Assembly (NCBI GenBank): GCA_021831565.1
Contig: JAKBMM010000027.1
Span: forward strand, 1 to 38,804
Direction: 5' to 3'
DNA: 38,804 nt
From: Planctomycetota bacterium
GTDB lineage: Bacteria > Planctomycetota > Phycisphaerae > WQYP01
Positions 1 through 38,804 of this stretch are shown here, piece after piece (the stretch's first letter is position 1; each line of letters begins with the position of its first letter). Both the position numbers and the translations under genes were made by a program. The notes beneath the pieces were generated by a model. The model worked only from the letters and a program-made list of their open reading frames with translations. It did not search any database and had not been told where the DNA came from.

Positions 1-1315
1 AAAAACAGGTACTACGCAGAAAAGTACGACTGGGCTTGGCTTTTGAGGCAACATTGACACTCCACGATTTCAACTTCCTCGGCGATTTACGGCATGATGG
101 CCCCGCCCTCGGGCGGAAAGGAGCCAGCCATGCACGCCGGCCAGTCCGTCTTCAGTCAGATTCTCGAGTACCTCCCGCGATGGAAATTCCGGGAGTGCGT
201 GGCACGCCACGACGGCAACTACCACGTGCGACGCTTCACTTGCTACGATCAGTTCCTGGCCATGGCCTTCGCGCAATTGACCTACCGCGAATCGCTCCGC
301 GACATCGAGACGTGCTTGCGGGCGCAGGCCTCCAAACTCTACCACATGGGATGGCGTGGGTCGGTGGCACGTGCCACCCTGGCCGACGCCAACGAACGGC
401 GTCCCTGGCAGATATGGGCGGACCTGGCCGATTTCCTGATCGGCGAAGCACGGGCGCTTTACGCCCAGGACAGTTTCGGTCTGCGCCTCAAGAACAGCGT
501 GTACGCCTTCGACACCACGACCATCGACTTGTGCCTGACGCTGTTTCCCTGGTGCCAGTTCCGCCGCCGGAAGAGCGCCGTCAAGTTGCATACGCTCCTG
601 GACCTGCGGGGCGATATCCCCTGTTTTGTGGCCATTACAGGGGGATCCACCCACGAGGTGAACCTGCTCGACGAGGTGCCCCTGGAGCCGGGGTCGTACT
701 ACCTGCTGGACCGCGGCTTCGTCGATTTCGTGCGGCTGTATCGCTTTACGCGGGAGCACGCCTTCTTCGTGACGCGGGCCAAGGAGAATATGGATTATCG
801 TGTGCGGGAAAGTCGCTCCGTCGATACAGCCGCCGGTCTGCGGGCCGACCAATCGATTCGCTTGACCGGCCCGCTCACGCGGCGCAAGTATCCCGATCTG
901 CTCCGACGCGTGAGCTACGTGGACCCGGAAACCGCCCGGCGCTACGTGTTCCTGACCAACAACTTTCCTCTGGCCGCTTTGACCATCTGTCGACTCTACA
1001 AGTGCCGCTGGCGAGTCGAACTGTTCTTCAAATGGATCAAGCAGTACCTCCGGATCAAGAGCTTCTTCGGCACCTCCCAGAACGCGGTCAAGACGCAGGT
1101 GTGGATTGCACTGTGCGTTTACCTGCTCGTGGCGATCATTCGCAAGCGGCTGGCCGTAGACCTGAGCATGGGAGAAATGCTGCAGATTTTGAGCGTCACG
1201 ATTTTCGAAAAAAACCCGATTTTGCAGGTGTTTTCGCAGGAGGAGTTCAGAATGGTCCAAGCTGAAGTTCATAAACCCTTGCCATTATTGGATTTTTAAC
1301 CGGACAGTAGTGACT
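1..1315 (+). mobile_element. IS4-family insertion sequence, left end not defined
   Basis: This stretch is occupied by one IS4-type transposase gene with short flanks. The right flank just after the stop codon carries AACCGGACAGTAGTG, which resembles the terminal sequences of some IS4-family elements. I looked for its inverted copy in the first 129 bases and did not find it, so the left end is either diverged or lies outside the window. No target duplication can be shown. The limits given are approximate. Confidence 0.45.
130..1299 (+). CDS. IS4-family transposase (DDE type)
   Basis: A full-length transposase of 389 residues. IS4 enzymes cut and paste their own element using an RNase H-like fold with a DDE metal-binding triad. 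The sequence shows an N-terminal helical part (SVFSQILEYLPRWKF, YDQFLAMAFAQLTYRESLRDIE), AFDTTTIDL with the first Asp, YLLDRGFVDF with the second Asp, and YKCRWRVELFFKWIKQYL, the YREK-like block with the catalytic Glu. This matches the IS4 subgroup with a DUF4372-like N terminus. I chose the ATG at 130 because GGAAAGGAG lies just upstream; an in-frame ATG at 94 would add 12 unlikely residues. The frame is intact, so the enzyme may be active. Family confident; subgroup inferred. Confidence 0.9.
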   Translation: MHAGQSVFSQILEYLPRWKFRECVARHDGNYHVRRFTCYDQFLAMAFAQLTYRESLRDIETCLRAQASKLYHMGWRGSVARATLADANERRPWQIWADLADFLIGEARALYAQDSFGLRLKNSVYAFDTTTIDLCLTLFPWCQFRRRKSAVKLHTLLDLRGDIPCFVAITGGSTHEVNLLDEVPLEPGSYYLLDRGFVDFVRLYRFTREHAFFVTRAKENMDYRVRESRSVDTAAGLRADQSIRLTGPLTRRKYPDLLRRVSYVDPETARRYVFLTNNFPLAALTICRLYKCRWRVELFFKWIKQYLRIKSFFGTSQNAVKTQVWIALCVYLLVAIIRKRLAVDLSMGEMLQILSVTIFEKNPILQVFSQEEFRMVQAEVHKPLPLLDF

Positions 1316-1411
1316 GCGGATGGCAATTTTACGGTGCTTTGAGCCATTAAATATCGAAAAAATCCTTATTTTTCGATGTTTCTGGCCCGCGAACGGTTAC
1401 AATAGCATGTA

Positions 1412-2557
1412 TTAATGCGCCTGCGCCTCCGCCGGCCGCTCTCGCGCCCGCTGGATTTTCTCCGGGATCGCCCGGCTCTCGGCCCGCCAGTGATACGAAC
1501 GCGGATGCTGGGCGTACCAGGCGAAGAGCAGGCTGTAGGCCACGGGAATGTTCGCGGGCGAAAGCAGCGCCGCGGTGCGCCACTGGGGTCCCCGCCAACA
1601 TTCAAAAAGCAATGTCCGTCCGGCCACCCGCACGCGTACCAGCCCATTTGTTCCCGCGGCGGAGAAAAGTTTTCTCAACGCCAGCGGGCGCCACCGGCGC
1701 CCCATTTGCACCAGGATAAGCCGGCTTTTGAGTCCATAGTGTGGATTACGCCACAAGGGGTGGACCGGAAAAGGCGGCAATCCCCCGGATGCGTAATAGG
1801 CGCCGTAAGGATCTTTGTCGTAGGCGGAATAGAGGCCGGTAATGCCGGCGATCATGGTGGTCCTTGGATGCATCTGTTTCCACTGACCCCAGGGCAGCAC
1901 CTGGCAAGGCAACGGCGTGAGCCTGTACCGCCGCGCCGCCGCCGGACCGGCAATGGCCCGGCCGGTGATCTGGCTCCAAAGGCTTTCTTGTTTTACCTTC
2001 GGTTTCCGGTCGTAAAGAAGCGTGTTGGAATCGAGAACCAGGCCGCTGTAGCCGAAGCGCAACACCTGACCCGCCACGCGGCGAGAGTAAATCAGCACAC
2101 TCTCACAATAGCCGTCATAGGTGACGGCAATAGGCTCGCCGCCGAGGGTGTCATTGACAACGGCATGCCAGTTCATGATCGGGATCGGATACGCCCGCGC
2201 CTGGCCGTGGATCACGACGCCGATGACGCGGTCGGGATTCTCAATGAAACCACCGGAGTCGCGCCGGGCCTTATTAATCTTGCTCACCTGCCGGATGGTC
2301 AGAAGAGCCGGATGGGTCAGGGCGGCCAGGCCATCCTTGGGATTGCCGGAAGGGGCGATGTCTCCGAGTGGCGCCCGACAACCGGATAAATCAAAACCAT
2401 AAGAGGAAACATGCTTGCCGTCGCCGACGACGCGGGTAAATCCGCTATTTCCCAGGGGAATCAGCACGTCTTTGACGAGCAAGCCCGCGGTCAAGACGCC
2501 CAGCAGGGCGAATATCCATCGTCCGGACGAAAAAAAATTTATGATCCATCTATTCAT
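1412..2557 (-). CDS. DUF3179 domain-containing membrane-anchored protein
   Basis: 381 residues of unknown biochemical role. After a hydrophobic N-terminal segment (about residues 13-33, FALLGVLTAGLLVKDVLI) that could anchor it or act as a signal, the body carries the DUF3179 hallmarks: GVVIHGQARAYPIPIMNWHAV, VVNDTLGGEPIAVTYDGYC, and RFGYSGLVLDSNTLLYDR followed by SLWSQITGRAIAGP. The single Cys in the TYDGYC motif sits where family members have a conserved CxS-type site; here the following residue is Glu. Family members are widespread in environmental bacteria and archaea and have no established function. It lies 124 bp downstream of, and on the same strand as, the heme O synthase gene, so co-transcription is possible. 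The stretch 1300-1411 between it and the transposase holds only an AT-rich inverted repeat. Confidence 0.85.
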   Translation of the reverse strand: MNRWIINFFSSGRWIFALLGVLTAGLLVKDVLIPLGNSGFTRVVGDGKHVSSYGFDLSGCRAPLGDIAPSGNPKDGLAALTHPALLTIRQVSKINKARRDSGGFIENPDRVIGVVIHGQARAYPIPIMNWHAVVNDTLGGEPIAVTYDGYCESVLIYSRRVAGQVLRFGYSGLVLDSNTLLYDRKPKVKQESLWSQITGRAIAGPAAARRYRLTPLPCQVLPWGQWKQMHPRTTMIAGITGLYSAYDKDPYGAYYASGGLPPFPVHPLWRNPHYGLKSRLILVQMGRRWRPLALRKLFSAAGTNGLVRVRVAGRTLLFECWRGPQWRTAALLSPANIPVAYSLLFAWYAQHPRSYHWRAESRAIPEKIQRARERPAEAQAH

Positions 2558-2681
2558 TGGTATGCAATTCGCGCCGTCCTCTATTCCGCCCTAGTCCCGG
2601 CACACACAGTGCGCCTGTTCCGCTGGCGGGTAAAGGTTCTATCTTTCTTTCGGCCGCATTGATTGTGCGTTCCTGCTTAGC

Positions 2682-3662
2682 TTAGCGGGACGTGGAACTG
2701 CCGGCCACCATCAGTATGAGCAGCAACGGTAGATAAGCCACGCTGGCCAGGAAAACACGGCGGGCCGCCTGCCGTGTCCGATTGCGGGCCAGGTTCGCCG
2801 CCAGGAAAACCATCGCCAGTCCCAGAAAAATGCAAAGGAGTCCATACCATCCGCCGGCAATATCAAACAGGCAGGCCGCCAGGCTCACGGGAATCAGAAG
2901 GAGGCTGTAGAGCACGATCATGCGGCAAGTAAGCCGGCCGGTGGAATCAATGATTGGCAACATACGAAATCCGGCGCGGGCGTAGTCGTCGCGGTAGAGC
3001 CAGGCCAGCGAAAGAAAGTGCGGAATCTGCCAGACAAACAGCAGTGCCGCGAGTATGTAAGCGGGTGGTCCCAGCGTGCCCGTGGCGGCGGCGCATCCCA
3101 TCATGGGGGGGATCGCTCCGCAAATTGCGCCCACCAGCGTATTAAGGGAAGAGAGTCGTTTAAGCGGCGTGTAAATAAAGGCGTAAATGATCAGGTTGGC
3201 CAGCCCCAGCAGAGTGGTCAGCGGATTGGCGCCCCACAGAAGCACAAGGACGCCGGCGCTCAGGGTGAGTGTGGCGAACAACAGGGCGGTGGAAGGAAGC
3301 AGCCGCCCGGTTGGCAGGGGTCGGGAGCGGGTGCGATTCATGCGGCTATCGGGAGTAATTTCCAGCCATTGATTCAGCGCCGCGGCGCTGCCGGCGAGCA
3401 GCCACGTGCCCAGGGCGGCGGCCAGAAGGGCAAACCAGTGAATCGTGTCCGGACTCGCCAGGATAAAACCCACCGCCGTGGTGATAACCACCATCGCCGT
3501 TAAACGTATCTTGGCCAGGGCAAGCAAGTCCGGGAGAAGGGAGGATTTTTCCGCGGCCGCGGTCAAAACAAGGCAAGAGACTGGAGAGTTGGGTTGGGCT
3601 CCCGGCGCGCCGGAAATAGTCGCCTCGCGCGGCGCGGCGGAAAGATCGGTGATGCTGCTCAT
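2682..3662 (-). CDS. ctaB: Heme O synthase (protoheme IX farnesyltransferase)
   Basis: 326 residues. The enzyme adds a farnesyl group to heme b to make heme O for heme-copper terminal oxidases, within the cytoplasmic membrane. It is a UbiA-superfamily polytopic protein with about eight or nine hydrophobic segments. The first prenyl-diphosphate/Mg site is NQWLEITPDSRMNRTRSRP (about residues 97-115), in the Glu form known from COX10 proteins. The second is WQIPHFLSLAWLYRDDYARA (about 211-230). A soluble, low-complexity N-terminal extension of about 38 residues precedes the first membrane span. The start shown is the first ATG; a later start cannot be excluded. No oxidase genes are in the window. 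DUF3179 lies downstream; rplM is divergent upstream. Confidence 0.95.
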   Translation of the reverse strand: MSSITDLSAAPREATISGAPGAQPNSPVSCLVLTAAAEKSSLLPDLLALAKIRLTAMVVITTAVGFILASPDTIHWFALLAAALGTWLLAGSAAALNQWLEITPDSRMNRTRSRPLPTGRLLPSTALLFATLTLSAGVLVLLWGANPLTTLLGLANLIIYAFIYTPLKRLSSLNTLVGAICGAIPPMMGCAAATGTLGPPAYILAALLFVWQIPHFLSLAWLYRDDYARAGFRMLPIIDSTGRLTCRMIVLYSLLLIPVSLAACLFDIAGGWYGLLCIFLGLAMVFLAANLARNRTRQAARRVFLASVAYLPLLLILMVAGSSTSR

Positions 3663-3784
3663 GAATTCGTGATCCGGGTCCGCCGGTGAACGAAACTACA
3701 CTTGCCCGGGCGGCGGACGGAAAACTTTCGGGTCCAACTTTCAAGTTCATCCTAACGGCGGGATGGAGAATAAACAACCCGCAT

Positions 3785-3812
3785 TTGACATTCCCGATCC
3801 ATCCCTTAGAAT
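3785..3812 (+). promoter_or_regulatory. Sigma70-type promoter for rplM-rpsI-atpC
   Basis: A perfect TTGACA (-35, 3785-3790) is followed after 16 bp by TAGAAT (-10, 3807-3812). It lies in the divergent region between ctaB and rplM and points towards rplM. The predicted transcript has a leader of about 105 nt before the rplM ATG. CGGGAAG at 3824-3830 can pair with CTTCCCG at 3878-3884 in that leader. This could be a regulatory hairpin, but I do not recognise it as a known ribosomal-protein leader. Confidence 0.7.
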
Positions 3813-3925
3813 GAAATGTTTTCCGGGAAGACGCAATATTGTGTTGTCGCCCGCCAGTGGGTCTGGTGCGCGGCGTGCTTCCCGAAGCGACGAATGTATT
3901 TGGCGTCTATACCGAGCACGAACCA

Positions 3926-4399
3926 ATGACCGAAATTAAAACCATCCATCGCTTTGCCAGTTCGGCCGGGCGCACCACCTTGGCCCGCGTAGGCCACACC
4001 GACAACCGTTGGTACGTGGTGGATGCCGCCGATCAAACACTCGGCCGGCTCGCCGGCGCCGTGGCGGTGCGGCTCATGGGCAAGCACAAACCCCTCTACA
4101 CACCCACCGTGGACGTCGGCGATTTCATCGTCGTGATCAATACCGGCAAGGTCAAGGTAAGCGGGCGCAAACTGGCGCAGCGGAAATACGATTATTACAC
4201 CTATTATCCCGGCGGCCGGAAAGTCAAACCAATGCAGGAAATGCTCCAGCGCCATCCGAATGTCGTGTTTCGCATGGCGGTGCGGCGGATGTTGCCAAAG
4301 ACTAAAATGGGCGAGCAGATGCTTCGCAAACTCAAGTGCTATCGGGACACGGATCACCCGCACGCGGCCCAGAAACCCGAAACTCTCAAGTTGGATTGA
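3926..4399 (+). CDS. rplM: 50S ribosomal protein L13
   Basis: 157 residues, close to the usual L13 length of about 142-150. L13 is an early-assembling protein of the large ribosomal subunit that binds 23S rRNA. The sequence shows the family blocks WYVVDAADQTLGRLAGAVAV, LMGKHKPLYTPTVDVGDFI, VVINTGKVKVSGRK, YYTYYPGG and RMAVRRMLPKTKMGEQMLRKL. The ATG at 3926 is chosen because the family begins shortly before the WYVVDA block; the same frame is open back to 3839 but that part shows no homology-like sequence. No strong Shine-Dalgarno is visible. It is first in an operon with rpsI, the usual L13-S9 pairing. Confidence 0.97.
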   Translation: MTEIKTIHRFASSAGRTTLARVGHTDNRWYVVDAADQTLGRLAGAVAVRLMGKHKPLYTPTVDVGDFIVVINTGKVKVSGRKLAQRKYDYYTYYPGGRKVKPMQEMLQRHPNVVFRMAVRRMLPKTKMGEQMLRKLKCYRDTDHPHAAQKPETLKLD

Positions 4400-4501
4400 G
4401 AAGCGCTCTGCCCCGATGGCCGGAGCTGCGATTGCTCGGAAGATGGATTCGCAAACGCGCCGGTCGGCTTGCCCGGCCGGCGATGAATATGAGGTTTGGT
4501 C

Positions 4502-4975
4502 ATGACACAAGCAGTGCAGGAACCCACCACTCCGAATACTCCGCCGGTCACGCCCGTGCCGTCGCGCCACGTCCGGGTGGTGGGGGGAAAAACCTTCTAT
4601 TGGGGAACCGGTCGGCGCAAGAAATCAGTCGCGCGCGTGCGCATTGTTCCCGGCGAGGGTGCGTTCCTGGTCAACGATCGGAAAATGGACGAGTTTTTCA
4701 GGGAAATTTGCGATCGCAATTATCTTCAGGGGCCGCTGGCAACCGCGAATATAGCCGGGAAAATCGACGTGTTCGTCAATGTCTATGGCGGCGGACATAC
4801 CGGTCAGGCCGGGGCCATTGTGCAGGGGCTGGGCCGGGCGCTTTCGCTTTATGATCCCGCGCTGCGCAAACCCCTGCAGGATGCCGGTTTTCTCACCCGC
4901 GACAGTCGCATGAAAGAACGCAAGAAGTATGGTCTGCGCGGCGCCCGCCGGGCATTCCAGTTCAGCAAACGCTAA
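4502..4975 (+). CDS. rpsI: 30S ribosomal protein S9
   Basis: 157 residues. S9 belongs to the small ribosomal subunit head, and its basic C-terminal tail reaches the P-site tRNA. Visible hallmarks are [20 protein letters not shown] near residue 39, the middle block [21 protein letters not shown], and the C-terminal [20 protein letters not shown] ending in FQFSKR, the canonical SKR end. An N-terminal extension of about 35 residues rich in Pro, Thr and Val precedes the conserved core. The ATG at 4502 follows GAGG with reasonable spacing. It lies 102 bp after rplM and 9 bp before atpC, so all three are probably one transcript. Confidence 0.97.
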
Positions 4976-4984
4976 GAGAAATTC

Positions 4985-5386
4985 ATGGCTGGTAGAACCT
5001 TTCACGCCACCCTTGTCACACCGGAATCCATCGTACTGGATACTGAGGTTGTTCTGGCGATCATACCCGCGCATGACGGACAACTCGGCATTATGGCGCA
5101 CCACGCGCCCGTCGTGACCAAAATGAATGTCGGCGTGCTGAAGCTGGAAACGCCGACGGAAATTCAACGTTACGTGGTCGCCGGCGGTTACGCGCAGATG
5201 GAAAACAATGTCCTGACGATTCTCACCGACTCGCTGGTCGCTCAAACGGCGGTGAACAACGATTTCATTTCCGCCGAACAGGCCAAAGCGCAGACGATAC
5301 CGCTCGCACCGCCCCAGGAGGCTCAAAGGCGAAAACAGGCATTGGCCCGCGTCGCGGCGCTGCGGAAGTTGGCTGCCGGGGAATAG
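4985..5386 (+). CDS. atpC: F0F1 ATP synthase epsilon subunit
   Basis: 133 residues, normal for bacterial epsilon subunits. Epsilon sits on the central stalk, couples gamma rotation to the c-ring and can inhibit ATP hydrolysis. The N-terminal beta-sandwich is clear: FHATLVTPESIVLDTEVVLA, IIPAHDGQLGIMAHHAPVV, and VAGGYAQMENNVLTILTDSL. The C-terminal helical hairpin (about residues 95-131, EEAQRRKQALARVAALRKL-like) is Ala/Lys/Arg-rich. The odd point is location: the gene follows rpsI by 9 bp, with none of the other atp genes nearby, so the subunit is encoded away from the main ATP synthase cluster or is a second copy. No terminator hairpin follows directly; an inverted repeat begins 10 bp downstream. 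Confidence 0.93.
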   Translation: MAGRTFHATLVTPESIVLDTEVVLAIIPAHDGQLGIMAHHAPVVTKMNVGVLKLETPTEIQRYVVAGGYAQMENNVLTILTDSLVAQTAVNNDFISAEQAKAQTIPLAPPQEAQRRKQALARVAALRKLAAGE

Positions 5387-5395
5387 CCCGAACAT

Positions 5396-5552
5396 TTCAC
5401 CGCCGAGACGCAGAGATCGCAGAGGTTGTTGAAATGAAAGGCCTTATAGAGATTTTTTCCACAACACCGCCGATACAGACTCTCTACAATCTCATCATTC
5501 CTATCCCTTTACTCCTTGTGGCCTCTGCGCGCTCTGCGCCTCCGCGGTGCAA
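5396..5552. repeat. Inverted pair of the dispersed 'CTCCGCG/GCGGAG' repeat family
   Basis: TTCACCGCCGAGACGCAGAG begins the left arm at 5396-5425, and CCTCTGCGCGCTCTGCGCCT begins the right arm at 5522-5552. The arms are reverse complements at roughly 80 percent of positions and enclose about 96 bp of AT-richer sequence. The arms belong to the same repeat family that fills the pseudopilin leaders. The pair sits between two converging genes (atpC and the methyltransferase) and could form a long hairpin ending both transcripts. The stretch has no credible gene. Confidence 0.7.
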
Positions 5553-5586
5553 AATCCGCAATAGCCCGCTTGCTCTGTCCGGAGCA

Positions 5587-6405
5587 CTACGGGAAATTTT
5601 TTTTCTCCAGCACCACCAACATGCGAAATCCAAACCAGCCGGCCAGCGGAGAGAGCCACCGTTCCACCACGCGGACTGCCGGGGCGGCGCGCAGGGGAAG
5701 CAGCACCGGCTTGGAAAAACCGCCGGATAGCGGGTACAGCATGATGCTGTGCACCATGCGGTGACGGATCAGCAGGCGTGGAAAACGTTGCGCAAACCGA
5801 TCCGAATACCGGAAAAACAGGAGCGTTGGAATAGCCTGGTTGCCGGCAAACGCGCCCGGGTCTTGCACCGCAACCGGGTCGCCCGCGCCGGCGTTCGCGG
5901 GGTCGGGAAAAATCGGAACTTTCATATTTACCGGCTCGGGGTGCGAGAGCCGATAGCAAACACCTGAAACCACCGATATGAAAGGTTCAATCATAACGAT
6001 CCGACCGCCGGGAGAAAGCACCCGTTGCGCTTCGGCGAGGAAGGTAAGAGGGTAGGGAACATGGTGCAGGAGATCGTGCAGCACGATGTTGTCCACACTG
6101 CCGGCGGCGAAAGGCAGGCGCATGGCATTGACGGCCAGGTCTATATGGCGGTTGGGTATCAGGTCGGTGACGATCGCACCCGGGTAAAAATCTTTGAAAT
6201 GCCCCGCGCCGCCCCCCACCTCCAGCACGCGGCCGTGCGGCTGGTCCGTTCTCCCCGCCCGCGGCACGAACCACGCCGCCATCTGTTGAAAATAGTCATG
6301 ATAAACCGCCCGTAGAAGGGGGCGCTTTCGCCAGGCTTTCGTCCGGGCGGCGAGCACATCGCGCTCGGATCGTCTCGCTTTCGATATGGTTACGCGCGGC
6401 GCCAT
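5587..6405 (-). CDS. Class I SAM-dependent methyltransferase, substrate unknown
   Basis: 272 residues with a Rossmann-type methyltransferase core. The SAM-binding motif I is RVLEVGGGAGHFKDF (about residues 59-73). An acidic loop follows (VTDLIPNRHIDLAVNAM), then the motif resembling post-I/motif IV in FAAGSVDNIVLHDLLHHVPY and VLSPGGRIVMIEPF, typical of the Methyltransf_11 group. The C-terminal third (Pro-rich, then VVERWLSPLAGWFGFRMLVVLEKK) is unlike the common core and may bind substrate or membrane. It is the last gene of a minus-strand run, starting 10 bp after the MlaD-like gene stops, so it is probably cotranscribed. Substrate cannot be deduced. Confidence 0.85.
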   Translation of the reverse strand: MAPRVTISKARRSERDVLAARTKAWRKRPLLRAVYHDYFQQMAAWFVPRAGRTDQPHGRVLEVGGGAGHFKDFYPGAIVTDLIPNRHIDLAVNAMRLPFAAGSVDNIVLHDLLHHVPYPLTFLAEAQRVLSPGGRIVMIEPFISVVSGVCYRLSHPEPVNMKVPIFPDPANAGAGDPVAVQDPGAFAGNQAIPTLLFFRYSDRFAQRFPRLLIRHRMVHSIMLYPLSGGFSKPVLLPLRAAPAVRVVERWLSPLAGWFGFRMLVVLEKKNFP

Positions 6406-6415
6406 ACATTCCGAC

Positions 6416-7477
6416 TCAGAACGCCACGTGTACGTCGAAACCCTCGGCTCGAACCTGCTTGACCAGAGCGTGTACGTCGTCCACAGTGCGATTGAGTCGC
6501 TGCGTCAGATCCAGCAGGGCGTTGTAAAGCCGCGGATCTTTCACGAATCTTCCGGCTGTGCCGTGCCCCTGGTCGATGGATGTGGCGATGTTGTTGACGT
6601 TCTCGAGAATCCTGGTCAGTTTCAAACTCAAGGAGACGATTCGGGCATTGGTGGTTTTGGCGATTTGGTTAATATCAACGGCCGCGGCCCCGGCCTTGTC
6701 CAGCACCCCGTTGAAGTGGGTTGCCGTTGCCTGGAAGCTCTGGAGCGTTGTTTTGAGTTCCTGGGAGGATTTCGCCATATTGGCGACAATTTGCCGCACC
6801 TGAGTCCGCAAGGTTCGATCGGCCAGGAGGCGGTTGAAGGAATTCATCGTGGTATTGAGCCGTTGGATCAGAGCGCTGATGTTGTTCATTCCGGCGGCGG
6901 TCTTCGCTTTGCCTTCCCGCTGCTGTTGATTGAGCAGCACCGGTCGGAGCAGAACATGCAGATCGTCGGCCACCCGGTCCAGCCGTTTACTGAGCTTGTT
7001 AAAACGATCCTTGATGGATGAAAAGTTCTTCACCAGGGAAGGGGGTATGAGTCCCGCGGGAGCCAGCGAGGCGGGCAAAACAGCCGTTCCATTCTTCGGC
7101 AGGTAAGTGGAAGCCGCCGGCAGCGGAATATACATCGACACGTAAGAAGAACCGACGGTCGGGGCGGTAATTTGCGCCTTGGTGTTTGTGGGAAGAGATA
7201 CGTTGAAATAGACGCCGAGAATAACCTTGGCGGCCTGGAGATTTCCGCTGAGCATGACGTTCCGCACCGAGCCGATGATTACGCCGTTGAGGTCAACCAC
7301 ATCGCCGTAGGTAAGCCCATTGGCGTTGCGCGCCCGCAGTGTGAGCGTATAGGGGGCGTAGGGTCCGACGGCTGGCAGACGGCCCAGCAGAAACGCACCC
7401 CAGGTCAGCAGTACCAGGGCGATCAGGATGGTCAACCCGACGATCATGTTGCGCGTTTTTTCGTTTATCATGCTCAT
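6416..7477 (-). CDS. MCE/MlaD-family lipid-transport protein
   Basis: 353 residues. MCE proteins bind lipids and shuttle them between the membranes as part of ABC-type Mla/Mce systems. An N-terminal membrane anchor (MIVGLTILIALVLLTWGAFLLG) is followed by the MCE domain (about residues 35-115): LTLRARNANGLTYGDVVDLN, GVIIGSVRNVML, and ITAPTVGSSYVSMYIPLP. The remainder is a long helical, coiled-coil-like tail rich in Asn, Leu, Thr and Gln, as in larger MCE proteins that form tunnels. I prefer the ATG at 7477 (or 7471) because the MINEKTRNM anchor begins there; a longer frame to 7591 has no sensible N terminus. No MlaE permease or MlaF ATPase is in the window, so its partners must be encoded elsewhere. 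Confidence 0.85.
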   Translation of the reverse strand: MSMINEKTRNMIVGLTILIALVLLTWGAFLLGRLPAVGPYAPYTLTLRARNANGLTYGDVVDLNGVIIGSVRNVMLSGNLQAAKVILGVYFNVSLPTNTKAQITAPTVGSSYVSMYIPLPAASTYLPKNGTAVLPASLAPAGLIPPSLVKNFSSIKDRFNKLSKRLDRVADDLHVLLRPVLLNQQQREGKAKTAAGMNNISALIQRLNTTMNSFNRLLADRTLRTQVRQIVANMAKSSQELKTTLQSFQATATHFNGVLDKAGAAAVDINQIAKTTNARIVSLSLKLTRILENVNNIATSIDQGHGTAGRFVKDPRLYNALLDLTQRLNRTVDDVHALVKQVRAEGFDVHVAF

Positions 7478-7599
7478 TTCCACACGGTGGATTGCCTGTA
7501 ACGGCGTCGAACGCCCATAGTGTCGCAATTGCCGGGGGGAAAGGCAAATGGATTTTCCTATATTGGATTTTCCTATATCCGCCGCGCGCACGGCTGAAT

Positions 7600-8820
7600 T
7601 TATGGCGGGCCGAGTGTGGTGATGGTCATAGGTTCCAAGGGGAAGGCTTCAAGCACGCCGTGGATCTGCCGTCCGTCGACCGCTTCAAGCCGGGCCAGTT
7701 CCTCTTCGAGCGGTTGGTAGTCGCCGTTGTAAATCCAGCGTGCGCAGATGCTCCGCATCCGTCCGAGCGGCAATTCTCCTTGCAGTACCGCGGCGGTTTC
7801 TATTTTTGTCACGCTGCGCCGAATTTCGCGTTCGTCAATCCCTTTTTGGACTACTTTCCGCAGTTGATCGATCAAAATATTTTCGACCTGCGCGCGCCGG
7901 GCCGGGTCGCAGGAGGCGTAGGCGAAAAAGCTGCCGGTCCCATCGTGCGGATAAAATGAAAAGTCCGCCTCATCCGCCAAGCCGGGTTCAATCAGAGCCC
8001 AGTACAGCCGCGAGCCGTCGTGGTCGCCGACGACATCCGCCAGGACGGCGGCGGCATAACGTCGCTCATCCTGCGCGAACGGGCCGGCGCACATCAGGGC
8101 GATGTAGTGCCGCTTGAGCTTGGGATCGGCGATATGGCGGCGATGGTTCGCCAGTTTCGGTTCAGGATGATCGCGCCCGACATGCCGCTGGCGCCAGGAA
8201 CCGCAGGCTTGGCGGGTCCGTTCCAGCAGTTGCTCGAAATCCAACTTGCCCGCCGCCGCCAGCACAATGTTGCCGGGGCCGTAGCGCGCCTCGAAATAAC
8301 CTTGCATCTGATCGCGCTGCAACGCCGCGACCGATTCGGTTGTTCCCAGCACCGGATGCGCCAACGGATGATCCCCGAAATGATCCTGCATGAGCGCCTC
8401 GTAAAGCACGTGTCCGGGCCGGTCCAGATATAGGGCGATTTCTTCCAGAATGACCTTTTTTTCCATATCAAAATCTTCCGGTCGCAGGGCGGGACTCATC
8501 ATGTCGGCCAGAAGGTCCAGCGATTGGGGAAGAAATTCCGGAAGCACATGGGCCCAGTAGCAGGTGACTTCGTTGCTGGTAAAGGCGTTGTTGCGGGCGC
8601 CCATGGCGTCAAATTCGCGGTTAATCTGGGTCGCGGTACGCCGGGCGGTTCCCTTGAACATCATGTGTTCAAGAAAGTGCGAGACGCCGGAAAGTTCGGA
8701 TGTTTCGTCGCGGGCGCCGGTTTTTGCCATCAAACCGATGGCCGTGCTTTGCGCATCCGGATTGATCTCCGCAATCACGTCCAGGCCGTTGGCAAGCCGG
8801 GCCTGCTGAAAACTGACCAT
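7600..8820 (-). CDS. M16-family zinc metallopeptidase (insulinase/processing-peptidase type)
   Basis: 406 residues, the length of single-unit M16B peptidases such as PqqL/YmxG-like proteins. The inverted zinc motif HxxEH is present as HFLEHMMFKG (about residues 48-57), with the third ligand Glu in KKVILEEIALYLDRP about 75 residues later. The C-terminal half has the non-catalytic domain with the R/Y-type region (HYIALMCAGPFAQDERRYAAA, DGSRLYWALIEPGLA). Family members usually degrade or process small peptides as dimers. There is no signal peptide, so it is probably cytoplasmic. GGAG lies six bases before the ATG. It follows the membrane protein gene by 15 bp and precedes the MlaD-like gene, in one likely operon. 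Confidence 0.92.
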   Translation of the reverse strand: MVSFQQARLANGLDVIAEINPDAQSTAIGLMAKTGARDETSELSGVSHFLEHMMFKGTARRTATQINREFDAMGARNNAFTSNEVTCYWAHVLPEFLPQSLDLLADMMSPALRPEDFDMEKKVILEEIALYLDRPGHVLYEALMQDHFGDHPLAHPVLGTTESVAALQRDQMQGYFEARYGPGNIVLAAAGKLDFEQLLERTRQACGSWRQRHVGRDHPEPKLANHRRHIADPKLKRHYIALMCAGPFAQDERRYAAAVLADVVGDHDGSRLYWALIEPGLADEADFSFYPHDGTGSFFAYASCDPARRAQVENILIDQLRKVVQKGIDEREIRRSVTKIETAAVLQGELPLGRMRSICARWIYNGDYQPLEEELARLEAVDGRQIHGVLEAFPLEPMTITTLGPP

Positions 8821-8835
8821 GTCTGCTCCAGGTTT

Positions 8836-9711
8836 TTAGATTTTTACACCGGGCCGTACGGTCGTGGCCGCTCCGGCGGGGCGGCTGGCTTCCGCGGGGC
8901 CGCCGGGGATGCCGAGCATGAGGCTTTGCAGGGGGTGGCCGATGGCCAGGCGCGCCCCGGCGCGGAAACGCTCGGCCGTCACCAGCATCAACACCAGTCC
9001 GAACACGGGCCAGGCCATGTACCGGATGATAATCAAAACGCGCCGGTCAAACGAAATGCCATGCCCGGGCGGCGGGAGAAAGGTTAACGCCAGGGTATGG
9101 AGCAATTCATGCCAGCCGTAAAGAATCCCCGGAACTGGGAAATGGGCGAACACGTACTGCCAGGGAAGAACAATAAACAGCAGAATCACCGCCCATATCA
9201 GGCTGCGGGTCAGGTGGGCTACTCCCGGCGCCTGCGCCACCAGGATCACCAGCAGGCTCACAAAGATGATGATGGCCTGCGCGGCCGCCGCCAGCAGTCC
9301 CAGAAGCTGCGTCACCGGCACCACCAGTTGATAAGTAAGGTCCCATTGGCGGCGAAGGTTCAACCGTCGTCCTTGCAGGGTGCCGGCCAGACGCCCATGG
9401 AATCCGTAATTCTCCAGCGCGGCGCCGCGGAAATTCCAGCCGGCGTTCCGCCGGCTTTCCCGCGCCTCCGGCAAGACACCGGCTGCCGCGGCATGGGTTT
9501 GTCTGTCGCCCACCCCGGCGGGCGCCGCGGCGACCTGGTCCAATACCGGTCTTCCCCCCCCATAGGGCTGCGTGGTAAAGCGCATCAGAAGAAAGCCGAC
9601 GATTTGCAGCATGACGCAGGAAAAAAGCAGATAACCGAGGAAATTCCGGCTCGTCCGCAGAGTTCGCAAGGCTACGCCGTAGTCGCCGTATGGGTGTACC
9701 GGTGCCGCCAT
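8836..9711 (-). CDS. Multi-pass membrane protein of unknown function
   Basis: 291 residues; I do not recognise the family. One hydrophobic segment lies near the N terminus (LGYLLFSCVMLQIVGFLLM). A Gly/Ala/Arg-rich soluble stretch of about 80 residues follows, then four further segments: LLGLLAAAAQAIIIFVSLLV, LIWAVILLFIVLPWQYVF, a Leu-rich stretch after GWHELLHTLAL, and YMAWPVFGLVLMLVTA. The soluble stretch between spans 1 and 2 is likely extracytoplasmic. The start is supported by AAGGAA seven bases upstream. It heads the minus-strand run that continues with the M16 peptidase, MlaD-like and methyltransferase genes. Confidence 0.75.
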   Translation of the reverse strand: MAAPVHPYGDYGVALRTLRTSRNFLGYLLFSCVMLQIVGFLLMRFTTQPYGGGRPVLDQVAAAPAGVGDRQTHAAAAGVLPEARESRRNAGWNFRGAALENYGFHGRLAGTLQGRRLNLRRQWDLTYQLVVPVTQLLGLLAAAAQAIIIFVSLLVILVAQAPGVAHLTRSLIWAVILLFIVLPWQYVFAHFPVPGILYGWHELLHTLALTFLPPPGHGISFDRRVLIIIRYMAWPVFGLVLMLVTAERFRAGARLAIGHPLQSLMLGIPGGPAEASRPAGAATTVRPGVKI

Positions 9712-9758
9712 AAAAATTCCTTCAATCGCAATCGCGCCAGCAAACCGCGATAAAAATG

Positions 9759-9764
9759 ATTATA
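9759..9764 (-). promoter_or_regulatory. Candidate -10 box for the minus-strand operon
   Basis: On the minus strand the sequence reads TATAAT (9764 to 9759), about 50 bp before the start of the membrane-protein gene. No good -35 hexamer is present 16-18 bp further upstream (best match TCCAAA), so this may be an activated or weak promoter. It lies in the divergent region shared with the iron-sulfur protein gene. Confidence 0.4.
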
Positions 9765-9864
9765 TACTCCGTGTCGCTTTTTTGGATACCTCTTTACTTT
9801 GACGGTGGATCGGCATATCCTAGTGTATATAGGCAGGATGTCAGGATGTTAAGGAGTCAAAAAA

Positions 9865-10197
9865 ATGGCGATCACGCTTACCGAAGCGGCGGCTCGTGAA
9901 ATCAAGAATATAATCAAGGAGCAGGGTTTGTCTGAAGGGGTCGCCTTGCGCGTGGGGGTGAAAGGCGGTGGATGCTCCGGCTTCAGTTACGTACTGGATC
10001 TGACGCAGGACGCCGCGGAGGAACATGACGAAGTTTTGGAATCCCAGGGGATCAAGCTGATTTCGGACCGCAAGAGCTATCTCTACCTTGACGGCACCGA
10101 GATCGACTTCGGCGATGAAATCATGGGGCGGGGATTTAAATTCAAAAATCCCAAAGCGACTCATACCTGCGGCTGCGGCTCTTCTTTCAGCGCTTAA
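9865..10197 (+). CDS. A-type iron-sulfur cluster assembly protein (IscA/ErpA/HesB family)
   Basis: 110 residues, normal for A-type carriers that receive Fe-S clusters and deliver them to target enzymes. The three conserved cysteines are in GGGCSGFSYVLDL (near residue 36) and the C-terminal CGCGSSFSA. The start is set by AAGGAG ten bases upstream of the ATG. Orthology to ErpA, IscA or SufA cannot be settled from sequence alone, so I give no symbol. Upstream, TATCCTAGTGTATATAGGC is a partly palindromic AT-rich stretch near the expected promoter; it might be an operator but no regulator can be named. No other isc/suf genes are nearby. Confidence 0.93.
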   Translation: MAITLTEAAAREIKNIIKEQGLSEGVALRVGVKGGGCSGFSYVLDLTQDAAEEHDEVLESQGIKLISDRKSYLYLDGTEIDFGDEIMGRGFKFKNPKATHTCGCGSSFSA

Positions 10198-10210
10198 CCC
10201 GGACGAACCG

Positions 10211-10240
10211 ATTTCGCACCCTGCCATTTCGCACCCTGCC
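10211..10240. repeat. Perfect tandem 15-bp duplication upstream of the pilus-locus promoter
   Basis: ATTTCGCACCCTGCC occurs twice back to back, ending four bases before a TTGACC -35-like box. It may be a simple slippage duplication or a pair of protein-binding sites. Confidence 0.6.
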
Positions 10241-10244
10241 ATGC

Positions 10245-10274
10245 TTGACCTGTTTTGGTTCTCACCATTAGGAT
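10245..10274 (+). promoter_or_regulatory. Candidate promoter of the pilus/secretion locus
   Basis: TTGACC (10245-10250), an 18-bp spacer and TAGGAT (10269-10274) fit a sigma70-type promoter. It faces the first GspE-like gene and would give a leader of about 180 nt that contains the 19-bp hairpin at 10334-10380. It is the only promoter-like sequence I see ahead of the 17-kb plus-strand locus. Confidence 0.45.
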
Positions 10275-10333
10275 AAAGCATGACGGTCAATATGCGGCGC
10301 CACGCAACAGGGGCGCCGACTCGCCGTGGCGCG

Positions 10334-10380
10334 CCTGGTGCTCGGTCACACCGCAACTGCAGGTGTGACCGAGCACCAGG
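10334..10380. repeat. Perfect 19-bp stem-loop, GTGCTC/GTCACA palindrome family
   Basis: CCTGGTGCTCGGTCACACC (10334-10352) and its exact reverse complement (10362-10380) enclose the 9-base loop GCAACTGCA. Related copies are a complete hairpin at 30570-30615 and a solo half, including the loop, at 36255-36280. The dispersed, palindromic and intergenic character suggests a REP-like element rather than a terminator, since no U-tract follows. Confidence 0.8.
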
Positions 10381-10462
10381 GAAAGTTCCCGATTTTGATG
10401 ATCATGCGGACGCGACGCCGGCACGCCGGAATTGCCCACGGCCCCGGCCCGCAGGTGAAAAT

Positions 10463-12169
10463 ATGGCGCACAAACGCAAAGAAATAACGGAAATCCTGGC
10501 GGAGATGGGTGTCATCAAGGCGCCCGCCGCCGCACAAGCGCTCCAGGAATCGCGCCAGACCGGCCGTCCCGTGGAGAGCATATTGATTGATTCCAAGCTG
10601 GCCAGCGAAGAGAATGTCACCAAGGCGCTGGCGATTCAAAATGACATTGAGTTCATCGATCTGAACAAAAACTTTGTGGCCCCCGGCGATTTTCGCCTGC
10701 TGCCCGCCGACCTGATCAAGCGACACCAGGTTCTTCCGCTGGGGGAGGAAAACGGAAAATTGCGGATCGTGATCGGCGATCCCAATGACCTGGAAACTCT
10801 CGAAGCCATCCGCTTCCGGCTCAACCGGCCGCTGGAAACATGCCTCGCCGTCAAAAGCGACATCAAAAAGCAGATCGACCGTATGTTCGCCGAAGAGCAG
10901 AAATCTCTTGACGAAATGGTCCGGCAGATGAGCCTGGACCGCGGCGCCACGATCGACATCACCGCCGGCAAGGACAAGGAAGGCGACGAGGCGCCCATCG
11001 TTCGCCTGGTCTCCGCCATCATTACCGAAGCGGTCAAAGCGCGGGCCAGCGATATCCATATCGAGCCGATGAACGACCGCGTTCGCGTCCGCTACCGTAT
11101 CGACGGCGTCTGCCAGCAGCGCGACAATTTCCGGAAAAAGATGCAGAACTCGGTCATCGCCCGCCTTAAAATCATGGCGGGCATGGACATCGCCGAGCGC
11201 CGCTTGCCGCAGGACGGCCGCATCAAAATGGCCGTGGACGGCGCGAACGTCGACTTTCGCGTCAGCGCGCTGCCGGCGTATCACGGCGAATCGATGGTGC
11301 TGCGCATCCTGCGGCCCGAGAGCGTGAAGATCGGCGTGCAGCGCATGGGTTTCGAGGAGGACGATTACCAGCGATTCAAGAAGATTATCTCCCGTCCCAA
11401 CGGCATCTTTCTGGTCACCGGTCCGACCGGCTCCGGTAAAACCACCACTCTCTACGGCGCTTTGGCCGAGCTGAACACGCCGGACCGGAAAATCATTACG
11501 GCTGAAGATCCGGTGGAGTACAATTTCACCGGCATCAATCAATGCCAGGTGCGGGAGCAGATCGGGCTGAGCTTTGCCAAGATTCTACGGTCCATGCTTC
11601 GCCAGGCGCCGAATATCATTCTCGTCGGCGAAATCCGCGATCGCGAGGTGGCGGAAGTGGCCATACAGGCCGCTCTCACCGGCCACCTGGTCTTCAGCAC
11701 GTTGCATACGAACGACGCCCCTTCCGCCATTACCCGGCTCATCGACATGGGCGTCAAACCGTTCCTGGTCGCTTCTTCCATTCAAGCCATTATGGCCCAG
11801 CGCCTGGTGCGCACGCTTTGCGATCAATGCAAACAGCCGGATGAGGCGCCGGAGCGGCGCCTCCTGCAGATGCTGCGTTTGACCGACCGGGACCTGGCCG
11901 GCAAGACCATTTACCGGCCCGCCGGCTGCCCGGCTTGCAACAATACGGGGTTCCGGGGGCGCATCGGCATTTTCGAGATGATGGCCATGACCGCCGAAAT
12001 CCGCGAGCTTGCGTTCAAGCGAACCCCCTCCAACGTGATCCGCAAGGCCGCTCACGGGGCGGGCATGAAAAGCCTTCTCGACGACGGCAAAATCAAGGTG
12101 CTCAATGGAGTCACGACACCGCAGGAGATCATCCGCGTGACGCAGGCGGAAGGCATTCTGACGGAATAA
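10463..12169 (+). CDS. GspE/PilB-family secretion or pilus assembly ATPase (first copy)
   Basis: 568 residues. Such ATPases form cytoplasmic hexamers that power extension of pilin or pseudopilin filaments. An N-terminal MshEN-type domain (about residues 1-150; EITEILAEMGVIKAPAAAQA, LPADLIKRHQVLPLG) precedes the N2 domain (ARASDIHIEPMNDRVRVRYR) and the motor domain. Visible motor motifs are Walker A GPTGSGKTTTLYGAL, Asp box ITAEDPVEY, Walker B ILVGEIRDREVAEVA and His box TGHLVFSTLHTNDAPSA. The four-Cys zinc site is CDQC...CPACNNTGFRGRIGIFE. The ATG at 10463 follows AGGTGA; the frame is open upstream to 10280 but would read through a hairpin repeat. It stops 10 bp before the PilT-like gene. A second PilB-like ATPase lies 1.5 kb downstream. 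Confidence 0.93.
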   Translation: MAHKRKEITEILAEMGVIKAPAAAQALQESRQTGRPVESILIDSKLASEENVTKALAIQNDIEFIDLNKNFVAPGDFRLLPADLIKRHQVLPLGEENGKLRIVIGDPNDLETLEAIRFRLNRPLETCLAVKSDIKKQIDRMFAEEQKSLDEMVRQMSLDRGATIDITAGKDKEGDEAPIVRLVSAIITEAVKARASDIHIEPMNDRVRVRYRIDGVCQQRDNFRKKMQNSVIARLKIMAGMDIAERRLPQDGRIKMAVDGANVDFRVSALPAYHGESMVLRILRPESVKIGVQRMGFEEDDYQRFKKIISRPNGIFLVTGPTGSGKTTTLYGALAELNTPDRKIITAEDPVEYNFTGINQCQVREQIGLSFAKILRSMLRQAPNIILVGEIRDREVAEVAIQAALTGHLVFSTLHTNDAPSAITRLIDMGVKPFLVASSIQAIMAQRLVRTLCDQCKQPDEAPERRLLQMLRLTDRDLAGKTIYRPAGCPACNNTGFRGRIGIFEMMAMTAEIRELAFKRTPSNVIRKAAHGAGMKSLLDDGKIKVLNGVTTPQEIIRVTQAEGILTE

Positions 12170-12179
12170 TGAGGATTTC

Positions 12180-13325
12180 ATGTCTCAGATTCTGATTGAT
12201 CGGCTGCTGGAAACCACCATTCGAAAGGGCGCCTCCGACTTGCACCTGCACGTGGGACGCCCGCCGACGCTCCGCTTAAACGGTCACCTCCGCGAACTGC
12301 AGACAAAGGTGCTCGAACCCGACGACACCATGGCCCTGATGAAAGCCGTCACCCCCGATCGCGGCCAGCAGGAGCTCCAGGAGCAGGGCACCACCGACTT
12401 CGGCATGGCCTTCGCCACGGCGGACGGATCGGCCAAGGCGCGTTTCCGCGTTTCCGTCTTTCGCCAGAAGGGCGTCATCTCCCTGGTCATGCGAAAAATT
12501 CCCTACAAGCTGCTGAGCTTTGAGGACATCGGTCTGCCGACGATATGCCGCGAGCTGTGCCGCCGGCCGCGCGGACTCTTTCTGGTCACCGGCCCGACCG
12601 GGTCCGGCAAGACCACGTCGCTGGCGACCATGGTCAACTACATCAACGAGAATTTCGACCGCCATATTGTCACAGTGGAAGATCCGGTTGAATACTACCA
12701 CGACCATAAAAAAAGCATCATCAGCCAGCGCGAAGTCGGAGCGGGCAACGACGTTCCCACTTTTGCCGAGGCGCTGCGCCGTGTTTTGCGGCAGGATCCG
12801 GATGTGATCCTGGTCGGGGAAATGCGCGACTTGGAGACCATCGAATCCGCCATCCGCGCCGCCGAAACCGGCCACCTGGTCTTCGCCACGCTGCACACCA
12901 CCGGTTGCCAGGGAACCATCAACCGCGTCATCGACGCGTTTTCCGTCGATCAGCAGGAACAGATTCGCGTACAGCTTTCCGTGACTCTGCTGGCCGTGCT
13001 CAGTCAGGCCCTCCTGCCGCGGTCGGACACCGAGGGCCTCGTGGCGGCTTATGAATTTCTGGTCGTTACGCCGGCAATCGCCAACCTGATTCGTGAAAAC
13101 AAAACGTTCCGCATTGATTCGGCCATTCAGACCGGGAGAAAGTTCGGCATGCAGCTTCTGGACGATCATCTGCTGGAACTTTTCAGGACCGGAAAAATCA
13201 CCGCGGAAGACGCCATCGACAAGGCCCGCAATGCCGCCGATCTGGCCGAGCGGATGGGCAAGCGGCTGGATCGACCGGATACCGACAAGGAGACCGGCGT
13301 GCCGGCCAATAGCAGTCGCGCGTAA
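12180..13325 (+). CDS. pilT: PilT-like retraction ATPase
   Basis: 381 residues, the normal PilT size. PilT hexamers disassemble type IV pili, producing retraction and twitching. The PAS-like N-terminal part (KGASDLHLHVGRPPTLRLNG) is followed by Walker A GPTGSGKTTSLATM, Asp box VTVEDPVEY, Walker B VILVGEMRDLETIESAIRAA and His box TGHLVFATLHTTG. The PilT-specific C-terminal signature (AIRNLIRE in model proteins) appears as TPAIANLIRENK. It lacks the N-terminal MshEN domain and the zinc motif of its PilB-like neighbours, as expected for PilT. GAGGA precedes the ATG. Its presence between two PilB-like ATPases argues that the locus makes a retractable type IV pilus-like fibre and not only a type II secretion pseudopilus. 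Confidence 0.92.
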   Translation: MSQILIDRLLETTIRKGASDLHLHVGRPPTLRLNGHLRELQTKVLEPDDTMALMKAVTPDRGQQELQEQGTTDFGMAFATADGSAKARFRVSVFRQKGVISLVMRKIPYKLLSFEDIGLPTICRELCRRPRGLFLVTGPTGSGKTTSLATMVNYINENFDRHIVTVEDPVEYYHDHKKSIISQREVGAGNDVPTFAEALRRVLRQDPDVILVGEMRDLETIESAIRAAETGHLVFATLHTTGCQGTINRVIDAFSVDQQEQIRVQLSVTLLAVLSQALLPRSDTEGLVAAYEFLVVTPAIANLIRENKTFRIDSAIQTGRKFGMQLLDDHLLELFRTGKITAEDAIDKARNAADLAERMGKRLDRPDTDKETGVPANSSRA

Positions 13326-13356
13326 AATTCGCCGCCGGCGACGTCCCGCCGGGCAC

Positions 13357-13603
13357 GGCGCCAAGCCGGGCCGCTGCGCCGGCCCGCGTAACAAGCGCCA
13401 AAGCGCGCCGCGGGTTTCGGCAGCGCGGCGCGAAGCCGGGCCGCTGCGCCGGCCCGCGTAACAAGCGCCGAAGCGCGCCGCGGGTTTCGGCAGTGCGGCG
13501 CCAAGCCGGGCCGCCGCGCCGGCCCGCGTAACAAGCGCCAAAGCTCGCCGCGGGATTCGGGAGCACGGCGCCAAGCCGGGCCGCTGCGCCGGCCCGCGTA
13601 ACA
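13357..13603. repeat. 70-bp tandem repeat, about 3.5 copies, between pilT and the second pilB
   Basis: Unit starts fall at 13357, 13427, 13497 and 13567, exactly 70 bp apart. Copies differ at only a few positions; GCCGGCCCGCGTAACA-like and CCAAGCCGGGCCGC-like blocks recur in each. The repeat is about 75 percent G+C and contains nested palindromes such as GCCGGGCCGC/GCGCCGGCCC. The period is not a multiple of three, and no gene is credible here. It fills nearly the whole 295-bp gap, ending 17 bp before the ATG of the second ATPase, so it would be part of the operon mRNA. Confidence 0.9.
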
Positions 13604-13620
13604 GTAAACTGGGAGTTTTT

Positions 13621-15453
13621 ATGGCGGAACACTCACCTGCCTCTAAACTGGCTTCCGCGGTCAAACCCGCCGGCTCCGGCGCCGCGCCGCCGAGCGGGCC
13701 GCTGCGCATGCCGCCGATCGATCAGCTCAAGGACCGCCCGCTGGGAAGGGTCCTGATCAAGATGGGCCGGCTCACGCGCGAGCAGGTTCATCAGGCGCTG
13801 GCGGTCCAGACCCAGCAGAAGGCCAGGAAGGTCAACACGCCGATCGGCCAGGTCCTGGTGGAACTGGGCATGATCTCCCAGAAGGACATGAATTTCGCCC
13901 TGGCCGCCCAGAGAGGCTTTGAGGTTATCGAACTGGAAGGGCGCGAGATTCCCCCGGAGGTGATCAAGCAGATACCGGCGCAGATGGCCACGGTTTACCG
14001 GGTGGTGCCGATCGCTTTCGAGGAAAAAACCAACACCATCACCATCGCGCTGGATTCCCCCGACAATTTTCGCGTGGTCGATGATCTCCAGACTCTCATG
14101 GGGTTAAAGGTGATCACCTGCATCGCCGAGCCTGCGGCGGTGGCCAAGCTTCTGGCCAAGCATTACGAAACACACCAGGAATCCCTTGCCGATCTTATGT
14201 CGGAAATTGGAACCGATGCCTCGCTCCAGGCTCTTGAGAACCGCGGCGAATCCATCGACCTGCAGACCCTCAAAGATCTGGCCGAATCGAACCCCGTCAA
14301 GCGGCTTCTGAACACCGTGCTCATGCAGGCCATCAAGGAACGCTCCTCGGACATCCATTTCGAGCCTTTCGAAGACGACTACAAAATGCGCTACCGCATC
14401 GACGGCGTGCTCTATGAAATGGTGCCGCCTCCGAAATATATCGCCATGGCCATCGCCAGCCGCATCAAGGTCATGGCCAACCTCGACATCGCCGAACGGC
14501 GACTTCCTCAGGACGGGCGCATTCCGCTGGTCGTCGGCGGCCACCCCGTGGACCTGCGCGTGGCGGTGCTGCCGACCCTTTTCGGCGAAAGCATTGTGTT
14601 GCGCGTGCTCGACCGTTCCAATGTGTCGCTGGACCTCGATAAACTGGGTATGCGGGAAGATGATTTGAAGCTTTTCCGGCAGCTCATCGCCAAGCCCAAC
14701 GGCATCGTGCTGGTTACCGGTCCGACCGGTTCGGGAAAAACCACCACCCTTTATGCGGCCCTGAATGGACTCAACAGCCTGGAAGACAAGCTCATCACCA
14801 CCGAAGACCCCGTCGAGTACGATATCGACGGCGTGGTGCAGGTGCAGATACGTCCGGAAATCGACCTGACCTTCGCCACGTGTCTTCGTTCGATCCTGCG
14901 CCAGGATCCGGACATTATTCTTGTCGGTGAAATACGCGATAAGGAAACCGCGGAAATCGCCACCCAGGCCTCGCTCACTGGACACCTGGTTTTCAGTACC
15001 CTGCATACCAACGACGCCCCTTCCTCGGTCGCCCGTCTGCTGGACCTTGGCGTGGAACCGTTCCTGATCACCGCCACGCTGGAAGGTATTCTCGCCCAGC
15101 GGCTCTGCCGCCGCATTTGCGTGCAGTGCAAGGAGGCGTATAAACCCACCGAGGAGCAGCTTCTGGAGCTGGAACTGCGACCGGAAGATGTCAAAGACAA
15201 AACGTTTTACCGCGGGCGGGGCTGCGGCGAATGCAACAATACGGGTTACCGGGGCCGGCTGGCGATCTGTGAAATCATGATCTTCGACGACGACATACGT
15301 GAAATGATTATGAATCGCGATTCGACCAATCTGTTGCGGGACGCCGCCCGGCGGCGGGGGATGCGGTCGTTGCGCGAATCGGGCCTGCTGGGCATTTATG
15401 AGGGCCTGACCACGATAGAAGAGGTCGTCAAGCAAACCATTGTCGAAGATTAA
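13621..15453 (+). CDS. PilB/GspE-family assembly ATPase (second copy)
   Basis: 610 residues, with the same build as the copy at 10463 but clearly diverged. A Pro/Ala-rich tail of about 30 residues leads into the MshEN domain (LGRVLIKMGRLTREQVHQAL, IGQVLVELGMISQKDMNFAL). The motor domain follows: SSDIHFEPFEDDYKMRYRID, Walker A GPTGSGKTTTLYAAL, ITTEDPVEYDIDGV, Walker B ILVGEIRDKETAEIA, and TGHLVFSTLHTNDAPSS. The zinc site is CVQC...CGECNNTGYRGRLAICE. It begins after GGGAG at the end of the 70-bp repeat array and is followed 140 bp later by the PilC/GspF gene. Gene order suggests this is the main extension ATPase, but which copy serves which fibre cannot be told. Confidence 0.93.
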   Translation: MAEHSPASKLASAVKPAGSGAAPPSGPLRMPPIDQLKDRPLGRVLIKMGRLTREQVHQALAVQTQQKARKVNTPIGQVLVELGMISQKDMNFALAAQRGFEVIELEGREIPPEVIKQIPAQMATVYRVVPIAFEEKTNTITIALDSPDNFRVVDDLQTLMGLKVITCIAEPAAVAKLLAKHYETHQESLADLMSEIGTDASLQALENRGESIDLQTLKDLAESNPVKRLLNTVLMQAIKERSSDIHFEPFEDDYKMRYRIDGVLYEMVPPPKYIAMAIASRIKVMANLDIAERRLPQDGRIPLVVGGHPVDLRVAVLPTLFGESIVLRVLDRSNVSLDLDKLGMREDDLKLFRQLIAKPNGIVLVTGPTGSGKTTTLYAALNGLNSLEDKLITTEDPVEYDIDGVVQVQIRPEIDLTFATCLRSILRQDPDIILVGEIRDKETAEIATQASLTGHLVFSTLHTNDAPSSVARLLDLGVEPFLITATLEGILAQRLCRRICVQCKEAYKPTEEQLLELELRPEDVKDKTFYRGRGCGECNNTGYRGRLAICEIMIFDDDIREMIMNRDSTNLLRDAARRRGMRSLRESGLLGIYEGLTTIEEVVKQTIVED

Positions 15454-15593
15454 AAGAGCAACCGGCCGGTGGCTCCGCGCGCCGCCGCGCCCGGTTCGGC
15501 GCCCCGCCCCCCTTTCCGCACGGGCCGATCGTCCGTATATATCCATCAGGAAAAACATGATGTTTGGTCCCTGTACCAGTTGGAGGTGCATCC

Positions 15594-16901
15594 ATGCCCA
15601 CGTTCCAGTATGAAGCGCTCAATGCCGCCGGCCAGTCGATCAAAGCCGAACTCGAGGCCAATAGCTCGGACGAGGCGATATCCCGAATTCGCTCCCAGGG
15701 CTATTTCCCGATGAAAATAAAGGAGAAGCCCGGCAAGCGGCAAAAAGGACCTGCGGCTTCGACCCCGGCGCAGGCGGCCGCACCGGCGGCGGGGGGGACC
15801 ACGACCAAAAAGAAAAAGGGACTCAATGAAGTTTCCTTCACCATTGGTCACGTGTCCCTCAAGGTTATCACCCAGTTCACCCGCCAGCTTTCGACGCTCC
15901 AGGACGCCGGCCTGCCGATCCTCCGTTCCCTGAAAATTCTCCATCAGCAGCAAAAGCCCGGCCTGATGCGCGACACCCTGGCCGGCGTCTGCGCCGATGT
16001 GGAGGGCGGCTCGACGCTTTCCGAAGCCATGGGCCGGCACCCGCGGGTGTTTGACAAACTTTACGTGAACATGGTCCAGGCGGGTGAAACCGGCGGCGTG
16101 CTGGATGTGATTCTCCAGCGCCTCGCCGAATTCATGGAGAAGGCCCAGAAACTCCGCCGCCGCATCCGCGGCGCCATGATCTACCCCTCGGTGGTCATTT
16201 CGGTCGCCGTGCTGATGGTCACGGGCATCATGTATTTCGTGATTCCGAAGTTCCGAAAACTATTCGCCTCGTTCAAAACCGGCCTGCCCAAGATCACGCT
16301 CTACCTCATCAGCTTTTCCCACTGGATCGCCCATGAGTACGGCTGGGCGTACATCTTGTTTTCGCCGTTCGTGATATGGCTGTTTCTCAAAATTATCAGC
16401 AAGACCAAGCCGGGGCGTTACGCGATCGACGTGATCAAGCTCAAAATTCCGGTGATGGGCCTGATCGTTTCCAAAGGAACCATCGCCCGTTTCACCCGCA
16501 CGCTCGGAACGCTGCTCTCCGCCGGCGTGCCGATCCTGGAGGCCATCAACATCACCCGCGAGACCTGCGGCCACATGATTTATGAACGGGCCTTGCAGAA
16601 AGTCCACGACGCCATCCGCGAGGGCGAAAGCTTCGCCGGGCCGCTGCGCGGCTCACGCGTCTGCGACGCCATTGTGGTCAATATGATCGACGTGGGCGAG
16701 GAAACCGGAGACCTGGACAAAATGCTTATGAAAATTGCGGATAACTATGACGAAGAGGTCGACGTGCTCGTCACCTCAATGATGAGCATTATCGAACCGG
16801 TCATGATCGTCGTGCTTGGCGTAATCGTCGGTTTTATCGTGCTCGCGGTGTTTTTACCTTATATCAAGCTGCTCCAGAGCGTGGGCAACCAAACCGGTTG
16901 A
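15594..16901 (+). CDS. PilC/GspF-family inner-membrane platform protein
   Basis: 435 residues. GspF/PilC is the inner-membrane platform that links the assembly ATPase to the growing pseudopilus. The N terminus has the ssDUF start PTFQYEALNAAGQSIKAELE, then an Ala/Pro/Lys linker (about residues 47-75). Two T2SSF domains follow: FTRQLSTLQDAGLPILRSL with VQAGETGGVLDVILQRLAEF, and FTRTLGTLLSAGVPILEAI with IDVGEETGDLDKMLMKIADNY. Three membrane spans are visible, near YPSVVISVAVLMVTGIMYFV, WAYILFSPFVIWLFLKI, and the C-terminal VMIVVLGVIVGFIVLAVFLP. The ATG at 15594 follows GGAGG. It lies between the ATPases and the pseudopilins. Confidence 0.95.
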   Translation: MPTFQYEALNAAGQSIKAELEANSSDEAISRIRSQGYFPMKIKEKPGKRQKGPAASTPAQAAAPAAGGTTTKKKKGLNEVSFTIGHVSLKVITQFTRQLSTLQDAGLPILRSLKILHQQQKPGLMRDTLAGVCADVEGGSTLSEAMGRHPRVFDKLYVNMVQAGETGGVLDVILQRLAEFMEKAQKLRRRIRGAMIYPSVVISVAVLMVTGIMYFVIPKFRKLFASFKTGLPKITLYLISFSHWIAHEYGWAYILFSPFVIWLFLKIISKTKPGRYAIDVIKLKIPVMGLIVSKGTIARFTRTLGTLLSAGVPILEAINITRETCGHMIYERALQKVHDAIREGESFAGPLRGSRVCDAIVVNMIDVGEETGDLDKMLMKIADNYDEEVDVLVTSMMSIIEPVMIVVLGVIVGFIVLAVFLPYIKLLQSVGNQTG

Positions 16902-16916
16902 CGATACGGCTAAGCA

Positions 16917-17005
16917 GCCGCGGGTGGAAACCGCGGCCGTATGTTCGGGAGTGCGGGCGCGAATCCAGGCCGTGTGAAAACATAAAGCCGCGACCGCTGG
17001 TCGCG
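16917..17005. repeat. Two small hairpins in the pilC-pseudopilin gap
   Basis: GCCGCGG-GTGGAAA-CCGCGGC (16917-16937) is a short palindrome with the same loop as copies at 36408-36429 and inside 36497-36571. CGCGACC-GCT-GGTCGCG (16989-17005) is a second 7-bp stem. Both lie downstream of the platform-protein gene and before the first pseudopilin ATG. Neither has a U-tract. Confidence 0.55.
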
Positions 17006-17025
17006 CCAACGATGGAAGGTGCGTT

Positions 17026-18441
17026 ATGAGTAACGTGAATCCGCAGAAAATGAACCCGTCTCCGCGCCTCCGCGTGCGATCGGCGGCCCCGCGCGGGCCA
17101 GGGCCCGCCGCTAAACCGTCTCCCGTCGGTTCCCAAAATGTTTCTTGGCTTCCTTGGCGTCTTGGCGGTTCCAAACTGTCTGCGTGTCTCCGCGTGCCCC
17201 CCGTGGCCACGCGCGGGACAGGTCCTGCGGCTAACCCGCGTCCTGGCGATTGTTTTTTCACCATCAATTCGCCCCAGGCTTCCGCCATGGGGCTATTCCG
17301 TGCGCTTGGCGGTTCCGTGGTTGAAAATATCTCCGCGCCTCCGCGCCTCCGCGTGAGCTCTTCGTACACGCGCGGGACAGGTCCCGCGGCTAACCGTGGT
17401 TTCGTGTCTTCGTGTCTTCGTGGTAAATCCTCGCCCGGTTTTACCCTCATCGAACTGCTGACGGTCATTTTCATCATCGCCATTTTGATCGCCATCCTTC
17501 TGCCGGCGCTGATCGGCGCGGTTCACCAGGCTTACTCCACCTCTACCCAGGCGGAATTGAATTCGGTGCGGGCGGCCTGCCTCTCCTATGATGCGGCGTT
17601 TAACGCCTACCCCGGACCGTTTGCCGAAGCGGATATCTCGCAACAAAAAGTGCTTGCCAACGGTCTTCCGGTTACCGGCACGCAAAATATGCTGCTGGGT
17701 CTGATGGGAACGTTTTATCTTAGTAGTGCTTCACCACCGTATCCAACCACGGGTGGCGCTCCCATAACAATAACTGATACTGGACCGGTGGGGACTACCA
17801 CTGTTGTCGTGCCATCAATAAAACCATTTGGTTCCGGCCCCATCGACTATTCCAACGGCAATCTTCAAAAAAATTCCTACCTTTCTCCGGCCGTTGAGGA
17901 TTTACTGACCAACCCGCCCCCTTCACCAACGACTATTTCCAACGGTCTCCCCACGCTTTACGACGCTTTTCCCGATGGCTTGCCCATTTTGTATTACCGG
18001 AAGGTTCCCGGTATGCCGGGAACCACCGGAGTGCCGGTATGGTTGAACAGCACCACAAGTGGAGGCGCTCCTGGGACTGGCGCCGCGTTTTATCTGAACT
18101 CCAATCTGGCCTACACCAGCCCCGGAGTGGCGCCGACCTATCTCCTTGCCGCTAAGAATGGTACAAGTTATTCCGAAGGATATTCCTCCTATAATAGCTC
18201 CACGAACAATCCCTATGGAAGTCCCGTAAACGCTTTGGCCGCTACAGTGGTGAACCAGGGTCTTGTCGGTACCAATCCTCCCGGCGGTTTCAATACCGTG
18301 GGATTGCCCGTCCAGGGCGGCTTTGTACTCATCGGCGCCGGGCCGGATCACATTTATGGCCAGAACTTAAATCCCAATGTCGCCGGCAGCGGCGGCGTCG
18401 CGCCGCCGTCGGATGACATTGTGGTCTTTGGTGGACAATGA
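17026..18441 (+). CDS. GspG-like pseudopilin with a long repeat-derived leader
   Basis: 471 residues from the ATG at 17026. The prepilin cleavage site is KSSPG/FTLIELLTVIF (Phe codon at 17440), with Glu at mature position 5 and a single hydrophobic helix. Typical GspG sequence follows (AYSTSTQAELNSVRAACLSY). The mature C terminus GGFVLIGAGPDHIYGQNL...SDDIVVFGGQ resembles the GspG calcium-loop end. From the ATG the leader is 138 residues and is made of the CTCCGCG/CTTGGCG repeat family. An in-frame GTG at 17404 would instead give a normal 12-residue leader (VSSCLRGKSSPG), so the true start is open. GGAAGGTGCGTT precedes the ATG. The mature region is Ser/Gly/Pro-rich and longer than classical GspG. 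Confidence 0.85.
   Translation: MSNVNPQKMNPSPRLRVRSAAPRGPGPAAKPSPVGSQNVSWLPWRLGGSKLSACLRVPPVATRGTGPAANPRPGDCFFTINSPQASAMGLFRALGGSVVENISAPPRLRVSSSYTRGTGPAANRGFVSSCLRGKSSPGFTLIELLTVIFIIAILIAILLPALIGAVHQAYSTSTQAELNSVRAACLSYDAAFNAYPGPFAEADISQQKVLANGLPVTGTQNMLLGLMGTFYLSSASPPYPTTGGAPITITDTGPVGTTTVVVPSIKPFGSGPIDYSNGNLQKNSYLSPAVEDLLTNPPPSPTTISNGLPTLYDAFPDGLPILYYRKVPGMPGTTGVPVWLNSTTSGGAPGTGAAFYLNSNLAYTSPGVAPTYLLAAKNGTSYSEGYSSYNSSTNNPYGSPVNALAATVVNQGLVGTNPPGGFNTVGLPVQGGFVLIGAGPDHIYGQNLNPNVAGSGGVAPPSDDIVVFGGQ
17040..17444 (+). repeat. In-frame repeat array in pseudopilin leader 1
   Basis: Blocks of the dispersed family are recognisable: TCTCCGCGCCTCCGCGTGCG, CCTTGGCGTCTTGGCGGTTC, TGTCTCCGCGTGCCCCCCGT, and at the 3' end the long block that starts GGTTCCGTGGTTGAAAATAT (17311) and ends CGTGTCTTCGTGGTAAATCC. 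This last block (about 130 bp) recurs nearly unchanged in leaders 2 and 5. Confidence 0.8.
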
Positions 18442-18488
18442 ATAAATAGCCCCCTGGCTCAAGCCTGTGGCGAATAAACCGGACGGCA

Positions 18489-19130
18489 ATGATGAAAACG
18501 ATTTGCTTAACACACAAAGAACCACGAATGAACGGTGACAAAGTCAACCGCCCCGGTACCATTGTAAACCGCCAAGACGCCAAGAGCGCCAAGAAAGTGG
18601 TTAAAAAAAGTCCTTGGTGTTCTTGGCGTCTTGGCGGTTCAAAACCGTATCCCGGCGGTTCCCAAAATAGCCCTCCGCGTCCTGGGCGGTTCAAAGTGGT
18701 TAAAAAAAATTCTTGGCGCTCTTGGCGCTCTTGGCGTCTTGGCGGTTCAAAAGCGTGTCTTGGCGGTTCCAAACCGCGTCCCGATGGTTCCCAAAATAGC
18801 CCTCCGCGTCCTCTGTGTCCTCCGCGGTTCAAAGTAGTTAAAAAAAGTCCTTGGCGTTCTTGGCGTCTTGGCGGTTCAAAAGCGTGTCTTGGCGGTTCCA
18901 AACCGCGTCCCGATGGTTCCCAAAATAGCCCTCCGCGTCCTCTGTGTCCTCCGCGGTTCAAAGTAGTTAAAAAAAATCCTTGGCGTTCTTGGCGTCTTGG
19001 CGGTTCCGTGGTTGAAAATATCTCCGCGCCTCCGCGCCTCCGCGTGAGCTCTCCGTACACGCGCGGGACAGGTCCCGCGGCTAACCGTGGTTTCGTGTCT
19101 TCGTGTCTTCGTGGTAAATCCTCGCCCGGT
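18489..19130 (+). repeat. In-frame repeat array in pseudopilin leader 2, with 129-bp tandem unit and hairpin
   Basis: The array opens with a 73-bp hairpin: AACCGCCAAGACGCCAAGAG begins the left arm at 18567, and the right arm ends with TCTTGGCGTCTTGGCGGTT at 18639. It continues with alternating CTTGGCG.., GGCGGTTCC.. and CCTCCGCGTCC.. blocks. A 129-bp unit is duplicated head to tail (GCGGTTCAAAAGCG at 18742 and 18871). Translation of the core is KVVKKSPWRSWRLGGSK. There is no in-frame stop over 640 bp. Confidence 0.85.
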
Positions 19131-19946
19131 TTTACCCTGATCGAGCTGATGGTGGTGATTTCCATTATCGCCATTTTGATCGCCATCCTGGTGCCCGTGG
19201 TGGTTATCGCCCAGCAGCGGGCGTATATCAACACCACCCAGGCCGACATGAGCACCATTGCCTTGGCCCTGGGCGAATATCACACTGATTTCAATATGTA
19301 TCCCAATTCAACACAAGCCTCGGTAAAAATCAGCCCGCCCGGCATGTACAGCGGCGCGATTCCCGCGGGCGCCGCCTATGAATATCTCGCCGAAGCGTTG
19401 CTCGGCTATCTGCCGGGCCTATATGACGGTGCTCCCTCCTCCGCCGTTGGCGCTTCCTACGGCTATACAACAGGCACGCTCGCGGAAACCAAAGGCTTCA
19501 GCATGTTGCCTTACAAACGCGTCTATGGCCCTTACATGGACATCGGCGCTGCCAATCTTGTCATGGTGGCGAATCCTACGGTTGCCACGGTGCGGGATTA
19601 CTACTTCGGCGACGCCTTTCCGCCGCCCAGTGGAAATATCTTCTCGCCGATTCTCTATTATTCAGCCGAGGCAACGCCCACCACCAGCAATATTTTCGGT
19701 GTCGTACCCGGCCAGGGAATTTTTGACGCACCCGACGATTCGGCGGCGGGGGCCACCCCGCCCACCAGCGCGCCCGCCGCCGGCAGCCCCCAGGCGCAGT
19801 TTCTTGCATTGATCGGCAATAAGGAAATGAACAATACGATTTACCCTGATGACCAGATTGCCGGCCAGCATGGCTACCTGCTGGTCAGCGCCGGGCCGGA
19901 CGGCGTGTATTTCACCGGAGATGACGTTGTTTATGGCGGACCATAG
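18489..19946 (+). CDS. Second GspG-like pseudopilin with the longest repeat-derived leader
   Basis: 485 residues from the ATG at 18489 (another ATG follows directly). The cleavage site is KSSPG/FTLIELMVVISI (Phe codon 19131), then one membrane helix and GspG-like sequence (AYINTTQADMSTIALALGEYH). The C terminus is HGYLLVSAGPDGVYFTGDDV, close to the GspG end SAGPDG..GTDDI that binds calcium in characterised members. The leader is 214 residues from the ATG, made of repeats, including a 129-bp direct tandem duplication. A GTG at 19095 would give the 12-residue leader VSSCLRGKSSPG, identical to that of the first pseudopilin. It starts 47 bp after that gene. Mature part about 271 residues. Confidence 0.85.
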   Translation: MMKTICLTHKEPRMNGDKVNRPGTIVNRQDAKSAKKVVKKSPWCSWRLGGSKPYPGGSQNSPPRPGRFKVVKKNSWRSWRSWRLGGSKACLGGSKPRPDGSQNSPPRPLCPPRFKVVKKSPWRSWRLGGSKACLGGSKPRPDGSQNSPPRPLCPPRFKVVKKNPWRSWRLGGSVVENISAPPRLRVSSPYTRGTGPAANRGFVSSCLRGKSSPGFTLIELMVVISIIAILIAILVPVVVIAQQRAYINTTQADMSTIALALGEYHTDFNMYPNSTQASVKISPPGMYSGAIPAGAAYEYLAEALLGYLPGLYDGAPSSAVGASYGYTTGTLAETKGFSMLPYKRVYGPYMDIGAANLVMVANPTVATVRDYYFGDAFPPPSGNIFSPILYYSAEATPTTSNIFGVVPGQGIFDAPDDSAAGATPPTSAPAAGSPQAQFLALIGNKEMNNTIYPDDQIAGQHGYLLVSAGPDGVYFTGDDVVYGGP

Positions 19947-20009
19947 CCCCATAGCCCCACGGCGGGAGCCTGGGGCGAAAGCCTGGGGCGAACAAACCGG
20001 ACAGCAACG

Positions 20010-21089
20010 ATGAAAACGATTTCTATCAAGCGCAAAGAACCACGAATGAACGGTGACAAAGTCAACCGCCCCGGTACCATTGTAAACCGCCAAGACGCCA
20101 AGAACGCCAAGAAAGTGGTAAAAAAAAGTTCTTGGCGTCTTGGCGGTTCAAAACCGTGTCCCGGTGGTTCCCAAAATAGTCCTCCGCGTCCTCTGTGTCC
20201 TCGGCGGTTCAAACTGGTAAAAAAAAGTCCTTGGCGCTCTTGGCGTCTTGGCGGTTCCAGACCGCGTCCCGGCGGTTCCCAAAAGAGTCCTCCGCGGTTC
20301 AAACTGGTAAAAACTGTTCCAACTTCTCGCGCCGCACCCGGTTTCACCCTGGTGGAATTGCTCGCCGTGCTGGCCATTATGGCCATCGCGGCCGCGGTCA
20401 GCCTGCCGGCGTTCGTGGGGTTGTTCCGCGGCAACAACCAGGTCCAGGCGATCAATCAGGTTACCGCCGATCTGACCTTGGCCCGCAATCTGGCCCTGCA
20501 ACTGCATACGGATGTCGCCCTGGTGTTTTACGAGGAATCGGCAAACGGATTTACACTATCGGGCGTTACTCCCACTCCGCCGGTCCATTCCGGCGAAACG
20601 GCGATGGCCTTTGCCGTGGCCCTGCCGGGCCAGCCGGAGAATTCCGCCGCCGCGCCGATCTGGTTCGAGCCTTATTCCGGCGTGCCGGTCCAATATTTAC
20701 CCAAGGGAACTTACGTGGCCACGCTGGTGGGCTATATCGCCACGGCGCCGCCAAATTATGCCAATGGTTTTTATCTGCCGCCAACGCCGGCTGCATCTGC
20801 CGGTAACGCCCCGCGGGCCATTGTTTTCAATCCCAATGGGCACGTGACCATCATCAATGACCTGGGCGCCGTGAAGAATCCATCCCTGCCCACCGCGGAC
20901 TATGGCGATTGGAATTTTACCGTTACCGGCGCACCCGGCGCCGGACCGAGTTCTCCGGGCGTGGTGGTTTATGAACCGAACGCGATGCCGCAATCCGCTC
21001 TCGTTAATGCCACCGCCCTTGGTACTTATCTGGCCGCCAATGCCGACGTGCTGACGGTCAACAGTTACACCGGGAGCATTGTGCCATGA
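20010..21089 (+). CDS. GspH-like minor pseudopilin with repeat-derived leader
   Basis: 359 residues from the ATG at 20010. The cleavage site is SRAAPG/FTLVELLAVLAIM (Phe codon 20343), followed by the GspH/FimT-type start (INQVTADLTLARNLALQ). The mature part is about 248 residues and ends near VNSYTGSIVP. The leader is 111 residues and repeat-derived. Unlike the two GspG-like genes it has no GTG, ATG or TTG codon close to the cleavage site; the nearest in-frame candidate is a CTG about 10 codons before the cleavage site, and the nearest GTG is about 75 codons away. Its stop overlaps the next ATG by four bases (ATGA), indicating coupled translation of the GspH-, GspI- and GspJ-like genes. No strong Shine-Dalgarno is visible. 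Confidence 0.82.
   Translation: MKTISIKRKEPRMNGDKVNRPGTIVNRQDAKNAKKVVKKSSWRLGGSKPCPGGSQNSPPRPLCPRRFKLVKKSPWRSWRLGGSRPRPGGSQKSPPRFKLVKTVPTSRAAPGFTLVELLAVLAIMAIAAAVSLPAFVGLFRGNNQVQAINQVTADLTLARNLALQLHTDVALVFYEESANGFTLSGVTPTPPVHSGETAMAFAVALPGQPENSAAAPIWFEPYSGVPVQYLPKGTYVATLVGYIATAPPNYANGFYLPPTPAASAGNAPRAIVFNPNGHVTIINDLGAVKNPSLPTADYGDWNFTVTGAPGAGPSSPGVVVYEPNAMPQSALVNATALGTYLAANADVLTVNSYTGSIVP
20085..20310 (+). repeat. In-frame repeat array in pseudopilin leader 3
   Basis: A hairpin comes first: the left arm (AACCGCCAAGACGCCAAGAA..., 20085-20112) pairs with TTCTTGGCGTCTTGGCGGTT (20129-20148). Then come CCTCCGCGTCCTCTGTGTCC and two more CTTGGCGTCTTGGCGGTTC-type blocks, ending at CCTCCGCGGTTCAAACTGG. 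Confidence 0.8.
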
Positions 21090-21958
21090 CGTACTGTGCA
21101 GAAAATAATCCTCCGCGTCCTCCGCATCCTCCACGGTTCAAAGTGGTAAAAAAAAATCCTTGGCGTTCTTGGCGTCTTGGCGGTTCCAAACCGCGTCCCG
21201 GCGGTTCCCAAAATAGTCCTCCGCGTCCTCTGTGTCCTCCGCGGTTCAAAGTAGTTAAAACCTCTCGCGCAGCGACCGGTTTCAGCCTGATCGAAATGCT
21301 TTTTGCGATCGGAATCCTGGGCCTGGGACTGATTATGGTCGCGGCCACGTTTCCCGTGGCCGTCAAATGGACCGCCCAGAACGCCCAAAGCACCATCGGC
21401 CAGGTGCTCGCACAAAAAGCTCTGGCCTACATTAAAACGCAATATGGCGTCGGCTCGCTGTACGCACCTCCTGCTTCCCCCACTTGGCAGTTATTGACAG
21501 GGACAAACTGGTATGGGTTCCACCCGTCGTCTTCCGGCCCGGCCAACAGTATTTATTACTGGACCGCCTGCATCCGCCCGGACCCGGCCGGCGCCCCAAC
21601 TCCCACTCCCCCGACTTCTTCCGGAACGCTTTATGATCTATATATTTTCGTGTTTAATAAGGGCGATGTGAACAATACATACCCCGGCACTCCTCCCAGC
21701 AAAGTCCCCATCCTTTTCACGGGTAAGCTCGCCGGTAATCCATCCACCACCCCCTTTCCCCTCGGCTCGATCGGCGTGGATCTGAATACCGGCCAGGTGT
21801 TTCGGAAAATTGTGAACGCCGGCGGAACCATCACCATGTCCGGTTGGCCCGGCTCGATTATCCCTCCACCCAGTGAGCCGGTTTTGTATGCTCCGCCGGC
21901 CCTTAACCAGGCAAGCAGCCCGCTGATTTACGTGTACGTGACCACGGTGAGTTTATGA
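21086..21958 (+). CDS. GspI/PilV-like minor pseudopilin with repeat-derived leader
   Basis: 290 residues. The cleavage site is SRAATG/FSLIEMLFAIGI (Phe codon 21281), with Glu at mature position 5, then GLGLIMVAATFPVAV as in GspI/PilV proteins. The ATG at 21086 overlaps the previous stop (ATGA), which fixes the start well: translation must pass through 65 repeat-derived codons (PPRFKVVKKNPWRSWRLGG...) before the cleavage site. No start codon occurs between the array and the cleavage site. The mature part is about 225 residues with DVNNTYPGTPPSKVPILFTG in the middle and a short C terminus, VYVTTVSL. It too overlaps the next gene by ATGA, at 21955. The FSLIEML form with a variable middle suits a minor pseudopilin at the fibre tip. 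Confidence 0.83.
   Translation: MTYCAENNPPRPPHPPRFKVVKKNPWRSWRLGGSKPRPGGSQNSPPRPLCPPRFKVVKTSRAATGFSLIEMLFAIGILGLGLIMVAATFPVAVKWTAQNAQSTIGQVLAQKALAYIKTQYGVGSLYAPPASPTWQLLTGTNWYGFHPSSSGPANSIYYWTACIRPDPAGAPTPTPPTSSGTLYDLYIFVFNKGDVNNTYPGTPPSKVPILFTGKLAGNPSTTPFPLGSIGVDLNTGQVFRKIVNAGGTITMSGWPGSIIPPPSEPVLYAPPALNQASSPLIYVYVTTVSL
21105..21262 (+). repeat. In-frame repeat array in pseudopilin leader 4
   Basis: Three family blocks lie end to end: CCTCCGCGTCCTCCGCATCC-like, CTTGGCGTTCTTGGCGTCTT, and CCTCCGCGTCCTCTGTGTCC, the last followed by CCGCGGTTCAAAGTAGTT. This is the shortest array and has neither the hairpin block nor the long GTG block. Confidence 0.75.
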
Positions 21959-23691
21959 TCAAAGTGGTTAAAAAAAGTCCTTGGCGTCCTTGGCGTCTTG
22001 GCGGTTCAAAACCCCGTCTTGGCGGTTCCCGAAATAGTCCTCTGCGTCCTGGGCGTCCTGGGCGGTTAAAAGTGGTTAAAAAAAGTCCTTGGCGTCCTTG
22101 GCGTCTTGGCGGTTCCCGAAATAGTCCTCTGCGTCCTGGGCGTCCTGGGCGGTTAAAAGTGGTTAAAAAAAGTCCTTGGCGTCCTTGGCGTCTTGGCGGT
22201 TCAAAAGCGTGTCTTGGCGGTTCTGTGGTTGAAAATATCTCCGCGCCTCCGCGCCTCCGCGTGAGCTCTCCGTACACGCGCGGGACAGGTCCCGCGGCTA
22301 ACCGTGGTTTCGTGTCCTCGTGTCTTCGTGGTAAATCCGCGCCCGGTTTCACCCTCATGGAAATGCTCGTGGTGCTGGCCATCATGGTGATTATGATGGC
22401 CGCGGTGGGCGAAATATTTTCCCTGGCGGGCCATTCCGTGCGCCTTGGCCAGGCCACGCTTAAGGTGATGGCCAACGTGCGGGCCGTCCAGGCCCAACTG
22501 GCCAAAGATGTTTCTCATATCGACACCAATGGTTATCTGATTATCCGCCAAAGTAATTATGCGCCGCTGTGGCTGGCGAGCGTTCAATATGAACCCGGCG
22601 ATGAGGTGAATTACGGCGGCTTCTATTATCGTTGCAGCAAGCAAAATACCGCCAACACCAGCAACGCGCCACCCAATGGGTCCTACTGGCAAGGCCCCCT
22701 GCCGCTAACAATAAGCACGCCGTATGGACCTGACATTATCTACCCCTGGCGCGATGACCAAATCACCTTCATCGCCCACGGCAGTTTTCAAAGCCGCACC
22801 GGTAATAACGGAACCTCTTCCGCCAGTCCGCTGGTGGATTGTGTCACCTCCAATTCCGCGGCGGTGTGGTATGGGCAATTGACGGCATCGTATGGTTCAT
22901 CGGCGACAACGGGTTCGCTAACACCGGGGTTGGCTGAAGAACGACCCTATTGGAGCCAGAGCACGTCGATTCCGCAGGGCCAACCGCCCTCCGGCGAAAC
23001 CGCCGGCGACTTTTATCTCGGCCGGCATGTATTGTTGCTGGCGCCATCAACAAATGCGAATACCGTAACAGTTACTATTAATGGTAGTAATTATACCGAC
23101 GCGGCATATTCAAACATTTTTTACAACGGTAACGGTAATAGTAATATGCCGCAAACCGCGGTGGCGGGCGAAAGACCCGCCGATATCACTTCCTCGCGCC
23201 TGGATCTGGCCACCATAACGCCCGCGGCCATCGAAGCGGCGATCGTGACCATGGCCCCACCGCTGTCGGCCACAATTCCCGACGATTATTGTTACCGCTT
23301 CGCTTCGTTGGTGACGCCGGCGGCGTCCAATCAGATGACCGATCAGCTTATCAACGGCTATTTCCGCATGACGCCGATCCTTCTCCCGGGCGTACCGAGT
23401 TTTTCGGTGGACGTGGGGTATGTAAATACGCTTGGTGTATTGCAATGGTACGGACCGGATTACCCCTCCAACAATCTCGCCACCAATCCCAACCCGACTC
23501 TTTATCCCAGTTGGGATCCAACGCTTTTTTCGATATCTGCTGACCAGGGTGATATCCAGTCACTGGTTTTCGATGCCGCTAACCGCCCGTATTGGCCGAC
23601 CGCATTACGGATTACCTACACCGTGACGGACCCGCACAACCGCATGGAGGGCGGCCAGACGATCACGCAGATTATCCAGTTGCCGCAATGA
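21955..23691 (+). CDS. GspJ-like minor pseudopilin with repeat-derived leader
   Basis: 578 residues. The cleavage site is KSAPG/FTLMEMLVVLAIM (Phe codon 22348), followed by GspJ/PilW-like sequence (ATLKVMANVRAVQAQLAKDV). The ATG at 21955 overlaps the preceding stop (ATGA), and the repeat starts directly after it (MIKVVKKSPWRPWRLGG), so the leader is 131 residues unless the GTG at 22312 is used (12 residues). The mature part is large for GspJ, about 447 residues. It includes a short aromatic module YEPGDEVNYGGFYYRCSK...NGSYW (about residues 210-245 of the full protein) that resembles CBM5/12-type carbohydrate-binding modules; that is inference. It is followed 57 bp later by the GspK-like gene. 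Confidence 0.82.
   Translation: MIKVVKKSPWRPWRLGGSKPRLGGSRNSPLRPGRPGRLKVVKKSPWRPWRLGGSRNSPLRPGRPGRLKVVKKSPWRPWRLGGSKACLGGSVVENISAPPRLRVSSPYTRGTGPAANRGFVSSCLRGKSAPGFTLMEMLVVLAIMVIMMAAVGEIFSLAGHSVRLGQATLKVMANVRAVQAQLAKDVSHIDTNGYLIIRQSNYAPLWLASVQYEPGDEVNYGGFYYRCSKQNTANTSNAPPNGSYWQGPLPLTISTPYGPDIIYPWRDDQITFIAHGSFQSRTGNNGTSSASPLVDCVTSNSAAVWYGQLTASYGSSATTGSLTPGLAEERPYWSQSTSIPQGQPPSGETAGDFYLGRHVLLLAPSTNANTVTVTINGSNYTDAAYSNIFYNGNGNSNMPQTAVAGERPADITSSRLDLATITPAAIEAAIVTMAPPLSATIPDDYCYRFASLVTPAASNQMTDQLINGYFRMTPILLPGVPSFSVDVGYVNTLGVLQWYGPDYPSNNLATNPNPTLYPSWDPTLFSISADQGDIQSLVFDAANRPYWPTALRITYTVTDPHNRMEGGQTITQIIQLPQ
21959..22346 (+). repeat. In-frame repeat array in pseudopilin leader 5, with 87-bp tandem unit
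   Basis: Three consecutive units start with AAAGTGGTTAAAAAAAGTCC. The first encodes 36 residues, the second 29 residues (87 bp), and the third runs into the long block with GTGGTTGAAAATATCTCCGC that is shared with leaders 1 and 2. Cores are CCTTGGCGTCTTGGCGGTTC and CCTCTGCGTCCTGGGCGTCC. All spacings keep the reading frame. Confidence 0.85.
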
Positions 23692-23748
23692 GGTTGAATG
23701 AAACGATAGCCCCGTGGCGCAAGCCGGGGGCGAATAAACAGGACGGCA

Positions 23749-26700
23749 ATGATGAAAACGATTTCTATCAAGCGCAAAGAACCACGGATGAACGGTGGCA
23801 AAGTCAACCGCTCCGGTACGATTGCAAACCGCCAAGACGCCAAGGACGCCAAGAAAGTGGTTAAAAAAAGTCCTTGGTACTCTTGGCGTCTTGGCGGTTC
23901 CAAACTGTCTCTTGGCGGTTCCCAAAATAGTCCTCTGTGTCCTCCGCGTCCTGGGCGGTTCAAAGTAGTTAAAAAAAATCCTTGGCGTCCTTGGCGTCTT
24001 GGCGGTTCCAAACCCGGTTCCCAATCGCCGCGCGGCATGGTTCTTATCCTGGTGGTGGCCATCCTCGTGCTCCTGGCGATCATGGGAACCATCTTTATTG
24101 TGGTGGCCAACACCGATAAACAATCCGTCTACGCCTCCAATGATGCCATCAGTATGAACTTTGCCCGCCAGGGGGTGCTCAACATTATTCGCGGCGACAT
24201 GCTCAACCAGACGCTGGACCAGAACGGCAACGTGCTAGCGATAGATCCGACACTTCTGACGGATCGGATTTCCCGTTTCTGGGATTACCCGGAAATGGGC
24301 AGTGTGTCGACTACGTCGCTGGCGAATACCCTCCCCTTTTACGAGGTGAACGCTCCAGCGAGCAACCTCCCGCCTTCCCCGGCGATGCAGCTCGCCCCCA
24401 GCCAACCCTGGCTGGTCTCCAATTTGCCGTGGGAACCGGATACAAACTACGTGGCGGGCGATGAGGTGATTTATGCCGATGCGGCCGCCAGTCTGCCGAC
24501 GCTTTATTTGCTCTCGTGTAACACAACGCATCTTTCAGGCGCGCCGGGATCGAATCCCACCGCCAGCGGACACTGGACTACGGTTTCCAATATCTCCTCC
24601 ACCAAACCACTGCTGAGCATGTTGACCCCTTATCTCTACGACCCCACCACGGGCCTATACGATATTGGCCTTAGTTGGAATTCAAACGGTACGCCAGTCA
24701 CTATACCCGGTGGCAGCTACAAAGTGAATGTTCCCAACGCCAGTGTGGTCGAACCGCGCTGGTTTTATAATTCGGCGAATCCATCGATCCCTTCGCAAAA
24801 CGGCACTCTCGATGCCCTCTGGAATCTTCTGCCCTACAGCGGCCCCGGCGGCACGCGCTACCGCTTCGCCCTGCGAATTGTGGATTTGTCCAGCCGGCTG
24901 AATCTCAACAGCGGTTACCCCGGCGGCTCTGCCGATCCTTATCCCGGTGTCTCCCCCGACCCTTACGGCGAATATCTTTCCTCCTGCCCGATCTGGCTGA
25001 GCTATGTCAGTGGTAGTCCCGCCGACAATTCTAATGTCCAATATCTGCAAACATCCACCAGTCCTCCTGGCCGGGAAGGAACATCCGCCTCCCCCCCATA
25101 CACCCTCCAAACCTGGCAAACCCAGGAGCTTTTTAATTATGAATTACCGGTGCCCCCCCCAACGCAGTTTTTCGGCCTGACCAGCGAACTGGAACTGCTC
25201 ACTTACGGTTCCTATGGCAGTTCTTTCGGCAGTACGTTTACCGGCGGGCGGCTGCCTGACGGCGGTTTGCCATACAATTGCCGGCCGGCGCTGATTCTGC
25301 CCTATACGCTCGGCGCCACCACCAACGGTATGCTCGACGCCACCAACACCGGTTATCGCAGCTTCTTCACCACCTATTCCTGGGATCGCAATTATTTTCC
25401 GGAAGCGCGGGGAACGGCGCCCTATTCCCTGGTAACGAATGCAAACTCTTATTCCTACCCTGATGTTCTCAACCTGAACCAACCCACAACTCCCGCCGAA
25501 ATCGGCACGCTTGCCGAGAATATTGCTTACGCCATGCTGGATGCCGGCTACACATCAATGCAAGCCGATTCCTTCGCCGTTAACTATGTCACGTACCGCT
25601 TCTATACAATCCCCGACAGGACGACGTATTCGCCGGCTTACGTGGACAGCCGCGGCGAGCTTTATATCCCTTGGATGAGCAGTTACACTCCTGTCGCATT
25701 GATGCCGCCGGTTTATAATGGTCAGCCATACGCACTGATGGGTTTTGCGGCCCAGCCGTTTCTAAACGAACTTGCGGTGGCGGCAACCTACCCCAAGGGG
25801 GGGCCGGTTTCTTTCAACAATTGTGCGGTGGAACTGTTTAATCCGTTTAATGTATCTCTAAACTTGAGCGGCTGGCAGATCAAAATATATAATGAATCTA
25901 CAGGAACTTACAGTTCTCCACCAGTTACTCTCTCTACTTCTATTATCCCGCCCGACGGCTATCTGGTGATCGCCGAGAATGGCTCGACCGGTTTTACTCC
26001 ACCGCCACAGGGAACCGTCATTCCCAATCCCAATCTTGTCTTCCCATCCAGTGCCCCATTCCAAGTGGTTCTTTTCCGCCCGGGTGGGCCGACTGGTTAC
26101 TTTCCCGTTGACGCTTTTGATACCCTTTACACACCACCCGCACCAGCTCCTCCCGAAAGCGTCTTCGATAACATCACTGTTAACGGTACCTTTTCAATCC
26201 AGCGTGCCAATGGCGCCGTTGGTACTTCGGCAATGTGGGGATGCGCCCAGGCGGTTCCCCCGCTTAGCCACATGGTCGGCGGCGATTCGCTCGGTGCGAT
26301 AAATTCTTCATTTCCTACCCCCACCGGACAAGCCATTCCGCTCTATGACCGCTTCGCGGATGGTTATGCGCCTCTTTTCGTATCGGGAACTCCCCCGACG
26401 ATAGACAGCAATCTAGATTTGATCAACCTGGCTGACTTAAACTGCATCCCCCGGCAGGCCAACTCGGAAACACAGACTACCGGCGTGCCCCTGCCGCTTT
26501 CCTTACAGCTTGAGCAAGATGTTCTCCTTCCACATACTTTTCCGCCAGGTGCGAGCACCTTCAATGGCGAGCAATATCAGTACCACACCTATTTCGATTT
26601 CGCCTACGATCCACGTGCGGCGTTTACCTGCGCCACCACCACCACCGGTACCGTAAAGCCGTCATTTCTCTCCATGATTTCGCTCAATGACCGGGCCGGT

Positions 26701-27393
26701 ACTTCTACTCCCGGCGGGCTGCCCAATCCCGTCGACGCCGTGCGTATTCCGGGAAAAATTAACGTGAATACCGCCGGCGCCAACGTACTGACCACGGCCT
26801 TTTCCAATGTGCCTAGCACAACCGGCCTAACTCCCCAGCAGATGGCCGCGGATGTGATCGCCTTTCGCAATCGCGACCCCGTCGGCACTATCAATATACC
26901 CGACGGATCCGGTGGTGTGACGGCTGAACCACACCCCGACTATTCAAATTCAACCAATTATCCTGGTTACGGTTTGCGCTCTCTGGGCGATATGCTGGTG
27001 GCGTTCCTGCCGTCGGAGATGATTTCCGGTATTCCGCCGACCACTATGCAGCAGTGCGACGCCGCTTGGGCCGACGTCGCCAATTTCTGCACCGTCCGCA
27101 GCGACACTTTCGCGGTTTACGGCCTGATTCAGGCGCTCAAACTCAATGGAAACTATACTGGAACTTACCTGCCCACCGACTGGTACAACGCCAATCAGGG
27201 CAATTTCATCGGAACCAGTCCCACCTACGAGAATACGATTGCAACCGATAATCCCAACTCGGAATTCATTCTCCTCGGCCAGCGGCGCTTCATCGCCATT
27301 ATTGACCGGTCGTTTTCCAATATGGACACTGGTCCCGGCGGCACTACAATTATTCAGCCCAAAGTGGTCGCCCTGAAAAATCTCCCGCAATAA
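23749..27393 (+). CDS. Very large GspK-like minor pseudopilin with lamin-tail-like domain
   Basis: 1214 residues, against about 300-350 for classical GspK. After a 96-residue repeat-derived leader the membrane segment reads PRG/MVLILVVAILVLLAIMGT, a GspK/PilX-type start without the usual Glu5. The GspK signature PGKINVNTAGANVL lies near residue 1000. Between them are added parts: a WEPDTNYVAGDEVIY...GHW module near residues 227-280, similar to the one in the GspJ-like protein, and a block near residues 690-800 (VELFNPFNVSLNLSGWQIKI, IIPPDGYLVIAENG) that fits a lamin-tail/LTD-type beta fold. The rest is Ser/Pro/Gly/Tyr-rich. GspK caps the tip of the pseudopilus, so these domains may be surface-exposed. 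It ends 11 bp from the converging mannosidase gene. Confidence 0.8.
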   Translation: MMKTISIKRKEPRMNGGKVNRSGTIANRQDAKDAKKVVKKSPWYSWRLGGSKLSLGGSQNSPLCPPRPGRFKVVKKNPWRPWRLGGSKPGSQSPRGMVLILVVAILVLLAIMGTIFIVVANTDKQSVYASNDAISMNFARQGVLNIIRGDMLNQTLDQNGNVLAIDPTLLTDRISRFWDYPEMGSVSTTSLANTLPFYEVNAPASNLPPSPAMQLAPSQPWLVSNLPWEPDTNYVAGDEVIYADAAASLPTLYLLSCNTTHLSGAPGSNPTASGHWTTVSNISSTKPLLSMLTPYLYDPTTGLYDIGLSWNSNGTPVTIPGGSYKVNVPNASVVEPRWFYNSANPSIPSQNGTLDALWNLLPYSGPGGTRYRFALRIVDLSSRLNLNSGYPGGSADPYPGVSPDPYGEYLSSCPIWLSYVSGSPADNSNVQYLQTSTSPPGREGTSASPPYTLQTWQTQELFNYELPVPPPTQFFGLTSELELLTYGSYGSSFGSTFTGGRLPDGGLPYNCRPALILPYTLGATTNGMLDATNTGYRSFFTTYSWDRNYFPEARGTAPYSLVTNANSYSYPDVLNLNQPTTPAEIGTLAENIAYAMLDAGYTSMQADSFAVNYVTYRFYTIPDRTTYSPAYVDSRGELYIPWMSSYTPVALMPPVYNGQPYALMGFAAQPFLNELAVAATYPKGGPVSFNNCAVELFNPFNVSLNLSGWQIKIYNESTGTYSSPPVTLSTSIIPPDGYLVIAENGSTGFTPPPQGTVIPNPNLVFPSSAPFQVVLFRPGGPTGYFPVDAFDTLYTPPAPAPPESVFDNITVNGTFSIQRANGAVGTSAMWGCAQAVPPLSHMVGGDSLGAINSSFPTPTGQAIPLYDRFADGYAPLFVSGTPPTIDSNLDLINLADLNCIPRQANSETQTTGVPLPLSLQLEQDVLLPHTFPPGASTFNGEQYQYHTYFDFAYDPRAAFTCATTTTGTVKPSFLSMISLNDRAGTSTPGGLPNPVDAVRIPGKINVNTAGANVLTTAFSNVPSTTGLTPQQMAADVIAFRNRDPVGTINIPDGSGGVTAEPHPDYSNSTNYPGYGLRSLGDMLVAFLPSEMISGIPPTTMQQCDAAWADVANFCTVRSDTFAVYGLIQALKLNGNYTGTYLPTDWYNANQGNFIGTSPTYENTIATDNPNSEFILLGQRRFIAIIDRSFSNMDTGPGGTTIIQPKVVALKNLPQ
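23827..24010 (+). repeat. In-frame repeat array in the GspK-like leader, with hairpin
   Basis: Left arm AACCGCCAAGACGCCAAGGA... (23827-23854) pairs with the right arm ending TCTTGGCGTCTTGGCGGTT (23871-23899). CTCTTGGCGGTTCCC, CCTCTGTGTCCTCCGCGTCC and a further CTTGGCGTCTTGGCGGTTCC follow. The preceding 78 bp, including the ATG, matches the 5' ends of leaders 2 and 3. Confidence 0.8.
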
Positions 27394-27407
27394 TAGTTGA
27401 ACTATTA
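27391..27407. other. 17-bp palindrome spanning both stop codons of converging genes
   Basis: TAATAGTTGAACTATTA reads the same on both strands apart from its central base. Its first three bases are the stop of the GspK-like gene, and its last three are the complement of the stop of the mannosidase gene. On each strand the reading is TAA TAG, a double stop. The stem is AT-rich and weak, so it is unlikely to be a strong terminator. Confidence 0.7.
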
Positions 27408-30400
27408 TCCCTTGGACATAAGCAGGCGGAACGAACGAATCTGGAAAGGTCGGATCGGGAACCGGAACCCACCCGGGCTCAACGGTATCGGCGAACCGTC
27501 CTCTTCCACGTGATTGCACTCCAGCACCTGTTTCAGCGCGCCATCGAGAAGCACGCTCACCTCGCCGCGCGAGCCATGCGATTCGTAGACTCTCAGAATC
27601 AGCCCGCGCCCATCTTCGGCCGGCTTGAGCGTCTCGAGAACGGCCGGTGCGCCTTCCAACGATAGAAAACTGCGGGACCGCGGGGCGCCGGCGGCGCGGC
27701 CGACCGGCACGCTGCGGGCGGGAACGTTCAGTTCCCAGGCGCGGCGCACCGTTTCACCATCGGTCCAGCCGCCGCGATGCGGCAGCAGGGAATAGGTAAA
27801 TTCATGTTGGCCGCGATCCGCCTCGGGATCGGGCCAGGTCGTGCTCCGCAGGAGCGTGAGGCGCAACACGTTATCCTTCACGTCGTAGCCGTAACGCGAA
27901 TCATTCAGAAGGCTCACGCCATAACCGGCTTCCGAGAGATCCGCCCAGCGCTGCGCGGGCACTTCGAACTTCTGCTGATCCAACGAAGTGTTGCGATGGG
28001 TCGGCCGCTCGTAGGCCCCAAACTGAACCTCGAAGGCGGCGCGGGTGCACCGAATATCCAGCGGGAACGCCACCTTCAGCATCGTCTGCCGCTCCTGCCA
28101 GTCCACACGGGTTACGAAGTCGATCCGATCCATGTCCGCGTAGATCACGATGTCCTGTTCCAGCGTGCTTTTCCGGTGGATGCGCTTGACCCGCACGACC
28201 CCGCGCACCGGACCGGTTTCCACCACCTTGACGGACGTGGCGCCTTCAAACGGATACCGCCGTTTGTCGTTGGTGGCATGAACATTCCAGGCGTCCTCCC
28301 GTTCCGGGCCGTCCTGCATCAGTTGCAGATCATTGCCAACCGCGCCGCGGACGAGCACGTCCCGGTTGTAACGTTTGTCGATGAGCCGCGTGATTTCTCC
28401 GTTTCGGCCCAACTCCATGCGGTAGAACCGATTTTCCAGACGGTTGGGGGCGATCTCCAGCGGTCCGCCGGCCACCGTAGCCGGCTCTTTTCCAATGTGG
28501 AACAACGCATATCCGCAAGAAGGAATCGCGCCGGCCTGGAAAGCAATGGTGGCGCGGTCGCCCTGCCGCGCGATCACCTGAACGGGATAGCGGGTTTGAT
28601 CCGGCGCCTCGATACTCAGCGGTCCGTGTGGGGCGGGCACTTGCGCGGTCACGACATCCGTTCGCGGCCAGGATAGCGCATTGAAGACCCCGATTTCCGC
28701 GGGCGGCTTGCCGGCCCCGGGTATGATCTCCTGAAGACCCGCGGCCACGCTACGCTCCGCGGTGTCCAATATTTTCGAGTAAACCGGCAGGGCTTCGGTG
28801 TAAACCATCCCGATGCTGCTACCCGGCAGGATGTCATGAAACTGGTGCAGGAGCGTCCATTCCCAGGCGTCGTGCAACGTTTGGGCGTCGAACCGGCCGC
28901 CCGTAAGTTGGGTCAACGAACCCAATATCTCGGCTTGGCGCAGCAGTAGCTCGCTGTGGCGATTCGCCCGCTTCATGGCGGAATGCGTGGTGTAGGTGCC
29001 GCGATGGGTCTCCACGTACAGTTCCCCATCCCAGACTGGCAGACGCGCGAGGTCTTTTTCCGCCTCGTCAAAAAAATCTTCGGCCGTGCCGATGCGCACC
29101 GCCGGCAGACCAGGGAACCGGCCCTCGGCCCGCCGGAACATTTCCATCATTTCCTCGTTGACGCCGCCGCCGCCATCGCCGTAGCCGAACGGAAGGATCA
29201 CTTCGGGATGCTCGGTCTTCTGGGCGTACATGGCCCATCCCTTGCTGAGGACTTCCGGCGAGGGAAAATTGTTATAAGCCCCCAGATGGTTGACCACGTG
29301 CGCGAGCACCTCGGTGCCGTCAATTCCGCGCCAGCGGAATAGGTGGTGCGGGAACGGATTGGTCACCTGCCAGTGCAGCTTGTAGGTATAGAAATACTTC
29401 ACGCCGCAGCCGGCGAGAATCTCCGGCAGCGACGAGGGATACCCGAATACGTCCGGCAGCCAGCACATCCGCGGCCGCGTGCCGAACTCCTCGTGGAAGA
29501 ATTTGATCCCGTAGAGCATCTGCCGGATCAGCGACTCTCCGCTGGTGGCGTTGCAGTCGGGTTCCACCCACATGGCGCCGGCGGTCTCCCACCGGCCGGT
29601 CTTAACCCACTGGCGGATCTGCCGGTACAAGTCCGGGAAATACTGTTTCGTGTACTGGTAAAGCTGCGGTTGGCTGCAGGTGAAACGGAAGTCCGGGTAC
29701 TGTTCCATCAACCGGCAGGCGGTGGAAAAGGTGCGCCCACACTTGCGGACCGTCTCCCGCAGGGGCCAGAGCCAGGCGGTATCGATGTGCGTGTGCCCGA
29801 CGGCGTAAATGGCGCCGGACTCCGGATCCGGCGCAATAGCGGATATTTTCTGCCGCAAAATCCGGCGGGCGCGGCCCACCTCTTCGAGCAGCCGCGGGCG
29901 CGGCAGCGTAAGATCCACAGCCAGAAGGGCTTCCTCAATGGCCGAGTCCAGGAGCGGCTTGCGTCGCGAATCGGTAATCACTTTGGTGGTTTCCCAGGCA
30001 AACCGGATGTCGTAGCAGAACCCTTCGATCAATCGGTTTACCGTCTGCACGGACGCCTCGGAAAACACGCCGAACTGGCCGGCCAGTTCCGGCGCGCGGT
30101 AAAAAGATTGCACCGACATAAACTCAATCCCAAGATTCAGCCGGCCTTTTTTGGGGATCGGAACGCGCAGATGCGCCCAATCGATCCCCGCATAAGGCTT
30201 GCCGTCGATGCTCAAAAGCCCCTCCATGTCCTGAAACCGAAAGCACAAGTAGGCGTTCGGCAAGGCGACGTGGGCCGGTATGGCGACCTGCGTCTTGAAG
30301 AAAGCCGTCCTGCCCGCGGGAATGCGCGCCGGCAACGGCGTTTTCTCCCAGGGTCCGTCGTAGCGATATTCATCCATCTTCTGGTATTGAGCCTTTCGGA

Positions 30401-30485
30401 CCTGCCAGCCTTCCACCGGTGAAGAGAACTCAACCGCCAGTTCCTGCAGAAGTTGCAGTTTTCTACTGATGATGCGTGGATCCAT
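27405..30485 (-). CDS. GH38 alpha-mannosidase
   Basis: 1026 residues, the size of bacterial and class II cytosolic/lysosomal-type alpha-mannosidases that remove alpha-linked mannose from glycans. The N-terminal beta-domain (about residues 60-135) precedes the catalytic barrel. Zinc ligands are seen in GHTHIDTAWLWPL (His233, Asp235), with the nucleophile Asp345 in CWLPDVFGYPSSLPEIL. HQFHDILPGSSIG (His550) supplies the last zinc ligand. The middle three-helix bundle and C-terminal beta-sandwich domains are present and the length is complete. There is no signal peptide, so it is probably cytoplasmic. It converges on the pilus locus and stands alone, with no transporter or sugar-kinase neighbour. 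AGGAG lies about 11 bases before the ATG. Confidence 0.95.
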   Translation of the reverse strand: MDPRIISRKLQLLQELAVEFSSPVEGWQVRKAQYQKMDEYRYDGPWEKTPLPARIPAGRTAFFKTQVAIPAHVALPNAYLCFRFQDMEGLLSIDGKPYAGIDWAHLRVPIPKKGRLNLGIEFMSVQSFYRAPELAGQFGVFSEASVQTVNRLIEGFCYDIRFAWETTKVITDSRRKPLLDSAIEEALLAVDLTLPRPRLLEEVGRARRILRQKISAIAPDPESGAIYAVGHTHIDTAWLWPLRETVRKCGRTFSTACRLMEQYPDFRFTCSQPQLYQYTKQYFPDLYRQIRQWVKTGRWETAGAMWVEPDCNATSGESLIRQMLYGIKFFHEEFGTRPRMCWLPDVFGYPSSLPEILAGCGVKYFYTYKLHWQVTNPFPHHLFRWRGIDGTEVLAHVVNHLGAYNNFPSPEVLSKGWAMYAQKTEHPEVILPFGYGDGGGGVNEEMMEMFRRAEGRFPGLPAVRIGTAEDFFDEAEKDLARLPVWDGELYVETHRGTYTTHSAMKRANRHSELLLRQAEILGSLTQLTGGRFDAQTLHDAWEWTLLHQFHDILPGSSIGMVYTEALPVYSKILDTAERSVAAGLQEIIPGAGKPPAEIGVFNALSWPRTDVVTAQVPAPHGPLSIEAPDQTRYPVQVIARQGDRATIAFQAGAIPSCGYALFHIGKEPATVAGGPLEIAPNRLENRFYRMELGRNGEITRLIDKRYNRDVLVRGAVGNDLQLMQDGPEREDAWNVHATNDKRRYPFEGATSVKVVETGPVRGVVRVKRIHRKSTLEQDIVIYADMDRIDFVTRVDWQERQTMLKVAFPLDIRCTRAAFEVQFGAYERPTHRNTSLDQQKFEVPAQRWADLSEAGYGVSLLNDSRYGYDVKDNVLRLTLLRSTTWPDPEADRGQHEFTYSLLPHRGGWTDGETVRRAWELNVPARSVPVGRAAGAPRSRSFLSLEGAPAVLETLKPAEDGRGLILRVYESHGSRGEVSVLLDGALKQVLECNHVEEDGSPIPLSPGGFRFPIRPFQIRSFRLLMSKG

Positions 30486-30569
30486 TTATGTATTGCTCCT
30501 AAATAATAAATTTTTTCACACGGCGTCGTGTCCGTGCTGTTGCAACATAATACCCAGCCGGCGCACTCT

Positions 30570-30615
30570 AGTGCTCTGTCACAGCTACAATTACGGGTAG
30601 CTGTGACAGAGCACT
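30570..30615. repeat. Perfect 18-bp stem-loop, GTGCTC/GTCACA family, copy 2
   Basis: AGTGCTCTGTCACAGCTA (30570-30587) and its exact reverse complement (30598-30615) enclose the loop CAATTACGGG. The arms match the hairpin at 10334-10380 at most positions, with GGTCACACC there and TGTCACAGC here. Confidence 0.8.
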
Positions 30616-30715
30616 CGTGTCGCCCCGCGGGTGTATTTACACCGCAAGCTGTGGAGTTACCCATCTGGGGCGTACTCTATAGCATTGATTCGCCCAACTG
30701 TCCAATGCGTCGCGG

Positions 30716-30867
30716 GTAACCGTTTACGTCCCGGGTGTTTTTCGCGTACATCCTGTCGGCATGGATTTTTCCGGTGTGCCGGGACCGCCATCACCGCGCC
30801 GCCCCAGCCACGCAGCCGCGGGGATCGCAATCCCGCGGCCGTTTTCCGCCCCGCCGTGAACGGTTAC
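30716..30867. repeat. Palindromic-end element (GTAACCGTTCAC ends), copy 1
   Basis: GTAACCGTTTACG (30716) at the left and GTGAACGGTTAC (30856-30867) at the right are inverted. The interior (TCGCGTACATCC, GTGTGCCGGGACCGCCATCA, ATCGCAATCCCGCGGCCGTT) is the same as that of the 106-bp tandem unit at 35561-35772. Confidence 0.75.
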
Positions 30868-30966
30868 CGTCGCGGAGCCGGCGCTTGACAGATGGAATGA
30901 TCTGTGAGTTCAACCCCGTTTTTCAGACGAATCCCGGCACGTCCCGCCCGGCCGGGATTGGGATCG

Positions 30967-33372
30967 CTAAATCAGCCCCGCTCGCTTGCGCAATACCCAC
31001 TCCACCGTCAACAGAATCACCAACAGCGCCAGGGCGATAGGTTTGTTCCATATTTGCCGCGACTGGCGGCTGATGGTTTGAACGCTCCGGTCGGGAATCA
31101 GGCCGGCCAGCCGGGCGGCCTGCGGTAGCGGGAGCACGCTTCCCCCGGTCGCCCGGGCCAGGCGGCAAAGCGCGGCCATGTCCACCCGGGGATTATTGAA
31201 TTCCAGATTCGGCGGCGCCACCCGCACACGCAGCGGCTTGAGGGGAGCGGCCAATTCGCCCGGCGGAGCACTGATATGATATTGCCCCAACCGCTCCAGT
31301 GTCAGCGACCCCTCGTAAAGCTGATGACTTGGATCGGTGGGAACCATGATTACCGACTCGCCGCCGCCGGGACCGCTCGCCTCAAGCCGGAGGCGCGCGG
31401 GCATTTGCCCGGCCAGGGCGGGATCGCGAATCTTCAGGAACAACCGGATCTCCTGGCCGCTTTGCGCTTGGGATGCCGATGAGCGCAGTGTCAGGCGGTG
31501 GGAACTGCCCAAGACGCGCCTGCGGGCGAGCAGGCGGACCATCTGGAGCCAATAGCTTTTGTATAGTGGCGCGCCATGGTAGTAGCGCCAGCGCCAAGTG
31601 TCGCATATAGCCGAGAACATGGTGCGGCCGGCCCCATAGCGTCCGAAAACAATCAATGGCGCCGGTCTGCCGTTGATTTTGTATGCCGGCAGATCGGCCA
31701 AAACCACTCCGCTGGGCGCCAGGCCCGCGACACTTTGAAACCAGTAGAGCGGCGGCAGGTGGGCGACCTGCCGGAGATTTTTCCGGCGGCTGTCAAAAAA
31801 TTCAAACAAGGGGCTTCTCTTGCCCGCCGCCGTTACATGCAGCTCAAAAGGGCTGATGGACGGCTTGGGCGGGGCGGAATTGGCGGGAGTGGCTATAAGC
31901 ACGGGCAACAAGGCCGCCAGGGGAGTATGGGCGTAGGCCATGGGAGCGTAACGCCAACCGGCGATCATGCCAAACCCGCCGCCGAAGCGACCAACGAAAC
32001 GGAGGATCAGTTTTTGCTGCGCCGGGGAGAAATAATCAGGATTGACATCGCCTAGCAGAAGAACATCGTAGCGGTTGAGCTGGCTTTGAGTTTCGGGAAA
32101 GTGATTGATGGGAATGTTGCCTTCCTGGGCGAAACGGTTGTCGGCGGAAAGCAGCAGGCAACTGATGCGGGTGGTTTTCTCGCGCATCAGGTCATTTTTC
32201 AGATAGCGGTATTCCCAGCGCGGGTAACCATCGACGTACAGCACCCGAATTTTCGCCTGCACCGCGTCGGTGATCATGGGACCGGCGCGATTCCCCCGTT
32301 CGGTTAATTCGCCGGCAACCGGCTTGAGCCGCAGCAGCAACCGATGGCGACCCGGACGGCGGGGATGGAAGATCAGCCGGATGGTCGCCTGGCGGTGGCC
32401 GGGCGAAATGACCACCGGTTTGCCGGCAAGCTTTTTGATAACCTTGCCGTCGCGGGCCACCTCATAAAGGCTCGCCCGTGTGCGCACCACGCCGGTGGCG
32501 CCGGTTACACGGACGACGGCGCGCACGGCCACGGGATCCTGTATGAAAGCATGATGCGGCGCCTGAACCTGCGCCAGGGCGAGGTTGAACGGCGCATGGA
32601 TTTCGCCCACCGGCAGGGCAAAGATCGGCGTGGCCCGGCGGCGCGCCGCGGCTATGGCGCTGGCGGCCGATCCGCCGCTGGTGGAGCGGCCGTCGGTAAG
32701 CAGGATGACCGCGCTGAGCGGCCGGCTTCGCAATCGCTGGAAAATTTCGCGCACCACCGCGGGCACGTCGGTAGTCGGGCCGTCCGGCCGGCACTGGGAT
32801 AAACGAGCCAGCAGGCCGGCAAGCTCGGTGGTATTGTCGGCCAAGCCGAGTAAACGGGCGTGCGCAGCGCCGACGAACAATGCCACGCGTTGCCGGCGGC
32901 ATATTTTTTTGAGCCAGGTTTTGGCGGCCCGGACGAGTTCTCGGCGCGCCAGCGCCAAGCGTGTGGGACGGAGCAATCTTCCGCCGTGCGTGGCGAACTT
33001 CCGGGAGGAAAACCCCGCCGCCAGTTGTTGCATCGCCGGATTTCGGTAGGGATCGCGCAGGCTCATGGAAAGTGAGGAGTCCAGCCAGATGGCGACCACA
33101 GATGGCGTACGATGCGCCTGCACCCGCACCAGCATGGGCCGGGCGAGCAAAAGCGCCACGGCGGCCAGCACCCCTCCGCGGAGCAGCGCCATCGTTCGCT
33201 TGCTTCCGGGCGCGGCGGTTTGGGCGCGATAGCTCCACCAACCAAGAATCGCCAGGATGATTGCGCCGCAAAAGATCAGGCCGGGATGATGCGTACCCCA
33301 GGCCCAATGGAGCCGGCCGCCATGTCGCGACAGAGGCATGCCAAAGAGAATATGGAGCAATCGGGCAAGCAT
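30967..33372 (-). CDS. Membrane protein with von Willebrand A and glutamine-amidotransferase-like domains
   Basis: 801 residues. Two N-terminal hydrophobic spans (PGLIFCGAIILAILGWWSY, GGVLAAVALLLARPMLV) precede a vWA domain with the MIDAS motif DSSLSM (DxSxS) and the strand VILLTDGRSTSGGSA. A beta-rich part follows, then a class I glutamine-amidotransferase-like block (RVLYVDGYPRWEYRYLKNDL, RYDVLLLGDVNPDYF, GGFGMIAGW), a pattern seen in large planctomycete vWA proteins. A C-terminal span (ALALLVILLTVEWVL) ends the protein. The ATG at 33372 has GGAGG six bases upstream; a longer frame to 33576 reads through a mobile-element copy. Function is unknown; Bat-type vWA proteins act in the cell envelope. 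It follows lysS on the same strand. Confidence 0.85.
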   Translation of the reverse strand: MLARLLHILFGMPLSRHGGRLHWAWGTHHPGLIFCGAIILAILGWWSYRAQTAAPGSKRTMALLRGGVLAAVALLLARPMLVRVQAHRTPSVVAIWLDSSLSMSLRDPYRNPAMQQLAAGFSSRKFATHGGRLLRPTRLALARRELVRAAKTWLKKICRRQRVALFVGAAHARLLGLADNTTELAGLLARLSQCRPDGPTTDVPAVVREIFQRLRSRPLSAVILLTDGRSTSGGSAASAIAAARRRATPIFALPVGEIHAPFNLALAQVQAPHHAFIQDPVAVRAVVRVTGATGVVRTRASLYEVARDGKVIKKLAGKPVVISPGHRQATIRLIFHPRRPGRHRLLLRLKPVAGELTERGNRAGPMITDAVQAKIRVLYVDGYPRWEYRYLKNDLMREKTTRISCLLLSADNRFAQEGNIPINHFPETQSQLNRYDVLLLGDVNPDYFSPAQQKLILRFVGRFGGGFGMIAGWRYAPMAYAHTPLAALLPVLIATPANSAPPKPSISPFELHVTAAGKRSPLFEFFDSRRKNLRQVAHLPPLYWFQSVAGLAPSGVVLADLPAYKINGRPAPLIVFGRYGAGRTMFSAICDTWRWRYYHGAPLYKSYWLQMVRLLARRRVLGSSHRLTLRSSASQAQSGQEIRLFLKIRDPALAGQMPARLRLEASGPGGGESVIMVPTDPSHQLYEGSLTLERLGQYHISAPPGELAAPLKPLRVRVAPPNLEFNNPRVDMAALCRLARATGGSVLPLPQAARLAGLIPDRSVQTISRQSRQIWNKPIALALLVILLTVEWVLRKRAGLI

Positions 33373-33421
33373 AATGCCTCCGTACCGCCGCGGCCCCGGA
33401 GCGTGCGCGAGGCCCCCGGCC

Positions 33422-33554
33422 GGGGTGCGGCAATTTTTCCGGGCATCCATGGGTGTCCGCACCCGCCTGCACCCTTCGGGAAGGCTCCGCGGCGTGCGGA
33501 ACAGGGCTTGTTTGGCGGGAATTCCGGCCCGGCCCGGAAAAATTGCCACACCCC
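33422..33554. mobile_element. MITE-like element, copy 1 (between lysS and the vWA gene)
   Basis: A 133-bp segment with 23-bp inverted ends that differ at one position. The core is GGCAATTTTTCCGGGC (33429-33444) and GCCCGGAAAAATTGCC (33532-33547). The interior carries CACCCTTCGGGAAGGCTCCG and CGTGCGGAACAGGGCTTGTT, also present in copy 2. It carries no transposase gene. The rest of this 262-bp gap shows nothing else notable. Confidence 0.8.
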
Positions 33555-33634
33555 ACCGGCCGCTCTTCCCGCCCACCCCCGCGCGGGGAGTGATTCCCGC
33601 CGCGGGTTGGCCCCCGCCTCTCCCGAACAGGTTC

Positions 33635-35191
33635 TTATTCCACCGGTCGAGTCCGGGAGTGTATTTCGCCGCCGGCGTCCGGCGCGGCGTCCGGCGGGGC
33701 GCATGGTTTCAACAGGGGAAACAGCACCACGTCGCGAATGCTCGTACGGTTCAGCAGCAGCATCGCCAGGCGATCGATGCCGATTCCCAGTCCGCCCGCC
33801 GGCGGCATGGCATAGCCCAGCGCCGTGATAAAGTCGTGGTCCATGCGGGCCATCGACTCGCCCTCTTTCTGGCCGGCCAACTGGGCGGTAAATGTTTCCA
33901 TTTGAATAAATGGATCATTCAACTCGCTATAGGCGTTGGCCAGTTCCATGCCCGCGGCATAAAGCTCGAACCGCTCCGCCAGATGTTCCCGGCCCGGTTT
34001 GCGGCGCGTAAGCGGGCACAGCGCGGCGGGATAGTCGTACACAAAAACGGGCCGATCGAGCGTGCCCAGTACCGGTTCGACACAGCGCGCGAACAATTCA
34101 TCGACCAGCACCTCATGCGCTTTTTCAGCGGTGTTTTCAATATGGCGCTCTTCCGCGCAGCGGCGCACGGCGGCGACGTCCACGAGGTCCGCGCCGACAT
34201 GGCGGCCAAACAAGTCCATGTACGCCAGCCGCTCAAAGGGCGGGGTGAAATCAAGCACGCGCTCGCCGTAGGGAAGCTCCAGGCGTTCCGGTTTGGCCGC
34301 GGCGGGGTGCCTCCGCCGCCAGCTTTGTTCCGCCAGCGCACAAACAAGCGTTTGGGTAAGTTCCAGCATGCCGGCCAGATCGCTGTACGCCTGGTATAGC
34401 TCCAGCATGGTAAACTCGGGATTGTGGCTGGTATCGATGCCCTCGTTGCGGAAATTCCGGTTGATTTCAAACACCCGTTCCAGGGAGCCTACCAGCAGAC
34501 GCTTCAGATACAACTCCGGGCTGACGCGCAGGTAAAGGTCCAGGTCCAGGGCGTTGTGGCGGGTGCGGAAGGGACGGGCCGCGGCGCCGCCGGGAACGGC
34601 CTGCATCATCGGCGTCTCCACTTCGACAAAGCCGCGGCCATGCAGAAATTCGCGGATAAACCGCACGATGCCGCTGCGGGCCAGGAACACCTCTCGGGAA
34701 TCCGCGTTGGCCAGCAGGTCCAGGTAGCGCCGGCGGTAGCGAAGCTCCGTGTCGGCCAGGCCGTGAAATTTCTCCGGCGGGGGCAGCAGGGACTTGGCGC
34801 ACAAGCCGAAGTTGTCGGCCCAGACGGTGACTTCACCGGTATTGGTATGTCCGACTTTTCCGGAAAACCAGGCGATGTCGCCGGCTTCGAGCAGTTTGGC
34901 CTTATTCCAGTCTTTTTCCAGAAACTGGCGGACCAGAGCGATCTGGATGCGGCCGGTCCAGTCGCCAATGGTCAGGAAAATGAGCTTGCCGATGTCGCGC
35001 CGGAGCATGATCCGCCCGGCCACTTTGGCGGACGGCCCGCCGCCGTGCGGCGTGTCCGGCTGGTGGAGGTTGCGCGCTTCATTTATAGATATCAAGCCAT
35101 CTATGCGATGACCGAAGGGATCGACTCCCGCGGTCTTCCATTTCTCCAGACGCGCCAGCCGGTCCTCAAACTGCGGATTGTCGGTAAACAT
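33635..35191 (-). CDS. lysS: Class II lysyl-tRNA synthetase
   Basis: 518 residues, normal for LysS, which charges tRNA-Lys in the cytoplasm as a homodimer. The N-terminal OB-fold anticodon-binding domain (VAGRIMLRRDIGKLIFLTIG, RIQIALVRQ) is followed by class II motif 1 (IREFLHGRGFVEVETPMM), motif 2 (VFEINRNFRNEGIDTSHNPE, then FTMLELYQAY) and motif 3 (GGLGIGIDRLAMLLLN, SIRDVVLFPLL). Substrate-binding GMELANAYSELNDP is intact. A Pro/Ala/Asp-rich C-terminal tail of about 22 residues is extra. GAGG precedes the ATG. Copies of one MITE-like element lie on both sides, in the same orientation. It is probably cotranscribed with the downstream vWA gene. Confidence 0.96.
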   Translation of the reverse strand: MFTDNPQFEDRLARLEKWKTAGVDPFGHRIDGLISINEARNLHQPDTPHGGGPSAKVAGRIMLRRDIGKLIFLTIGDWTGRIQIALVRQFLEKDWNKAKLLEAGDIAWFSGKVGHTNTGEVTVWADNFGLCAKSLLPPPEKFHGLADTELRYRRRYLDLLANADSREVFLARSGIVRFIREFLHGRGFVEVETPMMQAVPGGAAARPFRTRHNALDLDLYLRVSPELYLKRLLVGSLERVFEINRNFRNEGIDTSHNPEFTMLELYQAYSDLAGMLELTQTLVCALAEQSWRRRHPAAAKPERLELPYGERVLDFTPPFERLAYMDLFGRHVGADLVDVAAVRRCAEERHIENTAEKAHEVLVDELFARCVEPVLGTLDRPVFVYDYPAALCPLTRRKPGREHLAERFELYAAGMELANAYSELNDPFIQMETFTAQLAGQKEGESMARMDHDFITALGYAMPPAGGLGIGIDRLAMLLLNRTSIRDVVLFPLLKPCAPPDAAPDAGGEIHSRTRPVE

Positions 35192-35297
35192 CGCCTCACC
35201 CTTGCCGGCCGCGGCTTCGTCACACGCGGACCTCTATACGGCGCGCCGCAGAGGTTTATATACTGCACGCCGCCATGTTTGCAACATTTGCTCCATG

Positions 35298-35457
35298 GCC
35301 GGTACGCCCGGGTGCGGCAATTTTTCCGGGCATCCGTGGGGGGTGGGTGTCCGCACCCGCCTGCACCCTTCGGGAAGGCTCCGCGGCGTGCGGAACAGGG
35401 CTTGTTTGGCGGGAATTCCGGCCCGGCCCGGAAAAATTGCCACGCCGGTACGCCCGG
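35298..35457. mobile_element. MITE-like element, copy 2 (upstream of lysS), with flanking 14-bp direct repeats
   Basis: The 16-bp ends GGCAATTTTTCCGGGC (35316-35331) and GCCCGGAAAAATTGCC (35426-35441) bound a 126-bp element. It is almost identical to copy 1 except for about seven extra bases near the left end. The direct repeat GCCGGTACGCCCGG occurs on both sides (35298-35311 and 35444-35457), as expected of a target-site duplication, though 14 bp is long. Confidence 0.8.
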
Positions 35458-35538
35458 TTCATGGAAAACCACGGGCCGGCAAGCCGGCGCCACGCTTGCG
35501 CCCAACGATGAGAAAATGTCTCCCCCCTTAGGGGCGCG

Positions 35539-35798
35539 GTAACCGTTCACGCACCGGATGTTTTCCGCGTACGTCCCGGCAGGCACGGGTTTTCTCGGTG
35601 TACCGGGACCGCCAATCACCGCGCTGCCCCAGACACGCAGCCGCGTGGATCGCAATCCCGCGGCCGTTTTCCGCGTACGTCCCGGCGGGCACGGGTTTTC
35701 CCGGTGTGCCGGGACCGCCAATCACCGCGCCGCCCCAGACACGCAGCCGCGTGGATCGCAATCCCGCGGCCGTTTTCCGCGCCGCCGTGAACGGTTAC
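35539..35798. repeat. Palindromic-end element with a 106-bp tandem duplication, copy 2
   Basis: GTAACCGTTCAC (35539-35550) and GTGAACGGTTAC (35787-35798) are inverted ends. Inside, a unit starting TTTTCCGCGTACGTCCCGG is repeated at 35561 and 35667 with a third partial start at 35773, exactly 106 bp apart. 106 is not a multiple of three. Together with the MITE copy this accounts for most of the 680-bp gap between lysS and the DUF488 gene. Confidence 0.85.
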
Positions 35799-35871
35799 GG
35801 TGCGCGCGGTATAGAATCAATGCGGGAGATATAAACTTGGCCAAAACGTTCCGCGGAATGGGAGGTTGGCG

Positions 35872-36228
35872 ATGATCCGGATCAGAAGAATCTACGAAAA
35901 ACCCGCCGGGGATGATGGCGTGCGGATTCTGGTGGACCGGCTCTGGCCGCGGGGAGTCAAGCGGGAAAACGCTAAAATTGATTATTGGATGAAAGACCTC
36001 GCGCCGAGCGACCAACTGCGGCAATGGTTTGGTCACGATCCGAAAAAGTGGCCGGAGTTTCAAAGACGTTACCGGATGGAATTGGCAACGGCGCCGGCGC
36101 CTTGGACCGAACTGTTGCGGTTGGCCGAAAAGAAGGACATCACGCTTCTGTTTGGATCCAAAAACCAGCGGTACAACAATGCCGTGGCGCTGGCGGAATT
36201 TCTCCAGGAGCGGCGGCAAGATCCCTGA
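35872..36228 (+). CDS. DUF488 family protein
   Basis: 118 residues, the full length for the YeaO-type branch of DUF488. The hallmarks are IRRIYEKPAGDDGVRILVDR, LWPRGVKRENAKIDYWMKDL, APSDQLRQWFGHDP, and near the end KKDITLLFGSKNQRYNNAVA. The biochemical function is not established. The ATG at 35872 has GGGAGG about five bases upstream; a TTG two codons earlier is less likely. It stands alone between repeat-rich gaps, on the opposite strand to lysS. It has a single conserved domain and neither signal peptide nor membrane span, so it is probably cytoplasmic. Confidence 0.9.
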   Translation: MIRIRRIYEKPAGDDGVRILVDRLWPRGVKRENAKIDYWMKDLAPSDQLRQWFGHDPKKWPEFQRRYRMELATAPAPWTELLRLAEKKDITLLFGSKNQRYNNAVALAEFLQERRQDP

Positions 36229-36254
36229 TCTGAACTTTTTCATTTTTTTCAACC

Positions 36255-36280
36255 CGCAACTGTAGCTGTGACAGAGCACC
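36255..36280. repeat. Solo half of the GTGCTC/GTCACA hairpin family
   Basis: CGCAACTGTAGCTGTGACAG begins here and continues AGCACC. It matches the loop (GCAACTG) and right arm of the hairpin at 10334-10380 and the right arm at 30598-30615, but the left arm is missing. It may be a decayed copy. Confidence 0.7.
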
Positions 36281-36330
36281 TGTCGGCGCCGAAAAGCGCC
36301 GGTGATCGGCCAGTTCCGCTGGCCCAGGGC

Positions 36331-36429
36331 GTAACCGTTCACAGCGGCGCGGAAAACGGCCGCGGGATTGCGATCCTCGCGGCTGCCCCATGGGTCGCCC
36401 CCCCGCAGCCGTGGATGGAAATCCACGGC
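36331..36429. repeat. Partial inverted copy of the GTAACCGTTCAC element plus a GCCGTGG palindrome
   Basis: From GTAACCGTTCAC (36331-36342) the sequence is the reverse complement of the right part of the 106-bp element for about 58 bp (GGAAAACGGCCGCGGGATTG, CGATCCTCGCGGCTGCC). It then diverges. GCCGTGGATGGAAATCCACGGC (36408-36429), a palindrome related to the one at 16917, follows. Part of a 730-bp gap without a gene before the last CDS. Confidence 0.65.
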
Positions 36430-36496
36430 CGTCCGTAACCGCAAGGAAAACGGTGTTTAACGGGTCAGCCTGCTGACCGTGTCACCAATAAAAATA

Positions 36497-36571
36497 AACC
36501 GTTCACGGCGTCGCGGAAAACGGCCGCGCGGTGGAAACCCGCGGCCGTTTTCCGCGCCGCCGTGAACGGTT
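36497..36571. repeat. 75-bp near-perfect hairpin of the GTAACCGTTCAC family
   Basis: AACCGTTCACGGCGTCGCGG starts the left arm; CCGCGCCGCCGTGAACGGTT ends the right arm. The arms also share AAAACGGCCGCG/CGCGGCCGTTTT. The loop is near CGGTGGAAAC. This is the most compact copy in the window and could be a snap-back form of the element. Confidence 0.8.
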
Positions 36572-36620
36572 ACGAATAAACCAATAAACCGGGACAGCCC
36601 GCCCGCATAGCCACTCTTTA

Positions 36621-36648
36621 TCAAAATTTCATTGTCAAAATTTCATTT
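36621..36648. repeat. Tandem 14-bp direct repeat next to a promoter
   Basis: TCAAAATTTCATTG (36621-36634) is followed at once by TCAAAATTTCATTT (36635-36648). It directly abuts the -35 box of the promoter at 36647-36674 and could be an operator or activator site with half-turn-related spacing. Confidence 0.55.
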
Positions 36649-36674
36649 GACTTGATTCTCAAATGGATTAAAAT
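36647..36674 (+). promoter_or_regulatory. Promoter for the Gly/Asn-rich exported protein
   Basis: TTGACT (36647-36652), a 16-bp spacer and TAAAAT (36669-36674) fit a sigma70-type promoter. It points towards the gene at 36959 and implies a leader RNA of about 275 nt. Confidence 0.6.
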
Positions 36675-36958
36675 GAGTGGCAAGTGTCTATCATCAACAT
36701 CGGCGAATGGGCAACGGTTTGGGGGCCGAGGTGGCGGACGAAAAGCCCGCCCAAACAAAGCTGTAGCGGTGTTCGGTAGTTCGTCGTGGCGGGAACTTTG
36801 TCGCGCGCGGCGCGAAGCAGTACCACGGCCACTTCCAGGCATGGAGAGAGGCAATTCCATGCGCCGTCCGCCGTCATCTTTCAGGTGAAGAAAATCATGC
36901 GCCGGGGTCTTGTCGTTCGCCGGCGCGGGAGTCAGAACCTTTTGGGAGGAAATCAGCC
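36675..36958 (+). other. Long 5' leader with candidate RNA stems, not recognised
   Basis: No credible gene. Stems that could form are GTTTGGG/CCCAAAC (36717-36723 with 36750-36756), GCATGGA/TCCATGC (36839-36845 with 36856-36862) and GCGCCGG/CCGGCGC (36899-36905 with 36920-36926). The last one ends about 18 bases before the Shine-Dalgarno GGGAGGA (36944-36950). I do not recognise a known riboswitch. Confidence 0.4.
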
Positions 36959-38804
36959 ATGTTGACCAGGTTGAACCGTTTGAATCGTTTGAATCGTTTG
37001 AATCGTTTGAACCGTCCCGACACGATCGCAAAATTGCTTTCGCACAAGTACCGTCGTTCCAGCCGCTCAAAGCGCCGGCTGGCCATTTTGAGCCTGGCCG
37101 TCTCCTTCGCCGCCGCCCATGTAGCGGTGGCGAGCATGGTGGAAGTTATCGGAACTCCCGGAACCAACGGCACGCTGAGTAATCCCAATGGCGGTCCGGG
37201 CGGCAACGCCACCGCCAACGCCTCCGGCAACACCGATACGAGCAATACCGCCATCGCCACAGGCGGTACCGGAGGATACGCCTACCCGCAATACCCGAAT
37301 ACCGCCGATAACGGAGGTAATGGAGGAAATGGGGGTAATGCTGATGTCACAGCCATCACAGGTTCCAGCGGTAGTCCCATCGTAGGCGTCGCGTCGGCTG
37401 ATGCCTACGCCATTGGCGGAGCGGGTGCGTTCGGTGGTAATGGCAGTAATTCCGGTGGAATAGCGGGTAATGGCGGCAACGCCACGATTGGTTTCGTAGG
37501 GGCTTACGGCAGTGGCACATACGCCGTCAACATAAACATCAAAACTCTGGGCGGAAACGGTGGTTTCGGCGGTCAACCTATAACGAGTGGAAACGGCGGG
37601 ACAGGCGGTAACGGTGGCAACGCAACAATCGACGGTGTCGCCGCCCTGTCAACCGGTAGCGGTACCGTTACAGTCAACGCCGTGGCCGAAGGTGGCAATG
37701 GCGAACCTGGCGGATATGGTGCGGTTAGCGCGGGCGGCACCCGGGGAACGGACGGCCTTGGTGGCGATGGCGGCATTGCTTCTTTCACCGGCACGATCTC
37801 GGGAATTTCGACCGGCGGTGGTAACGTGAATGTAACCGCGACTCAAATTGCTGGTACCGGTGGATTTGGTTTCGTAGGCGATCTGGGACCACCCCCCGAT
37901 TCTATTCTTTCCACCACCATAGGTGGAACCAACAACACGGTAAGCGGGGCCACCAGCGGAATTTTAACTCTTACCCAAAACGCCCAGACCGCTGGCAACG
38001 CCTCTTCCACGCTGAATTTCAATCTGAACACAAATCCCCTTCCATACGGCCTGACTCCTTCGCAGCTAATCGGTAATTCCAATGCAACAGCCTACACCAC
38101 GGCCAATGCGGAGGTAGACCTGACCGCAGCGACCAACATTACAGCAAACGCAATAAGCAGTGAAGTCGCAACGGCGATTGCTGACTCAACCGCCACTGCT
38201 GCTGGCCGAAGCGCTTCTAAAGCCACCGCAACAGCCATAGTCAATGGATCCAATGGCGGCGGCGTCATTGGCGGAGCCGCCAATGCCGTGGCGAAAGGCC
38301 TGGGTGACGGGCCGGATTCTGTCAACGCCATCGCAACCGCTTTGGCCGGGTACGGCGAGGGAAGTAACGGTACCACTGGTCCCATTAATGGCGGAGTGGC
38401 CAATGCCAACGCGAGTGGAGTGGGTGTCGGGTCCGGTGCGGTGAACGTCACGGCCAGCGCGACGGGCGGCTGGAGCGATGGGGTGGAAATCGCCGGAGAA
38501 ACCACCTCCAATGGCGGTGCGGCGTATGCATCCGCATCGGGCCTGTCCTCCGGAGGCGGTGCGGTGAATGTAAGCGTGAAACAGACGGGCGGAGACGGTG
38601 GGGCGGCTATGTTCGGCGCTGGCGCAAGCAGCGGCGGCAATGGCGCGGATTCAATTCTGTCGACCACCATTGGCGGAGCTAAGGCTGCGTTAATAAATAA
38701 AGGTATCAACTTGGCCGTGTCGATTGAGGCCGAATCGTGTAGTTCCAGTCGCCATGAAACCTACCGCGTTCCAAATTCACTCGCTTCATTTCTTCGTCCG
38801 TCAC
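36959..38804 (+). CDS. Gly/Asn/Ala-rich exported repeat protein, 3' end beyond the window
   Basis: The frame is open from the ATG at 36959 to the last base, 615 codons, without a stop; I checked it codon by codon. The ATG has GGGAGGA eight bases upstream. The N terminus has five LNR tripeptides from a 9-bp tandem repeat, then a basic region (KYRRSSRSKRR) and a hydrophobic core with likely signal-peptidase site (LAILSLAVSFAAAHVAVAS). The rest is GGNGG-, NA- and TAT-rich, low in charged residues; the DSILSTTIGG block occurs twice, about 250 residues apart. It resembles large secreted surface or adhesin-like proteins; function unknown. The last 25 codons lose the Gly-rich bias. Confidence 0.8.
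   Translation, partial: MLTRLNRLNRLNRLNRLNRPDTIAKLLSHKYRRSSRSKRRLAILSLAVSFAAAHVAVASMVEVIGTPGTNGTLSNPNGGPGGNATANASGNTDTSNTAIATGGTGGYAYPQYPNTADNGGNGGNGGNADVTAITGSSGSPIVGVASADAYAIGGAGAFGGNGSNSGGIAGNGGNATIGFVGAYGSGTYAVNINIKTLGGNGGFGGQPITSGNGGTGGNGGNATIDGVAALSTGSGTVTVNAVAEGGNGEPGGYGAVSAGGTRGTDGLGGDGGIASFTGTISGISTGGGNVNVTATQIAGTGGFGFVGDLGPPPDSILSTTIGGTNNTVSGATSGILTLTQNAQTAGNASSTLNFNLNTNPLPYGLTPSQLIGNSNATAYTTANAEVDLTAATNITANAISSEVATAIADSTATAAGRSASKATATAIVNGSNGGGVIGGAANAVAKGLGDGPDSVNAIATALAGYGEGSNGTTGPINGGVANANASGVGVGSGAVNVTASATGGWSDGVEIAGETTSNGGAAYASASGLSSGGGAVNVSVKQTGGDGGAAMFGAGASSGGNGADSILSTTIGGAKAALINKGINLAVSIEAESCSSSRHETYRVPNSLASFLRPS
36971..37015 (+). repeat. 9-bp tandem repeat (TTGAAYCGT x5) at the start of the exported protein
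   Basis: Five copies of TTGAAYCGT lie back to back, encoding five Leu-Asn-Arg triplets between the start codon and the signal peptide. The outer copies read TTGAACCGT, the inner three TTGAATCGT. Copy-number change would keep the frame. Confidence 0.9.

Follow-up and report, generated by a model that had tools for sequence, protein, structure and literature searches.

Repeat-built leaders in six consecutive pseudopilin genes of an uncultured planctomycete

Results

Six prepilin genes with long leaders

The window analysed here, a stretch of 38,804 nucleotides from an uncultured planctomycete, contains six consecutive prepilin genes in one operon (17026-27393), located 3' of genes of the GspE, PilT and GspF types. 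The main features are as follows.

10280-12169, + strand: GspE-like ATPase
12180-13325, + strand: PilT-like ATPase
13621-15453, + strand: second GspE-like ATPase; T2SSE and MshEN family matches in the ATPase block (10280..15453)
15594..16901, + strand: GspF/PilC-like inner-membrane platform protein, the anchor for comparing relatives
17026..17439, + strand: gene 1 leader, 138 codons including the -1 Gly; repeat types CTCCGCGCC, TTCGTGTCT and CGCGGGACAGGTCC; one exact CTTGGCGTCTTGGCGGTTC
17440..18441, + strand: mature pseudopilin 1, GspG-like N-terminus FTLIELLTV...; N_methyl 26.7 bits; GspG 3.3e-9, under the curated cut-off
18489..19130, + strand: gene 2 leader, 214 codons; 98% recurring repeat DNA
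19131..19946, + strand: mature pseudopilin 2, GspG-like
20010..20342, + strand: gene 3 leader, 111 codons
20343..21089, + strand: mature pseudopilin 3, GspH-like; N_methyl match; GspH 0.0016, sub-threshold
21086..21280, + strand: gene 4 leader, 65 codons; start overlaps the gene 3 stop (ATGA)
21281..21958, + strand: mature pseudopilin 4, GspI/PilV-like; PilV 5.1e-5, under the cut-off
21955..22347, + strand: gene 5 leader, 131 codons; start overlaps the gene 4 stop (ATGA); holds an 87-nt tandem repeat
22348..23691, + strand: mature pseudopilin 5, at the GspJ position; N_methyl motif
23749..24036, + strand: gene 6 leader, 96 codons
24037..27393, + strand: mature part of gene 6, a large pseudopilin at the GspK position; RG/MVLILVVAIL (G012 orthologue RG/MILLLV; slash, cleavage site)

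The hallmarks of prepilins (-1 Gly, E5 and a hydrophobic alpha1-N) are present here in an operon with assembly ATPases and a platform protein. PF07963 (N_methyl) matches genes 1-5 at 20.3-31.8 bits, slightly under the cut-off for gene 4, while profile searches gave no GspK or other family match for gene 6. A sequence-only reading of this DNA had ended the locus at 24036, which is too early, as the sixth gene extends to 27393. The genome has one Peptidase_A24 (prepilin peptidase) gene, on contig C34.

The same reading had given leader lengths of 138, 214, 111, 65, 131 and 96 codons, and these were confirmed when the -1 Gly is counted, with 137, 213, 110, 64, 130 and 95 codons preceding it. Reported leaders are 6-26 aa long, or about 15-30 in type IVb prepilins (PMC4471445), so that all six are two to eight times longer than those described. 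Our literature search found no description of long or repeat-filled prepilin leaders. Length is a usual trait of prepilin leaders and not a defining one.

The leaders consist of repeats in a single open frame

Recurring 12-mers, scored by recurrence among the leaders, cover 51, 98, 89, 73, 97 and 84% of leaders 1-6. Overall coverage of leader DNA is 0.84, compared with 0.016 (maximum 0.058) under a Markov null and less than 0.02 in the mature parts. A single repeat family, as originally proposed, proved too simple a description, since at least five types can be distinguished (CTTGGCGTC, CCTCCGCGT, CTCCGCGCC, TTCGTGTCT and CGCGGGACAGGTCCCGCGG), the last three making up most of the gene 1 leader. 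A search of full-text literature for the repeat-core DNA strings returned nothing relevant. Three leaders share a nearly identical module at their 3' ends.

17309-17436, + strand: 3' repeat module adjoining the cleavage site, gene 1
19000..19127, + strand: the same module, gene 2
22217-22344, + strand: the same module, gene 5

Each core keeps to one codon phase (TTGGCGGTT in 19 of 19 copies, GTxGTTAAAA-type in 14 of 14, CCTCxGxGTCC in 9 of 9 and GGTTCCCAAAA in 10 of 10), although these counts are not independent because the shared phase arises partly from copying of segments between leaders. All copy-to-copy spacings within leaders are multiples of three. The claim that the repeats are read in one frame without stops held for all six leaders: the pilin frame has none, whereas forward frames +1/+2 contain 4/6, 8/11, 6/2, 3/3, 4/8 and 4/3 stops in genes 1-6. 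Across five genomes, all 15 long leaders lack stops in the pilin frame and 29 of the 30 other forward frames contain them. For the 40 Phycisphaerae prepilins in which at least 200 nt separate the Gly from the preceding stop, the pilin frame stays open for a mean of 101 codons and the other frames for 30 (Wilcoxon 4e-8), and the excess remains when this window is removed (2e-7). Automatic lists also gave some very long "leaders" (L174, L158 and L186), which were left out since their open frames overlap upstream genes; counting thereafter was confined to the DNA beyond the preceding stop. In the sister genome, an array of similar units outside leaders (period 88) has stops in every frame. Translated hydropathy also differs between the frames of this operon, the pilin frame giving hydrophilic sequence and frame +1 hydrophobic stretches.

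Repeats elsewhere in the genome and the position of the start codons

A genome-wide search for the repeat, suggested by the sequence-only reading, showed that coding copies cluster in prepilin leaders, including that of a seventh prepilin on contig C8, which is also repeat-built. Most copies outside leaders are intergenic: ORFs of 200+ aa hold 7 of the 42, against a background of 70%. The exact CTTGGCGTCTTGGCGGTTC core occurs 17 times in the 2.81-Mb genome, 13 times within the operon (binomial P about 3e-31). This copy number rules out DNA uptake sequences, which are present in very many copies throughout a genome. AAATCCAAAATC stands beside a prepilin motif in only 3 of 298 genomes of the class, so leaders are not widely filled by any one repeat type. 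Y1_Tnp (RAYT superfamily) genes are present in the genome.

From their sequence, the leaders are very probably translated, and we assume that prepilin peptidase cuts them off at the Gly. The repeats might instead be untranslated intergenic DNA, like most copies elsewhere in the genome, with GTG or rare-codon starts near the cleavage site giving leaders of ordinary length. The shared 3' module of genes 1, 2 and 5 does contain GTG codons, at distances of 11, 28 and 40 codons from the Gly, and in gene 6 an ATG directly follows the -1 Gly, at +1. However, the GTG codons have no recognisable Shine-Dalgarno sequence, and no ATG, GTG or TTG occurs within 75, 45 and 59 codons upstream of the cleavage residue in genes 3, 4 and 6, nor within 65 codons in the C8 prepilin. 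These gaps exclude a downstream start in all six genes, which had been named as an outcome that would overturn the original proposal. Genes 4 and 5, moreover, still start at the overlap with the previous stop, as they do in repeat-free relatives whose leaders measure 12-29 codons. For gene 4 the overlap is -4, and leaders are 12, 25 and 46 codons in relatives and 64 here; for gene 5 it is -1 or -4, and leaders are 20-29 codons in relatives and 130 here. Taken with the strict codon phase, the multiple-of-three spacing and the open pilin frame kept across Phycisphaerae, these observations make untranslated repeats unlikely.

Relatives carry short leaders or unrelated fillings

Repeat-free orthologues have leaders of 12-46 codons at the corresponding start sites. 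A further two lineages of this Phycisphaerae family have different repeats in the leaders of the operon, which reach 238 codons. One lineage, G012/JA3, has KSVQSVKSVD and SRLPSPDSCLLSPVS, present in all six G012 leaders; the second, G007/G015, has unrelated leader repeats of its own. Where tested, each set is scattered through the genome that carries it. Leaders of sister genera share neither length nor sequence. Contigs of metagenome-assembled genomes tend to break at long repeat leaders.

For G007/G015, dN/dS was 0.87 in the leader and 0.13 in the mature part, and for G012/JA3 it was 0.48-1.7 in leaders and 0.12-0.24 in mature parts, the leader values being rough as the alignments are gappy. 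By these estimates most long leaders evolve nearly neutrally while their frame stays open. An 88-codon leader of genus g3 is not neutral, with dN/dS of 0.31 and dS of 0.15 against a mature dS of 0.9. That leaders might be conserved protein domains in relatives, the other outcome named against the proposal, is not what we found, given the short repeat-free orthologues, the unrelated fillings and the near-neutral dN/dS. Counted by parsimony on the GspF tree, two changes suffice, and the tendency to fill leaders with repeats may have a single origin.

We also considered whether a long leader could function as a basic cytoplasmic peptide, through membrane insertion, processing rate or chaperone contact. 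The net charge of +12 to +25 per 100 residues in this operon and the constrained g3 leader would be consistent with such a role. Against it, repeat-free relatives need only 12-30 codons, and the differing sister-genus leaders and mostly near-neutral dN/dS make a functional peptide highly improbable. Selection for basic charge was rejected: the three forward frames are about equally basic, and the pilin frame does not stand out in charge.

Hairpins and probable exchange between leaders

Leaders 2, 3 and 6 begin with an inverted repeat copy that creates a palindrome; such a copy is missing from leaders 4 and 5.

18489..18640, + strand: gene 2 5' cassette, a palindromic repeat together with the start codon; stem of 27 bp, -58 kcal/mol, z -10.5
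20010-20149 (gene 3), 23749-23900 (gene 6), and contigs C8 and C23: blocks related to the gene 2 cassette

The 5' hairpins of genes 2, 3 and 6 gave z-scores of -10.6, -8.8 and -6.2. Segments 80-95% identical occur between leaders of different genes within a genome, which supports sequence exchange from leader to leader. The repeats could accordingly be imagined to act as DNA or RNA, either as mRNA hairpins that tune expression or in recombination and duplication among pilin genes, and the lower dS of g3 leaders relative to mature parts would fit. Yet the tested stretches of genes 2 and 4 without an inverted copy fold like shuffled sequences (z +0.9 to -1.3), the gene 6 stem has internal mismatches, and shuffling of the pilin bodies is not evident because the mature parts lack recurring DNA. 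Considering also genes 4 and 5, we regard a DNA or RNA role as very unlikely.

Discussion

The most probable explanation is that these are ordinary type IV/type II pseudopilins whose leaders were lengthened by repeat DNA in a permissive, cleaved segment. Its basis in the sequence is the repeats, their single phase, the open frame, the kept starts of genes 4 and 5, the unrelated fillings and the near-neutral amino-acid change of most long leaders. The original proposal, that the leader is a permissive site where repeats have landed, is thus supported, having withstood both of the outcomes named against it and the genome-wide search. Dispersed, palindromic, 9-bp-periodic repeats would have inserted in frame ahead of the prepilin-peptidase cleavage site, downstream of a start codon that is largely ancestral, and then been amplified locally. 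Because the leader would be translated, held in the cytoplasm, cut at the Gly and discarded, nearly any hydrophilic, stop-free, net-positive sequence might be tolerated. Selection would purge insertions that shift the frame, add stops or read hydrophobic, recombination would spread segments among the genes, and arrays with units of 9 bp could expand or contract in frame. The leader would then serve as a coding refuge for otherwise intergenic repeats, which are probably of no benefit to the pilus.

The finding of unrelated repeats in the same leaders of two lineages suggests that the throw-away segment is a tolerant landing site. More tentatively, prepilin leaders may offer selfish palindromic repeats a general refuge, and perhaps also a cassette for dispersal made up of start codon and leader, repeatedly colonised by unrelated families, exchanged among pilin genes and possibly driving operon evolution. 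If this is true, a discarded processed segment is a cost-free coding niche for repeats. The cleaved cytoplasmic prepilin leader would be a new intragenic niche for repetitive DNA, and targeting and prepilin peptidase would have to accept leaders almost tenfold longer than described ones, a tolerance that laboratory pilus systems could test. Odd, extended N-termini in annotated planctomycete pilins may be real and not wrong start calls.

Like type IV class III signal peptides, these proteins have a hydrophilic leader, a -1 Gly, E5 and a hydrophobic alpha1-N, but the leaders here are repeat-derived and 65-214 codons long (up to 238 in a relative) in place of the known 6-26 or about 15-30, outside the usual range of about 6-30 residues. 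ERIC/RU elements can form N-terminal or signal-peptide sequence (Delihas 2007, PMC2759123); those cases are single predicted loci of uncertain expression, whereas the present pattern spans an operon and several genera. PARCELs, the palindromic amphipathic coding repeats of Mollicutes (PMC2996958), likewise consist of palindromic DNA that is translated in tandem arrays, within proteins of the membrane or surface, but they form structured domains of the mature product. By analogy, the closest precedent is the Rickettsia palindromic elements (RPEs), which, with their Wolbachia homologues, are described in the passages cited as short palindromic repeats found in frame in coding genes, translated and tolerated (PMC10969869 citing Ogata 2000, 2002; PMC2996958). 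The leader repeats would also stand in frame within otherwise intact genes. According to those passages, RPEs occur in many unrelated housekeeping genes and are part of the mature protein, a distribution not seen here, where so few non-leader copies lie in ORFs; instead, coding copies form arrays concentrated in one cleaved segment of one protein class, with repeats that differ by genus.

Repeat make-up of the six leaders

The window is the entire contig C85 of a 2.81-Mb genome (86 contigs), which also holds a Peptidase_A24 gene. The genes of interest are:

10280-16901: GspE, PilT-like, GspE and GspF genes, upstream of the prepilin genes
17026-27393: six prepilin genes, downstream of GspF

The N_methyl motif is present in genes 1-5. 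Genes 1 and 2 appear GspG-like, gene 3 GspH-like and gene 4 PilV/GspI-like, every match lying below the curated cut-off, and gene 6 occupies the GspK position with the cleavage-site sequence RG/MVLILVV. Near the contig end, an ORF at 94-1299 resembles an IS4-type DDE transposase by eye.

The sequence-only reading had described these leaders (start codon to -1 Gly) as built from a dispersed repeat, with lengths of 138, 214, 111, 65, 131 and 96 codons. Our re-measured lengths agree and the repeat-built character is borne out; published leaders have 6-26 residues, or about 15-30 in type IVb pilins (PMC4471445). Recurring 12-mers shared among leaders cover 84% of the 2,247 leader bases but 1.6% of Markov resamples and less than 2% of the mature parts, and 13 of the 17 exact repeat cores in the genome fall within the pilin locus. 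At least five types of repeat, several of them with a 9-bp period, make up the mosaic leaders; copy numbers in such short-read arrays may be inexact. A 3' module running up to the cleavage site is common to genes 1, 2 and 5, while a 5' block comprising the start codon and a palindrome recurs in genes 2, 3 and 6 (z for their hairpins: -10.6, -8.8 and -6.2) and is possibly a portable start-plus-leader cassette. This block lies at 18489, 20010 and 23749 in the window, and also at C8:4622-4800 (L073, an unlinked prepilin) and C23:175-356 (L074, a contig end) of the same genome.

Probable translation of the leaders

Judged from metagenome-assembled sequence, on which the whole leader analysis is based, all six leaders almost certainly code for protein. 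No stop interrupts the pilin frame in any of them, compared with 2-11 in each other forward frame; each motif keeps one codon phase throughout, all spacings being multiples of three. Outside leaders, an array of related units in G001, the sister species, behaves otherwise: its period is 88 nt and all frames contain stops. GTG codons close to the cleavage site are conceivable starts in genes 1, 2 and 5, as is an ATG just past it in gene 6. In genes 3, 4 and 6 the nearest ATG, GTG or TTG upstream of the cleavage residue is at least 75, 45 and 59 codons off, and the C8 prepilin has none within 65 codons. The start codons of genes 4 and 5 overlap the preceding stop, as in relatives' orthologues with leaders of 12-46 codons, which puts the extra DNA after a start that has been retained and before the cleavage site. 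Among 40 Phycisphaerae prepilins with at least 200 nt from the previous stop to the Gly, the pilin frame was open for a mean of 101 codons versus 30 in other frames (Wilcoxon, 4e-8; 2e-7 when the window was left out).

Leaders in relatives

Relatives retrieved with the window's GspF were, where named, Planctomycetota, chiefly Phycisphaerae MAGs. In f1, the family of the window's genome, the majority of pilin loci that follow GspF carry short leaders (G004, G005, G008, G014 and others). In G001, gene 1 has the same start (MSNxKPQxMN) followed by different repeats, with the frame open up to the contig end, which breaks inside this leader. Leaders of G012 and JA3.bin18 span 60-238 codons; other repeats (KSVQSVKSVD, SSLRVFASSCL, SRLPSPDSCLLSPVS) fill all six in G012, are up to 95% identical between leaders and occur at dozens of further sites in that genome. 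The gene 3 leaders of G007 and G015 (175 and 216 codons) consist of yet other sequences, part of the G015 leader recurring once further along its contig. Since the repeats differ, the fillings in different lineages are separate. The long-repeat-leader label requires two changes on the GspF tree, which, taken alone, would be compatible with a single origin of the tendency.

Of the two pilin loci in the G012 bin, G012a falls with the genus of G005 and is probably a binning error. This short-leader locus and a contig end closely resembling C23 of the window's genome (L037, L088) suggest contamination of the bin. In G001, two repeat-leader prepilin genes (L031, C4 at ~7346-7670; L032, C85 at 4221-4625) have apparently lost their bodies, GFTLVE/SFTLVE being joined directly to the C-terminal YNDGSV stretch. 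Also in G001, C76:5990-6309 (L212, at a contig end) and C100:1055-1377 (L214) hold tandem arrays whose palindromic units, 48 bp and 88 bp long, are akin to the leader repeats, with no detected prepilin motif adjoining.

Leader evolution and a possible mechanism

For gene 3 of G007 and G015, dN/dS was 0.87 in the leader versus 0.13 in the mature part, and differences by codon position were even in the leader (66/53/65) versus 19/13/75. Between G012 and JA3.bin18, leaders gave 0.48-1.7 and mature parts 0.12-0.24. In both pairs, therefore, amino-acid identity is barely constrained whereas the frame is. Genus g3 (G003/JA4.bin8; L040, L130) is an exception: its gene 1 and 2 leaders (40 and 88 codons) have dS of 0.04 and 0.15 versus 0.8-0.9 in the mature parts, so that, unlike in other genera, leader DNA is far more conserved, a hint of constraint acting on the DNA or of recent exchange. 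Repeat copies outside leaders avoid genes in G000 (the window's genome) and G012: 7 of 42 lie inside ORFs of at least 200 aa, which make up 70% of the same DNA.

In class III signal peptides, the positive-inside rule keeps the leader cytoplasmic, and prepilin peptidase removes it at the Gly (PMC10191384, PMC4471445). Such a leader would accept inserted repeats that bring no stop, frameshift or hydrophobic stretch; those of the window's operon are hydrophilic in the frame used and hydrophobic in +1. Units of 9 bp could expand in frame, recombination between leaders could spread them, and no benefit would be required.

Comparison with known repeats

Our literature search found no account of prepilin leaders as a repeat site, or of several unrelated repeats filling the same leaders. 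In-frame coding repeats are already known: Rickettsia palindromic elements (PMC10969869), PARCELs (PMC2996958) and RU/ERIC, the last including one predicted signal peptide (PMC2759123).
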